Shown here in pieces: positions 1 through 64,000 of a stretch of DNA of 64,000 nucleotides. Position numbers and translations under genes: made by a program. This stretch comes from Streptomyces albogriseolus. Its GTDB lineage: Bacteria > Actinomycetota > Actinomycetes > Streptomycetales > Streptomycetaceae. Below the pieces are notes generated by a model. It did no database searches and was not told the DNA's origin. It was given only the letters and a program-made list of their open reading frames with translations. Position 1 is the stretch's first letter, and every line of letters starts with the position of its first letter. The stretch is from positions 62,001-126,000 of the forward strand of contig BMVA01000015.1 of the NCBI GenBank assembly GCA_014650475.1. The letters are read 5' to 3'.

Positions 1-21
1 GGACGACTGTAGCGCCTTCTT

Positions 22-35
22 TTGAACATGTTCAA
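22..35. promoter_or_regulatory. TetR-type palindromic operator at window edge
   Basis: TTGAACATGTTCAA is a perfect 14-bp palindrome. This form is typical of TetR-family operators. No TetR gene is visible to its right, so the likely regulator would be encoded just left of the window, divergent from the MFS gene. That assignment is inference. Confidence 0.5.
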
Positions 36-89
36 CTCACTTGCGGGGCCGGTCCCCCGACGTGCTCCGGCACCAGGGCGGTCACTCCC

Positions 90-107
90 CTGGTGCGTAC
101 GCACCAG
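90..107. promoter_or_regulatory. 18-bp palindrome upstream of MFS gene
   Basis: CTGGTGCGTACGCACCAG is a perfect 18-bp palindrome ending 90 bp before the MFS start. A copy matching at 16 of 18 positions (opposite strand) lies upstream of the histidine kinase gene at 5075-5092. The shared site suggests that one regulator, possibly the response regulator encoded between them, controls both units. Confidence 0.6.
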
Positions 108-197
108 ACGAGGACGGTGACGGGCGACGATGCCCGCGGGGGCCGCCGGACGGAACCGTGGGACGTGCTCACCGACCCCTACGAGAACGGGACGTCC

Positions 198-1838
198 ATG
201 TCCGACACCCTGCCTCCGCCGCCGCGTTTACGGCGGCCCGCGATCGCCGCCCTCGGGGTCCTGGCGCTCGCCCTGGGCGCGCTCCAGTCCGTGGTGGAAC
301 CCGCGCTCCCGCTGCTCCAGCGCGAGCTGGGGCTCGGCCCCTCCGAGGGCGCGCTGGTCGCCAACACCATGCTCGTCACCGGCGCGGTCCTCACCCCCGT
401 CGCCGGGAAGCTCGGCGACCGCTACGGCGGCAAACGCGTCCTGCTCCAGCTCATGGCCGTGGTCGCCGCCGGCGGACTGCTGGCAGGGCTGGCCCCCGGA
501 CTGCCGCTGCTGCTGCTCGGCCAGGTCCTCCAGGGCGCCATGGTCGGCGTGCTGCCGCTGTCCTTCATCCTGGTCCGCGCCCATCTGCCGGCCGGGCGCA
601 CCCAGACGGCGATCGGCGTGGTCGTCGCCCTGTTCACCGGCGGCGGCATGATCGGCATGCTGGGCGCCGGGCTGATCGCCGACCACCTGTCCTGGCACTG
701 GATGTTCGTGCTGCCCACCCTCGTGGTCGTCGCGGCGACCGTCCTCGTGGCGCGGCTGATGCCGTCCGACGCGCCGGTCCGGCACGACGAGCGGATCGAC
801 TGGCCCGGCGTGGTCCTGCTGAGCGCCACCCTGCTCGCCTTCATGCTCGGCCTCGTCCTGCTGACCGGCGGCGGGCTTCCGCCCCTCGCCATGTGCGCGT
901 TGCCGGCGCTCGTGGCCGTGCTCGCCACCGCCTGGGTCCGCGTCGAGCGCCGGGCCGTCTCCCCGATGGTCGACCTGCGCATGCTCGCCCGGCCCGCGAT
1001 GTGGCAGGCGTGCCTGCTCACCCTGCTCGTCACCGTCACCATCGGCATGGTCAGCCTGCTGCTGCCGCAGCTCCTCGCGGTCTCGGGCGACGGTTACGGC
1101 TTCGGCGCCGGCACCACGGACATCGGCCTCTACCTGCTGCCCGGCGTGATCGCCGGGGCCCTGAGCGACGCGGTCGGCGGGGTCGCCGCGCGGCGGTTCG
1201 GCGCCCGTGCCGTGGTCGCCGTGGCCGCCCTCGCCACCGCCGCCGTCATGTTCGGCCTCGCGGCCCAGCACGGCGCCGCCTGGCAGCTCGCCCTCGCCAA
1301 GACCCTGACCGCGTTCGCCGCGGGTCTCGCCACCACCGCGCTGCTGGCCCACACCGCCACCGCCGTCGACCCCGGGGACACCGGCATCGCCACCAGCCTG
1401 CTCGTGGTCACCCGGGTGATCGGCATGGTCGTCGGCGCCCAGATCGCGGGCGCGCTGCTCACCGCCGGGACCCTCGCCGGCACAAAGGTGCCCGCCGAGG
1501 CGGCCTTCACCACCGGCTTCGCCGTCACCGGCGTCACCGCGGCGCTCGGCCTGCTCCTCGTCCGCGCCACCAGGGGCGTACGTGGCGCCGGGACCCAGGG
1601 CACCACCGAGTCCGCGCACACCGCCGGGTCCGTGCGGACCACCGAGCCTGCGCACACCGTCGGGTCCGCGCAGATCACCGAGCCTGCGCACACCGCCAGG
1701 TCCGCGCACCCCGCCGGGCCTGCGCAGGCCACCACGCCGCACACCCCCGGGTCCGTGCCCCCCGCGCCGCACACCCCCGAGCCCGCCCCCACCCCCGAGC
1801 CCGCCCACACCCCCGCGAAGAAGGGACCCCGCTCATGA
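198..1838 (+). CDS. MFS drug exporter (DHA2-like) with repetitive C-terminal tail
   Basis: Predicted 546-residue major facilitator superfamily permease of the inner membrane, most like 14-helix DHA2 drug/H+ antiporters. The sequence shows serial hydrophobic helices and an MFS loop motif (GKLGDRYGGKR) after the second or third helix. ATG at 198 is chosen because GAACGGGA precedes it; a GTG at 93 is in frame but lies inside the operator palindrome. Residues from about 469 to 546 form a low-complexity Thr/Pro/Ala/His tail built on a 36-bp DNA repeat, absent from ordinary family members. The stop overlaps the next start (ATGA), so it is co-translated with the FAD monooxygenase, suggesting export plus modification of a toxic compound. 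Substrate unknown. Confidence 0.88.
   Translation: MSDTLPPPPRLRRPAIAALGVLALALGALQSVVEPALPLLQRELGLGPSEGALVANTMLVTGAVLTPVAGKLGDRYGGKRVLLQLMAVVAAGGLLAGLAPGLPLLLLGQVLQGAMVGVLPLSFILVRAHLPAGRTQTAIGVVVALFTGGGMIGMLGAGLIADHLSWHWMFVLPTLVVVAATVLVARLMPSDAPVRHDERIDWPGVVLLSATLLAFMLGLVLLTGGGLPPLAMCALPALVAVLATAWVRVERRAVSPMVDLRMLARPAMWQACLLTLLVTVTIGMVSLLLPQLLAVSGDGYGFGAGTTDIGLYLLPGVIAGALSDAVGGVAARRFGARAVVAVAALATAAVMFGLAAQHGAAWQLALAKTLTAFAAGLATTALLAHTATAVDPGDTGIATSLLVVTRVIGMVVGAQIAGALLTAGTLAGTKVPAEAAFTTGFAVTGVTAALGLLLVRATRGVRGAGTQGTTESAHTAGSVRTTEPAHTVGSAQITEPAHTARSAHPAGPAQATTPHTPGSVPPAPHTPEPAPTPEPAHTPAKKGPRS
1602..1709 (+). repeat. Three 36-bp tandem repeats inside MFS gene
   Basis: Units at 1602-1637, 1638-1673 and 1674-1709 are near identical, and a decayed fourth follows at 1710. 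Each adds a 12-residue block of the type TTEPAHTxGSxx to the cytoplasmic end of the transporter. The repeat number probably varies between strains. Confidence 0.85.
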
Positions 1839-3058
1839 CCACCCCGCGCACCGTCCTGATCTCCGGAGCCAGCGTCTCCGGTCCCGCCCTCGCGTACTGG
1901 CTCCACCGGGCCGGGTTCGCGGTCACCGTGGTGGAGAAGGCCGGCGCCGTGCGCGGCGGCGGCTACCCCGTCGACATCCGCGGCACGGCGACGGAGGTGG
2001 TCCGGCGGATGGGCCTGTGGCCGCGGCTGCGGCAGGCGCACGTCGGCCCCCGGCGCGCCACCTTCCTGGACGCCGCCGGCCGCACCGTCGCCTCCCTCAG
2101 GGCCCGCGCCGACGAGGGCGAGCCCCGCGACCTGGAGATACGGCGGGGCGACCTCGCCGACGCCCTCCACGGGCTGGTCCGCGACGACGTGGAGTTCCGC
2201 TTCGGCGACTCCGTCTCCGCCTTCGCCCCGGCCCCGCACGGCGTCGACGTCACCTTCCGCAGCGGACGGCAGGGCACCTACGACCTGGTGATCGGCGCGG
2301 ACGGCATGCACTCGGCCACCCGGGCCGCGCTGTTCGGCCCCGAGGACCGTCACCACCGCTATCTCGCCTACTGCTTCGCCCTCTTCACCCTGCCGAACCC
2401 CGCGCGCCTCGACCGTGAACTGGTGCTGTGGAACACCCCGGGGAAGGCCGCCGCCCTCTACGCCACCGGCGACGGCGCCGAGGTGCACGGCTTCCTCACC
2501 TTCCACCGCCCGGAACCCCCGCGCGACGCCCTCCGCGACCCGGACGCCCAACGCGAGCTGATCGCGGAGGTGTTCGCGGGCGAGGGCTGGGAGATCCCCC
2601 GCATGGTGACGGCCCTGCGGGACGCCGACGACCTGTTCTTCGACACGGTCGGACAGATCCGCATGCCCCGCTGGACGCACGGCCGCGCCGCCCTCGTGGG
2701 CGATGCCGCGTACGCGCCGTCCTTCCTCACCGGGCAGGGCACCAGCCTCGCGCTGTCCGGCGCCTACGTGCTCGCCCACGCCCTGGCCGCCCACCGGGAC
2801 CACACGGCCGCCTTCGCCGCCTACGAGGACCGCATGCGGCCGTACGTGACGGTCAACCAGGCGCTGGTCGACGAGGGCGGCGCCACGCTCTTCCCCGTCA
2901 CGGCCCAGGCCCTTGAGCAGCGCGACGCCCGGCTGCGCACCCTCGACGCGCTGCCCTCCGCGCGGCCCCGCCCGGCCCACACCGCCCTGACGCTGCCGGA
3001 CTACGAGGGGCGTCCCGCCTCGTCCTCCGGGGTGACCCGCGCCAGACCGGTCCGGTAG
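1835..3058 (+). CDS. FAD-dependent monooxygenase (PHBH fold, TetX-like)
   Basis: 407-residue flavoprotein of the p-hydroxybenzoate hydroxylase fold. The N-terminus carries the dinucleotide-binding glycine motif (GASVSG, residues 11-16). A DG motif (IGADGMHS) sits near residue 150 and the GD motif (LVGDAAYAPSFLTGQG) near 285, both FAD/NADPH contacts in this family. ATG overlaps the MFS stop. The gene ends tail-to-tail with the response regulator, overlapping its last 58 bp. It probably hydroxylates an aromatic or polyketide compound, with self-resistance or detoxification as a likely role. Substrate is inference only. Confidence 0.85.
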   Translation: MTTPRTVLISGASVSGPALAYWLHRAGFAVTVVEKAGAVRGGGYPVDIRGTATEVVRRMGLWPRLRQAHVGPRRATFLDAAGRTVASLRARADEGEPRDLEIRRGDLADALHGLVRDDVEFRFGDSVSAFAPAPHGVDVTFRSGRQGTYDLVIGADGMHSATRAALFGPEDRHHRYLAYCFALFTLPNPARLDRELVLWNTPGKAAALYATGDGAEVHGFLTFHRPEPPRDALRDPDAQRELIAEVFAGEGWEIPRMVTALRDADDLFFDTVGQIRMPRWTHGRAALVGDAAYAPSFLTGQGTSLALSGAYVLAHALAAHRDHTAAFAAYEDRMRPYVTVNQALVDEGGATLFPVTAQALEQRDARLRTLDALPSARPRPAHTALTLPDYEGRPASSSGVTRARPVR

Positions 3059-3693
3059 GCGATGACGACGAGCTGCGCGCGGTCGCGGGCCTCCAGCTTC
3101 GTCATCGCGCGCTGCACATGGGCGCGCACGGTGAACGGGCTGAGGACCATCCGCTCGGCGATCTCCTGGTTGGACAGGCCGGTCGCCACCAGCGCCACCA
3201 TCTCGCGCTCGCGCGGGGTGAGCACGGCCAGCCGGCCGGCGTCCTGCGGCGGGGCGCCGGCCGGCGCGGCGAGGAAACGGGCGACCAGGGAGCGCGTCGC
3301 GGCCGGGGACAGCAGCGTCTCGCCCTCGGCGACCGTCCGCACGGCCTCCGCCAGTTCCTCGGCGCCGATGCCCTTGCCGACGAAGCCGGCGGCGCCCGCG
3401 CGCAGCGCCCGCGCCACGTTCTCGTCCGTCTCGTACGTGGTGAGGATCAGCACGCGGGTGGCCCGCAGGGCGGGGTCCGCGCAGATCTCCGTGGTGGCGG
3501 CGAGACCGTCCACCTCCGGCATCCGGATGTCCATCACCACGACGTCCGGGCGCAGCTCGCGGGCCAGCCGCACCGCCTCCCGGCCGTCGCCGGCCTCGCC
3601 CGCCACGGTGATGTCGCCGGTGCTCTCCAGCAGCAGCCGGAACGCGCCGCGCAGCAGCGCCTGGTCGTCGGCGAGCAGCACCCGCAGCGTCAT
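3001..3693 (-). CDS. NarL/LuxR-family response regulator
   Basis: 230-residue two-component response regulator. The N-terminal receiver domain has the acidic pair LLADDQ, phospho-acceptor Asp55 (VVMDIRMPE) and the usual switch Thr and Lys positions. The C-terminal LuxR-type helix-turn-helix spans about residues 165-205 (LTPREREMVALVATG, then LSPFTVRAHV). Its ATG overlaps the kinase stop (ATGA), so both proteins are made from one mRNA. The 3' end overlaps the convergent monooxygenase gene by 58 bp. Likely target sites are the palindromes at 90-107 and 5075-5092; this is inference from position. Confidence 0.92.
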   Translation of the reverse strand: MTLRVLLADDQALLRGAFRLLLESTGDITVAGEAGDGREAVRLARELRPDVVVMDIRMPEVDGLAATTEICADPALRATRVLILTTYETDENVARALRAGAAGFVGKGIGAEELAEAVRTVAEGETLLSPAATRSLVARFLAAPAGAPPQDAGRLAVLTPREREMVALVATGLSNQEIAERMVLSPFTVRAHVQRAMTKLEARDRAQLVVIAYRTGLARVTPEDEAGRPS

Positions 3694-5018
3694 GTCGTCC
3701 CCTCGATCCCGCCGTCCGTCCGTCCCGTCCCCGTCGCTCCGGGCGCCCGCCCCTCCGCACCGGCCGCCGCCGGGTCCCGGGCGGGCGGCAGGGGCAGCCG
3801 GGCGGTCACCAGGAAGCCCCCTTCCGGGCGCGGTCCCGCGGTCAGTTCCCCGCCCACGGCGGCGGCGCGCTCCCGCATGCCGATCAGCCCGTACCCGGGT
3901 GGCCGGTCCGACAGGGCGGGCGGCCCGCCCGGGGCGCCTCCGTCGTCGGACACGGTGACGGTCAGCCGCCTGCCGCCCCAGTCGAGCCCCACCCTGGCGC
4001 CACGGCCGGCGGCGTGCTTGGTCACGTTGGTCAGCGCCTCCTGCACGATCCGGTACGCCGTGAGGTCCACGCCCGGCGGCAGCGCCCGTGCCCGGCCCTC
4101 CTCCCGCACCGCCACCTCGAGCCCGGCCCGGCGGAAGGACTCCAGGAGGTCCGGCAGCCGCGCCAGCCCGGGCGCCGGGCCTTCGGGGGCCGCCGCGTCC
4201 CCGTCCCCGGTCTGCCGCAACAGGCCGACGGTGGCCCGCAGTTCGTCCAGGGCGTGCCCGGTGGTCTCCACGAGTTCGCGCAGGCTGACGCGGGTCTGCT
4301 CCGGGCGGCTGTCGAAGAAGTGGGCGGCGACCGTGGCCTGCGCGCTGGCCAGGGTGATCTGATGCGCCACCAGGTCGTGCAGCTCCCGGGCGATGCGCAC
4401 GCGCTCCTCCGCGACCCGTCGCCGCGCCTCCAGCTCCCTGCTCTCCTCGGCCCGCCGCGCCCGCTCCTCCACGGCCGCCAGATAGGCCCGCCGGGTCCGC
4501 ACCGCGTGCCCGACCAGCCCCGCCACCAGCGGCGCCGCCGCCACCACCCCCATCCGGCTCGCGTCCCGCCAGGAGAGGTCCCCGGCCAACGGCACGGACC
4601 CGGCCAGCGCCACGGCGGCCAGCGTCACGGCGCCCGCCGCACGCCGTTCGCCGGGCACGTGCAGCGTGCAGGCGTGGGCGGCGACGAGGGCGGGTGCGAT
4701 CACGAGCGGACTCAGCAACAGGCCGAGAGGCTGGGCGGCGACACCGGCCGCGGTGGTGAAGGCCAGCACGGCCAGGGGACGCCGGCGCCGTGCGGGCAGT
4801 ACGGCGCAGCACACCAGGGCGAGCAGCCAGGCGGCGAGCGGCGGCGCGGAGAGGGTGTCCTCGACCCGCACGGTCCCCCCGAGCAGACAGACCACGAACG
4901 CGGCCGCGACGACCGCGGTCTCCCGCCCCCGTCCGGGACGCGGCGCCCCCGTGTCCGCGGTGTCCGACGTCGGCAGCACGCGGCCCAGCCTAGGGGCCCT
5001 GATCACTGAAGTGCGCAT
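3690..5018 (-). CDS. Histidine kinase (HisKA_3 type)
   Basis: 442-residue membrane sensor kinase of the NarX/DesK-like HPK7 group common in Streptomyces. Several hydrophobic helices fill residues 35-172. The dimerisation/phospho-acceptor helix carries His214 in RELHDLVAHQ, and the HATPase region ends with the conserved GYGLIGMRERAAAVGG. ATG at 5018 is preceded by GGAGGGTGGGAG. It is co-translated with the downstream response regulator. No large periplasmic sensor domain is visible, which suggests that it senses an event in or near the membrane, as drug- or envelope-stress kinases do (inference). Confidence 0.9.
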   Translation of the reverse strand: MRTSVIRAPRLGRVLPTSDTADTGAPRPGRGRETAVVAAAFVVCLLGGTVRVEDTLSAPPLAAWLLALVCCAVLPARRRRPLAVLAFTTAAGVAAQPLGLLLSPLVIAPALVAAHACTLHVPGERRAAGAVTLAAVALAGSVPLAGDLSWRDASRMGVVAAAPLVAGLVGHAVRTRRAYLAAVEERARRAEESRELEARRRVAEERVRIARELHDLVAHQITLASAQATVAAHFFDSRPEQTRVSLRELVETTGHALDELRATVGLLRQTGDGDAAAPEGPAPGLARLPDLLESFRRAGLEVAVREEGRARALPPGVDLTAYRIVQEALTNVTKHAAGRGARVGLDWGGRRLTVTVSDDGGAPGGPPALSDRPPGYGLIGMRERAAAVGGELTAGPRPEGGFLVTARLPLPPARDPAAAGAEGRAPGATGTGRTDGGIEGTT

Positions 5019-5074
5019 ACTCCCACCCTCCGGTCCCGCCCCCGGAAGGGCATCGTCCTCGGGGGTGGTCCCCT

Positions 5075-5092
5075 CTGGTGCGTACGCACTAC
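5075..5092. promoter_or_regulatory. Palindrome upstream of histidine kinase
   Basis: CTGGTGCGTACGCACTAC has a perfect 12-bp core, GTGCGTACGCAC, and matches the palindrome at 90-107. It lies 57 bp upstream of the kinase start. Autoregulation of the two-component system is the simplest reading. Confidence 0.6.
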
Positions 5093-5113
5093 ACGCGCGT
5101 GCACCCGCGCACG

Positions 5114-5154
5114 CCCGAGGGCCCCGTCTCCGGCGTGGAGACGGGGCCCTCGGG
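5114..5154 (-). terminator. Terminator of sdh operon
   Basis: A perfect 18-bp inverted repeat with a 5-base loop begins 19 bp after the sdhB stop. There is no T-run, as is common in Streptomyces. It also insulates the kinase promoter from sdh transcription. Confidence 0.8.
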
Positions 5155-5172
5155 ACCTGCGGGCGGTGTGCC

Positions 5173-5952
5173 TCAGTAGCGGCGCGTGATGAGCGCGCGC
5201 TTCACCTCGGCGATCGCCTTGGTGACCTCGATACCGCGCGGGCAGGCGTCCGTGCAGTTGAAGGTCGTGCGGCAACGCCACACGCCGTCCTTGTCGTTGA
5301 GGATCTCCAGGCGCTGCTCGCCGGCCTCGTCACGCGAGTCGAAGATGAAGCGGTGCGCGTTGACGATCGCGGCCGGGCCGAAGTACTGGCCGTCGTTCCA
5401 GAACACCGGGCACGAGGTGGTGCACGCGGCGCACAGGATGCACTTGGTCGTGTCGTCGAAGCGCTCGCGGTCCTCGGCGGACTGCAGCCGCTCGCGCGTC
5501 GGCTCGTTGGTGTCCTTCGTGATCAGGAAGGGCATCACGTCCCGGTACGCCTGGAAGAACGGCTCCATGTCCACGACCAGGTCCTTGAGGACCGTCAGGC
5601 CCTTGATGGCCTCGATCGTGATCGGCTTCTCGGGGTTGATGTCCTTGATCAGCGTCTTGCACGCCAGGCGGTTCTTGCCGTTGATCCGCATGGCGTCGGA
5701 GCCGCAGATGCCGTGGGCGCAGGAGCGGCGGAACGTCAGCGTGCCGTCCAGGTCCCACTTGATCTTGTGCAGACCGTCGAGGACGCGCTCCTTGGGGTCG
5801 ATCTCCAGCTGGAAGTCTTCCCAGGTCGCCTCCGCCGAGACCTCCGAGTTGAACCGGCGGATCCGGAAGGTGACGGTGATGTAGGGGGAGTCGGCGAAGC
5901 CGGGCTCGGGGGAGCCGGCCGCGTCCGCCTTGTCCAGAACAGGGGTAGCCAT
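5173..5952 (-). CDS. sdhB: Succinate dehydrogenase iron-sulfur subunit
   Basis: 259-residue iron-sulfur subunit of succinate dehydrogenase (complex II), passing electrons from the FAD of SdhA to the membrane anchor and menaquinone. The [2Fe-2S] cluster segment has Cys78 and Cys83 with Asp86 in the third-ligand position (CGSD) and Cys98. The C-terminal half has the [4Fe-4S] ligands in CILCAACTTSCP and the [3Fe-4S] ligands around CRTTFNCTDACP. Length fits actinobacterial SdhB. Its ATG overlaps the sdhA stop by one base (TGATG), and it is the last gene of sdhCDAB. Confidence 0.97.
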   Translation of the reverse strand: MATPVLDKADAAGSPEPGFADSPYITVTFRIRRFNSEVSAEATWEDFQLEIDPKERVLDGLHKIKWDLDGTLTFRRSCAHGICGSDAMRINGKNRLACKTLIKDINPEKPITIEAIKGLTVLKDLVVDMEPFFQAYRDVMPFLITKDTNEPTRERLQSAEDRERFDDTTKCILCAACTTSCPVFWNDGQYFGPAAIVNAHRFIFDSRDEAGEQRLEILNDKDGVWRCRTTFNCTDACPRGIEVTKAIAEVKRALITRRY

Positions 5953-7706
5953 CAGTACTTACGCTCCATCGGCTGGTAGCGGGTCTGGACGACCGGCTTG
6001 TAGTCCAGACGGACGGTCTCGGTGCCGTCGGCGCCGACCTCGCGGTACGCCATCGTGTGACGCATGAAGTTGACGTCGTCGCGGTTCGGGTAGTCCTCGC
6101 GGTAGTGACCGCCGCGGGACTCCTTGCGGGCCAGCGCGGACACGGCCATGACCTCGGCCAGGTCCAGCAGGTTGCCCAGCTCGACGGCCTCCAGCAGGTC
6201 GGTGTTGAACCGCTTGCCCTTGTCCTGGATGGCGACGTTCTTGTAGCGCTCGCGCAGTTCGGCGATCTTCTCGACCGCCGTCTTGATGGTCTGCTCGGTG
6301 CGGAACACCATGACGTTGGCGTCCATGGTCTCCTGCAGCTCGCGGCGCAGCTCGGCCACCCGCTCGTTGCCGGTGGAGGAGCGCAGCCGCTCGATCTGCC
6401 CGACGACGAAGGACTCCGGGTCCTCCGGCAGCTCGACGTAGTCCGCGGTCTGCGCGTACTCCGCCGCCGCGATGCCGGCCCGCTTGCCGAACACGTTGAT
6501 GTCCAGCAGCGAGTTGGTGCCCAGACGGTTGGCGCCGTGCACCGACACGCAGGCCACCTCGCCGGCCGCGTACAGGCCGGGGACGACCGTGGTGTTGTCC
6601 GCGAGGACCTCACCCCTGACGTTGGTCGGGATGCCGCCCATCGCGTAGTGCGCGGTGGGCTGGATCGGGATCGGGTCCGTGTAGGGCTCGATGCCGAGGT
6701 AGGTCCGCGCGAACTCCGTGATGTCGGGCAGCTTGGCGTCCAGCTGCTCCGGCGGGAGGTGCGTGAGGTCCAGGAAGACGTGGTCGCCCTCGGGACCGCA
6801 GCCGCGGCCCTCGCGGATCTCCGTGTAGATGGAGCGGGAGACGACGTCGCGGGAGGCGAGGTCCTTCATGACGGGCGCGTACTTCTCCATGAAGCGCTCG
6901 CCGTCCTTGTTGCGCAGGATGCCGCCCTCGCCGCGGGCGCCCTCCGTGAGCAGGATGCCCATGCGCCAGATGCCGGTCGGGTGGAACTGGAAGAACTCCA
7001 TGTCCTCCAGCGGCAGCCCGCGCCGGTACACGGCGGCCTGGCCGTCACCGGTCAGGGTGTGCGCGTTGGACGTCACCTTGAAGAACTTGCCGGTGCCGCC
7101 GGACGCGTAGATCACGGACTTCGCCTGGAAGATGTGGATCTCGCCGGTCGCCAGCTCGTAGGCCACGACGCCGGCCGACCTCTTGACGCCGTCGACCTCG
7201 GTGATCAGCTGGTCCAGGACGTAGAACTCGTTGAAGAACTCCACGCCCTCCTTGACGCAGTTCTGGTACAGCGTCTGGAGGATCATGTGGCCGGTGCGGT
7301 CCGCGGCGTAGCAGGACCGGCGGACCGGGGCCTCGCCGTGGTTGCGGGAGTGGCCGCCGAAGCGGCGCTGGTCGATGGTGCCGTTCGGCGTGCGGTTGAA
7401 CGGCAGGCCCATCTTCTCCAGGTCGAGGACGGAGTCGATGGCCTCCTTCGCCAGGATCTCGGCGGCGTCCTGGTCGACCAGGTAGTCACCGCCCTTGACC
7501 GTGTCGAAGGTGTGCCACTCCCAGTTGTCCTCCTCCACGTTGGCGAGCGCGGCGGCCATGCCGCCCTGCGCGGCGCCCGTGTGGGAGCGGGTGGGGTAGA
7601 GCTTGGTCAGCACGGCGGTGCGGCTGCGCTTGGTCGCCTCGATGGCGGCCCGCATACCGGCGCCACCGGCGCCGACGATGACGGTGTCGTACTTGTGGAT
7701 CTTCAT
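5952..7706 (-). CDS. sdhA: Succinate dehydrogenase flavoprotein subunit
   Basis: 584-residue flavoprotein that oxidises succinate to fumarate in the TCA cycle and respiratory chain. It shows the FAD-binding [10 protein letters not shown] at residues 11-20 and the covalent FAD-attachment His42 in [10 protein letters not shown]. Further on come the active-site segments around HPTGIW and [19 protein letters not shown] at 7706 follows sdhD by 19 bp. Length and motifs match the family with no defect. Confidence 0.97.
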
Positions 7707-7725
7707 GATTCTCGCAGCCCCGTGC

Positions 7726-8208
7726 CTAGCGGATGTTCGGGTCGAAGGTGAAGATCACCAGCGTGCCCAGCAGGATGGTGAACACCGTGGCCGTGTAGAG
7801 CAGGCCCTTCAGCCACAGGCGGGTGTTCGGCCGCTCGGCGTAGTCGTTGATGACCGTGCGCAGCCCGTTGGCGCCGTGCAGCATCGCCAGCCACAGCATC
7901 GCCAGGTCCCAGACCTGCCAGAAGGGGCTCGCCCAGCGGCCCGCCACGAAGGCGAAGCCGATCTTGGAGACACCGCCGTCCAGCACGAGCTGGATCAGCA
8001 GGTGGCCGATGACCAGCACGACCAGGACGACGCCGGACAGACGCATGAACAGCCACGCGGCCAGCTCGAAGTTGCCGCGGGTGGACTTCGGGGTCTTCCT
8101 GGTCCGCTTGCGCGGGGGCTCGATGACCGGCGCGGGGTTGTCGACGGAGTACAGCGAGGCCCCTTCGACGGGGCCGACGCCGGAGGCGGAGGTTTCAGTC
8201 GTGGACAT
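7726..8208 (-). CDS. sdhD: Succinate dehydrogenase membrane anchor subunit D
   Basis: 160-residue integral membrane subunit of complex II. Residues 1-47 are a polar cytoplasmic leader, followed by three hydrophobic helices. The second contains the conserved [13 protein letters not shown] segment, whose His-containing helix contributes to heme b and quinone binding in the family. It starts 5 bp after sdhC ends. Assignment as D rather than C rests on order and on this motif. Confidence 0.93.
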
Positions 8209-8213
8209 CAGCG

Positions 8214-8594
8214 TCAGCTCCCGAACAGTTCACGAGCGGCGTGGCCGAGGACGGGGTAGATCGCCCCGAGCATCAGCACGATCCACACGGCGACGACGGT
8301 CCAGAGCATCTGCTTCTGGTACCGGGCGCCCTTGATCCAGAAGTCGACGGCGATGACACGCAGGCCGTTGAGCGCGTGGAAGAGGATGGCGGCGACGAGG
8401 CCGTACTCCAGCAGCGCGACGATCGGCGTCTTGTACGTGGCCACGACCTCGTCGTAGGCCTCCGGGGACACCCGCACGAGAGCGGTGTCCAGCACGTGAA
8501 CGAACAGGAAGAAGAAGATGAGGACGCCGGTGACTCGATGAGCCACCCAGGACCACATTCCTTCCCGGCCGCGGTACAGCGTTCCAGCCGGCAC
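8214..8594 (-). CDS. sdhC: Succinate dehydrogenase cytochrome b subunit
   Basis: 126-residue cytochrome b556 membrane subunit, first gene of sdhCDAB. Three transmembrane helices are visible, with a conserved opening (TLYRGREGMWSWVAHR) and FHALNGLRV in the second helix region. GTG at 8594 is preferred over an in-frame ATG at 8684. GGAGG stands 8 bases upstream, homology begins right there, and the upstream frame is Pro/Gly-rich non-coding sequence. Confidence 0.94.
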   Translation of the reverse strand: MPAGTLYRGREGMWSWVAHRVTGVLIFFFLFVHVLDTALVRVSPEAYDEVVATYKTPIVALLEYGLVAAILFHALNGLRVIAVDFWIKGARYQKQMLWTVVAVWIVLMLGAIYPVLGHAARELFGS

Positions 8595-8773
8595 GGAAAT
8601 TTCCTCCGGGAGCGGGGATTGGGGCCGCGCCGGCTTTCCTTGTCGGTCGGGCCCGGCCGGGTACGGTCCACCGGCCCCCAGCATGGTAGCGACGGTTGCC
8701 CGCGGCGCTTACGGGGGGCCTGCCGGTGTGATCAAACTTGCACTCAAAGGGGTGCGGGGCCCGTTTCCGGCGG

Positions 8774-9478
8774 CTACCGGGGTGGGGCTTGGTCGCATGT
8801 GCCGGGTGCGGGGCCGTCTGTGGCCGGTCGCGCAGTTCCCCGCGCCCCCAGGAGGTCCCTCAGCCGCTCTCCGGCCAGGCGGCGGAGTTGCTCCGCTGCC
8901 ACGACCCGTTCGTCCTCCGGATCGTTCGCCAATCGTGACCGGATGTCGGTCAGGACGCGGTCCAGGGACTCTTCCTCGGGGACTCCGTCCAGGGAGATGA
9001 CGAAGACGTGTCCGAATGTGGCCTCGTAGGCCGCGTGGGCCGCGCTCAGGGCCGTGTGGGCGGCGGAGTAGGTGTCCTCGGGGAGGGCGGGGAGGGATTC
9101 CGCCGCCAGGGCCTCCTCCAGCTCCTTGGCGGAGAGGTCGTACGTCGCCTCGTCCGCTGCCGCCAGGAGGGACGCCAGGTCGGGGTACGGGCGGTGGCCG
9201 GCGACGCGCAGGGCCCAGCGCAGGCTGTGCAGGCAGGCCAGAAGAGCGCGCTCGGCGTCCTGGGCGGAGGCGGTGTTGAACCACTCCAGCGGGGGCGGGG
9301 TTCCGGGCGCGCCGCGGGACTGTGCGGGTATGGCGACTCGGCCGGGGAGGTCTGGGAGTCGGTGCGCAGACAGCGTGGGTCCTCGTGGGCGTCGCGTGTG
9401 TGTCGTTGGCAGATGCTGTGAGAGTTGTGACGTCACGTTATCGAGTGAGTCCGAGACGTGTCCGATCGGTACCCCCAT
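8774..9478 (-). CDS. OHCU-decarboxylase-fold protein, probably catalytically degenerate
   Basis: Up to 234 residues. From about residue 64 it resembles 2-oxo-4-hydroxy-4-carboxy-5-ureidoimidazoline decarboxylase, the third step of urate-to-allantoin conversion: LEWFNTA, then HRPYPDLASLLAAADEA, then AAYEATFGHVFVI. The HPRIG motif bearing the family's catalytic His is absent: the aligned stretch reads ALAAESLPAL, so the His position holds Glu127. The usual S-x-x-E-Q stretch is also lost. It may not be a working decarboxylase. The start is uncertain: ATG 9478 gives a long non-homologous leader and GTG 9436 is an alternative. The last residues are encoded by a dispersed intergenic repeat (8826-8848). 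No urate genes are adjacent. Confidence 0.7.
   Translation of the reverse strand: MGVPIGHVSDSLDNVTSQLSQHLPTTHTRRPRGPTLSAHRLPDLPGRVAIPAQSRGAPGTPPPLEWFNTASAQDAERALLACLHSLRWALRVAGHRPYPDLASLLAAADEATYDLSAKELEEALAAESLPALPEDTYSAAHTALSAAHAAYEATFGHVFVISLDGVPEEESLDRVLTDIRSRLANDPEDERVVAAEQLRRLAGERLRDLLGARGTARPATDGPAPGTCDQAPPR
8826..8848 (-). repeat. Dispersed Streptomyces repeat copy inside 3' end of a gene
   Basis: On the minus strand this is the GGGGCGCGGGGAACTGCGCG element also present three times at 23205-23381. Here it encodes part of the C-terminus (GARGTARP) of the OHCU-like protein, so the reading frame runs through a mobile-type intergenic repeat. Confidence 0.75.
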
Positions 9479-9537
9479 TTCACCCGGACGGCAGAGTTTG
9501 AGAACGGGTTGTGGACGCTTCTCACCCGAACGGGTCG

Positions 9538-9543
9538 TACGTT
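9538..9543 (+). promoter_or_regulatory. -10 element of a probable leaderless promoter
   Basis: TACGTT (TAnnnT) ends 6 bases before GTG 9550, and there is no convincing ribosome binding site between them. This layout fits transcription starting at the start codon. No clear -35 is seen. Confidence 0.4.
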
Positions 9544-9549
9544 GGCAGG

Positions 9550-11187
9550 GTGAGTCGGCACAGGCAGCACGGTCAGCGCAGGCGGCGTCCCGGTGCGGAG
9601 GCGACGGCGAGGCGGCGGAGGGTCATGGCCGTCGCGGTGGCCGCGGGGGCGGTGGTGGTGTCCTCCGGGGTGGGCCTCGGCCTGTGGGCCGCGGAGGACG
9701 ACGGCGGCTCGGCGGCCGCCCCTTCCTCGCCGTCGCCGACGCCGAGCCCCACCCGCAGCTACCCGCTGTCCGAGGCGCCGCGGACCATACCCGCCGTGCG
9801 CGAGCACACCGCCGAGCGCGGCCCCGGCTGGCGGCCCGCGACCGGTCACCGGGTGGTCGTGTCCGACCCGGCGCTCGCCGACGAGGGCCGGCTGACCGCC
9901 CAGGAGCTGGGACTGACCTACGCGGGGGAGCGGGACGACGAGCGGTCCGGCGACGTGCGCCTGGAGCTGAACCGGGACGCGGGTGCGAACCCGGAGTCGT
10001 ACACCCTGACCGTGCGCGGCGGGCGGGTCACCGTCAGCGGGCCGGGGGAGGCGGGCGTCTTCTACGGCACCCGCACCCTCAAGCAGGAGATACGCGGGGC
10101 GGGCGCCGCCCCCGAGGGCGTGGTGCGCGACGAGCCCGCCAAGCCGCGGCGCGGCATGATGCTGGACATCGCGCGCAAGCACTACAGCGCCGGCTGGATA
10201 GAGGACCGGATACGCGAGCTGGGCGACCTGAAGTACAACGAGATCGGCCTGCACTTCTCCGACGACCAGGGCTTCCGCATCGAGTCCACCTCCCACCCGG
10301 AGGTCGTGTCCGAGGACCACCTGACCAAGGCGCAGGTCCGGAAGATCGTCGAGCTCGCGGAGAGCCGGCACATCACCGTCGTCCCGGAGATCGACTCGCC
10401 CGGACACCTCGGCGCCGTCATCGACGCCCACCCCGACCTCCAGCTGCGCAAGACGGACGGCGAGGCGGTGCGCGGCGCCGTCGACATCGCGAACCCGAAG
10501 TCCGCCGAGATCGTCGACGACCTGCTGGACGAGTACGCCGGTCTCTTCCCCGGCGACCAGTGGCACCTCGGCGGCGACGAGTACCAGGCCCTCGTCGTCC
10601 CCGACCCCGAGGCGGCCTTCCCCGGCCTCGCCGCCGCGGCCCGCGACGAGTACGGCCCCGGCGCCACCGTCGAGGACCTCACCACCGGCTGGCTCAACGA
10701 CCGCGCCGCCACCGTCCGCGCCCACGACCGCGTCCCCCGCGCCTGGAACGACGGCTTCTTCTCCGGCGGGTCCGTCCGGGCCGACGAGGACATCACGGTC
10801 GCCTACTGGACCGGCAAGGAGATCGGCGCGCGCAAGCCCGCCGAGTACCTGGCCGAGGGCCGCGAGGTCATCAACTACAACGACGAGTTCCTCTACTACG
10901 TCCTCGGCGAGCCGCTCACCTTCGTCTACCCGACCGGCGAGCGCATCTACGAGCAGTGGACGCCGCGGGTGCTGCGCGGCACCACCCCTGTCCCCGCCGA
11001 GTACGACCGGCAGATCCTCGGGGGCTCCTTCGCCATCTGGGGCGACCTGCCCCGCTCCCAGACGGAGGACCAGGTCGCGGCCGGCATCCGGATGCCGCTG
11101 CGGGCCCTCGCCCAGAAGCTGTGGGACGCGCGCGAACCCGCGCTGTCCTGGGACGGGTTCCGCACCCTGGCGGACCGGCTCGGCTGA
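9550..11187 (+). CDS. GH20 beta-N-acetylhexosaminidase, secreted or membrane-anchored
   Basis: 545-residue glycoside hydrolase family 20 enzyme, expected to release terminal N-acetylglucosamine or N-acetylgalactosamine from chitin or glycan fragments. An Arg-rich leader followed by a hydrophobic stretch (MAVAVAAGAVVVSSGVGLGLW) forms a signal or anchor sequence. A Ser/Pro/Thr-rich linker, the GH20b accessory domain and the catalytic barrel follow. The paired catalytic residues are Asp343-Glu344 in WHLGGDEY; in this family Asp positions the substrate acetamido group and Glu is the acid. GTG 9550 looks leaderless; GTG 9511 is an alternative. It stands alone with no sugar-transport neighbours. 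Confidence 0.9.
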   Translation: MSRHRQHGQRRRRPGAEATARRRRVMAVAVAAGAVVVSSGVGLGLWAAEDDGGSAAAPSSPSPTPSPTRSYPLSEAPRTIPAVREHTAERGPGWRPATGHRVVVSDPALADEGRLTAQELGLTYAGERDDERSGDVRLELNRDAGANPESYTLTVRGGRVTVSGPGEAGVFYGTRTLKQEIRGAGAAPEGVVRDEPAKPRRGMMLDIARKHYSAGWIEDRIRELGDLKYNEIGLHFSDDQGFRIESTSHPEVVSEDHLTKAQVRKIVELAESRHITVVPEIDSPGHLGAVIDAHPDLQLRKTDGEAVRGAVDIANPKSAEIVDDLLDEYAGLFPGDQWHLGGDEYQALVVPDPEAAFPGLAAAARDEYGPGATVEDLTTGWLNDRAATVRAHDRVPRAWNDGFFSGGSVRADEDITVAYWTGKEIGARKPAEYLAEGREVINYNDEFLYYVLGEPLTFVYPTGERIYEQWTPRVLRGTTPVPAEYDRQILGGSFAIWGDLPRSQTEDQVAAGIRMPLRALAQKLWDAREPALSWDGFRTLADRLG

Positions 11188-11298
11188 CGGATTGCCGCGA
11201 ACGCCTGCGAGCCCCCGTGCGGCTGTGGTGGTGTTCTGGGCGAGCCGACGGCTCGGCGCGCCGGGCCGGGAACCGACATGCGGGGGGAACACCGGCAC

Positions 11299-11805
11299 AT
11301 GGGCTACTGGGGCTATTTCGTCGTGGGCCGTGCGGAGCGGCCGCTGGCCGGACTGGACGCGCTGGCCGGCGCGGGCGGGGACCTGACCCTGCGCGGCGAG
11401 GCCCCGGACGGCTGGCAGGTGTGGGAGCTGCCGGGCCGCGAGGGCGAGCTGGGCAGCATGAACGAGCTGGCCGCGGAGACCGGCGCGCCCGCCCTGTTCG
11501 GCTATGTGATGGACGGCGCGTGCGTCGCGGTGGAGGCGGCGTCCCCCGAGAGCGGGGTGTGGACGGCCTGCCTCGGCCGGGACGCGATGGCCGGGTACCT
11601 CGACGGGCGCCAGGAGGGCCTCACCGTCGAGGACTACTTCCTCGAGCCCGCCGACGCCGCCGAGCGGGCCGTCTTCTGGGCCGAGGAGGCCGGCCGCACG
11701 GTCGCCCCCGAGGACGTCCTGGAGGTGCTGACCGCGGACCCCGGACCGATGGCCGAAAACCTCTTCTTCCGGCTGCTCGACCGGTTGCACGTGGTGCCCG
11801 AGTGA
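11299..11805 (+). CDS. Conserved hypothetical protein (MGYWGYFVV type)
   Basis: 168-residue acidic, soluble protein that I do not recognise as an enzyme. It has no signal peptide or membrane helix. The N-terminus (MGYWGYFVVGR) and the even acidic/Trp-rich composition resemble small actinobacterial proteins of unknown function. ATG 11299 has GGGGGGAA about 9 bases upstream; an in-frame ATG at 11278 is possible. It follows the hexosaminidase by 111 bp and precedes two further unknown genes on the same strand, so it may be part of a loose transcription unit. Confidence 0.75.
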   Translation: MGYWGYFVVGRAERPLAGLDALAGAGGDLTLRGEAPDGWQVWELPGREGELGSMNELAAETGAPALFGYVMDGACVAVEAASPESGVWTACLGRDAMAGYLDGRQEGLTVEDYFLEPADAAERAVFWAEEAGRTVAPEDVLEVLTADPGPMAENLFFRLLDRLHVVPE

Positions 11806-11911
11806 CACTCCCGGCTTGTCGCACGCAGTAAGGGGAAATGCGGGCTCCGTAAGGGACGAGGCCCGTCATGGCCTCATCCGGAGGCCTGCGGACCCGCAGA
11901 GGGAGGCGTGG

Positions 11912-12481
11912 ATGAGCCTGGAGGAACTGATCGCTCAGGCCGACGAGCGCGGACTGGCCGTCAGCGGGGTGGCTTGTTTGGATCGGTGCGTGCCGCTGCT
12001 GGGCGGTGACGACGAGGCGCTGCGGCCGCTGTGGGGCGCCCTCGCGGGGGGTCCCGCCGACGGCGACTGGGGCGAGGTGCTCCAGCAGACGCGGGAGAAG
12101 CTGGACGCGGCGGCGGGCGAGGCCGCGGACGGCTGCGCGGACGAGGCGGCGGCGCTGGCGCGGGGCATGCTCGCCGCCGCCCCCGCGGACCGGACCGGGG
12201 ACGCGCTGCGGGAGTGGGCCGACGGCTGTTCGGCCGACGCGCTGCGGATCCATCTGCTGCTCGACGGCGCGGGCGGCGCCGATCTGGCGGCCGCCCGCCG
12301 CGAGGGCCGTACGGACGGCCTCTCGCCCCTGCTCGCCGCGGAGCTGCGGCGGCAGACCGCCGTCCTGGAACTCGTCGCCGCCCACGGCGCGGCCGGGCTG
12401 CGCAGCGCGCTGGAGGTGTCCACGGAGGGGCGCCGGGTGCTGCGCGCGGCGGTCTCGCGCCGCAGCCGCCGCGACGGCTGA
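11912..12481 (+). CDS. Alanine-rich helical hypothetical protein
   Basis: 189-residue cytoplasmic protein, Ala/Glu/Asp-rich and predicted helical, starting MSLEELIAQADERGL. GGGAGG 7 bases before ATG 11912 supports the start. No known catalytic motif or membrane segment is visible. It sits between two other unknown genes on the same strand and ends 142 bp before the next. Codon use is normal for the window, so it appears to be a real core gene of unknown function. Confidence 0.75.
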   Translation: MSLEELIAQADERGLAVSGVACLDRCVPLLGGDDEALRPLWGALAGGPADGDWGEVLQQTREKLDAAAGEAADGCADEAAALARGMLAAAPADRTGDALREWADGCSADALRIHLLLDGAGGADLAAARREGRTDGLSPLLAAELRRQTAVLELVAAHGAAGLRSALEVSTEGRRVLRAAVSRRSRRDG

Positions 12482-12623
12482 CGCGGGGATCACCTGCGGA
12501 TGTCATGCGGAGACGAGGACATGCGGCGACCGCCCTGTGCGTGTCCTGGGGCGGTCGTGCGCCCGTTGTGGGGAGCCGCCGGATCGGGGTGACGAAACCC
12601 TTCGCCGCAGCGCTCTCCAGAGT

Positions 12624-13037
12624 GTGACGACTGCGACGACTGTGACGACACAGCAGGAGACCAGGCCCTCGGCGGCGACGAAGCCGGTCCGCTGGGCGGC
12701 GGACGCGGTGGCGGCGATGCGCGAGGGGGCACGGATGCGCCTCGACTACTCGGCGCGCAGTCTGTGGAGCGTCGACCGGATGATCGAGGACATCCGCCGG
12801 GAGTCGGCCCCGTACGCCGCCGTGGAGTTCGTGCTGCGCGGCTTCGGTGCCTACGCGGGTGAGGTGATCGTGCGTCAGGCGGGCGGCGAGTGGTGGGCCT
12901 CCGGCGGCGAGCACTGGGTCCGTACCCCCGACGGCCGCCTCTGGGACCCCATCGACGAGGCCCGCCGCTGCTACACCCAGGACGGCTCGCTCCGGCTCCT
13001 GTGCCGGGACGCGACGACGGGGGTGCGGCCGGACTGA
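12624..13037 (+). CDS. Small conserved hypothetical protein
   Basis: 137-residue protein without recognised function. After a Thr-rich start it has a helical segment (AADAVAAMREGARMRLDYSA) and a domain with RMIEDIRRE, FGAYAGEVIVRQ and GGEWW. It resembles small actinobacterial proteins with an immunity- or DUF3806-like helical fold, but this is only an impression. GTG 12624 has no ribosome binding site; GTG 12642 is an alternative. The first codons lie in a short GACGACTG-type repeat. Confidence 0.65.
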   Translation: MTTATTVTTQQETRPSAATKPVRWAADAVAAMREGARMRLDYSARSLWSVDRMIEDIRRESAPYAAVEFVLRGFGAYAGEVIVRQAGGEWWASGGEHWVRTPDGRLWDPIDEARRCYTQDGSLRLLCRDATTGVRPD

Positions 13038-13190
13038 CCCCCGCGCGCGGGCCGGCCCCGGCGCGGGCCGGTCCCGGGGGCGTGAGGCGCCGGGGCGGTG
13101 AGCGCCGTGGGGCGCCTGGGACGCGGGTTGACCTGTGACACTTTGGCCGCCGTGCACGCTGAGGTCGCTGGGGGGTGTGACACGGCGGAC

Positions 13191-13859
13191 GTGCACACGT
13201 CACGCGAGGCGCATCGCGCTCGGTACGGACGAGGACGGTTCTTGGGCCACGGAGGGGAATCCCGCCGCACGCAGGCGTTCGACGGGGAACTGGGCGACGC
13301 CGTCGCGCGTGCCCAGCAGGGCGACGAGGCCGCGTTCGCCGTGGCCTACCGGCTCGTGCAGCCCGGACTCCTCGCGTACGTACGCGGACTGGTCGGCGCC
13401 GACGCCGAGGACGTGACGTCGGACGCCTGGCTCGAGATAGCCCGCGACCTCGGACGGTTCAAGGGCGACGGCGCCGGGTTCCGCGGCTGGACGGCCACCA
13501 TCGCCCGGCACCGCGCCCTGGACCACCTGCGCCGCCAGCGCGTGCGCCCCCGCGCGTCCGCGCTGGAGCAGGACGTCCTGGAGCTGCCCGCCCCGCACAG
13601 CACGCACGACCAGGCGATGGAGGCCATGTCCACCGAGCGGGCCCTCGCCCTCGTGGGCCGGCTGCCCCGGGACCAGGCCGAGGCCGTGCTGCTGCGGGTC
13701 GTCGTGGGCCTCGACGGGCCCGCCGCCGCCCGCGTGCTCGGCAAGCGTCCGGGCGCCGTACGGACGGCCGCGCACCGGGGCCTGCGGCGCCTGGCGCGGC
13801 AGCTCGCCGCCGACGGTGTGACGGATGAGGTGCCCCGGACGCTGGGTGAGTCGACGTGA
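13191..13859 (+). CDS. ECF-type RNA polymerase sigma factor (copy 1)
   Basis: About 222-residue ECF sigma factor. The sigma-2 region (AFAVAYRLVQPGLLAYVRGL, then DAEDVTSDAWLEIARDL) binds the core and the -10 element. The sigma-4 region (RLPRDQAEAVLLRVVVGLD, then LGKRPGAVRTAAHRGL) binds -35. GTG 13191 is a tentative start; the homologous region begins about 35 residues later. It is a clear paralogue of the sigma factor at 15473-16147, with the same motifs in both regions. A downstream membrane protein at 14092, resembling the partner of the second sigma gene, is the likely regulator. Confidence 0.85.
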   Translation: MHTSREAHRARYGRGRFLGHGGESRRTQAFDGELGDAVARAQQGDEAAFAVAYRLVQPGLLAYVRGLVGADAEDVTSDAWLEIARDLGRFKGDGAGFRGWTATIARHRALDHLRRQRVRPRASALEQDVLELPAPHSTHDQAMEAMSTERALALVGRLPRDQAEAVLLRVVVGLDGPAAARVLGKRPGAVRTAAHRGLRRLARQLAADGVTDEVPRTLGEST

Positions 13860-14091
13860 CCGTGGACCGGGACGGCGGTCATGTCGGACGGCACGGCCTC
13901 GGCGGCCGCCCCGGCGGCTGAACAGGCCGGGCGGACGAAACGTATCCGTCTGTCCCGGGCCGCAACGGGCTCCCCGCTGGTGGGAGGCGGTTCGCCGGGC
14001 GCCGGGCCTTGGGCGCGGGGCCGCGGGGCCGACGGACGGAACCGGACAGGCCGGACAGGCCGGACACGATCGAGCAGGGACGGAAACGGAC

Positions 14092-14985
14092 ATGGGTGAA
14101 CGGCAGAACGACGGCGGGCGGGCCGGCCGCCGGCGTGTGCACCCAGAGCGTCCGGAACGCCCCGAGCGTTCCGAGTGTCCTGTCGGCGTGTCGGCCGCGG
14201 CCGGGCGCGCCGTACCCGTCTCCGTCGAGGGGCCGGCCGGTGACACGACCCGCCTGGAGGCGCTGCTCGTCGCCGCCCTGGTCCGCGACCGGGTGGACGC
14301 CGGGGCCGAGCAGCGGGCCGTCGCCGCGTTCGTGGCCGCCCGGGAGTCGGGGGCGCATGGCGCGCGCACCCGCCGCCGGGACGACTGGCGGGCCCCTCGA
14401 CGGCGGTTCGGCGGGCGGTCGCTGCGGGCGACGCTGGGGGCGCTGGTCGCGGGCTGTGCCCTCAGCGGGGTGGCCGTGGCCGGGATCAACGCGGTGGGGA
14501 CGCCGGGCGGGGGGCGGTCCGAGGACACGGGGCCGTCCCGGACCCCGTCCGCCAGTTCCGCCCCGCGGACTCCGGACGCCTCCGGCTCTCGTGCCGCCGG
14601 GACTCCGGAGGCGTCGGCGTCTGCCTCGGCGGGGGGTGACGGCGCGCGGACCGGCGCGGGGCGCGCGGAGGCCACGGGGGATGCCGAGGCGCACTGCCAG
14701 GCGTACGAGCGGGTCGCCGGGCGCGGGAGGGCGTTGGAGGCGCCGGTCTGGGAGCGGCTTGTCGCGGCGGCGGGAGGCGCGGAGCGGGTCGACGCGTACT
14801 GCGCGGAGCGCTCCGGGGACGCGCCGCCCACGGCCTCTGCGCCGGTGCGGCCGAGTCTTCCGCCGGTGACGGGGGGTGAAGCGGGTGTCGGCCGCCCCAC
14901 GGGGGAGGCGGTCGGCACCGATCCTTCCGACGTGGTCAAGGGGCAGGGTGAGGACGTCGGCGGGGTGTCCGGGCGGAAGCCCTGA
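14092..14985 (+). CDS. Single-pass membrane protein, putative partner/anti-sigma of ECF copy 1
   Basis: 297 residues. A basic, disordered N-terminus precedes a helical cytoplasmic segment (LEALLVAALVRDRVDAGAEQ, about residues 55-85). One transmembrane helix (about 112-134) leads to a Ser/Pro/Ala-rich linker, a small outside domain with Cys202 and Cys237 around VAAAGGAERVDAYC, and a disordered tail. The protein encoded after the second ECF gene has the same architecture and the same Cys/AAGGA-RV-AYC domain. Such arrangements often are sigma/anti-sigma pairs, but no zinc anti-sigma motif is visible, so the role is inference. A 10-bp repeat (GGACAGGCC units) lies just upstream. Confidence 0.75.
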   Translation: MGERQNDGGRAGRRRVHPERPERPERSECPVGVSAAAGRAVPVSVEGPAGDTTRLEALLVAALVRDRVDAGAEQRAVAAFVAARESGAHGARTRRRDDWRAPRRRFGGRSLRATLGALVAGCALSGVAVAGINAVGTPGGGRSEDTGPSRTPSASSAPRTPDASGSRAAGTPEASASASAGGDGARTGAGRAEATGDAEAHCQAYERVAGRGRALEAPVWERLVAAAGGAERVDAYCAERSGDAPPTASAPVRPSLPPVTGGEAGVGRPTGEAVGTDPSDVVKGQGEDVGGVSGRKP

Positions 14986-15053
14986 GGGGTGACGTGGGTC
15001 ACCCGAACGGGGGTGTTTCGCAGCCCGGCGATCGCCGGGTGCCGTCGCGCCCA

Positions 15054-15093
15054 CCTTCCCCCACTCTCGGCTTCGCTCGAGCGGGGGACCCCC
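15054..15093. repeat. REP-like palindromic element
   Basis: CCCCCACTCTCGGCTTCGCT followed by CGAGCGGGGGACCCCC forms an imperfect hairpin. Elements of this sequence recur between genes in many Streptomyces chromosomes (from memory). Only one copy was noticed in this window. Confidence 0.55.
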
Positions 15094-15155
15094 ATCGCCC
15101 GAGCGGCTCGGTCGCCCGCTCGTCGGCCTGACGGCCGGTCACGTCGGGTCGCGGA

Positions 15156-15199
15156 GACGGCCGGGGCCGCCACCCCCCACAGGAGAGGCCCCGGCCGTC
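15156..15199 (+). terminator. Terminator-like hairpin
   Basis: The 13-bp stem GACGGCCGGGGCC pairs with GGCCCCGGCCGTC across an 18-base loop. It lies 170 bp after the membrane protein gene and upstream of the ECF promoter region. Confidence 0.6.
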
Positions 15200-15472
15200 G
15201 CGCGGTACGGGCCGCGCGCGACCCGTACCTTCTACAGCGCCGGGCATGCGTTTTCTGTCACACGTCCCGTGTCACGGGTTAGTTGCATCTTGTACGGTCA
15301 TGGACGGGGAGCGGTTTCAGGTCGTAACGTGCCGTTCGCGCCAGGCCGCGGGAGACAAACGACCACAACTCCGCGCGCGGCCTTGAGACCGCAACGACCG
15401 ATTGAGCAACGACGACGGCGAGCCACCCGGTCCGCGAGAGCGGCGCCGGCTTAGGCGCAGAAGGGCGCACGC

Positions 15473-16147
15473 GTGCTGGGGGACGACGCGGAGCTGACCG
15501 CCGCGGTGCGCGCGGCACAGGACGGGGACGAGACCGCGTTCCGGACCGTGTACCGCGCGGTGCACCCGCGGCTGCTCGGATACGTCCGGACACTGGTCGG
15601 CGAACCCGACGCCGAGGACGTGACGTCCGAGGCCTGGCTGCAGATAGCCCGTGACCTGGAGCGGTTCTCCGGCGACGCGGACCGGTTCCGCGGCTGGGCC
15701 GCCCGTATCGCCCGCAACCGCGCGCTGGACCACATCCGCATGCGCGGCCGCCGTCCCGCGATCGGCGGCGACGAGACCGAGCTGACCGGACGGCCCGCCG
15801 AGTCGGACACGGCCGGCGAGGCGATCGAGGCGCTCGCCACCGACGGCGCCTTCACCCTGATCTCCCGGCTGCCGCAGGACCAGGCCGAGGCCGTCGTCCT
15901 GCGGGTGGTCGTGGGCCTGGACGCCAAGACGGCCGCGCAGACCCTGGGCAAGCGCCCCGGCGCCGTACGGACGGCCGCGCACCGCGGCCTGCGCCGGCTC
16001 GCCGAACTGCTCGGCGACGATCCGGACGGCCAACCGGAATCCGCGGGTGTGCTGGACGCGCTCCCTCCCCAGAGAGAACCACGCCGTCGTACGGTGACGT
16101 CCGCGAGTGTGACGCAGTTGCGAGCGCGGACGCAGAAGGACTTGTGA
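15473..16147 (+). CDS. ECF-type RNA polymerase sigma factor (copy 2)
   Basis: 224-residue ECF sigma factor with sigma-2 (AFRTVYRAVHPRLLGYVRTL, then PDAEDVTSEAWLQIARDL) and sigma-4 (RLPQDQAEAVVLRVVVGLD, then LGKRPGAVRTAAHRGL). GTG 15473 has AAGGG 8 bases upstream. It is strongly similar to the sigma factor at 13191, and each is followed by a single-pass membrane protein with the same outside domain. The stop codon overlaps the start of its partner (TGATG), so the two are translationally coupled, as sigma/anti-sigma pairs often are. Confidence 0.92.
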   Translation: MLGDDAELTAAVRAAQDGDETAFRTVYRAVHPRLLGYVRTLVGEPDAEDVTSEAWLQIARDLERFSGDADRFRGWAARIARNRALDHIRMRGRRPAIGGDETELTGRPAESDTAGEAIEALATDGAFTLISRLPQDQAEAVVLRVVVGLDAKTAAQTLGKRPGAVRTAAHRGLRRLAELLGDDPDGQPESAGVLDALPPQREPRRRTVTSASVTQLRARTQKDL

Positions 16148-17259
16148 TGGCCGATGAGCGGTACAGGTGGCTGGACGCGGAGGCGGCGGAGCGCCTGCTG
16201 AGCGGTGAGTCACCCCAGGCTGCCGGTCCACCCGCCGGTGACCAGGCCGAACGGCTCGCCGGTGTGCTCCGCGCGCTCTCCGCGCCTCCGCCCACGGCCG
16301 GGGACGAACTTCCCGGGGAGGCGGCCGCGCTGGCCGCCTTCCGCAAGTCGAGGGACGAACGGACAGGGCAGGCCGACTCGGCCCCGCACACCGGTCACGG
16401 CGCCGGCCCCGCGGACGCCGACGTCGGCCTGATCCGTCTCCGCGCCCCGCGCACCGGCCGTACCGGAACGCCTGACGGAGCCCGCAGGCCGCGGCCCGCC
16501 CGGCTCCTGCTGGCCGCCGCGCTGGCCGCCGGCGTGGTCGGCGGCACCGCCGTGCTCGCCGCCACCGGGCTGCTGAGCACCCCCTTCGACGACTCCCGCT
16601 CCGGTCCCGCGGGCGCCGCCACCACCACGCATCCCCAGAGCCCTCTCATCTCCCCGTCGCCACAGGGCTCCGCCCCGGACGACCGTCACCAGGACGGCCC
16701 CGCCGACGGCGCCCAGGGCGGCGAGGACCCCGAGCGCACGCCCGCCGGATCGCCTCCCGGCGACGGCAGGACCGCCCACGGCGTCCGCTGGAAGCTCGTC
16801 GTGTCCGCCTGCCGGTCCTGGCACGAGGGCCGGCCGGTGAACGGCGAACGCCGCCACGCCCTGTACGAGGCGGCCGGCGGCGCCTCGCGTGTCGCCGCCT
16901 ACTGCCGCGACGTCACCGCCAAGGAAGGCGCCGGCGGCGAGGACGGCAAGGGTGACAAGGGCACCGGGGGCGGCATGCAGGGCGCAGACCCGCGCCTCGA
17001 CGGCGACGCCGGCGAGCAGCGGGACACCCTCCCCGGCCAGGGCGAAGGCCGCCGCGACACCGACGACAGCGATCAGAACGAGGGCGACAGCGGCAACGGC
17101 AAGGGCAACGGGGCCGGCCGTGGCGCCGGCGGTTCCCACGCCGACGACCACCCCGCCAAGGGCCACGGGAACGGCAAGGGCGACGGGAACAGCCAGGGAA
17201 ACGGCAACGGGAACGGAAACGGCAAGGCAGGCGGCAAGGGCGACGACACGCAGGACTAG
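16147..17259 (+). CDS. Single-pass membrane protein, putative partner/anti-sigma of ECF copy 2
   Basis: 370 residues. The cytoplasmic N-terminus has the helical pattern WLDAEAAERLLSG, then AERLAGVLRALSAP and ELPGEAAALAAFR, a segment type often found in proteins paired with ECF sigma factors. One transmembrane helix lies at about 119-142, followed by a linker and an outside domain with Cys222 and Cys253 (YEAAGGASRVAAYC). Residues 260-370 are low-complexity Gly/Asn/Lys/Asp sequence with repeated NGNGNGK. ATG 16147 (AAGGA upstream) overlaps the sigma stop; GTG 16144 is an alternative. Anti-sigma function is inferred from coupling and topology. Confidence 0.78.
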   Translation: MADERYRWLDAEAAERLLSGESPQAAGPPAGDQAERLAGVLRALSAPPPTAGDELPGEAAALAAFRKSRDERTGQADSAPHTGHGAGPADADVGLIRLRAPRTGRTGTPDGARRPRPARLLLAAALAAGVVGGTAVLAATGLLSTPFDDSRSGPAGAATTTHPQSPLISPSPQGSAPDDRHQDGPADGAQGGEDPERTPAGSPPGDGRTAHGVRWKLVVSACRSWHEGRPVNGERRHALYEAAGGASRVAAYCRDVTAKEGAGGEDGKGDKGTGGGMQGADPRLDGDAGEQRDTLPGQGEGRRDTDDSDQNEGDSGNGKGNGAGRGAGGSHADDHPAKGHGNGKGDGNSQGNGNGNGNGKAGGKGDDTQD

Positions 17260-17433
17260 GCGGGCGGGCCGGACCGTCAGAACCCCCTGACCTGCGAAAA
17301 CGCCTCCGCGCCGCACATACGTACCGCCCGGTGTGACACTTCCGGCCCTCGTGACGCAGTACTGAGTGAGCCGACTGGTCATCGGCCGCAGCACTGAGCC
17401 GGGGTTCCCCCCGTACCCACGGCTCGTGCACAT

Positions 17434-17472
17434 GGCGCGGGCGGGACACGTTCCCCCGGTCCCGCCCGCGCC
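17434..17472. terminator. Bidirectional terminator
   Basis: The 14-bp stem GGCGCGGGCGGGAC pairs with its complement across an 11-base loop and is followed by a pyrimidine/T-rich run. It lies between the convergent membrane-protein and L,D-transpeptidase genes. Confidence 0.75.
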
Positions 17473-17498
17473 CCTCTCTTCTCAGGTCGCGCCGGGTC

Positions 17499-18383
17499 TC
17501 ACCAGTGGACGACGACCTTGTCGCCGTCCCGCACCTGCTCGTACAACCGCGCGATCGCGTCCTCGTCGCGCACGTTCACGCAGCCGTGCGAAGCCCCCGC
17601 GTAGCCCCGGGCGGCGAAGTCGGCCGAGTAGTGCACCGCCTGTCCGCCGCTGAAGAACATCGCGTACGGCATCGGCGAGTCGTACAGCGTGGAGACGTGG
17701 TGCCGGGACTTCCAGTAGACGCGGAAGACGCCCTCGCGGGTCGGCGTGTACTCGGAGCCGAAGCGGACCGGCATCGTCGACACGGTCCGGCCGTCGATCA
17801 TCCAGCGCAGGGTGCGGCTGGACTTGCTGATGCACATCACCCGGCCGGTCATGCAGCGCGGGTCGGGCTGATCGGCCGGCTGGCCGCCCATCAGATACAG
17901 CTCCCAGCGGCCCGGCTCCCGCGTCATGGCGAGCAGCCGCTGCCAGGTCACGGTGTCCGTCACCCCGGTCCGCGGCAGACCGCGCTTGCCCTGGAAGCCG
18001 CGGACCGCCTCCGCGGTCAGATCGTCGTAGGTGCCGGTGGGGCCGTGGAAGATCCACGCGATCTGCCGCAGCCGCGCCTGGAGTTCGCGTATGTCGCGCC
18101 CCTCGTCGCCGGGCGACCACAGCACGCGCGCCGGCGTCGGCCTGCTGGACGGCTTCGCGGACGATGCCGGCGACGACGGCTTCGCGGGCGCCTCCGGTGT
18201 CCGGGACGGCGACGCGGGCCCTGGTGCCTCAGGCGTCCGGGACGGCACCTCGATCCGCACGGGCGGCGCGCCCTGCCCGTCCGTCCCGGCGGGCTGCACC
18301 GTGCACCCGGCCGCACCCGCGGCCGCCGCGCCCAGCGCCGCCAGCACGGCTATGCCCTTCCTCCCCATGCCCCTCCCGCTCAT
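17499..18383 (-). CDS. L,D-transpeptidase lipoprotein (YkuD) with peptidoglycan-binding domain
   Basis: About 294-residue cell-wall enzyme that makes 3-3 cross-links between meso-/LL-DAP residues of peptidoglycan stems. The N-terminus has a hydrophobic segment ending in a lipobox (GAAGC), so it is probably a lipoprotein. A Pro/Ser/Ala linker, a PG_binding_1 domain (IRELQARLRQIAWI, then AVRGFQGKRGLPRTGVTD) and the YkuD catalytic domain follow. Its signature His and Cys are in HYSADFAARGYAGASHGCVN. Three in-frame starts lie close together (18398 GTG, 18383 ATG, 18368 ATG); the last two each follow an identical GGGAGGGGC. Monocistronic. Confidence 0.9.
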   Translation of the reverse strand: MSGRGMGRKGIAVLAALGAAAAGAAGCTVQPAGTDGQGAPPVRIEVPSRTPEAPGPASPSRTPEAPAKPSSPASSAKPSSRPTPARVLWSPGDEGRDIRELQARLRQIAWIFHGPTGTYDDLTAEAVRGFQGKRGLPRTGVTDTVTWQRLLAMTREPGRWELYLMGGQPADQPDPRCMTGRVMCISKSSRTLRWMIDGRTVSTMPVRFGSEYTPTREGVFRVYWKSRHHVSTLYDSPMPYAMFFSGGQAVHYSADFAARGYAGASHGCVNVRDEDAIARLYEQVRDGDKVVVHW

Positions 18384-18704
18384 GCCCCTCCCGCGCACCC
18401 CAGCCCCCCGTCGTCCCGCCGCACCGGTCCTGCCCGGTCGTTCGTCACCTCAGTCCTACCCCGGACGTGACCGGGGCGGAAGAAGCGGGCATGGTGGGGA
18501 GTGACCGGACGACGGCCGCCGGGGGAGAAGGCCCTGTGAGCGGGGTCCCACGGAGGCTGTGAGGAAGGTCCCAGCGTGTGCCCCTCCACCGGGCCGCACG
18601 CGCACCGCTACAGTCCGTCGAAGGGTCGGCCTGTACTGGTGAGTAACTGGCGAGTGACCGGCGATCGGATCGAGCAACGCTGCTCAGCGGGAGGCATGCA
18701 CATC
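18384..18704. other. 321-bp divergent intergenic region
   Basis: Contains the promoters of the L,D-transpeptidase (leftward) and the mutase (rightward). Near the mutase lies a GTnAC-n6-GTnAC site (18643-18658) within a set of GAGT/GTAAC direct repeats. I looked for a cobalamin riboswitch because the downstream enzyme is B12-dependent and saw none. Confidence 0.6.
18643..18658. promoter_or_regulatory. AfsQ1/GlnR-type direct repeat upstream of mutase
   Basis: GTAAC-TGGCGA-GTGAC fits the GTnAC-n6-GTnAC pattern reported for AfsQ1 in S. coelicolor and overlapping GlnR boxes. It ends 46 bp before the mutase start. A similar perfect box stands between afsQ1 and sigQ in this window. Confidence 0.4.
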
Positions 18705-20285
18705 ATGGCGCGCGAGTCGGAGTCCGGACTGCCCATCGAACCGGTCTACGGGCCGGACGCTCTCGAGGGCTGGGACCCGGCCGAGAAGCTGGGTGATCCT
18801 GGCTCGTACCCCTTCACCCGAGGCGTGTACCCGTCGATGTACACGGGCCGTCCGTGGACGATGCGCCAGTACGCCGGTTTCGGCACGGCGACGGAGTCCA
18901 ACGCGCGCTACAAGCAGCTGATCGCCAACGGCACCATGGGTCTGTCGGTCGCCTTCGACCTGCCGACGCAGATGGGGCACGACTCCGACGCGCCGATCGC
19001 GCACGGCGAGGTCGGCAAGGTGGGCGTGGCGATCGACTCGATCGACGACATGCGGGTGCTGTTCGGCGGGATCCCGCTGGACAAGGTGTCCACGTCGATG
19101 ACGATCAACGCCCCGGCCGCGCTGCTGCTGCTCCTGTACCAACTGGTCGCCGAGGAGCAGGGCGTCCCGGCGGAGAAGCTGACCGGCACGATCCAGAACG
19201 ACGTGCTGAAGGAGTACATCGCCCGCGGCACGTACATCTTCCCGCCGAAGCCGTCGCTGCGGCTGATCGCGGACATCTTCAAGTACTGCAAGGCCGAGAT
19301 CCCGAAGTGGAACACGATCTCGATCTCCGGCTACCACATGGCGGAGGCCGGCGCGTCCCCCGCGCAGGAGATCGCCTTCACCCTCGCCGACGGCATCGAG
19401 TACGTCCGCACGGCCGTCGCGGCCGGCATGGACGTCGACGACTTCGCCCCGCGCCTGTCCTTCTTCTTCGTGGCCCGCACGACGATCCTGGAGGAGGTCG
19501 CCAAGTTCCGTGCCGCGCGCCGGATCTGGGCGCGGGTGATGAAGGAGGAGTTCGGCGCGAAGAACCCCAAGTCGCTGATGCTGCGCTTCCACACGCAGAC
19601 GGCCGGGGTGCAGCTGACGGCCCAGCAGCCCGAGGTGAACCTGGTGCGCGTCGCCGTGCAGGGCCTGGCGGCCGTCCTCGGCGGCACGCAGTCGCTGCAC
19701 ACCAACTCCTTCGACGAGGCGATCGCGCTGCCGACGGACAAGTCCGCCCGGCTCGCGCTGCGCACGCAGCAGGTCCTCGCCTACGAGACCGACGTGACCG
19801 CCACGGTCGACCCGTTCGCCGGCTCCTACGTCATCGAGAAGATGACCGACGACGTGGAGGCCGCCGCGGTGGAGCTGATGGAGAAGGTCGAGGACCTCGG
19901 CGGCGCGGTCAACGCCATCGAGCGCGGCTTCCAGAAGAACGAGATCGAGCGCTCCGCCTACCGCATCGCGCAGGAGACCGACTCCGGCGAGCGGGTCGTG
20001 GTCGGCGTCAACCGCTTCCAGCTCGACGCGGAGGAGCCCTACGAGCCGCTCCGCGTCGACCCGGCCATCGAGGCCCAGCAGGCCGAACGCCTCGCCAAGC
20101 TGCGCGCCGAGCGCGACCAGCAGGCGGTCGACACCGCGCTGGCCGCGCTGAAGAAGGCCGCCGAGGGCGAGGACAACGTCCTCTACCCGATGAAGGACGC
20201 CCTCAAGGCCCGCGCCACGGTCGGCGAGGTCTGCAACGCGCTGCGCGAGGTGTGGGGCACGTACGTGCCGAGCGACGCCTTCTAG
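18705..20285 (+). CDS. Methylmalonyl-CoA mutase catalytic subunit without B12 domain
   Basis: 526-residue acyl-CoA mutase large subunit that isomerises succinyl-CoA and (R)-methylmalonyl-CoA, feeding polyketide precursors or propionate catabolism. The (beta/alpha)8 barrel is complete ([13 protein letters not shown], then FHTQTAG and [11 protein letters not shown]). Tyr56 and Arg174 correspond to Tyr89 and Arg207 of the Propionibacterium enzyme; isobutyryl-CoA mutase has Phe and Gln there, so methylmalonyl-CoA is the expected substrate. The C-terminal cobalamin-binding domain (DxHxxG) is missing and must come from a small subunit encoded outside the window. ATG 18705 has GGGAGG 10 bases upstream; ATG 18696 is too close to it. 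Confidence 0.92.
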
Positions 20286-20349
20286 GCGTCGTTCTCGCAG
20301 GTCGAGACGGGGGGCGAGGAGTGCCGCACGGCGTGCGACACTCCTTGCC

Positions 20350-21000
20350 ATGTTCGGTGTCGTCGACCTTCCCACCTATCTGGTGGGCCTGGTGCTGATC
20401 ATCCTGCTGCCCGGGCCCAACTCGCTGTACGTCCTCTCCGTCGCGGCCCGCCGCGGGGTGCGCTCCGGCTACACGGCCGCCGCCGGCGTCTGGTGCGGGG
20501 ACGCCGTCCTGATGACGCTGTCGGCCGCCGGGGTCGCCTCCCTGCTCCAGGCGAACGCCGTGCTGTTCGGCATCGTGAAGTACGCCGGCGCCGGTTATCT
20601 GGCGTGGCTGGCCGTCGGGATGCTGCGCGCCGCGTGGGGCATGTGGCGCGGACGCGGGGAGGACCGCGCGGAGGAGACCGCCCCGGCCGCCGCGCAGGCT
20701 GAGCGTCCGTTCCGCCGGGCGCTGGTCGTCAGCCTGCTGAACCCGAAGGCGATCCTGTTCTTCATCGCCTTCTTCGTGCAGTTCGTCGACCCGGCCTACG
20801 CCTACCCGGCGCTGTCCTTCGTGGTGCTCGGCGCGCTGGCCCAGATCGCCAGCGTGCTCTACCTCAGCGCGCTGATCTTCGCCGGCACCCGGCTCGCCGC
20901 CGCGTTCCGCCGTCGCCGCCGGCTGTCGGCGGGCGCCACCTCGGCGGCGGGCGCCCTGTTCCTGGGCTTCGCGGCGAAGCTGTCCACGGCGAGCGCGTAG
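20350..21000 (+). CDS. LysE/RhtB-family amino-acid exporter
   Basis: 216-residue inner-membrane exporter with about six hydrophobic helices. The N-terminus has the family signature LPGPNSLYVLSVAARRG followed by GVWCGDAVLM. A basic loop lies in the middle, and SLLNPKAILFFIAFF marks the second conserved block. Similar proteins export leucine or other neutral amino acids. It starts 64 bp after the mutase with no good ribosome binding site and could be independently transcribed. Substrate cannot be read from sequence. Confidence 0.88.
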   Translation: MFGVVDLPTYLVGLVLIILLPGPNSLYVLSVAARRGVRSGYTAAAGVWCGDAVLMTLSAAGVASLLQANAVLFGIVKYAGAGYLAWLAVGMLRAAWGMWRGRGEDRAEETAPAAAQAERPFRRALVVSLLNPKAILFFIAFFVQFVDPAYAYPALSFVVLGALAQIASVLYLSALIFAGTRLAAAFRRRRRLSAGATSAAGALFLGFAAKLSTASA

Positions 21001-21046
21001 GGCGTACGCGGCCCGGCATCCCCGGACGCGGCGTCAGGACGCGCCG

Positions 21047-22447
21047 TCAGCGCGTCCCGGTCAGGGACAGGTAGGCGCCGAGCCCGTCCGGGGTGTCCCC
21101 GGCCCAGCCCACGTAGCCGTCCGGGCGGACCAGGAACAGGCCCGTGCCGTAGGTCCGGTGGGAGGGGCCGCGCACCAGCCGCACGCCCGCGGGCGGTCCG
21201 GGGGCGTCCGTGCCCAGCGCCAGCAGGGTCCAGTGCGGCCCGCGGAAGGCGTCGAAGAGGCGCACGCCGTCCACCCGGCCGTCCGGCGCCCGGTCGCCCG
21301 CGCGCACCGGTCCTGGCTCCGTGCGCGTCTCCGCGCTGAGCGAGGAGTCCCGGTACCCCAGGTCCAGTTGCAGGGTGGCCGCGCCGCGCCGCGCCTCGCC
21401 CCGGTGGATGCGGGTGGACAGGCCGAGCATGTCCGCGGCGACCGCCCGCCGTTCCTCCTCGTAGCTGTCCAGGAGGGACGGGTCCGCGCCGTCGGACAGC
21501 ACCGCGCCCAGCTTCCAGCCCAGGTTGTAGGCGTCCTGCACGGAGGTGTTGAGGCCCTGGCCGCCGGCCGGGGAGTGCACGTGCGCCGCGTCGCCCGCGA
21601 GGAACACCCGGCCCGCCCGGAAGCGGTCGGCGAGCGCGGCGCGCGGCCGGAACTCGGAGGCCCACAGGACCTCGGTGACGTCCTCGGCGGCGAGGTGGGT
21701 GCGGGCGGCCACGACCCGCCGTACGGCGTCGGGGGAGAGGTCCACCCGCGTGCCCTCGGCGAACCGGGCGACCAGCTGGAAGTCGTCCGTGCCGGCGAGC
21801 GGGCAGAGGGTGAGGAACTCGTCCCGGCCCTCGCGGGGCGGGAACATGTGCCACCAGTCCCGGTCCAGGCCGCTGACCCGCACGTCCGCCACCAGCATCG
21901 GCAGCGGGTCGACCGCCTCTCCGGTCATACCGGTGCCGGCCGCCCGGCGCACCGCCGAACGTCCGCCGTCCGCTGCGACGAGGTACCGGGCGCGCAGCGG
22001 CGGTCCGGCGGCGAAGCGGGCGGTCACGCCGTCCTCGTCCTGGGTGACGTCCGTGACCTCGCGGCCGAAGGCGATCGTGCCGCCCAGCTCCTCCAGCCGG
22101 TCCCGCAGGATCCGCTGGGTGCGCCACTGCGGCACCATCCAGCCCTCGTACGGCGCCTCCTCGGTGGTCTCCACCGGGTCCGCCAGATGGTGTTCGCCCA
22201 GCCGCTTCCCGTCGCGCCAGAGCATGCCGACCGGGTAGCGGCCGCCGCCCGCCCGGACGGCGTCCAGCACGCCGATGTCGTCGAAGACCTCCATCGTGCG
22301 CGGCTGGAGGCCCTTGCCGCGCGATCCCGGGAACAGTCCCTCCTCCCGCTCCACGACCAGCGCCTGGACCCCGCGCCGGGCGAGGTCGATGCCGAGGGTG
22401 AGGCCGGTCGGCCCCGCGCCCACGATCAGGACAGGGGTGTCGCTCAT
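21047..22447 (-). CDS. FAD-dependent aromatic monooxygenase (rifampicin-monooxygenase-like)
   Basis: 466-residue group A flavin monooxygenase. It shows the GAGPTG nucleotide-binding motif at residues 10-15, the DG motif in VAADGGRSAVRR, and the GD motif in LAGDAAHVHSPAGGQGLN. The C-terminal thioredoxin-like region is shorter than in phenol hydroxylases. The overall pattern fits enzymes that hydroxylate antibiotics or polyketides. AAGGAG sits 7 bases before ATG 22447, and this ribosome binding site touches the TetR-type operator 22458-22472. Divergence from a TetR gene indicates induction by its substrate or a related compound (inference). Confidence 0.9.
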   Translation of the reverse strand: MSDTPVLIVGAGPTGLTLGIDLARRGVQALVVEREEGLFPGSRGKGLQPRTMEVFDDIGVLDAVRAGGGRYPVGMLWRDGKRLGEHHLADPVETTEEAPYEGWMVPQWRTQRILRDRLEELGGTIAFGREVTDVTQDEDGVTARFAAGPPLRARYLVAADGGRSAVRRAAGTGMTGEAVDPLPMLVADVRVSGLDRDWWHMFPPREGRDEFLTLCPLAGTDDFQLVARFAEGTRVDLSPDAVRRVVAARTHLAAEDVTEVLWASEFRPRAALADRFRAGRVFLAGDAAHVHSPAGGQGLNTSVQDAYNLGWKLGAVLSDGADPSLLDSYEEERRAVAADMLGLSTRIHRGEARRGAATLQLDLGYRDSSLSAETRTEPGPVRAGDRAPDGRVDGVRLFDAFRGPHWTLLALGTDAPGPPAGVRLVRGPSHRTYGTGLFLVRPDGYVGWAGDTPDGLGAYLSLTGTR

Positions 22448-22457
22448 GATCCGTCTC

Positions 22458-22472
22458 CTTAACAGTGTTAAG
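22458..22472. promoter_or_regulatory. TetR operator O1
   Basis: CTTAAC-AGT-GTTAAG is a perfect palindrome with a 3-base centre, 10 bp upstream of the monooxygenase start and touching its ribosome binding site. Confidence 0.8.
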
Positions 22473-22494
22473 TGACCCGCTGCCCGAGCGTCTC

Positions 22495-22509
22495 TCTAAC
22501 GGTGTTAAG
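22495..22509. promoter_or_regulatory. TetR operator O2
   Basis: TCTAAC-GGT-GTTAAG is an imperfect second copy of O1, centred 37 bp from it. Its right half overlaps the TAAGTT -10 element (22506-22511) that stands 7 bases before the TetR start GTG. Binding would repress the regulator itself. Confidence 0.75.
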
Positions 22510-22518
22510 TTGTCAAGC

Positions 22519-23169
22519 GTGAGCACGGAACGACGCGCGCCGCTGGACCGCCGACGGGTCGCCGACACGGCGCTGACCCTGCTGAACGAGGTCGGCCTCG
22601 ACGGGCTGACCCTGCGCGCCATCGCCAGGGAACTCGACGTCAAGGCGCCCGCGCTGTACTGGCACTTCAAGGACAAGCAGGCGCTGCTGGACGAGATGGC
22701 GACCGAGATGTTCCGCCGGATGACCGACGGCGTCGAGTCCGATCCGGACGACGGCTGGCGGGAGCGGCTGCTGCGGAGCAACCGGGTCCTGCGCCGGACG
22801 CTGCTCGCCTACCGCGACGGCGCCAAGGTGTTCGGCGGCACCCGCTTCACCGGCCTGGAGCACGCCGAGCACCAGGAGGCGAGCCTCCGTCTGCTCACGT
22901 CCGCGGGCCTCACCCTCGCCCAGGCGGCGCGGGCGCTCCAGACGACGTTCCTCTACACGCTCGGCTTCGTGGCCGAGGAGCAGGGCGTCGAACCGATGCC
23001 GGGCGAGCGCCGTGAGGGCTTCGACGTCGAGGCCCGCGCCCGCCTGATGGCGGACCACCCGCTCGCCGCGGAGGCGGGCCAGGCCCTCTTCGGCGATTAC
23101 GACAAGAACTTCGAGGAGGGCCTCGCCCTGATCATCACAGGGATCGAGACCCGGTACGGAGTGACCTGA
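22519..23169 (+). CDS. TetR-family repressor
   Basis: 216-residue regulator. The N-terminal helix-turn-helix spans about residues 12-58 (VADTALTLLNEVGLDGLTL, then VKAPALYWHFKDKQALLDE), close to the TetR class proper that controls drug efflux or modification. The C-terminal ligand domain is complete. GTG 22519 is preceded by TAAGTT at 7 bases and no ribosome binding site, so the message is probably leaderless. Two operators in the 71-bp divergent gap indicate control of both itself and the monooxygenase. Confidence 0.92.
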   Translation: MSTERRAPLDRRRVADTALTLLNEVGLDGLTLRAIARELDVKAPALYWHFKDKQALLDEMATEMFRRMTDGVESDPDDGWRERLLRSNRVLRRTLLAYRDGAKVFGGTRFTGLEHAEHQEASLRLLTSAGLTLAQAARALQTTFLYTLGFVAEEQGVEPMPGERREGFDVEARARLMADHPLAAEAGQALFGDYDKNFEEGLALIITGIETRYGVT

Positions 23170-23204
23170 GCGGGATCATCAGCGAGGCGTCCGCGGTCAC
23201 CCTT

Positions 23205-23272
23205 CGCGCAGTTCCCCGCGCCCCTTGAGGGTGTCGGTCGACAGCCCGCCCAGGGGCGCGGGGAACTGCGCG
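23205..23272. repeat. Inverted pair of dispersed repeats acting as hairpin
   Basis: Two copies of the AGGGGCGCGGGGAACTGCGCG-type element in opposite orientation form a perfect 21-bp stem with a 26-base loop, 36 bp after the tetR stop. It probably serves as a terminator. The element is a very common intergenic repeat in Streptomyces (from memory). Confidence 0.75.
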
Positions 23273-23351
23273 ACCAGCCCCCCGCCGGCCCGCGGCCGAA
23301 GTCGCTTCTCGGGCGTCGGCCGAGTGGCCACCGAGCGCGAAGCCGCCCTCA

Positions 23352-23381
23352 AGGGGCGCGGGGAACTGCGCGACCAGCCCC
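23352..23381 (+). repeat. Third copy of the dispersed repeat
   Basis: Direct-orientation copy of the same GGGGCGCGGGGAACTGCGCG element, with shared flank continuing into ACCAGCCCC as at 23272-23281. It lies just downstream of the leftward polysialyltransferase-family gene. Confidence 0.75.
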
Positions 23382-23430
23382 CACCGGCCCCGCAGCCGAA
23401 GTCTCCCCCGAGCCCCGGCCGGCGCGCCGC

Positions 23431-24783
23431 CTACCGCTTCCCGCCCCGGCGGACCGCCCGCCCCACCTTCCGTTTCGCCCGCGCCGCGCGGACCCGCGCC
23501 CGGGTGGCCGGGCTGCTGCCCGGCAGGCCCAGCTCGGCCAGGCGCAGGGCGGGGAAGTAGGGGGCCGGGCTGCCGGCGAGGTGGGCGCGCAGCCACTCCT
23601 CGGCCTGCTCCCGCAGCGCCGGATACGTGCGCGGCTGCATGCAGAAGCCCATCGTCCGCACCAGCGGCTCCAGCGACGCGGGCGCCGCGCCCAGCACGGC
23701 CGGGGTCTCGTCCCGCTCCAGGTCCGGCACCAGGTGGTCGACCAGCGCCAGCGGGATCCGGTTGCTGTTCTGGTAGGGCCGCAGCCGGTCCAGCACCAGC
23801 GCCGTCCCCACCCGCGCCACGGGCACCCCGTAGTAGGCGGACGCGGTCACCATCGCCGTGGAGAAGCAGCCGACGACCAGTTCCGGGCGGGCATGCTCGT
23901 ACAGCGTCTCCGCGAGCAGCGGCGCGTCCAGCACGGTGAGCCGCACGCCCGCGTCGGCCGCCGCCTTGTGCAGCGCCGCCGAGTAGCCGGCGGGGGCGGT
24001 CGGATGGGGCTTGAACACGAGTGAGCGGTGCCCGGCGCGCACCGCCCCGGTGAGCATGCGCACATGGAGGTCCTCCTCCTCGTGCGCGCTCAGGATGTTG
24101 ATGGCCGCCAGGTACTGGCCGAGCAGCACGGCCGTCGGCCGCTCCTCGCGCACAGGGGCGAGGAGCGGGTCGTCCGCAGCCTCCCGGGCGACCTCGTCCA
24201 GCACCGCGCGGAACGCCCCGTCCGGCACGACCACCGGCTCCACGCCGTACTCGGAGAGCAGCAGGGGCCGCAGACCGGGCACCAGGTCGAGGTGCAGCAG
24301 CCGCCGGACGCGCCGGCCGAGCGTCAGCGGCAGCTTCTCCCGGGTCGGGCCGTAGCTCATCAGTCCGTCCGCGTACACGTCGACGGACGCCTCGGAGAAG
24401 ATCGCGACCAGCGCGCGGGCCGGGTTGGCCTGGATCGACTCGACGGCCAGATCGACCCGTTCGTCCTCGCCGATGTCCCACAGCAGCCGCAGCGCCCGCT
24501 GCCACAGCACCGTGTCGGAGCCGCGCGGGCCCCAGGCGCTCGGGTGGTACGGGCTGATCGCCTCGTTCCAGCTCACCACCTCGTCGAAGCGGGCGGCCAG
24601 CGGACCGTAGCCGCGCATCTCGTCCAGGCGCAGCGCGGTCTCCGGGACGGCGGCGTTGTGCGAGACCAGCAGGATCCGGCGGGCCGCCCCGTCCGGTCCG
24701 AACAGGCCCGCGTCCAGCGCCGCGGCCAGGGTGGCGGCGCCGTAGAGGGTCGAGACCTGGAAGATCTGGGTCGTGCGGTGCAT
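23431..24783 (-). CDS. Polysialyltransferase-family glycosyltransferase (copy 1)
   Basis: 450-residue protein resembling the alpha-2,8-polysialyltransferase family (Pfam A-2_8-polyST). These enzymes move sialic-type sugars from CMP donors. Motifs that can be read are an acidic-Gly motif in DVYADGLMSYGPTREKL, the HP motif in LVFKPHPT, and the Ser motif in VVGCFSTAM. The tail is strongly basic, suggesting membrane contact. It is the last gene of the leftward operon, 3 bp after a GT2 gene, the same pairing as at 29378-31671. It probably extends a Kdn-type polymer made by the neighbouring CMP-sugar genes. Confidence 0.8.
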   Translation of the reverse strand: MHRTTQIFQVSTLYGAATLAAALDAGLFGPDGAARRILLVSHNAAVPETALRLDEMRGYGPLAARFDEVVSWNEAISPYHPSAWGPRGSDTVLWQRALRLLWDIGEDERVDLAVESIQANPARALVAIFSEASVDVYADGLMSYGPTREKLPLTLGRRVRRLLHLDLVPGLRPLLLSEYGVEPVVVPDGAFRAVLDEVAREAADDPLLAPVREERPTAVLLGQYLAAINILSAHEEEDLHVRMLTGAVRAGHRSLVFKPHPTAPAGYSAALHKAAADAGVRLTVLDAPLLAETLYEHARPELVVGCFSTAMVTASAYYGVPVARVGTALVLDRLRPYQNSNRIPLALVDHLVPDLERDETPAVLGAAPASLEPLVRTMGFCMQPRTYPALREQAEEWLRAHLAGSPAPYFPALRLAELGLPGSSPATRARVRAARAKRKVGRAVRRGGKR

Positions 24784-24786
24784 GGG

Positions 24787-25752
24787 TCAGGCAGCCTTCC
24801 GCCCGTCGCGCAGGCGGCCGAGCAGCCTGCTCCGGGTGCTGTCGATGGTGGCCAGGGTCTCCTCCAGCGCATGCTGCGGCATCCGCAGCAGCGCCTCGCG
24901 CGCCTCCTGCCGCAGCCGCCGGGCCGCCGACGGCTCGTACGCGTCCGCCTTGCCGAGGTGGAAGGCGATCATGGCGCAGTAGGTGCGGACCGCCTTCAGC
25001 AGGAAGCGGTCGCACTCCGGGTCGTTCCGCACGTCCGCCAGCAGCAGGTCGTACGCCGGGATGAAGTCGAGCTGGCGGTCGTCCTTGATCTGGGTGAGGG
25101 AGGTCGCGACGCCCCGCCGGTAGAACACCCCGTGCAGTCCGAGGGAGGCGTAACTGCGCGCCGTCAGGTGCAGCCGCCAGATCCACAACCGGTCCTCGGC
25201 GGTGCGCAGTTCGGTGACGAAGCGCATCCCGCCGTCGTCGAAGAGGCGCCGGCGGTAGACGCCCGCCCAGACGAACGGGTAGTCGACCATGGTCTCCGTG
25301 TCGGCGGGCGCGATCCCGTCGCGCGGGTCCATCACCGCGTTCCGCACCGGCGCCGGGGGTCGCTTGATCACCCGCTCCGTGCCGGTCACCTGCACATGGT
25401 CGGTGCGGGCGAAGTCGCAGCCCAGCTCGTCCATCGCCCGCACCAGCGCGGCCAGATGGCGGGGCCCGTACCAGTCGTCGCCGTCGAGGAACGCCAGGTA
25501 CTCCCCTTCGGCCGCGTCGATGCCGGAGTTCCGCGCCTGGGCGATCCCCTGGTTGGTGTCGTGCCGGATCACCCGCGCGCCCGGCAGCTTCTCCGTCCAC
25601 CGCTCGATCACCCACGGCGTGGCGTCCGTGGAGCAGTCGTCGACGATCAGGAACTCGACATCGGGGTGCGCGTTGGCGGCGAGACTGCGCAAGGTGCTCT
25701 CCGCGAACGCCTCCACGTTGTGCATCGGGACGACGACGGACAGTTTCGGCAC
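24787..25752 (-). CDS. GT2-family glycosyltransferase (copy 1)
   Basis: 321-residue GT-A fold glycosyltransferase. It shows KLSVVVPMHNVEAF, the nucleotide-binding LIVDDCSTDATP, NSGIDAAEGEYLAFLDGDDW with the DxD-type metal motif, and an ED-type acceptor motif around RTAEDRLWIWRLH. No membrane helices are seen. GTG 25752 follows AAAGAGAGAAA. It is paired with a polysialyltransferase-family gene and is a close paralogue of the GT2 at 30682-31671, with the same landmarks throughout. It is likely to add a hexose or linking sugar of the wall polymer. Confidence 0.9.
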   Translation of the reverse strand: MPKLSVVVPMHNVEAFAESTLRSLAANAHPDVEFLIVDDCSTDATPWVIERWTEKLPGARVIRHDTNQGIAQARNSGIDAAEGEYLAFLDGDDWYGPRHLAALVRAMDELGCDFARTDHVQVTGTERVIKRPPAPVRNAVMDPRDGIAPADTETMVDYPFVWAGVYRRRLFDDGGMRFVTELRTAEDRLWIWRLHLTARSYASLGLHGVFYRRGVATSLTQIKDDRQLDFIPAYDLLLADVRNDPECDRFLLKAVRTYCAMIAFHLGKADAYEPSAARRLRQEAREALLRMPQHALEETLATIDSTRSRLLGRLRDGRKAA

Positions 25753-25797
25753 GGGGTTTCTCTCTTTCGGGACGGGAAGCGGCGGCGGTGCGGTGGG

Positions 25798-28011
25798 TCA
25801 GGCCGGGCCGAACACCTCTCTCAGCTCGCCGAGGTTGGCGCGCGTGACCTCCCACAGGGGCCGCTGCGCGGCGTGCACGTCCGCCACGGCGCCCGCGTGG
25901 TCGTCGAGCACCGCCGCCGCCCGCTCCAGGAGCAGCGGCCCGAGGTCCCGGTCGTGCACCGAGAGACCCCACTCCTCACGGCCGATGTCGGACAGGAAGT
26001 ACGCCAGCTTCGGATGCGAGACGAGGCTGAGGATCGGCGTGCCGCAGCCGAACGGGATCATCCCGGCGTGCCCGCGCATCCCGATCACCAGCCGGGACGT
26101 GCGGAACAGCGCGCGGATGTCGTCGTTCGTCCGCTCGTAGAGCTGCTCCACGGGCAGTGTGAGGCCGTGCACCCGGCGCAGGTCGTCCACGAACCGCTCG
26201 TCGGCGGGCATGTGCGCCGCGTACCGCACGTCCGCCCGCTCCCGCAGGCCCCGCAGCGCGAAGGCCGTCTGGCCGAGGAAGTGCCCGTAGTCGTGCCCGA
26301 AGCGCAGCCCCGCGCGGTCGTACGCGCAGTTCACCAGCACCGTGTCGGTCCGCTCGGCCGGGTCGGTCCAGCCGGGGACCAGACGGCGGGCGACCGTGGT
26401 GGGGCAGGGCTGGTACCGCACCCTGTCCCGCAGCCCGGCCGGGAGCAGTTCGCGTACGCGGTCGATGGAGCCGTGGTTGCGCAGGCCGAAGAACGCCGAC
26501 CGCTCGACCAGGACGCGCAGGCTCTCCGCGAACCGGGTGCGGCGGTAGAGCTGCCCGTCGAACACGTTGTAGCCGACCGCGAACACCGCGAGGGGAGCGG
26601 TGAGCCGCTCCAGCAGGGCGTCCGGAACGTTCCACTGCCAGTGGCTGTGGCCGTTGGGGGAGGTGTCCGGCAGGAACAGCCCGCCGCCGCCCACGACCAC
26701 CCCGCGCCGCGCGTTCAGCTCCTCCAGCGCCGCCTCGTCGACCAGCCGGTGCACGGGCTGCGCGTACCAGCGGCGCGGCCCGGTGTCCGGCCCGAAGCAC
26801 AGCCGCACGGCCTCCGGGAGCACCTTGTCCCCGGCGTTCTCCCGCCCTTCCGCGAACAGCGCGACGTGCGCGAGCTGTTCACGCGCGGCCGCCGGCTCCC
26901 CGCCGCCGTCGGTCTCCGCCCGCTCCGGCCGGGTGCGGACCTGCCAGGCGTGGCAGCCGGCGTCGGTGGGGTCGGCGTCCAGGCCCTCCAGGGCGTACCG
27001 GCGTGCGTCCTCGTCGCGCCCCAGGATCCAGGCGAGCCGCGCCAGCTGGGCGTAGGCGCGGGGCGCCACGTCGGGGGAGGCCGCCGCGAGCAGCAGCCGC
27101 GCCTCCGCCTCCGCGTAGCGCGACAGCGCCATCAGACACACGCCGAGCGTCTCCTGGCAGCGCGGCGCGTCCAGCCGGTCGCCCACCACCGGGGCGAGCA
27201 CCTCGACGGCCTCGTCGTACCGGCCCTGTCTGCGGTACACCTCCGCGACCGTCCGGGCCAGGTCCAGGGAGGGACGGGCCGTCAGCAGCGGCGGCGCGAG
27301 GTGCGCGAGCAGCTCGGGGTGCTTCTCGCCGGGCAGCGCGCAGTACGCGGCCCGGAACGCGTCGTCGCCCGGCGCGAACCGGCGCCACACCTCGGCGGCG
27401 GGGCCCGACGCCGGCACGCCGGACGCCCGGGGGAAGCGCAGCACCGCCACGTGCGGCGGCACCGGCAGGTCGTCGCCCAGCCGGGCGGCGGGGAAGTCGT
27501 ACCGCCCGTCGACCGGGTTCAGGACCTTCTCCAGCACCGTCTCCGGGTCCTCGCCCGCCGCGAGCCGCGCGAGGAGCGAGTCGTCCAGGTCGGCGCGCTG
27601 CACCACCAGCAGGCCGTCGAGCAGCCCGCCCCGCACGTCGTCCGCCCCGGCGCGCGGCACGGCGCCGACCCCGTGGCGCAGCCGCAGCAGCGGGCCGATG
27701 TCGCCCAGCACCACCGTGTCCGGGGTGAGCACGACGACCGTGTCGTACCCGGCCGGACGCAGCAGGTCCGCGAGACCGCCGTCGCGGCGCGCGACCACGC
27801 GGGGGTGCAGCCGGCGCAGCGGGCCGAACGCCGGGTCGGGCAGGCCCGGGTGCAGCACCACCACGTCCTCGCAGACGTTGGGGGCGGCGAGGGCCAGGCT
27901 GCGCAGCAGGGCGGCCGTGCCGGGCAGTCCGGCGGCGTCGGTGCGGACGGCGAAGGCGATCCGGCGCCGGCCGGTGACGGCGCTCCGGTCGTCCGCCTGG
28001 GCGTGGTTCAT
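25798..28011 (-). CDS. Polysaccharide pyruvyltransferase-like protein with N-terminal GT-like and TPR regions
   Basis: 737 residues, long for the family because it is a fusion. Residues 1-200 look like a Rossmann/GT8-like glycosyltransferase region (AFAVRTDAAGLPGTAALLRSL, then VVVLTPDTVVLGDIGPLL). About 230-350 is TPR-like (EVYRRQGRYDEAVEVL, then ALSRYAEAEARLLLAA). About 370-720 matches the polysaccharide pyruvyl transferase family (ENAGDKVLPEAVR, GGGGLFLPDTS, then SRLVIGMRGHAGMIPFG). ATG 28011 overlaps the preceding gene (ATGA). It may pyruvylate or modify the Kdn polymer. Whether the N-terminal region is active is unclear. Confidence 0.8.
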   Translation of the reverse strand: MNHAQADDRSAVTGRRRIAFAVRTDAAGLPGTAALLRSLALAAPNVCEDVVVLHPGLPDPAFGPLRRLHPRVVARRDGGLADLLRPAGYDTVVVLTPDTVVLGDIGPLLRLRHGVGAVPRAGADDVRGGLLDGLLVVQRADLDDSLLARLAAGEDPETVLEKVLNPVDGRYDFPAARLGDDLPVPPHVAVLRFPRASGVPASGPAAEVWRRFAPGDDAFRAAYCALPGEKHPELLAHLAPPLLTARPSLDLARTVAEVYRRQGRYDEAVEVLAPVVGDRLDAPRCQETLGVCLMALSRYAEAEARLLLAAASPDVAPRAYAQLARLAWILGRDEDARRYALEGLDADPTDAGCHAWQVRTRPERAETDGGGEPAAAREQLAHVALFAEGRENAGDKVLPEAVRLCFGPDTGPRRWYAQPVHRLVDEAALEELNARRGVVVGGGGLFLPDTSPNGHSHWQWNVPDALLERLTAPLAVFAVGYNVFDGQLYRRTRFAESLRVLVERSAFFGLRNHGSIDRVRELLPAGLRDRVRYQPCPTTVARRLVPGWTDPAERTDTVLVNCAYDRAGLRFGHDYGHFLGQTAFALRGLRERADVRYAAHMPADERFVDDLRRVHGLTLPVEQLYERTNDDIRALFRTSRLVIGMRGHAGMIPFGCGTPILSLVSHPKLAYFLSDIGREEWGLSVHDRDLGPLLLERAAAVLDDHAGAVADVHAAQRPLWEVTRANLGELREVFGPA

Positions 28012-29258
28012 CGCAGGGCGGTCCTCATCGTGCGGTCGTCGACGTGCGTGGCGCGGTTCCGGACCCATGCGGCCTCCCGTGGCCGCAGCGTGCCGCCGCC
28101 GTCGAAGCCGATCAGGTCCAGGCGGGGCGTGACGTCCAGGAAGTCCAGCAGGCGCAGGACGGTGAAGGCGGTGCTGGTCCCCGCGTCCCAGTCGTCCTCG
28201 CCGAGCAGCGCCGGGTCGCCCAGCGGGCGGCGCAGCGTGGCGTCCCCGACGTGTTCCTGCGCCCCGGCCGCCAGCCGCTGCCGCAGGGCGCGCCGCCAGG
28301 CGGCCGCCGGGTCGCCGAACACCAGCCGGATCCCGGCCGGGCGGGTCCAGGCGGGCCCCTCCCACGGGGTGTCGCCGCGCAGCGTCACCGCGTGCAGACC
28401 GGTGCGCTCCCCGGTGCCCTCGGCGCGGATCCGGAACGCGTCGCAGCGCACCACGACGTCGTACCCGTCGATCAGCCCGCCCAGCGTGCCGCCGGCCACC
28501 GCGGGGGCGCCCGACACCAGGCACACCGTCCGGCCCGCGAGCAGCCGCCGCAGCCCCGTGACGCCGACCGGTTCGGCCCCGCCGAGCAGCGGGTCGGACA
28601 GCGCGGACCGCTCCAGCAGCCGCCGGTGGACGGCGTGCAGCGCCAGCAGCCGCCGTACGGCGGGATCGTCAGGACCCCGCTCGGACAGCCGCGCCCGCAC
28701 GAAGGCGGCGAACTCCGCCGCCGTGACCGCCGTCGGCCGGCCGGCCTGGACGAGCGGCGTCCCGGCCGCCCCGGGGAACAGCGCGGCGGCCTCCTCCAGG
28801 CAGGCCCGGCGGCGGCGCAGCGTGTCCACCCGGCGGGCGACCTCGCCGGCCGCCTCCGCGCCGAGCTCCAGGCAGCGCTCGTAGCACTCCAGCGCCTCCG
28901 CCTCGCGCCCCAGCCGGTCCAGCGCGAGACCGCGCAGCCGCCAGGCGCCCTTGGACCGCCGGCGGATCTCCACCGCCGTGTCCGCGACGCCCAGCGCCAG
29001 CTCGGGCGCGCCCGGACCGCCCGCCTCCAGGGCCCGCTCGCCGACCCGCAGCAAGGCGTCGAACGGGTCCGCCGACGGCCGCGTGAGCGCCCCGGCGTAC
29101 CCGCCGATCGCCCGGACCAGCCGCGTGCCGCCCGGACCGGGCGCCTCGCCCCGCTCGGTGAGATGGTCACCGACCAGGCGCAGCCCCCGGGCGAGGAGAG
29201 CCTGCCCGGCGGCCTCCTGCCGCCGCGCCCTGAACAGTCCCCCCAGGGAGTTCGTCAT
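28008..29258 (-). CDS. GT29-like (sialyltransferase-motif) protein with TPR-like N-terminus
   Basis: 416 residues. The N-terminal half is helical and TPR-like (RLRGLALDRLGREAEALECY). The C-terminal half (about 255-416) has AGRTVCLVSGAPAVAGG, then GLIDGYDVVVRCDAFRI, and ends LDLIGFDGGGTL, then HVDDRTMR. This follows the large sialyl-motif pattern of family GT29 (hydrophobic strand, S-G turn, IDxxDxVxR), and such domains do occur in bacteria. In a gene cluster making a CMP-sialic-type donor this reading is attractive, but it rests on pattern only. ATG 29258; it overlaps the next gene by four bases. Confidence 0.5.
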   Translation of the reverse strand: MTNSLGGLFRARRQEAAGQALLARGLRLVGDHLTERGEAPGPGGTRLVRAIGGYAGALTRPSADPFDALLRVGERALEAGGPGAPELALGVADTAVEIRRRSKGAWRLRGLALDRLGREAEALECYERCLELGAEAAGEVARRVDTLRRRRACLEEAAALFPGAAGTPLVQAGRPTAVTAAEFAAFVRARLSERGPDDPAVRRLLALHAVHRRLLERSALSDPLLGGAEPVGVTGLRRLLAGRTVCLVSGAPAVAGGTLGGLIDGYDVVVRCDAFRIRAEGTGERTGLHAVTLRGDTPWEGPAWTRPAGIRLVFGDPAAAWRRALRQRLAAGAQEHVGDATLRRPLGDPALLGEDDWDAGTSTAFTVLRLLDFLDVTPRLDLIGFDGGGTLRPREAAWVRNRATHVDDRTMRTALR

Positions 29259-29377
29259 CCGTGCCACCGTCCTCGTTCCGGACGCCGAATGTGCCCCGGC
29301 ACGGCGGGCCGCCGGTGGCGTCCGGATGGACACACGGTGAACAGTCCCGGGACAGCAACCGGCAGCCGCGGGCGCGC

Positions 29378-30685
29378 TCACCGCCCGACGGCCTTCCGTA
29401 CCGCCCGCGCCCGCCGCACCACCCGCCGGACGGCCTGGCTCCGCGGCAGGAACGCCAGCCGCCCCGGCACACCCCCGGGCAGCCCCAGCGCGGTGAGCCG
29501 CCGCCGGGTGAACCACTGCCGCTCCCACGTCCCCGCCGCGAGATACCGCTCGGTGTCGGCCCGCAGCGAGGGCCGCACCCGCGGCCGCATGGTGAACGCG
29601 AGGGCGGCCAGCAGACCGTCCAGGTCGTCGGCCACGGGGGCGTCGCCCTCCGTCCCCGGCAGCACCGCCTCCGCCAGCACCAGGGCGGTTCGCTGCGGGT
29701 GGTGATACGGCGTCAGCCGGTCCAGCAGGCGCTCCGTGCCGACGCGGGCGACCGGGACGCCGTACAGGGCGGACGCCGTGAACAGGGCGGCCGACGAGCA
29801 GCCGACGACCAGCGCGGGGCGGGACGCCTCGTACAGCGCCTCCACCGGGACGGGCGTGTCCGGCACCGTGAGGTCCACGCCGAGGCGGGCCGCTTCCGCC
29901 CGCGGCCCGGCGGCGTGCCGGGACGGGGAGGCGGGGTGCGGTGCGAACACCACGCGGTCGTGACCGCGTCCGGCCGCCGTCCGCACCATCTCCGCGTGCA
30001 GCGCGTCCTCCTCGCCCGCGGAGGTCACGCCGAGGGCGGACAGGCGCCCGCCGACGACCAGCGCGGCCCCCTCGGTCATCCCCGTCACCGCCGAGGCGAC
30101 CTCACCCGTCACCGCCCGGAAGGCGTCCGCCGGGATCACCCGCGCCGGCGCCCCGAACTCGCCGAGCAGCAACGGCGTCAGACCAGGTATCAGGTCCAGG
30201 TGCAGCACCTGCCGCACCCGCGTGCCCAGCAGCGGGTCCAGCTTGCCGCGGGTGGGCCCGTGATCCGCCGGTCCGCCCGCGCACACATGCAGGGGCGCGC
30301 CGTGGAACACGCGGGCCACCGCCTGCGCGGGCGGGGCGTCCGGGGCGCCGAGGACCAGCTCCACCCGGTCGTCCCCGAGCCCCCACAGCCGCCGGAGGTG
30401 CCGTTCGAGGAGCGGCACGTCCTCCGTGCGGGGCGTCCAGGCCGCCGGGTGGAAGGGCCGTATCGCCTCGTTCCAGGACAGCACCGCGTCGAAGCGGGCC
30501 CGCAGCCGTGCGAAGCCCGGCACCTCGTCCCACGGCGGGGCGGCCTCCGGGACCGGCCTGTCGTCGCACACCAGCAGCACCCGCCGTCCCGCCTCCGGCA
30601 GCAGCCCCGCCTCGATCGCGGCGGCCATCAGCACCACCGCCGACGGACTGCTCGCGCAGAAGATCCGCGTACCGGCCGCCCTCAC
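29378..30685 (-). CDS. Polysialyltransferase-family protein (copy 2) with altered acidic motif
   Basis: 435 residues, aligned end to end with the copy at 23431-24783 (WNEAI, GPTRxKL, LHLDLxPGL, HP motif VFAPHPA, Ser motif VVGCSSAAL). The segment that reads VYADGLMSYGPT in copy 1 reads VCAGGPADHGPT here. The acidic-Gly motif that supplies the catalytic base in bacterial sialyltransferases has therefore lost its Asp (ADG to AGG). It may be inactive, use another base, or serve as partner of copy 1. GTG 30685 overlaps the GT2 stop (GTGA), so it is translationally coupled to it. Confidence 0.78.
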   Translation of the reverse strand: MRAAGTRIFCASSPSAVVLMAAAIEAGLLPEAGRRVLLVCDDRPVPEAAPPWDEVPGFARLRARFDAVLSWNEAIRPFHPAAWTPRTEDVPLLERHLRRLWGLGDDRVELVLGAPDAPPAQAVARVFHGAPLHVCAGGPADHGPTRGKLDPLLGTRVRQVLHLDLIPGLTPLLLGEFGAPARVIPADAFRAVTGEVASAVTGMTEGAALVVGGRLSALGVTSAGEEDALHAEMVRTAAGRGHDRVVFAPHPASPSRHAAGPRAEAARLGVDLTVPDTPVPVEALYEASRPALVVGCSSAALFTASALYGVPVARVGTERLLDRLTPYHHPQRTALVLAEAVLPGTEGDAPVADDLDGLLAALAFTMRPRVRPSLRADTERYLAAGTWERQWFTRRRLTALGLPGGVPGRLAFLPRSQAVRRVVRRARAVRKAVGR

Positions 30686-31671
30686 GCGGCTCCCCTCCCC
30701 GCACGCAGCGGTGCCCGCCGCAGCCGTCGCAGCCGCGCCGCCCGTCCCGCGTCCATCGAGTCCAGCACCTCGTCCAGCACGTCCCGCGGCAGCCGCCGCA
30801 GCGCGTCCCCGCACACCGCCCGCAGCCGCGCGGCCACCGCCGGCTCGAACTTGTCCCGCTCGGCGAGATGACGGTCGATCACCGCGCAGTACGTCCGCAC
30901 CGCCTTCGGCAGCAGCCGGTCCGCGTCCCGGTCCTCCGCCGTCTGAGCCACCACCCGGTCGAAGGCGGGCACGAAGTCCAGCTGCCGCTCGTCCCCGACG
31001 CGGGTGAGGGAGGAGGCGACGCCCTTCCGGTAGAACACGCCCAGCAGGCCCACCACGGCGAACGACTCCGCCTCCCGGTGCAGCCGCCAGATCCACGGCC
31101 GGTCCTCCGCCGTGCGCAGCCCGTCCGGGAAGTGCAGCAACCCCCGCTCCAGCAGCCGCCGGTGGTACACCCCGGCCCACGCCTGCGGGTAGTCCACCGC
31201 GGTCGTCCGGTCGGCGGGCAGGATCACCTCCCGCGGGTCCAGCACCTCGTCCCGCAGCCCCACCGGCACCCGGCGCACGGTCCGGGCCCGCCCGGTGACC
31301 CGTACGTGGTCCGTGCGCAGGAAGTCGCAGCCCAGCTCCTCCGCCGCGGCGACCAGCCGGGGCAGATACCCGGGCGCGTACCAGTCGTCGCCGTCCAGGA
31401 AGGTCAGGTACGCGCCCTCCGCCGCGTCCAGTCCGGCGTTGCGCGCGGTGGCGATCCCGCCGGCGTGCTCCCTGCGGAGGAAACACACCCCCGCGACGCG
31501 GGACAGCTCCTCGGCGGCCCGCTCGACGAGCACCGGGGTGTCGTCCTGAGAACCGTCGTCGACCAGAACGAACTGGAAATCCGGGCGGGCATTCGCGCGC
31601 AGACTCCTGAGCGCGTCCGGCGCGTATTGCCGGACATTACGGAAGGGCACGATCACGGAAAGCTTCGGCAC
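30682..31671 (-). CDS. GT2-family glycosyltransferase (copy 2)
   Basis: 329 residues with the same landmarks as the GT2 at 24787: VPKLSVIVPFRNV, LVDDGSQDDTP, LTFLDGDDWYAPGY and RTAEDRPWIWRLH. It is the first gene of the leftward wall-polymer operon. GTG 31671 is preceded by TAATGT at 7 bases and no ribosome binding site, implying a leaderless mRNA. The C-terminal 60 residues are Arg-rich. The GT2/polyST pairing occurs twice in the operon, indicating duplication of a two-gene module. Confidence 0.9.
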   Translation of the reverse strand: MPKLSVIVPFRNVRQYAPDALRSLRANARPDFQFVLVDDGSQDDTPVLVERAAEELSRVAGVCFLRREHAGGIATARNAGLDAAEGAYLTFLDGDDWYAPGYLPRLVAAAEELGCDFLRTDHVRVTGRARTVRRVPVGLRDEVLDPREVILPADRTTAVDYPQAWAGVYHRRLLERGLLHFPDGLRTAEDRPWIWRLHREAESFAVVGLLGVFYRKGVASSLTRVGDERQLDFVPAFDRVVAQTAEDRDADRLLPKAVRTYCAVIDRHLAERDKFEPAVAARLRAVCGDALRRLPRDVLDEVLDSMDAGRAARLRRLRRAPLRAGRGAA

Positions 31672-31869
31672 CCGGAAAACATTAGGAGAGGGCCCGGCGC
31701 GCGTTCTTTCCGCCGGACGTACGGGCGGTGAACTCCGTGTGTCGGTCCGGTGGATCGCGTCTACCTCGGGCGTTTTCCCGGGCGGGTTCGGTTCTCGGTG
31801 GGGTGTTGTTAACTTTTCGTTGAGGCGCGGTTGGGCCGTTCGCGGAATTCGATTCCTAGCGTCTTCGGC
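31672..31869. promoter_or_regulatory. Bidirectional promoter region of the wall-polymer cluster
   Basis: These 198 bp separate the leftward and rightward operons. Going left, TAATGT (minus strand, 31679-31684 region) stands 7 bases before GTG 31671. Going right, TAGCGT (31857-31862) stands 7 bases before GTG 31870. Both messages therefore look leaderless. An AT-rich patch (GTTGTTAACTTTTCGTTG) lies at 31805-31822. No clear palindromic operator is visible. Confidence 0.5.
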
Positions 31870-33177
31870 GTGCCAGCAAGTGCAACGAAGCCCCTCAGGG
31901 TGGCGGTCCTCGCGGATTCCGACACCCGCTGGAAATGGGGCACGCTCACCGCGAAACGCATCGCGCCGCGCGACATCCGCCTGGACGGATATCTGCTGCG
32001 GGGCCGCGCCACCCCCACCGCCCGCCAGCTCGGCGAGGTCGGGGTCCGCGCGGACTCCCTGCGGGAGGTCACCGCGGCCGAGTTCCTGCGCGCCATGGAC
32101 GAGGAGCCCTGCGACGTCCTCGTGCTCGCGCTGGTCGGCGGCGCGGTGCAGGCGATGCTGCACGGGCTGCGACGCGTCTGGGAGGACCGGCCCCGCCGGC
32201 CCGTCGTCGTCACCGGCTACGTCGGCGTCGTCTACGAGAAGCTCACCGACGGCCTGCTGCTGCGCCACGGCGCCGACCTGGTGCTGGCCAACTCCCGCCA
32301 GGACGCGGAGCGTTTCCGCGCCGTGTACGAGGGCGTCGGCGCCGACGCGGGCGCGGTCACCGAGGTCGCGCTGCCGTTCCTCGGGGGCGCGCCCCACACC
32401 GGCGGCCACGAGCCGTACACGGTGGTGTTCGCCGCCCAGCCGTCCGTGCCGGACACCCGCGCGGACCGCACGTACCTGCTGAACCGGCTGGCCGGGCACG
32501 CCCGCCGCCACCCGGAGCGCGAGGTGCTGCTGAAGCTGCGCTCCCGGCCCGGCGAACACACCACGCACATCGAGGAACTGCCCTACCAGAAGCTCGCCCG
32601 CGGCCTCGGCCTCCCCGCCAACCTGCGCCTGGTCTACGGGCACATGGGCGAGGTCCTCGACCGCACCGACCTCCTCGTCACCGTCAGCTCGACGGCCGCC
32701 CTGGAGGCCCTGCACCGGCGCATCCCCACCGCGATCCTCACCGATCTCGGCGTCCGCGAGGCGCTCGGCAACCACCACTTCGTCGGCTCCGGCTGCCTCG
32801 CCTCCTGGGACCAGCTCGACGCCGGACACCGCCCGGCGCCCGACGAGGAGTGGCTGGCCCGGCAGGGCGTGGCCGCGGACGGCACGTACGCGACGGCCTT
32901 CGACGCGGCCCGCGCCCGCATCGCCGAGCTGCTCGACCGGCCCGGCGGACTCCCGCCGCTCACCCCCTACTACACCCCCGTCACCGCGCCCGGCTATCTG
33001 CCCGGCGTCCTCGCCCGCCACCACCTCGGCCCCGACGGGACGCCGCTGCCCGGCGCGCCCGCCGCGGACCGGGAGCCCGGCCCGGTCCGGCGGGTCGTGC
33101 GCCGCACCGCACGCGGCGCCTACCGCCACGGCGTGCAGCGCGTGGCCCCCGTGATCCGCCGCATGGGCGAGCTGTGA
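31870..33177 (+). CDS. DUF6716-type putative glycosyltransferase
   Basis: 435-residue protein with GT-B-like layout. The first Rossmann half begins LRVAVLADSDTRWKWG and contains VVVTGYVGVVYEKLTDG. The second has a Lys/Arg motif (LLKLRSRPGEHTTH) and a Ser motif (LLVTVSSTAALEALHRRIP) in the place where sialyltransferase-like enzymes bind the CMP donor. The C-terminus is basic. GTG 31870 appears leaderless (TAGCGT at -8). It is the first gene of the rightward operon whose next members make the CMP-activated sugar, so it probably uses that donor. The family assignment is from memory of its actinobacterial members. Confidence 0.75.
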   Translation: MPASATKPLRVAVLADSDTRWKWGTLTAKRIAPRDIRLDGYLLRGRATPTARQLGEVGVRADSLREVTAAEFLRAMDEEPCDVLVLALVGGAVQAMLHGLRRVWEDRPRRPVVVTGYVGVVYEKLTDGLLLRHGADLVLANSRQDAERFRAVYEGVGADAGAVTEVALPFLGGAPHTGGHEPYTVVFAAQPSVPDTRADRTYLLNRLAGHARRHPEREVLLKLRSRPGEHTTHIEELPYQKLARGLGLPANLRLVYGHMGEVLDRTDLLVTVSSTAALEALHRRIPTAILTDLGVREALGNHHFVGSGCLASWDQLDAGHRPAPDEEWLARQGVAADGTYATAFDAARARIAELLDRPGGLPPLTPYYTPVTAPGYLPGVLARHHLGPDGTPLPGAPAADREPGPVRRVVRRTARGAYRHGVQRVAPVIRRMGEL

Positions 33178-33209
33178 CCGCCCGAACCCCCCATCGAGGA
33201 GCTGACCCC

Positions 33210-34439
33210 ATGTCCGACTCTCCGGCCGCCGTCCGCCGGGTGCTCGCCGTGATCCCCGCGCGCGGCGGCTCCAAGGGCGTCCCCGCGAAGAACCTCGCCC
33301 CGGTCGGCGGCGTGCCCCTCGTGGCCCGCGCCGTGCGGGAGTGCCGCGCCGCCCGGCACGTCACGGACGTGGTCGTCTCCACCGATGACGCGGCCATCGC
33401 CGAGACCGCGCGGCAGGCGGGCGCGGAGGTCGTGCCGCGGCCGGCCGGCCTCGCGGGGGACACCGCCACCTCCGAGGCGGCCGTGCTGCACGCCCTGGAC
33501 GCCCACGAGGCGCTGCACGGCGCGCCGGTGGACGTCGTCCTGCTCGTGCAGTGCACCAGCCCCTTCCTCACCCGGGAGGACGTCGACGGGGTGGCCGCCG
33601 CGGTCGCCCACGGCGGCGCCGACACGGCGGTGACGGTCGCCCCGTTCCACGGCTTCGTCTGGCGTGAGACCGGCGCCGGGACGGCCGGAGGAGGCCACGG
33701 GGGAGGGCACGGCGTCAACCACGACAGGTCCGTGCGCCCCCGCCGCCAGGACCGCCCCCAGGACTTCCTGGAGACCGGCGCCGCCTACGCCATGGACGCC
33801 GCAGGCCTGCGCGAGCACGGCCACCGCTTCTTCGGCCGCACCGACCTCGTGCGCACCGACCCGGCGCGCGTCCTGGAGGTCGACGACCCGCACGACCTCG
33901 CCCGGGCCCGCGCCCTCGCGCCGCTCCTCGACACCGGCCGCACCGGCCTGCCCACCGCCGACGACATCGACGCGGTGGTCCTCGACTTCGACGGCACCCA
34001 GACCGACGACCGGGTGCTGATCGACGCGGACGGACGGGAGTTCGTCTCCGTGCACCGCGGCGACGGCCTCGGCGTCGCCGCCCTGCGCCGCAGCGGCCTG
34101 AAGCTGCTGATCCTGTCCACCGAACAGAACCCGGTCGTCGCCGCCCGCGCACGCAAGCTGAAGCTCCCCGTGCTGCACGGCGTCGACCGCAAGGACCTCG
34201 CCCTCAAGCAGTGGTGCGAGGAGCAGGGCATCGCGCCCGAACGCGTGCTCTACGTCGGCAACGACGTCAACGACCTCCCGTGCTTCGCCCTCGTCGGCTG
34301 GCCCGTGGCGGTCGCGAGCGCCCACGACGCCGTACGCGGCGCCGCCCGCGCGGTCACCACCCTCCCCGGCGGTGACGGCGCGATCCGAGAGATCGCCGGC
34401 TGGATCCTCGGTCCCTCTCTCGATTCCCTCCCCCAGTAA
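33210..34439 (+). CDS. CMP-sialic/Kdn synthetase fused to HAD phosphatase
   Basis: 409-residue fusion. Residues 1-225 are a NeuA/KdsB-type cytidylyltransferase with signature VIPARGGSKGVPAKN, LLVQCTSPF and RRQDRPQDFLETGAAY; it activates a nonulosonic acid with CTP. Residues from about 250 are a KdsC-like HAD phosphatase: VVLDFDGTQTDD, LILSTEQ, a Lys-containing GVDRKDLALKQW, and YVGNDVNDLPCF. In known Kdn pathways a 9-phosphate is removed before CMP activation, so one chain would carry both late steps. ATG 33210 follows GAGGAG. A short Gly/His insertion (residues 156-169) precedes the donor loop. Confidence 0.9.
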   Translation: MSDSPAAVRRVLAVIPARGGSKGVPAKNLAPVGGVPLVARAVRECRAARHVTDVVVSTDDAAIAETARQAGAEVVPRPAGLAGDTATSEAAVLHALDAHEALHGAPVDVVLLVQCTSPFLTREDVDGVAAAVAHGGADTAVTVAPFHGFVWRETGAGTAGGGHGGGHGVNHDRSVRPRRQDRPQDFLETGAAYAMDAAGLREHGHRFFGRTDLVRTDPARVLEVDDPHDLARARALAPLLDTGRTGLPTADDIDAVVLDFDGTQTDDRVLIDADGREFVSVHRGDGLGVAALRRSGLKLLILSTEQNPVVAARARKLKLPVLHGVDRKDLALKQWCEEQGIAPERVLYVGNDVNDLPCFALVGWPVAVASAHDAVRGAARAVTTLPGGDGAIREIAGWILGPSLDSLPQ

Positions 34440-34453
34440 GGAAACCCCTGGTC

Positions 34454-35389
34454 ATGAGCGACTCCCGCATCCGCACCCTCGGCGCCCGCGAGGCCGGCCC
34501 CGGCCGCCCCGTCTACGTCACCGGTGAGATCGGCATCAACCACAACGGCGACCTCGACAACGCCTTCCGGCTGATCGACGCCGCCGCCGACGCCGGCTGC
34601 GACGCCGTCAAGTTCCAGAAGCGCACCCCGGAGATCTGCACCCCCCGCGACCAGTGGGACATCGAGCGGGACACCCCGTGGGGCCGGATGACGTACATCG
34701 ACTACCGGCACCGCGTGGAGTTCGGCGAGGACGAGTACCGCCGGATCGACGCCTACTGCAAGGAGAGGGGCATCGACTGGTTCGCCTCCCCGTGGGACAC
34801 CGAGGCCGTCGCCTTCCTGGAGAAGTTCGACGTGCCCGCCCACAAGGTGGCCTCCGCCTCCCTCACCGACGACGAGCTGCTGCGCGAACTGCGCGCCACC
34901 GGCCGCACCGTCATCCTGTCGACCGGCATGTCCACCCCGAAGCAGATCCGCCACGCGGTCGAGGTGCTCGGCAGCGACAACATCCTGCTGTGCCACGCCA
35001 CCTCCACGTACCCGGCGAAGGCGGAGGAGCTGAACCTGCGGGTCATCAACACCCTCCAGCAGGAGTACCCGAACGTCCCGATCGGCTACTCCGGCCACGA
35101 GACCGGCCTGCAGACCACCCTCGCCGCCGTCGCCCTCGGCGCCGTCTTCGTCGAGCGCCACATCACCCTCGACCGCGCCATGTGGGGCTCCGACCAGGCC
35201 GCCTCCGTCGAGCCGCAGGGCCTGGCCCGCCTGGTCCGCGACATCCGCACCATCGAGGCCTCCCTCGGCGACGGCGTGAAGAAGGTCTACGAGTCCGAGC
35301 TCGGCCCGATGAAGAAGCTGCGCCGGGTGCCCGGCGTCGTCGCCGAGGCGGAGATCGCCACGGCCGCCGGCGAGCCCGTGTCGGTCTGA
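34454..35389 (+). CDS. NeuB-family nonulosonate (Kdn-type) synthase without SAF domain
   Basis: 311-residue NeuB-fold aldolase condensing phosphoenolpyruvate with a hexose or hexosamine (phosphate) to make a nine-carbon acid. Features are VTGEIGINHNGD, DAVKFQKR, FASPWD, KVASASLTDDELL, ILSTGMST, metal-site IGYSGHETGL and RHITLDRAMWGSD. Sialic acid synthases normally have about 346 residues and end in an antifreeze-like (SAF) domain that covers the active site; here the chain stops soon after the barrel. ATG 34454 is 14 bp after the CMP-synthetase. With the fused phosphatase next door, a 9-phosphate product from mannose-6-phosphate (Kdn-9-P) is the likeliest reading. Confidence 0.88.
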   Translation: MSDSRIRTLGAREAGPGRPVYVTGEIGINHNGDLDNAFRLIDAAADAGCDAVKFQKRTPEICTPRDQWDIERDTPWGRMTYIDYRHRVEFGEDEYRRIDAYCKERGIDWFASPWDTEAVAFLEKFDVPAHKVASASLTDDELLRELRATGRTVILSTGMSTPKQIRHAVEVLGSDNILLCHATSTYPAKAEELNLRVINTLQQEYPNVPIGYSGHETGLQTTLAAVALGAVFVERHITLDRAMWGSDQAASVEPQGLARLVRDIRTIEASLGDGVKKVYESELGPMKKLRRVPGVVAEAEIATAAGEPVSV

Positions 35390-35431
35390 CCCGCCCTCAC
35401 CCACCCCTACGACGGGAACGGTCGTACGTCG

Positions 35432-36520
35432 ATGAGCCCCCGCGCCGGCCGCACCGGCCCCCGCACGCTCGCCTTCGTGGAGAGTCCGGTCCAGCTGCTC
35501 AACGTGCTGGAGTGGGCGCACGCCCACGCGCCCGGCGCGGGACTCGCCCTCGTGGTGCTGTCCCCGGTCGACCCGATGACCCGCGGCCAGCTCCGCCGCA
35601 TGGCCGAACTGGCCCGCGAGGAGGGGCACGACGTCCGCTGGGAGGAGGCGCGCGGGGGAGCGGGCGCCCCGCTGCGCACCATAGGCGGCCTCGCCGTGCC
35701 GCTGCGCCGGGCCCGGCGGGTCGTCCTCGGCGACCCGTTCTCCCGGTACGTGCAGCTGCTGCTGACCATCACCCGGGCGCCCGAGGTGGTGGTCGTCGAC
35801 GACGGCACGGCGACCATGGAGTTCGCCGGCCAGCTCGCCCGCGGTGAACGCCTGGTGCGCTGGCACCGCAAGGGCGGCCGCCCCGGCCCCCGCGACCTGG
35901 CCCTCGCCCCGGTGTCCGCCGCCGCCCGGCGCCGGCTCACCCCCGGCGAGGGCCGCACGGTGGAGGTCTTTACCTCCATGCCGATGGCGGACGTCCCGCC
36001 CGGCGTCACCGTGCGCGCCCACACCTTCGCTTGGACCCGCGACCGCTTCGGACCGCCGCGCGTCACCCGGGGCGCCGACCTGGTGGGCACCTCCCTGGTG
36101 GAGACGGGCGTGGTGGACGCCGACTCCTACGTGCGGGCGGTCGGCGCGCTCGCCCGGACCCACGGCGCCCGGCGCTACTTCGCGCACCGCCGGGAGACCA
36201 CCGAGAAGCTGCACCGGCTGGCCGTCGAGACCGGCCTGGAGATCGTCCGCCCCGAACTGCCCCTGGAACTGGTCGCCCGCCGCGGCCCCGTGGGACGTAC
36301 GGTCGTCAGCTTCCCCTCCACCGTCGTCCACACCCTGCCGCTCGCGCTGGCCGGTACCGGGGTGCGGATCGCGGTGTGCGACATCGACCCGGCGTGGCTC
36401 ACCGCCCACGCCTCCCCGCGCGCCCGGGGCTTCCTCGCCGACGTGGTCGGCACCGCGCGCGACGCGCACCGTCTGCGCCCCGCCGCGCCCCCGGGTCCTG
36501 GCCCGCTGTCCGCCAGATGA
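35432..36520 (+). CDS. GT52-like sialyltransferase-family protein
   Basis: 362 residues. The opening TLAFVESPVQLLNVLEWAHA is typical of GT52/CST-type bacterial sialyltransferases and related polysialyl enzymes. VVVDDGTATMEFAG supplies an acidic-Gly motif, YFAHRRE stands at the HP-motif position and VVSFPSTVVHTLP at the Ser motif. No membrane helix is seen. It is the last gene of the rightward operon, 42 bp after the NeuB homologue, and is expected to transfer the CMP-activated nonulosonic acid onto the polymer. Linkage and acceptor cannot be read from sequence. Confidence 0.72.
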   Translation: MSPRAGRTGPRTLAFVESPVQLLNVLEWAHAHAPGAGLALVVLSPVDPMTRGQLRRMAELAREEGHDVRWEEARGGAGAPLRTIGGLAVPLRRARRVVLGDPFSRYVQLLLTITRAPEVVVVDDGTATMEFAGQLARGERLVRWHRKGGRPGPRDLALAPVSAAARRRLTPGEGRTVEVFTSMPMADVPPGVTVRAHTFAWTRDRFGPPRVTRGADLVGTSLVETGVVDADSYVRAVGALARTHGARRYFAHRRETTEKLHRLAVETGLEIVRPELPLELVARRGPVGRTVVSFPSTVVHTLPLALAGTGVRIAVCDIDPAWLTAHASPRARGFLADVVGTARDAHRLRPAAPPGPGPLSAR

Positions 36521-36755
36521 ACCGGTCGGCGTGGGCTGGGCCGGACGTGGTAACCGTGGAAGTACGGAAGGTGCCGACGCCGCGCGGGGGGCTGTGACCG
36601 ACCTCATGGCCCGGCAGGCCGAGCGCCCCCTACCCTCCCGAAAGGGCGGTGAGTGTACCCATCTCACTGAACGGCTATGCGTAGGGCAGCCGGATTTTCT
36701 CCCTCCAACGGGCTGATTTTTCTTGATCAGGGGGAGGTGGAGCGCTTCGGAGCCC

Positions 36756-36761
36756 TACTCT
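36756..36761 (+). promoter_or_regulatory. -10 element of probable leaderless promoter
   Basis: TACTCT stands 7 bases before GTG 36769 with no intervening ribosome binding site. The same spacing occurs at 22506 and 31857. Confidence 0.4.
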
Positions 36762-36768
36762 TCAAAGG

Positions 36769-38010
36769 GTGAAGCCACTGATGTCACTGGAGTCCGAGAT
36801 CGATCTCCCCGGGGGAGCGGTGCTCCCCGGCGCGCTGCCCGAGGCACTGCGCGCGGAACTCGTGGCGTTCCGGCGAGACCTCCATATGCACCCGGAGCTG
36901 GGCAACCAGGAGTTCCGTACCACCGCCGCGATCAAGGAACGCCTGCAGCGCGTGGGGTTGCGCCCCCGCGTACTGTCCAGCGGGACCGGGGTGATCTGTG
37001 ACATCGGGACGGACGAGGAGGCCGGCACCGACGCCGCCATGCTCGCCCTGCGCGCCGACATCGACGCCCTGCCCATCCCCGACATGAAGGCCGGCTGCGC
37101 CTACCGGTCCACCGTGCCCGACCGCGCCCACGCCTGCGGTCACGACGTGCACACCACCGTGGTGCTCGGCGCCGGTCTGGTGCTGGCCGAACTGCACCGC
37201 CAGGGCCTGCTGCCCCGCCCGGTCCGGCTGATCTTCCAGCCCGCCGAGGAGGTGCTGCCCGGCGGCGCCGCCGACGCCATCGCCGACGGCGCGCTCGAGG
37301 GCGTCGGCCGGATCCTCGCCGTGCACTGCGACCCGCGCGTCGACGCCGGCCGGATCGGGCTGCGCCAGGGCGCCATCACGTCCGCCTGCGACCGGCTGGA
37401 GATCGCTCTGGAGGGCCCTGGCGGCCACACCGCCCGCCCGCACCTGACCACCGACCTCGTCACCGCGGCCGCCCGGGTCGTCACCGACGTGCCCGCGCTG
37501 GTCGGCCGCCGGGTCGACAGCCGCAGCGGCCTCGCCGTCACCTGGGGCCGCGTCGAGTCCGGCCACGCGCCCAACGTCATCCCGCAGCACGCCGAACTCT
37601 CCGGCACCGTCCGCTGCCTGGACCTGGAGACCTGGCGGCAGGCGCCGGACATCGTGGTCGCGGCCATCGACGAGGTGGCCAATCTGCACCGGGCCAAGTC
37701 GGAGATCACCTACGTGCGGGGCGTCCCGCCGGTCGTGAACGAGGCCGGGGCCACCGAGCTGCTGCGCGACGCGATGATCGCCCGGCGCGGCACCGAGGCG
37801 GTCGAGGGCACCGAACAGAGCCTGGGCGGCGAGGACTTCTCCTGGTACCTGGAGCGCGTCCCGGGCGCCATGGCCCGCCTCGGCGTCCGCACCCCCGGTG
37901 AGCGCACCGTGCGCGACCTGCACCAGGGCGACTTCGACGTGGACGAGCACGCCATCACCGTCGGCGTGGAGCTGTTCACCGCCGCGGCCCTGCTGGACGC
38001 GCTGCGGTAA
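36769..38010 (+). CDS. M20-family amidohydrolase
   Basis: 413-residue dimetal amidohydrolase of the M20D group (aminoacylase, hippurate hydrolase or N-acetyl-amino-acid hydrolase relatives). Metal-site motifs are visible: FRRDLHMHPELGNQEF, HACGHDVHTT, FQPAEEVLPGGA, HCDPRVDAGRIG and GGEDFSWYLERVPGAM. The dimerisation domain sits between. GTG 36769 looks leaderless; ATG 36781 is an alternative. It is followed by a strong terminator, so it is monocistronic. Substrate unknown. Confidence 0.88.
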   Translation: MKPLMSLESEIDLPGGAVLPGALPEALRAELVAFRRDLHMHPELGNQEFRTTAAIKERLQRVGLRPRVLSSGTGVICDIGTDEEAGTDAAMLALRADIDALPIPDMKAGCAYRSTVPDRAHACGHDVHTTVVLGAGLVLAELHRQGLLPRPVRLIFQPAEEVLPGGAADAIADGALEGVGRILAVHCDPRVDAGRIGLRQGAITSACDRLEIALEGPGGHTARPHLTTDLVTAAARVVTDVPALVGRRVDSRSGLAVTWGRVESGHAPNVIPQHAELSGTVRCLDLETWRQAPDIVVAAIDEVANLHRAKSEITYVRGVPPVVNEAGATELLRDAMIARRGTEAVEGTEQSLGGEDFSWYLERVPGAMARLGVRTPGERTVRDLHQGDFDVDEHAITVGVELFTAAALLDALR

Positions 38011-38053
38011 GAGGCGCAGCGTGGACGCCCCGTGACGGACGGCGTCCGCGTGA

Positions 38054-38092
38054 CGAGGGCGGCCGTGTCCCCGGCGGACACGGCCGCCCTCG
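38054..38092 (+). terminator. Terminator of M20 gene
   Basis: A perfect 17-bp stem (CGAGGGCGGCCGTGTCC) with a 5-base loop, 43 bp after the stop codon. Confidence 0.85.
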
Positions 38093-38269
38093 CGTGTCGT
38101 ACCTCCCCGGGCCCGCTCCGCTTGCGGCCGGGTCCCCTGGGGTGCAGCGTGGGGCCGTGCAGACGTGCATGCCCGTTTCGCTCCCCTGCGACCCCCTGGT
38201 TCACAAGGGCGTAACCGGCCATCGGCACGAATGGATAACGGCCCCGCTCGACCCCGTTCCCAGGAGTGT

Positions 38270-38281
38270 CTACGCGCGTTA
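38270..38281. promoter_or_regulatory. Nucleoside-regulon operator, copy 1
   Basis: CTACGCGCGTTA, one changed half-site of the palindrome CTACGCGCGTAG, lies 54 bp before the BMP lipoprotein start. The same TCTACGCGCGTTAAT context recurs at copy 2 (39613-39627). Confidence 0.7.
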
Positions 38282-38335
38282 ATGTGCGCCGAACCGAGCA
38301 CCCGCTGCGGGGCTTTGGAGAATGGGGAACTTCAG

Positions 38336-39385
38336 ATGCGTCGGATATCCAAACTGACCCGCGTAGCGGTGGGGGTCGCTTCGCTGGCGCTCGCCGCCAC
38401 CGCCTGCGGCGGAACCAGCAGTGACAACGGTGACAGCGGGGGTTCCAAGGACGACCTCGGCGTCGCCATCGCCTACGACATCGGCGGCAAGGGCGACCAG
38501 TCCTTCAACGACGCCGCGTTCGCCGGCCTCACCAAGGCCAAGGAGGAGTTCGGCTTCAAGACCGCCGACGTCGAGCCCACCGAGGGCGAGACCGACGCGG
38601 ACAAGGAGCAGCGCCTGGCGTCGCTGGCCCGCCAGGGCTACAACCCGGTCATCGGCGTGGGCTTCGCCTACGGCCCCGCGATGGAGGCCGTCGCCGCCAA
38701 GTACCCCGACACCACGTTCGGCATCGTCGACTCCGTCGTCGAGGGCGAGAACGTCGCCTCCCTGGTCTTCGCCGAGGAGCAGGCCTCTTACCTCGCCGGT
38801 GTGGCCGCCGCCAAGGCCACCAAGAGCAACACGGTCGGCTTCGTCGGCGGTGTGGACATCCCGCTCATCCACAAGTTCCAGGCCGGCTACGAGCAGGGCG
38901 TCAAGGACACCAACTCCAAGGTCAAGGTCATCCCGCAGTACCTGACGCAGACCGCGGAGGAGGGCGGCTTCTCCAGCCCCGACAAGGGCAAGGCCGCCGC
39001 CGAAGGCCAGATCGAGAAGGGCGCGGACGTCATCTACCAGGCGGCCGGCCTCTCCGGCCAGGGCGTCATCGAGGCCGCGGCCAAGGCGAAGGTCTGGGCG
39101 ATCGGCGTCGACTCCGACCAGTACAACCAGGAAGCCCTCGCCGCCTACAAGGACTTCATCCTCACGTCCGCCCTGAAGGACGTCGGCGGCGCGGTCTACA
39201 CGCTGACCAAGTCGGTCCAGGACGGCAAGCCGCTCACCGGCACCCAGGTCTTCGACCTCAAGGTCAACGGCGTCGGCCTCTCCGACAGCAACCCCAAGAT
39301 GGCCGAGATCCCCGGCCTGAAGGAAGCCGTGGACAAGGCCAAGAAGGGCATCACCGACGGCACCATCAAGGTCAACACGGAGTGA
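38336..39385 (+). CDS. BMP-family nucleoside-binding lipoprotein (copy 1)
   Basis: 349-residue substrate-binding lipoprotein of a BmpA/PnrA-type ABC importer. The signal peptide ends in a lipobox (LAATAC) with Cys at residue 22. The binding fold has the family motifs VAIAYDIGGKGDQSFND, NPVIGVGFAY, FGIVDSV, AEEQASYLAGVAAA, GFVGGVDIPLIHKF, and WAIGVDSDQYNQ. Relatives bind purine nucleosides. ATG 38336 follows GGGGAA. Preceded by operator copy 1 and followed by its own terminator, so its mRNA is separate from the ABC operon. It is a tandem duplicate of the next gene, with the same length and no obvious indels. Confidence 0.93.
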   Translation: MRRISKLTRVAVGVASLALAATACGGTSSDNGDSGGSKDDLGVAIAYDIGGKGDQSFNDAAFAGLTKAKEEFGFKTADVEPTEGETDADKEQRLASLARQGYNPVIGVGFAYGPAMEAVAAKYPDTTFGIVDSVVEGENVASLVFAEEQASYLAGVAAAKATKSNTVGFVGGVDIPLIHKFQAGYEQGVKDTNSKVKVIPQYLTQTAEEGGFSSPDKGKAAAEGQIEKGADVIYQAAGLSGQGVIEAAAKAKVWAIGVDSDQYNQEALAAYKDFILTSALKDVGGAVYTLTKSVQDGKPLTGTQVFDLKVNGVGLSDSNPKMAEIPGLKEAVDKAKKGITDGTIKVNTE

Positions 39386-39425
39386 CCTCGCTGCCGGACC
39401 CCGTCCGGCACGGAGACCTCCCGTA

Positions 39426-39462
39426 CGAAGCGGGCGGGCGCAACCGGCGCCCGCCCGCTTCG
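39426..39462 (+). terminator. Terminator of first BMP gene
   Basis: Perfect 16-bp stem CGAAGCGGGCGGGCGC with a 5-base loop, 40 bp after the stop. Confidence 0.85.
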
Positions 39463-39613
39463 TCGTGCCCTGAGCCGGAGGCGTCCGCGGAGGGCTCCGG
39501 CGCTCACCCACCGCCACCCTCTGTTTGCGAACAGCAACGGCCCGTCCCGCAGGGCGGAACCGGCTTGAACACGGGCGCATAACAAGGTGGACAGAAGGGG
39601 TTTTCAGGCAGGT

Positions 39614-39625
39614 CTACGCGCGTTA
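39614..39625. promoter_or_regulatory. Nucleoside-regulon operator, copy 2
   Basis: CTACGCGCGTTA, identical to copy 1 over TCTACGCGCGTTAAT, 65 bp before the second BMP gene. Confidence 0.7.
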
Positions 39626-39690
39626 ATCTGCGGCGAAGCCAGCGCCGTAGCTGTACCGTCCCGGCGCTTGTACGACTAGGAGCACCACAC

Positions 39691-40740
39691 ATGCGCCGGA
39701 TTTCCCGGATCACGGTCGCAGGCGCAGCGACCGCCTCCCTGGCCCTCGCCCTCTCCGCCTGCGGCGGCACCTCGACCTCCTCGGGCTCCTCGGAGTCGAA
39801 GGAGGGCAAGGGTCTCGCCATCGCGTACGACGTCGGCGGCAAGGGCGACCAGTCCTTCAACGACGCCGCGTACGCGGGCCTGGAGAAGGCCAAGAAGGAG
39901 TTCGGCTACGAGACGGCCGATGTCGAGCCCACCGACGGTGAGACCGACGCCGACAAGGAGCAGCGCCTCGCCTCGCTGGCGAAGCAGGGCTACAACCCGG
40001 TCGTCGGCGTCGGCTACGCCTACGCGTCCGCCGTGAAGGCCGCCGCGGAGAAGTTCCCCGACACCACCTTCGGCATCGTCGACGACGCCACCGTCGAGGC
40101 GGAGAACGTCGCCGACCTGGTGTTCTCCGAGGAGCAGGCCTCCTACCTGGCCGGTGTCGCCGCCGCCAAGAGCACCAAGACCGACGTCGTCGGCTTCGTG
40201 GGCGGTGTGGACATCCCGCTGATCCACAAGTTCCGCGCCGGCTTCGAGCAGGGCGTCAAGGACACCGACCCCAAGGTCAAGGTCATCTCCCAGTTCCTCA
40301 CGCAGACCGCGGAGGAGGGCGGCTTCTCCAGCCCCGACAAGGGCAAGAGCGCCGCCGAGGGCCAGATCGAGAAGAAGGCCGACGTCGTCTACGCGGCCGC
40401 CGGTCTGTCCGGTCAGGGTGTCATCGAGGCCGCCGCCGCCAACAAGGTGTGGGCGATCGGCGTCGACTCCGACCAGTACAAGCAGGAAGCCCTCGCCAAG
40501 TACAAGGACTCGATCCTGACCTCGGCGATGAAGGATGTCGCCAAGGCGGTCTACAACCTCGCGAAGTCGGTCGAGGACGGCAAGCCCGCGACCGGTATCG
40601 TCAAGGGCGATCTCAAGACGGGTGAGGTGAGCCTGTCGAACTCCAACCCGAAGTTCGCGGACGACGCCGAGCTCCAGAAAGCCATCGAGACGGCCAAGGA
40701 GAAGATCATCAGCGGCGAGATCAAGGTCAAGTCGAGCTGA
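39691..40740 (+). CDS. BMP-family nucleoside-binding lipoprotein (copy 2)
   Basis: 349-residue paralogue of the preceding lipoprotein, carrying the same ligand-binding motifs (LAIAYDVGGKGDQSFND, GFVGGVDIPLIHKF, WAIGVDSDQYKQ). The lipobox is LALSAC. TAGGAG precedes ATG 39691. Differences from copy 1 gather in the linker after the lipid Cys and in the C-terminal 40 residues, so the two may differ in ligand preference or expression. It lies directly upstream of the ABC genes but is separated from them by a strong terminator and operator copy 3. Confidence 0.93.
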   Translation: MRRISRITVAGAATASLALALSACGGTSTSSGSSESKEGKGLAIAYDVGGKGDQSFNDAAYAGLEKAKKEFGYETADVEPTDGETDADKEQRLASLAKQGYNPVVGVGYAYASAVKAAAEKFPDTTFGIVDDATVEAENVADLVFSEEQASYLAGVAAAKSTKTDVVGFVGGVDIPLIHKFRAGFEQGVKDTDPKVKVISQFLTQTAEEGGFSSPDKGKSAAEGQIEKKADVVYAAAGLSGQGVIEAAAANKVWAIGVDSDQYKQEALAKYKDSILTSAMKDVAKAVYNLAKSVEDGKPATGIVKGDLKTGEVSLSNSNPKFADDAELQKAIETAKEKIISGEIKVKSS

Positions 40741-40776
40741 GTCACACCCTGAACCACTGCGGGGTCGCGACCGCTC

Positions 40777-40813
40777 GACGGGGTGCGAGGAGCCTGGCTC
40801 CTCGCACCCCGTC
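40777..40813 (+). terminator. Terminator of second BMP gene
   Basis: An 18-bp inverted repeat (GACGGGGTGCGAGGAGCC and complement) with one base between arms; the loop is effectively the central CCTGG. Confidence 0.85.
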
Positions 40814-40850
40814 GGTCAGGTGTGCCACCCCTTTGTATGCCGTAGGGGCG

Positions 40851-40862
40851 CTACGCGCGTAG
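40851..40862. promoter_or_regulatory. Nucleoside-regulon operator, copy 3
   Basis: CTACGCGCGTAG, perfect 12-bp palindrome, 28 bp before the probable translation start of the ABC ATPase. Confidence 0.75.
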
Positions 40863-40938
40863 ACGGCCCCCGTCCCCAGGAGAGTGCGTCATCAACGCGT
40901 CCAGCAGCCCTCCGGCCGGAGCGGCGGTCAACGAAACG

Positions 40939-42519
40939 GTGACCGCCGTGGAGCTCGCCGGGATCACCAAGCGCTTCCCCGGTGTCGTCGCCAACCACGA
41001 CATCCACCTGACCGTCCGCAAGGGCACCGTCCACGCCCTCGTCGGCGAGAACGGCGCCGGCAAGTCGACCCTGATGAAGATCCTCTACGGCATGCAGAAG
41101 CCGGACGAGGGCACCATCACGGTCCACGGCGAGCAGGTGAACTTCTCGTCGCCCGCCGACGCCATCGCGCGCGGCATCGGCATGGTGCACCAGCACTTCA
41201 TGCTGGCCGACAACCTCACCGTCCTCGAGAACGTCGTCCTCGGCAGCGAGAAGCTCCACGGCATCGGCGGCAAGGCCCGCCGCCGCATCAAGGAGCTGTC
41301 CGAGCGCTACGGCCTGGAGGTGCGCCCCGACGTCCTGGTCGAGGAGCTGGGCGTCGCCGCCCGCCAGCGCGTGGAGATCCTCAAGGTCCTCTACCGCGGC
41401 GCCACCACCCTGATCCTCGACGAGCCGACCGCCGTGCTCGTCCCGCACGAGGTCGACGCGCTCTTCGACAACCTGCGCGAGCTCAAGGCCGAGGGCCTGT
41501 CCGTCATCTTCATCTCCCACAAGCTGGGCGAGGTGCTGTCCGTCGCCGACGACATCACCGTCATCCGCCGCGGCACCACGGTCGGCACCGCCGTGCCCTC
41601 CGAGACCACCCCGCGCCAGCTCGCCGAGCTGATGGTCGGCAGCGAGCTGCCCACCCCGGAGACGGCCGAGTCCACGGTCACCGACCGGCCCGTCATCACC
41701 GTCGACAAGCTGCGCCTGGCCGCCCCCGGCGGCAAGGCCCTCCTCGACGACATCACCTTCACCATCCACGAGGGCGAGATCCTGGGCATCGCCGGCGTCG
41801 AGGGCAACGGCCAGACCGAACTGGTCGACGCCCTCATCGGCCTGCGCCACGCCGACTCCGGCGTGATCCGGCTGGCCGACGAGGAGATCACCGCCTGGCC
41901 CACCCGCAAGCGCCGCGAGGAGGGCATCGGCTACATCCCCGAGGACCGCCACCGCCACGGCCTGCTGCTGGAGGCGCCCCTCTGGGAGAACCGCATCCTC
42001 GGCCACGTCACGGAGAAGCCCAACGCCAAGGGCGTCTGGCTGGACCCGAAGGCCGCCCAGGAGGACACCCGCCGCATCGTCGCCGAGTACGACGTCCGCA
42101 CCCCCGGCATCGACGTCACCGCGGCCTCCCTGTCCGGCGGCAACCAGCAGAAGCTGATCGTCGGCCGCGAGATGAGCCACACGCCGCGCTTCCTGATCGC
42201 CGCCCACCCCACCCGCGGTGTGGACGTCGGCGCGCAGGCCGCGATCTGGGACCACATCCGCGAGGCCCGCCGCGAGGGGCTGGCCGTGCTGCTGATCTCC
42301 GCCGACCTGGACGAGCTGATCGGCCTGTCCGACACCCTCCGCGTGATCTACGACGGCAAGCTGGTCGCCGACGCCGACCCGGCCAGCATCACCCCGGAGG
42401 AACTCGGCACCGCGATGACCGGCGCCGCCGAGGGCCACCTCGAACACGAAGAGACCCCTGCCGAGACCCAGGCCGACGTGTCCAAGTCCGCCGAGTCTCC
42501 GGAAGACGAGGCCCGCTGA
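40939..42519 (+). CDS. ABC transporter ATPase for nucleoside uptake (two ATP-binding domains)
   Basis: At least 526 residues with two ATPase halves, as in sugar and BMP-type nucleoside importers. The first half has Walker A GENGAGKST and Walker B TLILDEPTAV; the second has a degenerate Walker A (GVEGNGQTE), signature LSGGNQQK and a Walker B-like RFLIAAHPTRGVD. The second half in this family is usually less active. GTG 40939 is the first ordinary start but lacks a ribosome binding site. AGGAG at 40878-40882 points instead to an in-frame ATC at 40891, which would add 16 residues (INASSSPPAGAAVNET). The stop overlaps the first permease (TGATG). Confidence 0.93.
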   Translation: MTAVELAGITKRFPGVVANHDIHLTVRKGTVHALVGENGAGKSTLMKILYGMQKPDEGTITVHGEQVNFSSPADAIARGIGMVHQHFMLADNLTVLENVVLGSEKLHGIGGKARRRIKELSERYGLEVRPDVLVEELGVAARQRVEILKVLYRGATTLILDEPTAVLVPHEVDALFDNLRELKAEGLSVIFISHKLGEVLSVADDITVIRRGTTVGTAVPSETTPRQLAELMVGSELPTPETAESTVTDRPVITVDKLRLAAPGGKALLDDITFTIHEGEILGIAGVEGNGQTELVDALIGLRHADSGVIRLADEEITAWPTRKRREEGIGYIPEDRHRHGLLLEAPLWENRILGHVTEKPNAKGVWLDPKAAQEDTRRIVAEYDVRTPGIDVTAASLSGGNQQKLIVGREMSHTPRFLIAAHPTRGVDVGAQAAIWDHIREARREGLAVLLISADLDELIGLSDTLRVIYDGKLVADADPASITPEELGTAMTGAAEGHLEHEETPAETQADVSKSAESPEDEAR

Positions 42520-43643
42520 TGAAGAAGTTCGACAAGGAGCGCGTGCTCCTCGCGGTGGCCGGCCCGGTCATCGCGCTCGCCGTGGCCTTCGTGCTGAGTG
42601 CGATCGTGCTGATCGCCTCCGGCAAGAACCCCGTCGAGCCGTTCGCCCTCATGTTCGAGCAGGCCGGGTACTCCGACGTCCAGGTGCTGATCCTCAACCA
42701 GGCCTCGATGTACTACATCGCGGCCCTGGCGGTGGCCATCGGCTTCCGGATGAACCTGTTCAACATCGGCGTCGACGGCCAGTACCAGCTCGGCGCGATG
42801 ATGGCCGCCATCGTCGGCGCGCACGCGAACCTGCCGGCGTTCCTCCAGGTGCCGCTGCTGCTGCTGACCGCCGTGTGCACCGGCGCCTTCTGGGCCGGCA
42901 TCGCCGGCGTCCTCAAGGTCACCCGCGGCGTCAGCGAGGTCGTCGCCACGATCATGCTCAACGCCATCGCCACCTCGCTGATCGTCTACATGTGGAAGCC
43001 GGACGTCTTCGGCGTCAAGATCGGCAACAACAGCACCACCGGCGAGATGTACGAGTCCGGCTGGATCCCGGGCATCGACCTCGGCGCGGCCGGCGAGATC
43101 TACGGCCTGGTCGTCCTCGCCGTGCTCCTCGGCATCGGCTACTGGGTCGTCCTCAACCGCACCCGCTTCGGCTTCGACCTGCGCGCCTCCGGCGCCTCCA
43201 GCTCCGCCGCGGCCGCCAGCGGCGTCGACCCCAAGCGCATGGTCCTCACCGCCATGCTGATCTCCGGCGCCATCGCCGGTCTCGCGGGCCTGCCGATCCT
43301 GCTCGGCGACTCCCACACGTACAACCTCAACTTCCCCACCGGCATCGGCTTCCTCGGCATCGGCATCGCCCTGCTCGGCCGCAACAGCCCGGTCGGGATC
43401 GTCTTCGCCGCCCTGCTGTGGGCCTGGCTCGACAAGGCGTCGCCCGAGCTGGACTTCCACGGCTACGACAAGGAGATCGCGGTCATCATGCAGGGCCTGA
43501 TCGTCCTCTCGGTGGTCGTCTCCTACGAGGCCGTCCGCGAGTGGGGCCTGCGCCGCCAGCAGCGCCGGGTCGGCGCCGAACTCGCCGCGGGACACGTCCT
43601 GGGCGCCGACAACAACACCACGAAGGAGGTGGCCGGCCGATGA
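42519..43643 (+). CDS. ABC transporter permease for nucleosides (first)
   Basis: 374-residue inner-membrane permease of the BPD_transp_2 group. It has about eight to ten hydrophobic helices and conserved blocks FRMNLFNIGVDGQYQLGA, GVSEVVATIMLNAIA and FGFDLRASGASSSAAAASGV. The last 45 residues are a polar cytoplasmic tail. ATG overlaps the ATPase stop, and its own stop overlaps the second permease (ATGA), so the four genes ATPase-permease-permease-cdd are translationally coupled. Works with the BMP lipoproteins encoded upstream. Confidence 0.94.
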   Translation: MKKFDKERVLLAVAGPVIALAVAFVLSAIVLIASGKNPVEPFALMFEQAGYSDVQVLILNQASMYYIAALAVAIGFRMNLFNIGVDGQYQLGAMMAAIVGAHANLPAFLQVPLLLLTAVCTGAFWAGIAGVLKVTRGVSEVVATIMLNAIATSLIVYMWKPDVFGVKIGNNSTTGEMYESGWIPGIDLGAAGEIYGLVVLAVLLGIGYWVVLNRTRFGFDLRASGASSSAAAASGVDPKRMVLTAMLISGAIAGLAGLPILLGDSHTYNLNFPTGIGFLGIGIALLGRNSPVGIVFAALLWAWLDKASPELDFHGYDKEIAVIMQGLIVLSVVVSYEAVREWGLRRQQRRVGAELAAGHVLGADNNTTKEVAGR

Positions 43644-44914
43644 CCGCTCCGACCACAGCGACCGACGTCAACCAGCCGTCGCTGGAGCACGCCCCGCCGA
43701 CCGGCCGCCGCATGTCCTGGCCCGTCCTGCTGCTGGTCATCGCCGGAGCTCTGGCGCTGACCTCGATCGTGCGCCTGATCACCGGCGCCGACGGCATCAC
43801 CAACGTCAGCCAGATGTCCACCGCGCTCCAGCTCGCCGTGCCGATCGGCCTCGCCGGTCTCGGCGGCCTGTGGGCCGAGCGCGCGGGCGTGGTGAACATC
43901 GGCCTCGAAGGCATGATGATCCTCGGCACCTGGTTCGGCGCCTGGGCCGGATTCCAGTGGGGCCCGTGGACCGGCGTCCTCGTCGGCCTGATCGGCGGCT
44001 GCCTCGGCGGCCTGCTGCACGCCGTCGTGACCGTCACCTTCAACGTCAACCACATCGTCTCCGGTGTGGCGATCAACATCCTCGCCCTCGGCGCCACCCG
44101 CTACCTGGCCCCGCTCGCCTTCGAGGGCCACCAGGGCGGCTCCGCCAAGCAGTCCCCGGCGGTCGAGTCCCTCGGCCACTTCACGGTGCCCGGACTGTCC
44201 GACTGGCTGAGCGACCTCAACGCCAAGGGCTGGTTCTTCGTCTCGGACATCGCGGGCCTGCTCGGCGGCCTGGTCACCGACGTCTCCTGGCTGACCCTGA
44301 TCGCCGTCGCGCTCGTCCCCGGCACCTGGTGGATCCTCTGGCGCACCCCGTTCGGGCTGCGGCTGCGCTCCTGCGGCGAGAACCCGGTGGCCGCCGAGTC
44401 CCTCGGCGTCAACGTCTACAAGTACAAGTACCTCGCCGTGATCATCTCCGGCGGACTGGCCGGCCTCGGCGGCGTCTTCCTCTCCATCGTGGCCAACCCC
44501 TTCTACCTGGAGGGCCAGACCAGCGGCCGCGGCTACATCGGCCTCGCCGCGATGATCTTCGGCAACTGGATGCCGGGCGGCCTCGCCATCGGCGCCGGCC
44601 TCTTCGGCTACACCGACAGCCTCAACCTGCGCGGCGGCTCCACCAACGTGCACGCCCTGCTGCTGCTCGGCGCGCTGCTGCTGGTCATCGGCGCCATCTG
44701 GCTGGCGATCCGCAAGAAGTACGTCCAGGCGGCCGTCACCCTGGTGGTCGGCGCCCTCGTGTTCGCCTGGTACGCCGGCACCAACGAGGTCCCGAGCCAG
44801 GTCGTCGCCGCCACCCCGTACGTCGTCACCCTGGTCGTCCTCGCCCTCTCCGCCCAGCGGCTGCGCATGCCCAAGGCGGACGGCATGCCGTACCGGAAGG
44901 GACAGGGCAAGTGA
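43640..44914 (+). CDS. ABC transporter permease for nucleosides (second)
   Basis: 424-residue second permease of the importer, with about ten membrane helices. Conserved blocks are GLGGLWAERAGVVNIGLEGMM, VNHIVSGVAINILALG and FGLRLRSCGENPVAAESLG. It carries a longer periplasmic or cytoplasmic loop (GHQGGSAKQSPAVESLGHF) than sugar permeases. Its stop codon overlaps the cytidine deaminase start (GTGA), tying uptake to salvage in one message. Confidence 0.94.
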   Translation: MTAPTTATDVNQPSLEHAPPTGRRMSWPVLLLVIAGALALTSIVRLITGADGITNVSQMSTALQLAVPIGLAGLGGLWAERAGVVNIGLEGMMILGTWFGAWAGFQWGPWTGVLVGLIGGCLGGLLHAVVTVTFNVNHIVSGVAINILALGATRYLAPLAFEGHQGGSAKQSPAVESLGHFTVPGLSDWLSDLNAKGWFFVSDIAGLLGGLVTDVSWLTLIAVALVPGTWWILWRTPFGLRLRSCGENPVAAESLGVNVYKYKYLAVIISGGLAGLGGVFLSIVANPFYLEGQTSGRGYIGLAAMIFGNWMPGGLAIGAGLFGYTDSLNLRGGSTNVHALLLLGALLLVIGAIWLAIRKKYVQAAVTLVVGALVFAWYAGTNEVPSQVVAATPYVVTLVVLALSAQRLRMPKADGMPYRKGQGK

Positions 44915-45312
44915 CCGCGGCCGCCGACGTCGACTGGGAGGCGCTGCGCGCGGCGGCGCGGGACGCCATGTCCTACGCCTACGCCCCCTACTCGGGGTAC
45001 CCGGTCGGCGTCGCGGCCCGGGTCGACGACGGACGCACGGTCACCGGCTGCAACGTCGAGAACGCGTCGTACGGACTCGGCCTGTGCGCCGAGTGCGGAC
45101 TGGTCTCGGAGCTGCAGCGCACCGGGGGCGGCCGGCTCACGCACTTCACCTGCGTGGACGGCGGCGGCGAGATCCTCGTCCCGTGCGGCCGCTGCCGTCA
45201 GCTGCTGTACGAGTTCGGCGGTCCCGGACTGCTGCTGGAGACGCCCGAGGGCATCCTGCCCCTGTCCGAGATGCTGCCCCAGGCCTTCGGCCCCCAGCAC
45301 CTCACCAAGTAA
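44911..45312 (+). CDS. cdd: Cytidine deaminase
   Basis: 133-residue zinc enzyme converting cytidine or deoxycytidine to the uridine forms. Zinc ligands and the catalytic Glu are visible in LCAECGLVSEL and PCGRCRQLLYEF; substrate-binding residues are in TGCNVENASYG. Length fits the homotetrameric class. GTG 44911 overlaps the permease stop. Downstream of the importer and 92 bp before deoA, so imported pyrimidine nucleosides can be deaminated and then cleaved. Confidence 0.96.
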   Translation: MTAAADVDWEALRAAARDAMSYAYAPYSGYPVGVAARVDDGRTVTGCNVENASYGLGLCAECGLVSELQRTGGGRLTHFTCVDGGGEILVPCGRCRQLLYEFGGPGLLLETPEGILPLSEMLPQAFGPQHLTK

Positions 45313-45404
45313 CTCCCGTGCGGCCCCTCCCGACGGCACCCGGCACCCCGGGCGGCGTCGAGCGGAGGGGCCGTGCTCTTCGCACCCCGGAAGGAACGCC
45401 AGCC

Positions 45405-46685
45405 ATGGCCATGGACGTCATCTCCGTCATCCGCACCAAGCGGGACCGCGGCGAACTCACCGACGAGCAGATCGACTGGGTCATCGACGCGTACACCCGC
45501 GGGGAGGTGGCCGACGAGCAGATGTCGGCCCTCGCCATGGCGATCCTGCTCAACGGCATGAACCGCCGCGAGATCGCCCGCTGGACCGCCGCGATGATCG
45601 CCTCAGGCGAGCGCATGGACTTCTCCTCGCTCTCCCGCCCGACCGCCGACAAGCACTCCACCGGCGGCGTCGGCGACAAGATCACCCTTCCGCTCGCGCC
45701 GCTGGTCGCCGCCTGCGGCGCGGCCGTCCCGCAGCTCTCCGGCCGCGGCCTCGGCCACACCGGCGGCACCCTGGACAAGCTGGAGTCGATCCCCGGCTGG
45801 CGCGCCCTGCTCTCCAACGAGGAGATGCTGCACGTCCTCGACACCACCGGCGCGGTGATCTGCGCGGCCGGCGACGGACTCGCCCCCGCCGACAAGAAGC
45901 TCTACGCCCTGCGCGACGTCACCGGCACCGTCGAGGCGATCCCGCTCATCGCGTCCTCGATCATGTCGAAGAAGATCGCCGAGGGCACCGGCTCCCTGGT
46001 CCTGGACGTCAAGGTCGGCTCCGGCGCCTTCATGAAGACGATCGAGGACGCCCGCGAGCTGGCCTCGACCATGGTGGGCCTCGGCACCTACCACGGCGTG
46101 AAGACGGTCGCCCTGCTCACCGACATGTCCACCCCCCTCGGCCGCACGGCGGGCAACGCCCTGGAGGTCCGCGAGTCCGTCGAGGTCCTCGCGGGCGGCG
46201 GCCCGGCGGACGTCGTCGAGCTGACGATCGCGCTGGCCCGGGAGATGCTCGACGCGGCCGGCCTGAAGGACGCCGACCCGGCGAAGGCCCTCGCCGACGG
46301 CTCCGCGATGGACGTCTGGCGCCGCATGATCGCCGCACAGGGCGGCGACCCGGACGCGGAACTCCCGGTCGCCCGCGAGCAGCACGTGGTGAAGGCCCCG
46401 TCGTCGGGCGTCCTCACCCGCCTGGACGCCTACGACGTCGGCGTCGCCGCCTGGCGCCTCGGCGCGGGCCGCGCCCGCAAGGAGGACCCGGTGCAGGCGG
46501 GCGCGGGCGTCGAGATGCACGCCAAGCCCGGCGACCGCGTCACTGAGGGGCAGCCCCTCCTCACCCTCCACACGGACACCCCGGACCGCTTCGCCTACGC
46601 GCTCCAGTCCTTGGAGGGCTCCTTCGACATCGGCTCAGACGCGGACTTCACCGCCACGCCGGTGGTCCTGGAGCGCATCGTCTGA
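45405..46685 (+). CDS. deoA: Thymidine phosphorylase
   Basis: 426-residue pyrimidine-nucleoside phosphorylase releasing thymine or uracil and (deoxy)ribose-1-phosphate. Signature sequence SGRGLGHTGGTLDKLESIPG, phosphate-site motif KHSTGGVGDK and C-terminal domain VKAPSSGVLTRLDAYDVG are all present. AAGGAA precedes ATG 45405; ATG 45411 is an alternative. Last gene of the nucleoside block, followed by a terminator at 46708-46741. Confidence 0.96.
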   Translation: MAMDVISVIRTKRDRGELTDEQIDWVIDAYTRGEVADEQMSALAMAILLNGMNRREIARWTAAMIASGERMDFSSLSRPTADKHSTGGVGDKITLPLAPLVAACGAAVPQLSGRGLGHTGGTLDKLESIPGWRALLSNEEMLHVLDTTGAVICAAGDGLAPADKKLYALRDVTGTVEAIPLIASSIMSKKIAEGTGSLVLDVKVGSGAFMKTIEDARELASTMVGLGTYHGVKTVALLTDMSTPLGRTAGNALEVRESVEVLAGGGPADVVELTIALAREMLDAAGLKDADPAKALADGSAMDVWRRMIAAQGGDPDAELPVAREQHVVKAPSSGVLTRLDAYDVGVAAWRLGAGRARKEDPVQAGAGVEMHAKPGDRVTEGQPLLTLHTDTPDRFAYALQSLEGSFDIGSDADFTATPVVLERIV

Positions 46686-46707
46686 CCTGCAATTTCTCCT
46701 TTCGGGT

Positions 46708-46741
46708 GAACGGGACCGGTGGACCCCTGCCGGTCCCGTTC
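46708..46741 (+). terminator. Terminator after deoA
   Basis: 12-bp stem GAACGGGACCGG with 10-base loop, 22 bp after the stop codon. Confidence 0.8.
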
Positions 46742-46780
46742 GTCATGCTGTACTCGGCGACGTACCGATAGGAGACCGCC

Positions 46781-47365
46781 ATGAGCGCACTCACCGTGAG
46801 CCAGGACCCCGAACAGAGCTGGGACGACCTCGTCCGGTTCTGGGAGGAGATGGAATGGCCCGAGGGCAGCAAGGTGGAGATCATCGAGGGGATCGTCACC
46901 GTGTCACCCGCTCCCGCGTATCGTCACAACGTGATCGCGGCCCGCATTCAGCGTCGCCTCTACACTGCGATCCCCGAGGACTGGGAGATCTTTCAGACCC
47001 TCGCCCTCGCGGTGCCGTCACGCCTGGGCATGCTCATCCCGGATCTCGTGGTCGCCCCTGTGCGCGACCACACCGAGTCGGACACCCACATCCCCGCCGC
47101 TCTTGCCGAGCTGGTCGTCGAGGTCACCTCCAAGTCCAACGCCCGCCACGACCGCGTCAGCAAGCCCGCCGCCTACGCGGCCGCCGGTATCCCCCTCTAC
47201 TTGTTGGTCGACGCCTGGGCCCCCGACGGCCCGACCGTGACGCTCTACGGGGAACCGAAGGACGACGTCTACCGGCCGCTGAAGAGCGTGAAGTTCGGCG
47301 AGCCGATCGAACTCCCCGCCCCCTTCGACCTCGTCATCGACACGGCCGGGTTCACCGGGACCTGA
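46781..47365 (+). CDS. Uma2-family (DUF820) endonuclease-like protein
   Basis: 194-residue PD-(D/E)xK-fold protein of the Uma2 family, widespread in Streptomyces and of unclear biological role. The core is visible: VEIIEGIVTVSPAP, then LIPDLVVAP, then LVVEVTSKSNARHDRVSKP, where the Asp, Glu and Lys form the nuclease-type site. ATAGGAG stands before ATG 46781. The gene ends exactly where the convergent AEC gene ends: the two stops share TGATCA with no base between. Confidence 0.9.
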   Translation: MSALTVSQDPEQSWDDLVRFWEEMEWPEGSKVEIIEGIVTVSPAPAYRHNVIAARIQRRLYTAIPEDWEIFQTLALAVPSRLGMLIPDLVVAPVRDHTESDTHIPAALAELVVEVTSKSNARHDRVSKPAAYAAAGIPLYLLVDAWAPDGPTVTLYGEPKDDVYRPLKSVKFGEPIELPAPFDLVIDTAGFTGT

Positions 47366-48286
47366 TCACCCCAGCACCGCCGCCACCGCCACCAGGACCG
47401 GGACCGAGAGCGCCGTCGAGACCAGGATGGTCTCGCGGGCCAGGCGTTCGCCGACGCCGTAACTGCTCGCGTAGGTGTAGAGGTTCTGGGCGGCCGGGAG
47501 CGCCGAGGTCACCACCACGTCCAGCAGGTGCGCCCCGCGCAGGCCGAACACGCCCACCGCCAGCGCCCAGGCGGTCAGCGGCTGGCCCACCGCCTTGAGC
47601 CCCACGGCCAGGAGCACCGCCCCCCGGTCGCCTCCGCGCAGCGGCAGGGAGCTGCCCCGCAGCGAGATGCCGAAGGCGAGGAGCACGGCGGGGACGGCCA
47701 TGTTGCCGATCAGCTGCACCGGGTCCCACACCGGCCCGGGAATCTCCACCCCGGCCGCCGACACCGCCACCCCCGTCAGCGACCCCAGCGCGATCGGATT
47801 GCGCAGCGGGGTCAGCAGCCGGCGCCACAGCGGCAGCTTCTCGCCCGCCGTCGACAGGTCCAGGACGGTCAGCGCGACCGGTGTGACCCCGACCAGCTGG
47901 AACAGCAGCACCGGCGCCACCAGCGAGGCGTCCCCCAGGACGTACACGGCGATCGGGATGCCCAGGTTGCCGGAGTTGACGTAGCTGGAGCACAGGGCGC
48001 CGATGGTGGTGCGGCCGACGCCCCAGCCGCGCGCCACGCCCACCGCGACGAAGACGCCCGCCACCGCCGCCGTGCTCAGCGCGGTCACCAGCAGACGGCC
48101 GGAGAAGACCACCGACAGGTCCGCGCGGGCCAGCGTGGTGAACAGCAGCGCCGGGGACGCCACATGGAACGCCAGCTTGGTCAGCACCTCGCTGCCCTGC
48201 GCGCCGAGATTCCCCCGCCGTCCGATGACGTAGCCGACGCCGATGACGACGGCGATCACCAGGAACCCGCTCAGCACCCCCTGCAC
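47366..48286 (-). CDS. AEC-family transporter (auxin efflux carrier type)
   Basis: 306-residue inner-membrane carrier with about eight to ten helices. Family features are GYVIGRRG near the first helix, SSYVNSGNLGIPI in the middle, and a second half repeat (NMAVPAVLLAFGISLRG, then LPAAQNLYTYASSYG). GTG 48286 follows GGGGAG by 5 bases. Bacterial relatives move malate or other organic anions; substrate is not predictable here. Its 3' end abuts the Uma2 gene without gap. Confidence 0.88.
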   Translation of the reverse strand: MQGVLSGFLVIAVVIGVGYVIGRRGNLGAQGSEVLTKLAFHVASPALLFTTLARADLSVVFSGRLLVTALSTAAVAGVFVAVGVARGWGVGRTTIGALCSSYVNSGNLGIPIAVYVLGDASLVAPVLLFQLVGVTPVALTVLDLSTAGEKLPLWRRLLTPLRNPIALGSLTGVAVSAAGVEIPGPVWDPVQLIGNMAVPAVLLAFGISLRGSSLPLRGGDRGAVLLAVGLKAVGQPLTAWALAVGVFGLRGAHLLDVVVTSALPAAQNLYTYASSYGVGERLARETILVSTALSVPVLVAVAAVLG

Positions 48287-48421
48287 GGCGGCTCCCCGTG
48301 ACGGTGAAGGGCACCGGGCCCCGGGGACGGCGATGATCTGTGGCGCATACAGCCAACCCTCCGGGGAGGGCCGCGCCCCGGTCAATGTGATCCTCGGCGC
48401 CGCGCGACGGGCCGCCGCGCG

Positions 48422-48811
48422 ATGAGTTACGGGCGACCGGCCGGTCTACCGGTCGTGGACGCCATGACACCGCCCGTGCTCGTGCTCAGCGGCCCCCTCA
48501 CCCCGGGCGAGGTGAGCGGGCCGTGCGAGGCGCTGCGCGCCCTGCTGGACGGCGGGGGGCGCGGCCGTGTCGTGGTGTGCGACGTGGCCGGGCTGGGACC
48601 GCCGGGCCTGGCCGCCGTGAACCTGCTGGCCCGGCTGCAGCTCACCGCCCGCCGGGCCGGCGGGCGGATACGGCTGCGCGACCCCTCCCCGGCGCTATGC
48701 GCCCTGCTCGACCTCGTCGGTCTCCGCTTCGAGACGGAGGGGCAGCCCGAACAGCGGGAACCACCGCTGCGTGTCCAGGAAGCAGTGGAACCCGGTGATC
48801 CGGCCGTCTGA
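48422..48811 (+). CDS. STAS-domain protein (anti-sigma-factor-antagonist-like)
   Basis: 129 residues. From residue 15 it follows the STAS fold (PPVLVLSGPLTPGEV, VVVCDVAGLGPPGLAAVNLLARLQ, then GGRIRLRDPSPALCALLDLVGL). Classical antagonists have a phosphorylatable Ser in D-S-S-G; here the site reads GPPG, so regulation by serine kinases is unlikely. ATG 48422 lacks a ribosome binding site; ATG 48464, at the beginning of the domain, is possible. The last 39 codons are antisense to the 3' end of the sigma-factor gene, an unusual overlap of 117 bp. Confidence 0.68.
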   Translation: MSYGRPAGLPVVDAMTPPVLVLSGPLTPGEVSGPCEALRALLDGGGRGRVVVCDVAGLGPPGLAAVNLLARLQLTARRAGGRIRLRDPSPALCALLDLVGLRFETEGQPEQREPPLRVQEAVEPGDPAV

Positions 48812-49708
48812 GATCTCCAGCGCCTGGACCGCCCACGGCGCGTACCCGCCGTTCTCCGGGTCGGGCTTGTACTGCGCGAACCCGGGCAGTCCGTTCACCT
48901 CGACGGGCACCAGCTTCGAGTGCGCGCAGGCGGCGCCCAGCGTCGTCATGAAGCCCGTGATGTCGTCGGCGCCGGTCAGCCACAGGTCGAACGGCGGCAT
49001 CGTCATGATGGCGTCCTCGTGCAGCAGCGCGGTCAGCGCCGACATGTCGTACCCCTCGAAGGCGGCCACGTACCGGTCGAGGAGCTTCTTCTGGTCCTCG
49101 TCCAGCGGGTCGGAGACCGCCGCGTCGGCGCCCGGCTCGCGCCGCTCGGCGAGCGTCGCCCGGGCCCGCTGCAACGCGCTGTTGACCGACGCGACCGACG
49201 TGCCGAGCAGCTCGGCGACCTCGCTCGCCTTCCACGCCAGCACCTCGCGCAGGATCAGCACCGCCCGCTGCTTGGCGGGCAGCCGCTGCAGCGCCGCCAT
49301 GAACGCCAGCCGCACGGACTCCTTGGCGACCGCGGCCTCCGCCGGGTCGGCGGGGGTGGGCAGCACCCGGTCGTCGGGCATCGGCTCCAGCCAGGTGTGG
49401 TCGGGGCGGGGGGACAGGGCGGCCCGCGCCAGCGGCGTGGAGTCCGTGAGGTCCATCGGGCGGGCGCGCTTGTTGCCCGCGGACAGCATGTCCAGGCAGA
49501 CGTTCGTCGCGATGCGGTAGAGCCAGGAGCGGAGGCTGGAGCGTCCCTCGAACTTGTCGAGGCTGCGCCAGGCACGGATCATCGTGTCCTGCACCGCGTC
49601 CTCGGCCTCGAAGGACGAACCGAGCATCCGGTAGCAGTACCCGGTCAGCTCCACCCGGTACTGCTCCAGCGTGGCGTCCGGATCCGTCGTCGCCGTGCCG
49701 TTCGTCAT
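48695..49708 (-). CDS. Sigma-70 family factor of SigG type with C-terminal SnoaL-like domain
   Basis: 337 residues. Sigma-2 spans about residues 15-85 (YRMLGSSFEAEDAVQDTMIRAWR, then WLYRIATNVCLDML). Sigma-4 is at about 145-195 (LQRLPAKQRAVLILREVLAW, then LLGTSVASVNSALQRAR). About 210-337 is a SnoaL/NTF2-like domain (LLDRYVAAFEGYDMSALTAL, then PPFDLWLTGADDI), as in mycobacterial SigG relatives, where the C-terminal domain modulates activity without a separate anti-sigma. ATG 49708 is the chosen start. Its 3' end overlaps the convergent STAS gene. Confidence 0.9.
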   Translation of the reverse strand: MTNGTATTDPDATLEQYRVELTGYCYRMLGSSFEAEDAVQDTMIRAWRSLDKFEGRSSLRSWLYRIATNVCLDMLSAGNKRARPMDLTDSTPLARAALSPRPDHTWLEPMPDDRVLPTPADPAEAAVAKESVRLAFMAALQRLPAKQRAVLILREVLAWKASEVAELLGTSVASVNSALQRARATLAERREPGADAAVSDPLDEDQKKLLDRYVAAFEGYDMSALTALLHEDAIMTMPPFDLWLTGADDITGFMTTLGAACAHSKLVPVEVNGLPGFAQYKPDPENGGYAPWAVQALEISDGRITGFHCFLDTQRWFPLFGLPLRLEAETDEVEQGA

Positions 49709-49875
49709 CGTCCACCCACCCCAAGCGGCCTTGTGGCGGCGCGCCGTCGCGCCCACCACTTCGGAAGCTACCGCAGCCCACTGACAACGGCTCCCCGAGC
49801 GGACGAATCCGCAGGTGAGAGGCGTCGCGGGACCGGTTGCCCACCGGCCCCGCGAACGTCGGCGGCAGACGGCCG

Positions 49876-51159
49876 TCAGGCGGTGCGGACCTCTCCGGCG
49901 CGGACCGCCGCCCGGGTCCCGGCCAGGGTGATCGCCGCGACGCCCGCCACGGCCACCAGCCCGACCCCCACCGTGCCGGCCCACCCACCGGCGTGGAAGG
50001 CCAGCGCGCCCACCGCGCTGCCCGCGCTCGACCCGATGTAGTAGGCGGACTGGTACAGCGCGGCCGCCTGCGCCCGGCCCTCCGTCGCGGTGCGGCCCAC
50101 CGCCGACGAGGCCACCGCGTGCCCCGCGAAGAACCCGGCCGTGATCAGCACCAGGCCCAGCAGCACCAGCGGCAGCGCGTCCGCCAGCGACAGCAGCAGC
50201 CCGGCCGCGGTGGTCGCGCCGCCCGCGTACAGGGCGCCCCGGCGGCCCAGCCGGCCCACCAGCCGTCCGGCCGCGGACGCCGACACCGTGCCCACCAGGT
50301 ACACCAGGAACACCGACCCGGCGACGCCCTGCGGCAGCGAGAACGGCTCCTGGGTCAGCCGGTAGCCGATGACCGTGTACACGCCCCCGAACACCGTCAT
50401 GAACAGCGCGCCGATCGCGAACAGCCGCCGCAGCAGCGGGTTCCCGAGGTGGCGGCGGACGGTGCCCGCCAGCACGCGCGGCGCGAGCGAACCGGCCCTG
50501 AAGTGCCGCGGCGCCGGCAGCAGCAGCCGGAACGCCACCGCGCACGCCACCGCGACCAGCCCGATCACGCCGACGGCGATCCGCCAGCCCCACTCCTGCG
50601 CCACCCAGCCGGTGATCACCCGGCCGCTCATCCCGCCGACGCTGTTGCCGGCCACGAACAGCCCGATCGCCGTCACCAGCGCCTTCGGCGTGACCTCCTC
50701 CGCGAGGTACGCCGTCGCCGAGGCGGGGAGCCCCGCCAGCGCCGCGCCCTGGAGCGCCCGCAGCGCGACCAGCGCCCCGAGCGAGGGGGCGAACGGCACC
50801 AGCAGTCCGAGGCTCACCGCGACGGCCAGCGAGGCCGTCATGACCGTACGCCGCCCGAACCGCTCGGACAGGGCGCTCATCGGCAGCACGAACAGCGCCA
50901 GACCGCCGGTCGCCGCCGACACGGTCCAGCTCGCGTCGCTCGCGCTCACCGCGAAGTCGCCGGAGACCAGCGGCAGAAGGGCCTGGGTGGAGTAGAGGAG
51001 CGCGAAGGTCGCGACGCCCGCGAGGAACAGGGCGAGACTCATCCGGCGGTAACCGGGACCGCCCGGGGACATCCGGGTCTCGTCGGCGGGCGGCGGGGCG
51101 GAGGGGACGGATGCGACGGCGTCCACACGGGTGGACGCCCCGGTACTGGCGGGAGTCAT
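49876..51159 (-). CDS. MFS transporter (12 TM, drug exporter-like)
   Basis: 427-residue major facilitator permease. The Pro/Ala-rich N-terminus is followed by twelve hydrophobic helices. Loop motif SERFGRRTVM follows the second helix, and the segment VAGNSVGGMSGRVITG, lying after the fifth helix, fits drug/H+ antiporters of the YnfM-like group. ATG 51159 is chosen; upstream in-frame codons run into the regulator's promoter. It is divergent from a LysR gene, which is likely to control it. Substrate unknown. Confidence 0.9.
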   Translation of the reverse strand: MTPASTGASTRVDAVASVPSAPPPADETRMSPGGPGYRRMSLALFLAGVATFALLYSTQALLPLVSGDFAVSASDASWTVSAATGGLALFVLPMSALSERFGRRTVMTASLAVAVSLGLLVPFAPSLGALVALRALQGAALAGLPASATAYLAEEVTPKALVTAIGLFVAGNSVGGMSGRVITGWVAQEWGWRIAVGVIGLVAVACAVAFRLLLPAPRHFRAGSLAPRVLAGTVRRHLGNPLLRRLFAIGALFMTVFGGVYTVIGYRLTQEPFSLPQGVAGSVFLVYLVGTVSASAAGRLVGRLGRRGALYAGGATTAAGLLLSLADALPLVLLGLVLITAGFFAGHAVASSAVGRTATEGRAQAAALYQSAYYIGSSAGSAVGALAFHAGGWAGTVGVGLVAVAGVAAITLAGTRAAVRAGEVRTA

Positions 51160-51191
51160 GCCTCGAACGTACGGAGGTCTCCGCTGATCCG

Positions 51192-51204
51192 TCCAATGCA
51201 TGGA
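51192..51204. promoter_or_regulatory. Candidate LysR binding site
   Basis: TCCAATGCATGGA contains inverted TCCA/TGGA arms and lies midway in the 63-bp gap between the MFS and LysR genes, the usual place for a LysR site. Confidence 0.4.
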
Positions 51205-51222
51205 ATCGCCATAATCGTTCCC

Positions 51223-52182
51223 ATGGAGCATCAGCGGAGGTCGGACGGTCGCCTGTCACGAACCGGTGACACACGAGACAGAGAAGAGATGGCGCGGCTG
51301 CTCGCGCCGCGCCTCGCCCACTTCGCCGGGGTGGCCCGCACCGAGCACGTCACCCGGGCCGCCCAGGAGATGCAGGTGCCGCAGTCCACCCTCTCCCGCG
51401 CCCTGGTCCGTCTCGAAGAGGACCTCGGCGTCGAGCTGTTCGCGCGGCACGGCCGCACCGTCTCCCTCACCCCGGCGGGCCGCGCCTTCTACGCCTCCGT
51501 CGACCGCGCCCTGGACGAGATCGGACGCGCGGCCGAGGAGGTCCGCGCCGACGCCGACCCCGCCACCGGCAAGGTCGCCTTCGGGTTCCTGCACACCATG
51601 GGCGCCGAGACCGTGCCCGGCCTGCTGCACACCTTCCGCGCCGACCACCCCGGCATCCGCTTCAGCCTCGTGCAGAACCACGGCGAGGCCATGCTGGAGG
51701 GGCTGCGCGGGGGCGAGCTGGACCTGTGCCTGACCTCGCCGGTGCCGTCCGCCCCCGACCTGGTGGCCCGCCGCCTCGACGAGCAGAAGCTGCGCCTCGT
51801 CGTCCCCGCCGACCACCGTCTGGCCGCCCGCCGCCGGGTCCGCCTGGCCGAGGCGGCCGACGAGACCTTCGTGACCCTGGAACCCGGTTACGGGCTGCGC
51901 CGCATCACCGACGACCTGTGCGCCCGGGCCGGCTTCGCACCGCGCATCGCCTTCGAGGGCGAGGAGGCCGAGACGCTGCGGGGCCTGGTCGCGGCGGGCC
52001 TGGGCGTCGCCCTGCTGCCCCCGCCCCCCTTCCCACGCCCCGGCGTGGCCGAACTGACGGTGACCGCCCCCAGAGCGGCCCGCGAGATCGGCGTGGCCTG
52101 GCTCGCGGGCCGCCCGGACACCCCGCCGGTGGCGGCGTTCAAGAAGTTCCTGCTGTCCAAGCGGGGGAGCCTGCTGCCGTAG
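51223..52182 (+). CDS. LysR-family transcriptional regulator
   Basis: 319 residues. The winged helix is at about residues 27-85 (HFAGVARTEHVTRAAQEMQ, then PQSTLSRALVRLEEDLGVEL). The effector-binding domain follows with the usual two-lobe pattern (VRLAEAADETFVTLEPGYGL, then GLVAAGLGVALLPPPP). ATG 51223 leaves a 22-residue polar leader; ATG 51289 with GAGAAGAG upstream is an equally good start. It probably regulates the divergent MFS gene. Confidence 0.92.
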   Translation: MEHQRRSDGRLSRTGDTRDREEMARLLAPRLAHFAGVARTEHVTRAAQEMQVPQSTLSRALVRLEEDLGVELFARHGRTVSLTPAGRAFYASVDRALDEIGRAAEEVRADADPATGKVAFGFLHTMGAETVPGLLHTFRADHPGIRFSLVQNHGEAMLEGLRGGELDLCLTSPVPSAPDLVARRLDEQKLRLVVPADHRLAARRRVRLAEAADETFVTLEPGYGLRRITDDLCARAGFAPRIAFEGEEAETLRGLVAAGLGVALLPPPPFPRPGVAELTVTAPRAAREIGVAWLAGRPDTPPVAAFKKFLLSKRGSLLP

Positions 52183-52191
52183 CGGGCCGCC

Positions 52192-52950
52192 TCAGTGCCG
52201 TAACGACGTCCCGAACCCCGCCGCCAGCGGCATCCGCAGCCCCAGCGGCGGGGGAGCGGCCAGGGCGTCCTGCACCGGGCGGGAGAACGCCCGGCCGAAC
52301 AGCACGCCCATCACGAAGTCCTCGGACAGCGCCAGCACTTCCTCCCGGTACTGGCTCAACCCATGGCCGTCCGCGTGGACTTCGAAGCGGCACACCTCGC
52401 GGTTCGCCTTCTTCGCCCGGGCCGCCAGACGGAAGGACAGCTCGGGGTCGGTGCGCGCGTCGTTCGTGCCGTGCACGATCAGCACATGGCGGCCGGCGAG
52501 CTGCTTCACCGGCTCGGCCGGGGCCGTCCCGTCCTCCTCCGGCAGCCACGGGGCCAGCGCCACCACGGAGGTGACGGCCTCGTGGCCCGCCGCGCGCAGC
52601 GCCGCCCTGCCGCCCATGCCGAGGCCCACCAGACAGACGGGCACGTCACCGTAGCGCCGTACGGCCTCGCCGGCGGCCCAGGCGGCGTCGTGCGCGAGAT
52701 GCGCCTCGTCGCCGTTCCAGCCGCGGTAGCGGTAGTGGACGACATGCGTGGCCAGATGCTGGTCGCGTCCCGCGCGGGCCAGCCGGCGTCCCAGGCCGCG
52801 GACGGACACCGCCGCCAGCGGCGACGGTCTGCGCGCGGAGGACTCCTCGCCGTTCGGGAGCAGCAGCGCCACCCCGTTCACCGTGGCCGGCTCCGAGCCG
52901 AGCGCCCTCCCCAGCCGGGCCGTGCGTACCGGCGTCGCTTGCTGTGCCAT
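52192..52950 (-). CDS. Alpha/beta-hydrolase-fold protein lacking the nucleophile Ser
   Basis: 252 residues, dienelactone-hydrolase-like core. The nucleophile elbow that reads GxSxGG in active enzymes is GLGMGG (residues 109-114), with Gly111 where Ser is expected. The acid and base positions are kept ([14 protein letters not shown] and [12 protein letters not shown]). It may be a non-catalytic binding protein or use another residue. ATG 52950. It is convergent with LysR (9-bp gap) and divergent from the adenosine deaminase gene. Function unknown. Confidence 0.78.
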
Positions 52951-53035
52951 GGCAGAACATTCTCAGAAGACACGGTGTACGCGACCCGTCCGTGCGGTCA
53001 CCTTTCCGTATCGGCGCCGTCGGGCACCCGGTGAT

Positions 53036-53047
53036 CTACGCGCGTAG
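53036..53047. promoter_or_regulatory. Nucleoside-regulon operator, copy 4
   Basis: CTACGCGCGTAG, perfect palindrome, 16 bp before the adenosine deaminase start and overlapping the first bases of the likely AGGAG ribosome binding site. Confidence 0.75.
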
Positions 53048-53063
53048 GAGTTATGGTGCGGAA

Positions 53064-54221
53064 ATGACGAGCCAGACCATCGCGAACGCCCCCACCTCGG
53101 ACCAGATCCGCCGGGCGCCCAAGGTTCTGCTGCACGACCACCTCGACGGCGGACTGCGCCCCGGCACGGTCGTCGACCTGGCCCGCGAGACGGGCTACAC
53201 CGACCTGCCCCACACCGACCCCGACAAGCTCGCCCTCTGGTTCCACCAGGCAGCCGACTCCGGTTCCCTGGAGCGGTACCTGGAGACCTTCTCGCACACC
53301 GTCGGCGTGATGCAGACCCGCGACGCGCTCGTCCGGGTCGCCGCCGAGTGCGCCGAGGACCTCGCCGAGGACGGGGTCGTCTACGCCGAGGTGCGCTACG
53401 CCCCCGAGCAGCACCTCGAGGGCGGGCTGACGCTCGAAGAGGTCGTCGAGGCGGTCAACGAGGGGTTCCGCCAGGGCGAGCGGCGGGCCAGGGAGAACGG
53501 CCACCGCATCCGCGTCGGCGCCCTGCTCACCGCGATGCGGCACGCCGCCCGCGCCCTGGAGATCGCCGAACTCGCCAACGGCTACCGCGACCTGGGCGTC
53601 GTCGGCTTCGACATCGCGGGCGCCGAGGCCGGCCACCCGCCCACCCGCCACCTCGACGCCTTCGAGTATCTGAAGCGGGAGAACAACCACTTCACCATCC
53701 ACGCCGGCGAGGCGTTCGGGCTGCCGTCCATCTGGCAGGCGCTCCAGTGGTGCGGCGCGGACCGGCTCGGGCACGGGGTGCGGATCATCGACGACATCCA
53801 GGTCCGCGACGACGGCACGGTGGAGCTCGGCCGGCTCGCCGCCTACGTCCGGGACAAGCGCGTCCCGCTGGAGCTGTGCCCGAGCTCCAACCTCCAGACC
53901 GGCGCCGCCGCCTCCTACGCCGAGCACCCGATCGGGCTGCTGCGCCGACTGCACTTCCGCGCCACGGTGAACACCGACAACCGGCTGATGTCCCACACCA
54001 GCATGAGCCGCGAGTTCGAGCATCTGGTCGAGGCTTTCGGATACACGCTCGACGACATGCAGTGGTTCACCGTCAATGCGATGAAGTCCGCATTCATTCC
54101 TTTCGATGAACGGCTGGCGATGATCAATGACGTGATCAAGCCCGGATATGCGGAACTGAAATCCGAATGGCTGTTCCGTCAGACCGCCTCCACCAGCGGT
54201 TCTTCCCAAGAGGAAGGCTGA
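53064..54221 (+). CDS. add: Adenosine deaminase
   Basis: 385-residue zinc enzyme converting adenosine or deoxyadenosine to the inosine forms. Metal and catalytic motifs are [35 protein letters not shown] and [15 protein letters not shown] 53064 follows AGGAG at 13 bases, a little far. The 12-bp operator shared with the nucleoside importer lies just upstream, so it is probably induced with nucleoside uptake. The last 50 codons use many A/T-ending codons (AAT, GCA, ATT, GAA), unlike the rest. Confidence 0.95.
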
Positions 54222-54265
54222 GGGGGGCGTCACGCGGAAAGGTGAACGCACCACGCTTTCACCAT

Positions 54266-54296
54266 CCGTCCGCATTTCGATGTTTGCGGCGGACGG
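54266..54296 (+). terminator. Weak hairpin after adenosine deaminase gene
   Basis: 8-bp stem CCGTCCGC/GCGGACGG with a 15-base loop. Could be a terminator or part of the 5' region of the next gene. Confidence 0.3.
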
Positions 54297-54359
54297 GGAG
54301 GCCTGATTACGGTCGCAGCACCGCTCACATCCCCGTATCCCATTTCGAGGACGCCTTTC

Positions 54360-54710
54360 ATGAAGCAGTCTGCTGTCAAGACCCTCGGTGTCGCCGCTCT
54401 CGGTGCCGCCTTCGCCGCCGCCGGTGCGGGCGCCGCCCAGGCGGCCCCGGCCCTGCCGGACGCCCCGGGGCTGGACACCGTCACCCAGGCCGTGCCGGCG
54501 GACCAGGTGTCCGGCGCGCTGCCGGGCACGGCCGAGGCGCTGTCGACGGGCCAGGACGTGGCCGGCAAGGGACTCGGCACCGCCAAGCCGGTCGCCGGCG
54601 AACTCGGCTCCCAGGCGCCGGGCGCCGGTCTGCTGGGCGGGCTGCCGGTGAACCAGCTCCCGACCCAGGGTCTCAACGTCAACGGCATCCCGCTGGGCGG
54701 CGGCCGCTGA
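54360..54710 (+). CDS. Small secreted protein, Ala/Gly/Pro-rich
   Basis: 116 residues with a clear Sec signal peptide (MKQSAVKTLGVAALGAAFAA, cleavage probably after AQA near residue 30). The mature part is small, unstructured and Ala/Gly/Pro-rich, with no Cys. GAGGA 8-9 bases before ATG 54360 supports the start. Streptomyces genomes carry several such small exported proteins whose function I do not know. It is followed by a terminator and is similar in style to the secreted protein at 60738. Confidence 0.8.
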   Translation: MKQSAVKTLGVAALGAAFAAAGAGAAQAAPALPDAPGLDTVTQAVPADQVSGALPGTAEALSTGQDVAGKGLGTAKPVAGELGSQAPGAGLLGGLPVNQLPTQGLNVNGIPLGGGR

Positions 54711-54728
54711 CCCTCCGGCCGGAGACGG

Positions 54729-54769
54729 GCCGATGGGGCGCACCCGGAAACGGGTCGCGCCCCATCGGC
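54729..54769 (+). terminator. Terminator of small secreted protein gene
   Basis: 18-bp stem with one bulged base and a GAAA tetraloop, 18 bp after the stop codon. Confidence 0.85.
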
Positions 54770-54881
54770 GTACTCGGAGATCCACGGCCCCGCGCGAGGC
54801 CTCAGGGAGATGATGCCGCGCAGGGACCGGGAGGCCGGCACCGCACGGCGCCTCGGGGGTGAGGGCGCCGCGCGGGCCGTC

Positions 54882-55082
54882 CTACCAGGCCGCGCGGGCC
54901 TTGTCCTCCGAGGGCAGCAGGATCCACAGCGCCAGGTAGAGCAGGAACTGCGGGCCCGGGAGCAGGCACGAGACCAGGAACACGACACGCATCGTCTTCG
55001 CGGAGGTGCCGAACCGCCGGGCCAGCCCGGCGCAGACACCGCCGATCATGCGGTCGTCGGTGGGGCGGACGAGGCTGCTCAT
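54882..55082 (-). CDS. PspC-domain small membrane protein
   Basis: 66-residue PspC-type protein. MSSLVRPTDDRMIGGVCAGL is followed by one strongly hydrophobic helix (VVFLVSCLLPGPQFLLYLAL) and a short charged tail. PspC proteins take part in membrane-stress responses; in actinomycetes stand-alone small PspC proteins are common and of uncertain role. AAGGAG lies 5 bases before ATG 55082. Monocistronic or co-transcribed with the VanZ gene upstream (58-bp gap). Confidence 0.9.
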   Translation of the reverse strand: MSSLVRPTDDRMIGGVCAGLARRFGTSAKTMRVVFLVSCLLPGPQFLLYLALWILLPSEDKARAAW

Positions 55083-55140
55083 CGCGACTCCTTCGTGAAC
55101 GGTGCGAGGCATCCCGTCCGGCTGCCTCCGTACCTCCACG

Positions 55141-55725
55141 TTACGGAGACGAAGGGGGCAAAGCATCGCTCCATGGGGCGATCCCGACCCTGGGAATCGT
55201 CGGGGTCCGCCCCGGAGGGGCCTCCTCCCTCAGAACGGCCCCGTCCACCGCCCGCAGGAGCGTCCGGCGGCGCAGCCAGGCGCGTCCCGCGGGCACCACG
55301 GCGGCATGGACGAGCGCGGCGCCCGCCGTGTTCAGCAGCAGCGAGTCGACGTCCACGACCTGGCCCGGCACCGCGGTCTGCAGCAGCTCCACGGCCAGCG
55401 ACACCAGGGCGGTCGCGGCCATGGTGCGGATCAGCGAGCCCAGCCGGGACACGGCCGGCCGGCCCCCCGCCATCGGCAGCAGCACGCCCAGCGGCGCGAG
55501 CAGCGCCATCGACTCCCCGGTCCGGCGCAGCCCCGTCGCCCAGCCCAGCGCGAAGTCGGCGCGGATCCCGTCCAGCGGCCGCAGATTCGCGGGCATCACC
55601 CACGGGACGTCCAGGGGGCGCAGCGTGTACCAGGCGACGAACGCGAGATGCGCGGCCAGGAGTAAACCCCCGGTCACACGGATACGGGACGCGGCGGTGC
55701 CGCCGATGAAGCCTTGACGCTGCAC
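55141..55725 (-). CDS. VanZ-family membrane protein
   Basis: 194 residues with four to five hydrophobic helices in VanZ-like order (LLLAAHLAFVAWYTLRPLDV, then LAPLGVLLPM, ALVSLAVELLQTAVPGQVVDVDSLLLNTAGA). VanZ relatives affect teicoplanin susceptibility or phosphatidyl-group handling, but most are uncharacterised. GTG 55725 is favoured by homology; a TTG at 55734 is also in frame. The C-terminal 40 residues are polar and Pro-rich. Confidence 0.88.
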   Translation of the reverse strand: MQRQGFIGGTAASRIRVTGGLLLAAHLAFVAWYTLRPLDVPWVMPANLRPLDGIRADFALGWATGLRRTGESMALLAPLGVLLPMAGGRPAVSRLGSLIRTMAATALVSLAVELLQTAVPGQVVDVDSLLLNTAGAALVHAAVVPAGRAWLRRRTLLRAVDGAVLREEAPPGRTPTIPRVGIAPWSDALPPSSP

Positions 55726-55829
55726 GACCCCCAAGACGCGGCGTGCGCCTCGGCCGGTTCCGGGATGTCACCCGTTCAACCGCTGAGGCATGCACCACAC
55801 CCCGGCGCCGCTCCCGCGCGCCCGCCGGG

Positions 55830-56465
55830 TCAGCTTCCGGTGGCCTCGGTGGAGGGCGGCTTCCCGGCCGCCGGGCGGGCCCGTACGTCGTCCGTGCACC
55901 GGTAGCGTCGCGGCGTCGCGTCGTCCGGGCCGCCCAGGATCACCGAGCCGTCGCCCTCGGCGGCCGCCGAGTCGGAGAAGGTGCACACGATCTGCGCGAG
56001 CGCCGTGGCCGACAGCTCGACGGGCGGCGTGCTCAGCCGCAGCGTGTCCTCCGGATCACCGGCCCGCGGCCCGGTCACGGTCGTCCCGGGCCGTACCCGC
56101 GTGGTGTAGCCGGCCTCCCGCTCGGACGTCGTCGGCTCCCGCGTCAGCTCGTCCATCAGGCCCTGCGCGACCAGCACCCGGCGCGCGTCCGTGGCCCCGT
56201 CCGCCACCCGCACCGCCCGGTCCACGGCCACCAGCGACGACCCGCACAGCAGGAACACCTGCACCGGCAGACCGCGCTCACCCTGCCCGGCCCCCTCCGG
56301 CTCGCCCAGCGAGCAGCGCACCCGGGAGGGCGCCGGACCGTAGTCGGTCGGCACCTCGGTCGCCCGGATCCCGCACCCGGACAGCAGCGCGCCCAGCGCC
56401 GCGACCCCCACGAGGGCCGGCAGGGCCGCCCGGCGTCGTCCGTGTCGTCCGTGCCGCCCGTTCAT
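55830..56465 (-). CDS. Lipoprotein of the afsQ operon (GerMN-like)
   Basis: 211 residues. A basic start and hydrophobic signal end in lipobox LLSGC. The mature part has a GerMN-like pattern (VFLLCGSSLVAVDRAVRV, then LVAQGLMDELTREPT, then VRPGTTV and LSATALAQIVCTF). Its ATG overlaps the afsQ2 stop (TGATG), making it the third gene of the two-component operon. The S. coelicolor afsQ operon also has a lipoprotein gene in this place. A role in signal input to AfsQ2 is plausible but inferred. Confidence 0.88.
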   Translation of the reverse strand: MNGRHGRHGRRRAALPALVGVAALGALLSGCGIRATEVPTDYGPAPSRVRCSLGEPEGAGQGERGLPVQVFLLCGSSLVAVDRAVRVADGATDARRVLVAQGLMDELTREPTTSEREAGYTTRVRPGTTVTGPRAGDPEDTLRLSTPPVELSATALAQIVCTFSDSAAAEGDGSVILGGPDDATPRRYRCTDDVRARPAAGKPPSTEATGS

Positions 56466-58129
56466 CAGGTGTCCCCCCCGGCGCCCTTGGTCCCGGCGTC
56501 GCCGGCTTTCTCCCCGGACTCCGCGGCGGACACGTCGCGCGGCAGCCGCAGGGTGAACACCGCCCCTCCCTCGGGCGAGTTGGCCGCGGTGATCTCGCCG
56601 CCGTGGATGTGTGCGTTCTCCAGCGCGATGGACAGGCCCAGACCGCTGCCCTCCGAGCGCGGCCGGGAGGCGCTGGCCTTGTAGAAGCGGTCGAAGACGT
56701 GCGGCAGGACCTCCTCCGGGATGCCCGGACCGTGGTCCCGCACCTGGATCACGACCGTGCCGTCCGACGGGTCCGCCGCCTCGGTTTCGTCCGCGACCTC
56801 CGCGCCTTCCGCGGCTCCCACGGCCCCCACGCCCTCCGTCCCCTCTCCGGGTTCCTCCCGCACCGACACCCGCACCGGCGAACCGCCGTGCTTGAGGGCG
56901 TTGCCGATGAGGTTGGCGAGGATGACGTCCAGCCGGCGCGGGTCGATCCGGGCGTGGATGCCGCGCGCGGCGTCCAGCTCCACCGCGTCCAGCCAGGCCC
57001 GCGCGTCGATGCAGGCGGTGATCTGGTCGGCGACGTCCACGTCGTCGAGGACCAGCCGGGCGGTGCCCGCGTCGAAGCGGGTGACCTCCATCAGGTTCTC
57101 CACCAGGTCGTTCAGCCGCCGGGTCTCGCTCACCACCAGCCGCACCGCGGGCTGGATCATCGGGTCGATGCCGCCGCCCTCGAACTCCAGCTCCTCCTCC
57201 AGGACCTCGGTCACGGCGGTGATCGCGGTCAGCGGGGTGCGCAGCTCGTGGCTCATGTCGGCGACGAACCTGCGGGACGCCTCGTCCCGCGCCGCCATGT
57301 CCGCCACACGCTTCTCCAGCGCCTCGGCCGCCTTGTTGAACGTCCGTGACAGGTCGGCCAGTTCGTCGGTGCCCGACACCCTCAGCCGGGTGTCCAGCTT
57401 CCCCTCCCCGAGCCGCCGCGCGGCGGTCCCCAGCCGCTGCACCGGCTTCAGCACGGTCGTCGCGGCGGCGTGCGCGAGGAGGGCGGAACCTATCAGCGCC
57501 AGCCCGGTGGCGATCCCCAGCGACCAGGCCAGCGAGCCCAGGTCCTTCGCCTCCGGCTCCAGCGACTTCAGCATGTAGCCGGTGGCCCCGCCGCCGATCA
57601 GCTTGGTCCCCGCCACCAGGTACGGGGTGTCGTCCTCGACGATCCGCTGCCAGTACAGATGGTGCGGGTACTTGTTGCCGGCCGTGATCTTCTGCCGCTC
57701 GGCCACCGCCTCGCGCAGCGACTCCGGCACGTCCCCCAGCGAGAAGCCGTTCAGCCCGCCCGAACTGCCGTACACGGTCTGGCCCTCGGGGTTCTCGGCG
57801 ACGAGCAGCACGGTGAAGCGCTGGCTGCTGTTGGCCATCTGCCCGGCCGTGCGCTGCAGTTCGTCCTGCGTGGGGTGCTCGGGCAGCGCGCCCGCGTGGT
57901 TCTGCATCTCCTTCTCGAAGTCGCGCAGCACCGCGTCCTGCGTGCGCGTCAGCACCGACTCGCGGTTCAGCCAGTACGCGATCCCCGACGCGGACACGGC
58001 GGCCGTCAGCGCGACCAGGCCGAACACGACGACCAGCCGCAGGCGCAGGCTCGTAAGGCGCAGCCGCGACCAGACTCCCTTGCGCGCCGCGGACCAGCCG
58101 CGGCCTCCCCCTTGGTGCTCCTGTGTCAC
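56465..58129 (-). CDS. afsQ2: Sensor histidine kinase AfsQ2
   Basis: 554-residue membrane kinase. A first transmembrane helix (about 31-53) and a second (about 200-222) bracket a 145-residue extracytoplasmic sensor. HAMP, the dimerisation helix with phospho-acceptor His294 (FVADMSHELRTPLT) and the ATPase domain (LIGNALKHGG, DHGPGIPEEV, GSGLGLSIALENAH) follow. An acidic Gly/Ala/Glu insertion of about 35 residues interrupts the ATPase domain. GTG 58129 overlaps the afsQ1 stop (GTGA). In S. coelicolor AfsQ1/Q2 responds to nitrogen/glutamate status and controls antibiotic genes. Confidence 0.95.
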   Translation of the reverse strand: MTQEHQGGGRGWSAARKGVWSRLRLTSLRLRLVVVFGLVALTAAVSASGIAYWLNRESVLTRTQDAVLRDFEKEMQNHAGALPEHPTQDELQRTAGQMANSSQRFTVLLVAENPEGQTVYGSSGGLNGFSLGDVPESLREAVAERQKITAGNKYPHHLYWQRIVEDDTPYLVAGTKLIGGGATGYMLKSLEPEAKDLGSLAWSLGIATGLALIGSALLAHAAATTVLKPVQRLGTAARRLGEGKLDTRLRVSGTDELADLSRTFNKAAEALEKRVADMAARDEASRRFVADMSHELRTPLTAITAVTEVLEEELEFEGGGIDPMIQPAVRLVVSETRRLNDLVENLMEVTRFDAGTARLVLDDVDVADQITACIDARAWLDAVELDAARGIHARIDPRRLDVILANLIGNALKHGGSPVRVSVREEPGEGTEGVGAVGAAEGAEVADETEAADPSDGTVVIQVRDHGPGIPEEVLPHVFDRFYKASASRPRSEGSGLGLSIALENAHIHGGEITAANSPEGGAVFTLRLPRDVSAAESGEKAGDAGTKGAGGDT

Positions 58130-58803
58130 TGAGGCGGATCCAGCCGGTAGCCGACACCGCGGACGGTACGGATCAGCGTCGGGGACGACGGCACGTCCTC
58201 GACCTTGGCGCGCAGCCGCTGGACGCACGCGTCCACCAGCCGCGAGTCGCCCAGGTAGTCGTGCTCCCACACCAGCCGCAGCAACTGCTGGCGGGACAGC
58301 GCCTGTCCGGGCCGCCGGCTCAGCTCCAGCAGCAGCCGCAGCTCCGTCGGCGTGAGCTGGAGGTCCTCGCCGTTCTTCGTCACCGTCATCGCCGCGCGGT
58401 CGATGACCAGGCCGCCGAAGGTCGCCGAGTCGCTGGACTCGCGTTCCCCGCGCCGCAGCACCGCCCGGATCCGGGCGTCCAGCACCCGGCCCTGCACGGG
58501 CTTGACCACGTAGTCGTCGGCGCCGGACTCCAGGCCGACCACGACGTCGATGTCGTCGCTGCGCGCGGTGAGCAGGATGATCGGCAGCTGGTCCGTGCGC
58601 CGGATGCGACGGCACACCTCGAAGCCGTCGATGCCGGGCAGCATCACGTCCAGCACGATCAGGTCCGGCCGCTGCTCGCGCAGCAGCTTCAGACCGTCCT
58701 CACCGCTGGCAGCGGTCGCCACGCGGTGACCCTGGCGCGTCAGTGAGAGCTCCAGGGCCGTGCGGATGGCGTCGTCGTCCTCGATCAGCAACAGGGAAGG
58801 CAC
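58126..58803 (-). CDS. afsQ1: Response regulator AfsQ1
   Basis: 225-residue OmpR/PhoB-family regulator, matching my memory of AfsQ1 (PSLLLIEDDDAIRTALELS at the start). Phospho-acceptor Asp52 is in LIVLDVMLPG. The winged-helix DNA-binding domain spans about 130-222 (TPTELRLLLELSRRPGQALS, then RLVDACVQRLRAKVED). GTG 58803 gives the published length. An in-frame ATG at 58821 has GGGAG at ideal spacing and would add six residues, so it may be the true start. First gene of afsQ1-afsQ2-lipoprotein, divergent from sigQ. Confidence 0.97.
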   Translation of the reverse strand: MPSLLLIEDDDAIRTALELSLTRQGHRVATAASGEDGLKLLREQRPDLIVLDVMLPGIDGFEVCRRIRRTDQLPIILLTARSDDIDVVVGLESGADDYVVKPVQGRVLDARIRAVLRRGERESSDSATFGGLVIDRAAMTVTKNGEDLQLTPTELRLLLELSRRPGQALSRQQLLRLVWEHDYLGDSRLVDACVQRLRAKVEDVPSSPTLIRTVRGVGYRLDPPQ

Positions 58804-58932
58804 GCGCTCATTCTGGCCCATGGACGGCTCCCTGTACGACCCGTGCGCGGCGGGTGCCCCTTGGGCCCGGATACGTGCCGCTTCGCGCCCCCCGGGCCGT
58901 GAAGGAAGTGTGCCGTCACGTGACCGGCCCCT

Positions 58933-58948
58933 GTGACACGTCTGTGAC
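58933..58948. promoter_or_regulatory. AfsQ1 box between afsQ1 and sigQ
   Basis: GTGAC-ACGTCT-GTGAC is a perfect GTnAC-n6-GTnAC direct repeat, the motif reported for AfsQ1 in this same intergenic region in S. coelicolor. A GTCACGTGAC palindrome lies 8 bp to the left (58915-58924). Confidence 0.85.
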
Positions 58949-59044
58949 AGTCGGCGGACACGGCCATGAAAGTGGCGCGGCAAGCTTTTCGGCACAGCAC
59001 AACCGCAGGCGAGAACACCGGAAGTCCACGACGGGGGGCGCGAG

Positions 59045-59782
59045 ATGAACACGCTGCACGGCACCAGCACCAGCGCAGTGGTCACGCGTCTGCACGATGT
59101 GCACCGGGGTTCCGAGAAGTCCGGCGCCGCGGGCATGCGGGGGTGCGCTCGCGGCGCCGGGCGTCAGCACACCGCGATCATGACGGTGGTTGACACGTCC
59201 ACGGGGGACACCGACGGGGGAAACGCGTACAGGGAGGAACCGGGGGAGCGCCGCTCGGTGAGCGAGGCGGAGTTCACCGCCTACGTCCAGGAGCGCCGCG
59301 CCTCCCTGTACGCCACCGCCTACCACCTGACCGGCGACCGCTTCGAGGCCGAGGACCTGCTGCAGAGCGCGCTGTTCTCGACCTACCGGGCGTGGGACCG
59401 GATCAGCGACAAGGCGGCGGTCGGCGGATACCTCCGCCGCACCATGACCAACCTGCACATCAGCGCGTGGCGCCGCCGCAAGCTGAACGAGTACCCGACC
59501 GAGGAGCTGCCGGAGACGGCCGGCGACACGGACGCGATGCGCGGCACCGAGCTGCGCGCGGTCCTGTGGCAGGCGCTGGCCCGGCTGCCCGAACTCCAGC
59601 GCACCATGCTGGTCCTGCGCTACTACGAGGGCCGCACGGACCCGGAGATCGCGGACATTCTCGACATCAGTGTCGGCACGGTGAAGTCCAGCATCTGGCG
59701 GTCGCTCCGCCGGCTGCGCGAGGACGAGGTCCTCAGCTTCGGCCGTGACGAGGAGAACGCCTTCGGGGAGCTCGTCGCCTGA
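59045..59782 (+). CDS. sigQ: ECF sigma factor SigQ
   Basis: 245-residue sigma factor of the SigE-like actinobacterial group. A 70-residue polar leader precedes sigma-2 (LYATAYHLTGDRFEAEDLLQ, then YLRRTMTNLHISAWRRRKL) and sigma-4 (LARLPELQRTMLVLRYYEG, then DILDISVGTVKSSIWRSLR). ATG 59045 follows GGGGGGCGCGAG; ATGs inside the leader leave room for a shorter protein. In S. coelicolor sigQ is activated by AfsQ1 and dampens antibiotic production. Divergent from afsQ1 across the box at 58933. Its 3' region is extremely G-rich. Confidence 0.95.
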   Translation: MNTLHGTSTSAVVTRLHDVHRGSEKSGAAGMRGCARGAGRQHTAIMTVVDTSTGDTDGGNAYREEPGERRSVSEAEFTAYVQERRASLYATAYHLTGDRFEAEDLLQSALFSTYRAWDRISDKAAVGGYLRRTMTNLHISAWRRRKLNEYPTEELPETAGDTDAMRGTELRAVLWQALARLPELQRTMLVLRYYEGRTDPEIADILDISVGTVKSSIWRSLRRLREDEVLSFGRDEENAFGELVA

Positions 59783-59788
59783 GGGTCC

Positions 59789-59910
59789 GGGGGACACGGG
59801 GGAACCGCCAGGACGTCGGGGGACGTCCGCGCGGTGAACGGGGATCGGGGGATCCGGGGGAACACAGGGGGAGCACGGGGGGACAAGGAGGGGGGGCACC
59901 ACGGGGGGGG
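59789..59910 (+). other. G-run tract in sigQ 3' region
   Basis: Ten runs of four to eight G on the plus strand within 122 bp, spaced by 3-18 bases. A transcript through it could fold into G-quadruplexes. No protein-coding signal. Confidence 0.7.
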
Positions 59911-59919
59911 TGCGGAAAC

Positions 59920-59966
59920 AGCGGGACTGCGCGGGGCCGGGGGCCCGTCACGCGGTCCCGCTTTTT
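59920..59966 (+). terminator. Intrinsic terminator of sigQ
   Basis: Stem AGCGGGAC/GTCCCGCT with inner CGCG pairs, then TTTTT. One of the few terminators with a T-run in this window. Confidence 0.85.
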
Positions 59967-59973
59967 CGTGCCG

Positions 59974-60609
59974 TCACGGCGTGCTCGTCGGCGCGGGGCG
60001 CCCGGCGACCGCCGCCGCGGCCAGGCGGGTCAGCGCCTCCTCGCGGTCGCAGGGGTACGCGCCCAGGCCCGTCTGACGGGCGATGATCGACCGCTCGAGA
60101 CGCATCAGCCGCCAGCCGCGCCGCAGCAGGAACGGCACCGACTTGCGGCCCTCCTTGAGGTCCCGCAGGAACCGGCGCCGGAACGTCCGCACCGGACCGC
60201 GGCTCAGACACAGCGCGTCGGCCAGCAGCCCCAGTTCGCGGCAGCGGTCCACGATCTCCGCGGCGAAGATGCCCTCGGCGATGAACAGCGGCGTCCCGCC
60301 GATGTCCACGGTCGTCTCGCCGGTACGGGCGCTCAGCGAGATGTCGTACACCGGGACCTGCGCCGTGCGCGTCCTGCACAGCCGCTCGATCGCGGCGACC
60401 GCGGAGTCCGCGTCCCACGAGGCGGGGTCGTCCCAGTCGATGTCGGAGGTGCCCGCCACCAGCGGCAGCGTCGGGTCGTCGCCCTCCTTGTAGAAGTCGT
60501 CCAGGCGCAGCACCGGGAGACCGGAGCGGGCCGAGACGAGGGACTTGCCGGAGCCGGAGGGGCCGCAGAGCAGCACGACTCGCGCGGATATGGGCGACTG
60601 GGAACTCAC
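59974..60609 (-). CDS. Uridine-kinase-like P-loop ATPase
   Basis: 211 residues, nucleoside/uridine kinase-like fold. The P-loop is GPSGSGKS (residues 16-23), followed by VLRLDDFYKEGDDPTLP with the kinase Asp, VYDISLSARTGE and a switch FIAEGIFAAEIV. Relatives phosphorylate uridine or pantothenate-like substrates, but this small actinobacterial form is uncharacterised. GTG 60609 is chosen because homology starts there; the upstream open frame is Arg-rich non-coding sequence. Lies beside sigQ; in S. coelicolor a similar gene follows sigQ as I recall. Confidence 0.85.
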   Translation of the reverse strand: MSSQSPISARVVLLCGPSGSGKSLVSARSGLPVLRLDDFYKEGDDPTLPLVAGTSDIDWDDPASWDADSAVAAIERLCRTRTAQVPVYDISLSARTGETTVDIGGTPLFIAEGIFAAEIVDRCRELGLLADALCLSRGPVRTFRRRFLRDLKEGRKSVPFLLRRGWRLMRLERSIIARQTGLGAYPCDREEALTRLAAAAVAGRPAPTSTP

Positions 60610-60737
60610 GGGACACCAGTGTGAGGCATCGCGCGGGTGGCGTACGACCCGGCGGTCCGACTTTGAAGCGCGCGTCACATCTCCACTACGCTGCGCGTCC
60701 GAACGTTGACCCTGCGAAGCCAAGAGGTGGCACAGCG

Positions 60738-61073
60738 ATGGCCCGACACAAGGCACCCAGGACGCCCGTCGTCCGGCGCTCCATGGCCGTACTCGCGACG
60801 GCGGGAGCGGCGCTCGGCGTCGGGGCGGCCGCGTCCGCCGCGCAGGCGCAGGTGCTGCCCGACGACGCCGGCCAGGTCGTCGGAACGGTCGCGGACCTCA
60901 AGCCCAACCCGCTCGCGGGCACCGGGGTCGACCCGCTCGACAACGGAGTCGCCACGCAGGTCGCCGACTTCCGCGGGCTGGACTCCCGCGAGGTGACCGG
61001 CCCGGTCGCCCAGGCGGAGTCGGTCGGCGGCATCCCGGTGGCGGGGCGGGCGACGGACGCGCTGAAGGGCTGA
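60738..61073 (+). CDS. Small secreted protein
   Basis: 111 residues. A basic leader (MARHKAPRTPVVRR) and a hydrophobic signal segment end near AQAQV (about residue 38). The mature part is about 73 residues, Val/Asp/Pro-rich and without Cys. GAGGTGG stands before ATG 60738. It resembles the secreted protein at 54360 in size and composition but not clearly in sequence. Function unknown. Confidence 0.8.
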   Translation: MARHKAPRTPVVRRSMAVLATAGAALGVGAAASAAQAQVLPDDAGQVVGTVADLKPNPLAGTGVDPLDNGVATQVADFRGLDSREVTGPVAQAESVGGIPVAGRATDALKG

Positions 61074-61160
61074 GCATCCCCCAGGAGTTCTCTCGCGGTA
61101 CCCCTTCCGTTGGCCCCGCCTGGCTACCTTTGCCCCGCCCCGCGCCGCCGCAGGAGAGGC

Positions 61161-62756
61161 ATGTCCATGAGCACCCCGGCCCACCGCACCTCGCCACGGC
61201 AGTCCACGACCCTCCTGACCTCGGTCCGGCGGCGTCAGGAAGGGAACCGGGCCGGGAGCCCGCCCCGAGACCCGGTGGGGCACGCCCTCCTCCAGCTGCA
61301 GTCCAGCGCCGGCAACCGGGCCACGGCAGCGGCGGTGCAGCGGGCCAGGAACGCGGACAAGGGGAAGGAGCCGGAGAACGGTGGCGCGTCCGCCGGGGCG
61401 AAGAGGAACTACCGCGACCGGATCGCCGCCCTCCTGGACAGGTTCAAGAAGAATCTCGAGCCCGTCGACACCTTCGTCAAGGGAGCCCAGACCCCCGCCA
61501 ACGCGGGCCTGGCCCAGCAGGCCGCCGCCACGGCCGACGAGGGCCTCAAGCACTCCTCCGCCGCCTCGGGGACCTCCGCCGCGTCGGCGAACCTCCTCAC
61601 GGAGGCCGCCGGCGCCGTGGTCAGCGGCATGGACGCGTACAAGAACATGAAGGCCGCCACGACGCACAAGACCGGGGCCAAGCACCACACGGCGCGGAAG
61701 AAGGCCACGACCAAGGGGACCGACGCGGTCATCGGCGCCGCCGGTTCGGGAAGCTACAGCGCCGCCATCGCCAAAGAGGCGACCAAGGTCCAGAAGGCGG
61801 CGGACGCCGCGGTGGCGTCCGAGGCGAGCGGTGTCGCCAGCGCTTCCGTCGGCGCGGTCAAGGGCATCAGGGCGGCCTTCCGCGTCGGGGGAGCGGCCCG
61901 CAAGTACCAGAGGGTGAAGGAGCTCGGAGACCCCCGCCTCGTCGAGGTGGCGTCATTGGCCCGGCTGAACGAGTCGCGGGAACACGCCGAATGGGCCGCG
62001 GCGGAGGCGTACGTCGCGCTGGACGCCTACTGGAAGCACGAGGGCGAGGAACGGCTGGAGCTCGTCGCCGAGGCCATCGACGCCGCCTGGGAGGCGATGG
62101 GGGAAGTCCGTGACGCCGCCGAGAGCATCCAGCACGCGGAGCGGAAGAGGGAGCGGGAGGCGGAGAGGCTGGCCCGGGCGCAGGAGTACGCGAAGAAGAA
62201 GCAGCTCACCAAGATCGGCAAGGAGACGGTCGGCGGCGTGCTGGGCGAATCCACCAAGGCCGCGGCCGGCGTCGTGACGGCGGTCGCGGCGGGAACGGCC
62301 GGGCTGGCGAGCAACCCGGTCGGGTGGGGCCTCGCCGGGGCCGGCGCCGGCCTCGTTCTCGGCGTCACCCTGTACAAGGCGCTCCGCGCGGCCACGAAGC
62401 GCTACGAGGAGAAGCGCCACCCCGAGCGCTGGGCGCCGGAGGGCGAGGCCCCGGAGAAGGCCGCCTCCCGCGGTGACTCGCTGAAGCACGCCCTGACGTT
62501 CTGGAAGAAGGTGTCGAAGGGCGAACGCCAGGCCATGGCGCGCGAGATCTACGCTCTGGCGGCGGGCCCCGGCATCCCCGGCAGCGCAGACACGACGCCC
62601 GAGATGAGGGAATCCGCGAGGGCCCTCCTCGTCGCTCTCAAAGCGGGCCCCGCCGACCACAAGCTGGATCCTGAAGCGTGGGCGCAGAGCCTCGACGACC
62701 CGGCGAAGACCGCGGGCTGGATCAGTGAGATAGCGGAGCAGCTGGCCTCGGGGTGA
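61161..62756 (+). CDS. Putative contractile-injection-system cargo/toxin-like protein
   Basis: 531 residues, no signal peptide. Residues 41-63 (HALLQLQSSAGNRATAAAVQ) match the short L-x-x-LQ-x-x-x-GN-x-A motif found at the N-terminus of many Streptomyces proteins linked to extracellular contractile injection systems and often followed by DUF4157 or a toxin domain. A Thr/Ala/Lys-rich helical body comes next, then a charged coiled coil (about 310-355). A Gly/Ala-rich hydrophobic hairpin (about 366-410, AAGVVTAVAAGTAGLASNPV) could insert into membranes. No catalytic motif is recognised. ATG 61161 or 61167 (AGGAG upstream). No injection-system structural genes are in the window. Confidence 0.6.
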   Translation: MSMSTPAHRTSPRQSTTLLTSVRRRQEGNRAGSPPRDPVGHALLQLQSSAGNRATAAAVQRARNADKGKEPENGGASAGAKRNYRDRIAALLDRFKKNLEPVDTFVKGAQTPANAGLAQQAAATADEGLKHSSAASGTSAASANLLTEAAGAVVSGMDAYKNMKAATTHKTGAKHHTARKKATTKGTDAVIGAAGSGSYSAAIAKEATKVQKAADAAVASEASGVASASVGAVKGIRAAFRVGGAARKYQRVKELGDPRLVEVASLARLNESREHAEWAAAEAYVALDAYWKHEGEERLELVAEAIDAAWEAMGEVRDAAESIQHAERKREREAERLARAQEYAKKKQLTKIGKETVGGVLGESTKAAAGVVTAVAAGTAGLASNPVGWGLAGAGAGLVLGVTLYKALRAATKRYEEKRHPERWAPEGEAPEKAASRGDSLKHALTFWKKVSKGERQAMAREIYALAAGPGIPGSADTTPEMRESARALLVALKAGPADHKLDPEAWAQSLDDPAKTAGWISEIAEQLASG

Positions 62757-62816
62757 CGAGGAGGCTGGGGAGCGGGTGCACCGCGCGGGCGCCGCTTCTC
62801 CGACCCGGGTGCTCGA

Positions 62817-62860
62817 AGACGGCCGCGGCTCATCCGGACGCAGATGAGCCGCGGCCGTCT
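62817..62860. terminator. Bidirectional terminator
   Basis: Perfect 17-bp stem AGACGGCCGCGGCTCAT with a 10-base loop between two convergent genes. Confidence 0.85.
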
Positions 62861-62898
62861 CCGAGGGGGCTGGAGGACCGTCAGCGCGGGGTGGCCGG

Positions 62899-63789
62899 TC
62901 AGTAGGCGGAGCCCGACGCGCCCAGGGAACCCGTCGGGTGCCAGACCGTCTTGGTCTCCAGGAAGGCCGTCATACGGTCCGTGCCGGGCGCCGCCGCCCA
63001 GTCGTCCACAGGCTGTGGACGGAGAACGCGCTTCAGGTTGTCCGCAGCCGCGATCTCCAGCTCCTTCGCCAGCGCCTCGTCGGCGCCCGCCAGGTCGATC
63101 GCGTTGACGTCCTGGTGCGCGGCGAGCGGGGCGGCGATCTCCGCCGTGCGGCCGGAGAGGATGTTGACCACGCCGCCGGGGAGGTCGGAGGTGGCCAGGA
63201 CCTCGCCGAGGGACAGGGCGGGCAGCGGCGCCTTCTCGGACGCGATCACGACCGCCGTGTTGCCGGTCGCGATCACCGGGGCCACGACCGAGACCAGGCC
63301 CAGGAACGACGACTCCTGCGGAGCCAGCACGGCGACCACGCCGGTCGGCTCCGGCGAGGACAGGTTGAAGAACGGGCCCGCGACCGGGTTGCCGCCGCCC
63401 ACCACCTGGGCGATCTTGTCGGTCCACCCGGCGTACCAGACCCAGCGGTCGATCGCCGCGTCCACCTGTTCGGCGGCCTTCGACTTCGACAGGCCCTCGG
63501 CGGCCGCCACCTCGCGGACGTACTGGTCCCTGCGGCCCTCCAGCATCTCCGCGACGCGGTAGAGGATCTGGCCCCGGTTGTACGCCGTCGCGCCCGACCA
63601 GCCGCCGAACGCCTTCCGCGCGGCGACCACCGCGTCACGGGCGTCCTTGCGGGAGGAGAGGGGGGCGTTGGCCAGCCAGCTCTGCTTCGAGTCCGTCACC
63701 TCGTACACCCGGCCGCTCTCGGAACGCGGGAACTTCCCGCCGACGTACAGCTTGTAGGTCTTCAGTACGGAAAGTCGTGCGTCAGACAT
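62899..63789 (-). CDS. Short aldehyde-dehydrogenase-family protein without catalytic Cys
   Basis: 296 residues against about 480 for full ALDHs. It aligns with the N-terminal NAD-binding half (LYVGGKFPRSESGRVYEV, AVVAARKAFGGWSGATAYNR, VVAVLAPQESSFLGLVSVVA, GVVNILSG) and then ends in an unrelated tail. It contains no cysteine at all, so the catalytic Cys is absent, and the ELGGK Glu segment is missing too. Its ATG overlaps the stop of the upstream ALDH gene by 8 bp. The active-plus-degenerate pairing recalls ALDH16, where both parts lie in one chain. It may be a structural partner of the upstream enzyme. Confidence 0.85.
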   Translation of the reverse strand: MSDARLSVLKTYKLYVGGKFPRSESGRVYEVTDSKQSWLANAPLSSRKDARDAVVAARKAFGGWSGATAYNRGQILYRVAEMLEGRRDQYVREVAAAEGLSKSKAAEQVDAAIDRWVWYAGWTDKIAQVVGGGNPVAGPFFNLSSPEPTGVVAVLAPQESSFLGLVSVVAPVIATGNTAVVIASEKAPLPALSLGEVLATSDLPGGVVNILSGRTAEIAAPLAAHQDVNAIDLAGADEALAKELEIAAADNLKRVLRPQPVDDWAAAPGTDRMTAFLETKTVWHPTGSLGASGSAY

Positions 63790-64000
63790 CGAGGTACGCC
63801 TCCAGGCCGTGGCGGCCGCCCTCGCGGCCGAAGCCCGACTCCTTGTAACCGCCGAACGGCGAGGTCGGGTCGAACTTGTTGAACGTGTTGGACCAGATCA
63901 CACCCGCGCGGAGCTTGTTCGCCACCGCCAGGATCCGCGAGCCCTTCTCGGTCCAGATGCCCGCCGAGAGGCCGTACGGGGTGTTGTTGGCCTTGGCGAC
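63782..64000 (-). CDS. Aldehyde dehydrogenase, C-terminal part (runs off window)
   Basis: The last 72 residues of an ALDH-superfamily protein. NNTPYGLSAGIWTEKGSRIL and GVIWSNTFNKFDPTSPFGGY followed by KESGFGREGGRHGLEAYLDV are the usual C-terminal oligomerisation and FGG-x-K-x-SG-x-GRE blocks. The catalytic part lies beyond position 64000. It is upstream of and overlapping the short ALDH gene, so both are expected from one operon. Confidence 0.9.
   Translation of the reverse strand, partial: VAKANNTPYGLSAGIWTEKGSRILAVANKLRAGVIWSNTFNKFDPTSPFGGYKESGFGREGGRHGLEAYLDV

Follow-up and report, generated by a model that had tools for sequence, protein, structure and literature searches.

The locus described here carries several apparent glycosyltransferase genes, and the question is how many of these still encode active enzymes and which polymer they would build. 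The window is a stretch of 64,000 nucleotides of Streptomyces albogriseolus DNA. At 23431-36520, ten open reading frames leave a single 198-bp promoter region, as was claimed in an earlier note: A-F point leftward and G-J rightward. The note proposed that they assemble a Kdn-type teichulosonic acid and include at least five candidate nonulosonate transferases. The features are as follows.

23431..24783, minus strand: A, second, intact protein of the polysialyltransferase (polyST) family PF07388, candidate nonulosonate transferase (Pfam, motifs)
24787..25752, minus strand: B, GT2 glycosyltransferase, paralogue of F with 55.5% identity (Pfam PF00535)
25798..28011, minus strand: C, degenerate GT8-derived domain, TPR repeats and polysaccharide pyruvyltransferase (PF04230) (Pfam, motifs)
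28008..29258, minus strand: D, TPR repeats and GT29-derived domain, 4-bp overlap with C
29378..30685, minus strand: E, core-position polyST, probable pseudo-transferase, 4-bp overlap with F
30682..31671, minus strand: F, core GT2 glycosyltransferase, conserved (Pfam PF00535)
31672..31869, no strand: divergent promoter region, 198 bp between the GTG starts at 31671 (leftward) and 31870 (rightward)
31723..31755, minus strand: PHO-box-like array towards the leftward operon, three 11-nt units (2 of 1000 shuffles equally good)
31786..31840, plus strand: weaker PHO-box-like array towards the rightward operon, five 11-nt units (29 of 1000 shuffles equally good)
31870..33177, plus strand: G, DUF6716 protein with a GT-B-type fold, candidate core Kdn transferase (Pfam, 375 bits)
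33210..34439, plus strand: H, CMP-nonulosonate synthetase fused to a KdsC-type HAD phosphatase (Pfam CTP_transf_3 and HAD)
34454..35389, plus strand: I, NeuB-type nonulosonate synthase, probable Kdn-9-phosphate synthase (Pfam NeuB, 276 bits)
35432..36520, plus strand: J, conserved protein of the locus core, no family assigned

Pfam searches recovered the polysialyltransferase pair (A and E), the two GT2 enzymes, the DUF6716 protein, the synthetase/phosphatase fusion and the NeuB-type synthase that had been named before, as well as the fusion of TPR repeats to PS_pyruv_trans in C (40.1 bits, cut-off 25.3). In 35 of 59 loci, the window's among them, the divergent gap has precisely this length of 198 bp, start codons being chosen by similarity to those of the window. 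Both promoter arrays were scored with GTTCACC, which we take to be the PHO-box consensus.

A NeuB-type synthase, a phosphatase and a CMP-synthetase lie together in the cluster, the combination expected of a teichulosonic acid (Kdn) cluster. At 311 aa, I is apparently truncated on the C-terminal side relative to homologues of known structure (349 aa). The HAD domain of H has kept the motifs of the KdsC/Kdn-9-P-phosphatase type; it matches the Kdn-9-P phosphatase model NF058599 at 74.2 bits, under the 180-bit cut-off of that model, and also PDB entry 3e81. In this respect H resembles the Kdn-9-phosphate pathway of what is presumably Bacteroides thetaiotaomicron, but in the window one chain holds both the phosphatase and the CMP-synthetase. 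A whole-genome search yielded a single NeuB, located at this locus, and zero matches to UDP-GlcNAc 2-epimerase (PF02350), the control being positive in 11 of 14 genomes. Kdn, which needs no ManNAc source, is favoured over Neu5Ac because the genome lacks this epimerase and the fused phosphatase domain has its motifs intact. I would probably form Kdn-9-P from mannose-6-P and PEP, and H would probably carry it via Kdn to CMP-Kdn, with phosphatase and synthetase in one chain.

Two loci, of S. tendae (L182) and S. coelicoflavus (L184), contain the ten genes of the window in identical order; we take both species to be kin of S. coelicolor. E is degenerate in the window, whereas its motifs are kept in these two loci. 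For S. coelicolor, published passages on SCO4873-SCO4882 present it as the teichulosonic (Kdn) acid cluster (PMC13011467, PMC8003754) and place it under PhoP control (PMC13011467, PMC2824715, PMC2267785). Like the window locus, SCO4873-SCO4882 (S. lividans SLI_5146-5156), PhoP-controlled according to these passages, is a ten-gene cluster that includes neuAB-type genes, the likeness being drawn from the publications and the loci of relatives. The assignment as a Kdn teichulosonic acid assembly locus agrees with this published record, and the window locus looks like the known Streptomyces Kdn wall-polymer cluster that is used at phosphate exhaustion. No export or ligation gene was recognized among the ten genes, which would fit a NeuB product destined for something other than the wall polymer, such as a glycolipid or a secondary metabolite; this is very improbable given that the corresponding S. 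coelicolor region is described in print as a teichulosonic acid cluster and that the sole NeuB of the genome sits here. The cluster itself is already published; what is new here is its anatomy, that is, the core, the cassette and the decayed transferases.

Across 60 Streptomyces loci, the core consists of a polyST-GT2 pair facing DUF6716, CMP-synthetase/phosphatase, NeuB and J, and A-D (23431-29258) form an optional cassette. The C-D pair occurs in two versions. In version 1, C is a GT8-TPR-pyruvyltransferase and D a TPR-GT29 protein; the GT29 motifs are intact in 18 of 20 genomes, and all 20 have one polyST. In version 2, to which the window belongs, the GT8 and GT29 motifs are lost and the pyruvyltransferase motifs kept, and within the order sample the extra polyST-GT2 pair A-B is present in 17 of 17 genomes. 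Two polyST were found in 14 of the 15 version-2 genomes counted, the fifteenth (G041) having an A-type copy only; G047 and G065 lie outside this count, and a 92-residue fragment in G189 was left uncounted as a second polyST. G192 matched in the TPR region only (E 7.5e-4, residues 73-160) and is in neither version's count, and the weak matches L222-L237, mostly to the TPR region, were left out. The named set of loci and the genome set are not independent, and some records are probably identical genomes.

The GT8-derived domain at the N-terminus of C had been overlooked. In the window it has neither a DxD motif nor a PF01501 match, and in the named set none of 56 C proteins has the DxD; the domain is intact in relatives, with a PF01501 match at E 2.7e-18 in C of L083. 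C of L143, at a contig end, was unreadable. All 56 of these named-set proteins keep the PF04230 motifs, as does C of the window. D had been described as GT29-like. By descent this resemblance is real, because relatives match PF00777 (27.4 bits in L083, cut-off 23, and above cut-off also in L085 and L108), but window D itself gave no match to PF00777 at E values up to 0.5. The GT29 fold was seen on D of L083 only, the model of which had human ST6Gal1 as best match (E 1.3e-4, probability 1.00). Version-1 D proteins share with this animal GT29 sequences resembling the L, S and VS sialylmotifs; unlike ST6Gal1, D proteins are fused to TPR repeats, and window D is devoid of the key Asn and His residues. 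The Asn residues of the sialylmotifs and the His of the VS motif have functional roles in GT29 enzymes. In window D, the VS segment with the His is deleted and both Asn positions are changed. RFN and the VS His are missing in 17 of 17 version-2 D proteins of the order sample, and RFN in 60 of 60 of the named set, where the classifier flagged a His at the VS position in one; the only row of this kind is L221, and its aligned letters PHE are not the VS motif. Window D was therefore rejected as an active GT29. A literature search on GT29 in actinobacteria gave nothing relevant.

Loss of motifs in E, like that in D, had not been noticed before. E matches PF07388 (56.2 bits, cut-off 23.3), but YADG has become CAGG. 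The Asp of this motif, lost in E, is catalytic in polyST enzymes. A has the YADGLMSYGPTR, KPHP and CFSTAM motifs intact and deviates at 3 of 164 near-invariant columns (threshold 85% for polyST and 93% for GT2). Among the 40 named loci with two readable polyST (21 of 61 fall outside), A is motif-intact in all and E changed in 23, by a strict motif rule that also counts L183, where a single letter differs, and L168 and L171, where a few do. In a table of 70 genomes, the core polyST is decayed in 13 of 20 with a second polyST versus 0 of 50 without; the second-copy state was set partly by hand for L107, L134, L135, L153 and L158, and L136 and L138, which have no core polyST, lie outside the table. 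L158 (G010) was considered as an exception, with a decayed core polyST and no second copy, and was dismissed when the whole-genome count gave an unlinked second copy. Phylogenetically independent pairs numbered on average 5.2 for and 0 against the association (median p 0.0625). In 8 of the 13 decayed proteins the acidic residue is still there and other motif residues are changed, L095 being a mild case. Decay of E is not obligatory, since E is intact in 7 of the 20 genomes with a second polyST, and motif loss is not confined to C, D and E, since the GT2 protein F of L081 is also altered (DGDD to DAGD). The polyST profile had no convincing match in the PDB.

J had been taken for a GT52-like protein. 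PF07922 was not found in window J, matched 1 of 20 relatives (E 0.3), and the GT52 identity was rejected for want of support from this search and from hhalign. No Pfam family reached its cut-off in J, and hhalign linked J neither to polyST nor to DUF6716. Profile comparison revealed no link between DUF6716 and polyST, searching the DUF6716 profile against PDB sequences gave no convincing relative, and the literature search returned nothing on DUF6716. The earlier figure of at least five nonulosonate transferases is not supported for active enzymes, with D and E devoid of motif residues conserved in their relatives and J without family evidence; judged from sequence, it would shrink to two or three: A, G and perhaps J. 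Because several transferases have lost their catalytic marks and yet are kept, the locus probably encodes fewer active enzymes than its gene list suggests.

Compared with three near relatives, dN/dS in the window was 0.40-0.46 for E and 0.38-0.46 for the GT29 part of D. For C, the pyruvyltransferase part gave 0.09-0.24 and the GT8 part 0.42-0.73. The GT29-derived part had values of 0.23-0.43 in eight version-2 pairs, and the GT8 part 0.26-0.61 in version 2 versus 0.16-0.35 in version 1. As dN/dS stays below 1, we regard these as retained pseudo-transferases and not as pseudogenes. In principle, the degenerate parts could be on their way to loss and held in frame only by translational coupling through the 4-bp overlaps of C-D and E-F. 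The raised values for the GT8 part would fit this, as would G041, with no E-F within its 20-kb NeuB locus (L136), and G045, with a broken D and no C (L113); we nevertheless find it rather doubtful, as E and the GT29-derived part are under purifying selection and a D reading frame of more than 200 aa is readable in 60 of 61 named loci. The selection on the GT29-derived part, together with a VVRCD motif in 60 of 60 D proteins of the named set, could also mean that D and E are still active with a changed specificity or mechanism, VVRCD marking a new active site. This is unlikely: in window D the VS His segment is deleted and both Asn positions are changed, the GT8 motifs were lost alongside, and no new catalytic motif was recognized.

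Overall, we consider the following explanation probable. The locus would make and assemble a teichulosonic acid with Kdn residues, a wall polymer free of phosphate and turned on by PhoP, the chain probably being built by G, a polyST-GT2 pair and J, with A-D as an exchangeable cassette. In its ancestral form, with GT8 and pyruvyltransferase in C and GT29 in D, the C-D pair probably attached one hexose and one nonulosonate and pyruvylated what resulted. In the window version, sugar transfer would have passed to the intact extra pair A-B. Catalytic motifs are lost from the GT8 region of C, from the GT29 region of D and from E, the older polyST; D and E may have been kept as non-catalytic partners in an assembly complex, and the pyruvyltransferase part of C would remain active. 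More generally, that conserved GT29- and polyST-derived pseudo-glycosyltransferases became non-catalytic subunits of the Kdn complex after a polyST-GT2 pair replaced GT8-GT29 is a tentative proposal that could well prove wrong. Replacement by A-B is not universal, because no A-B lies within 10 kb in four complete version-2-like loci of the named set (L187, L207, L208 and L211) and the genome of L211 has one polyST only (those of L187 and L207 have two); in L146, the GT8 and GT29 motifs are lost although A-B is absent. On this reading, gene lists of the Kdn locus overstate the active Kdn transferases and would mislead linkage assignment, and the alternation of GT8-GT29 with polyST-GT2 pairs would predict which genes share equivalent roles.

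Pyruvylation of the polymer, also proposed earlier, is plausible. The PF04230 motifs of C speak for it, as does a pyruvylated Kdn polymer reported from Promicromonospora (PMC6801904); on the other side, the secondary sources consulted list Gal, Kdn, GlcNAc and methyl for the polymer of S. coelicolor and do not name pyruvate. Variable wall-polymer gene clusters are likewise described for the teichuronic TUA-WTA utr clusters of Streptomyces (PMC13274773), which by that description differ from the Kdn locus in having ManNAc3NAcA and GalNAc and another gene set.

A class sample of 394 genomes contains 77 with this NeuB, and among these are all 10 genomes that have a D homologue (hypergeometric p 5e-8, with relatedness ignored). 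Bacterial GT29-like proteins are thereby tied to nonulosonate biosynthesis. If the proposal of conserved pseudo-glycosyltransferases holds, the same reasoning would make the intact bacterial GT29 an enzyme that transfers nonulosonates and would set a bacterial GT29 in a genetic context.

The ten genes form two divergent operons, A–F leftward and G–J rightward, separated by a gap of 198 bp; C/D and E/F each overlap by 4 bp.

23431-24783, leftward: A, polysialyltransferase-family protein (polyST, PF07388)
24787-25752, leftward: B, GT2
25798-28011, leftward: C, GT8-derived, TPR and pyruvyltransferase parts
28008-29258, leftward: D, TPR and GT29-derived parts
29378-30685, leftward: E, core polyST
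30682-31671, leftward: F, core GT2
31870-33177, rightward: G, DUF6716
33210-34439, rightward: H, CMP-nonulosonate synthetase with HAD phosphatase
34454-35389, rightward: I, NeuB
35432-36520, rightward: J, core protein with no Pfam family above cut-off

PHO-box-like 11-nt repeats were found within the gap using the consensus GTTCACC. The leftward array was equalled by 2 of 1000 shuffles and the rightward array by 29 of 1000, and portions of both are kept across 59 loci.

NeuB is encoded by a single gene in the genome, located in the window. A family search found no UDP-GlcNAc 2-epimerase in this genome (the control was positive in 11 of 14 genomes), which leaves it without an obvious supply of ManNAc by that route. 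The phosphatase domain of H, of the KdsC/Kdn-9-P-phosphatase type, matches the solved structure 3mmz (E 1.2e-98), and its HAD motifs are kept in almost every one of the 75 proteins aligned. Synthesis of Kdn from mannose-6-phosphate is an established pathway, and the single NeuB, the absent epimerase and the phosphatase domain fit, at the level of sequence, a predicted origin of Kdn by this route. The ten genes occur in the same order in S. tendae (locus L182) and S. coelicoflavus (L184), both relatives of S. coelicolor. Published reports describe the ten genes SCO4873-SCO4882 of S. coelicolor as a teichulosonic acid cluster under PhoP (PMC13011467, PMC2824715, PMC2267785), likewise SLI_5146-5156 of S. 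lividans (PMC8003754). Two papers give galactose and Kdn as the constituents of the polymer, frequently accompanied by GlcNAc or methyl (PMC7831098, PMC11481543). The locus itself is thus not new; the likeness of SCO4873-SCO4882 to the window is drawn from the published description and the gene order in S. tendae and S. coelicoflavus.

In the order sample NeuB was present in 175 of 197 genomes, all of the window's own genus (E up to 1e-20), and D in 38 (E up to 0.001). Sixty loci, of our own choice from the listed NeuB places, were fetched. Every one of them contains G-H-I-J, and in 58 (exceptions L136 and L138) these genes face a polyST-GT2 pair. A methylmalonyl-CoA mutase gene and M20/BMP genes adjoin many of the loci. 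In the window, a tandem ORF pair resembling BMP-family lipoproteins by eye, followed by an ABC-transporter-like ORF, lies at 38165-40740; its first BMP-like ORF also adjoins many relatives' loci.

A–D are an optional block, and C-D exists in two versions: 20 of the 38 genomes with D carry version 1, 17 version 2 (as the window does) and one (G192) a TPR match only. In the version-1 locus L083, C matches GT8 (PF01501, E 2.7e-18) and pyruvyltransferase (PF04230), and D matches GT29 (PF00777, 27.4 bits, cut-off 23). The predicted model of this D (pLDDT 74.5, weak stretches including the VS-motif region) has human ST6Gal1 as best structural match (E 1.3e-4, probability 1.00; TM 0.29 by query, 0.47 by target). 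Functional residues are the Asp and HP of polyST, the sialylmotif Asn and His of GT29 and the DxD of GT8. As scored from alignments, the GT29 motifs are kept in 18 of 20 version-1 D (L146 is degenerate in C and D; in L113, of G045, D is broken and C absent). Neither RFN nor the VS His occurs in any of the 17 version-2 D, and DxD with the other GT8 motifs is missing from all 16 readable version-2 C. In the named set, a second collection of 77 loci (61 from Streptomyces), DxD is missing from 56/56 C and RFN from 60/60 D, and the pyruvyltransferase motifs are kept in 56/56 C. The C-D pair also occurs in three genomes of other genera, with motifs intact in L249 and L251 and partly changed in L250; the fetched 20 kb hold no NeuB, which lies elsewhere in all three genomes. 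Since intact motifs are found in other genera, the motif-intact state is likely ancestral.

The additional pair A-B (45% identity of A to E, 56% of B to F) adjoins 17/17 version-2 cassettes of the order sample, and the motifs of A are intact wherever read. One polyST was counted in 20/20 version-1 genomes and two in 14 of 15 version-2 genomes; the fifteenth, G041, has only an A-type polyST, the core pair being missing from its NeuB locus. This split gave a Fisher p of 3e-10, uncorrected for kinship; a core-gene tree implies 13 and 9 changes of cassette state. The stretches fetched around the version-2 cassettes of G041, G065, G158 and G163 contain no NeuB. In four genomes (L139, L140, L141, L142) the A-B-C-D cassette is sited apart from the NeuB locus. 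In the named set, B is present in 53 of 60 loci with D. Three of the seven without B lie on short stretches (L169, L179, L214); the other four (L187, L207, L208, L211) are version-2-like with full flanks and lack A-B, so the pairing is a strong tendency with exceptions. Genome-wide, polyST numbers two in the L187 and L207 genomes and one in that of L211. S. gossypii (L207, L208) has two C-D copies, neither with A-B within 10 kb. A third arrangement, in L105 and L119, lacks C-D and carries a further polyST-GT2 pair on the + strand; both polyST copies keep their motifs.

The polyST motif is nearly constant (YADGLMSYGPTR / HP / CFST); in E of the window it reads CAGGPADHGPTR / APHP / CSSAAL. Out of 164 near-invariant columns, E differs at 36 and A at 3; the GT2 F differs at 4 of 130. 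The DGDD of F is kept in 68 of 71 proteins (DAGD in L081, two not read). L081 (9715-12000) has A-B without C-D, and both its core polyST and its core GT2 (DGDD to DAGD) are changed. Among 70 genomes the core polyST was decayed in 13/20 with a second polyST versus 0/50 without (Fisher p 1.6e-9). Phylogenetically independent pairs numbered on average 5.2 for and 0 against (median p 0.0625), so that after correction support for this link is only suggestive. The acidic residue is kept, with other motif letters changed, in 8 of the 13 decayed proteins. Of 40 loci of the named set, 23 have a changed E and none a changed A.

Selection was assessed from dN/dS on close pairs of relatives; the window was compared with L161, L162 and L164, and there few substitutions make the values rough.

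dN/dS of the polyST and of the C and D parts
Core polyST: decayed 0.32-0.48; intact 0.32-0.39 (three version-1 pairs); window E 0.40-0.46
A: 0.13-0.34; window 0.14-0.20
Version-2 D: 0.29-0.52
GT29 part of D: motif-less 0.23-0.43; intact 0.18-0.35; window 0.38-0.46
GT8 part of C: version 2 0.26-0.61; intact 0.16-0.35; window 0.42-0.73
Pyruvyltransferase part of C: 0.14-0.25; version 1 0.11-0.27; window 0.09-0.24

By these values, constraint seems relaxed in the GT8 remnant and maintained in the GT29 remnant and E, though more loosely than in A. We propose that the core enzymes would make CMP-Kdn and start the chain, and that A-B may now perform the transfer formerly done by GT8-GT29. C would then pyruvylate the product, as in the 7,9-pyruvylated Kdn polymer reported from Promicromonospora (PMC6801904), and D and E may persist as non-catalytic partners.

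The predicted model of G (pLDDT 82) has a GT-B-type fold; its best structural match is a UDP-GlcNAc 2-epimerase (3beo, E 4.6e-11), with glycosyltransferases also in the best 50. In the phylum sample (296 genomes), DUF6716 adjoins NeuB in all five genomes outside Streptomyces that show it (G226, G403, G414, G445, G456). Two DUF6716 paralogues bracket the NeuB/CMP-synthetase genes in G226 and G403 (L155, L156). PF00777 was matched in one of the 296 genomes, by a version-1 D. In genome G595 (L252:9035-12651), which has this NeuB, an 817-aa ORF combines a GT29 domain (PF00777, E 1.7e-11) with a GT1 domain; the gene immediately downstream of it encodes the CMP-nonulosonate synthetase/phosphatase.
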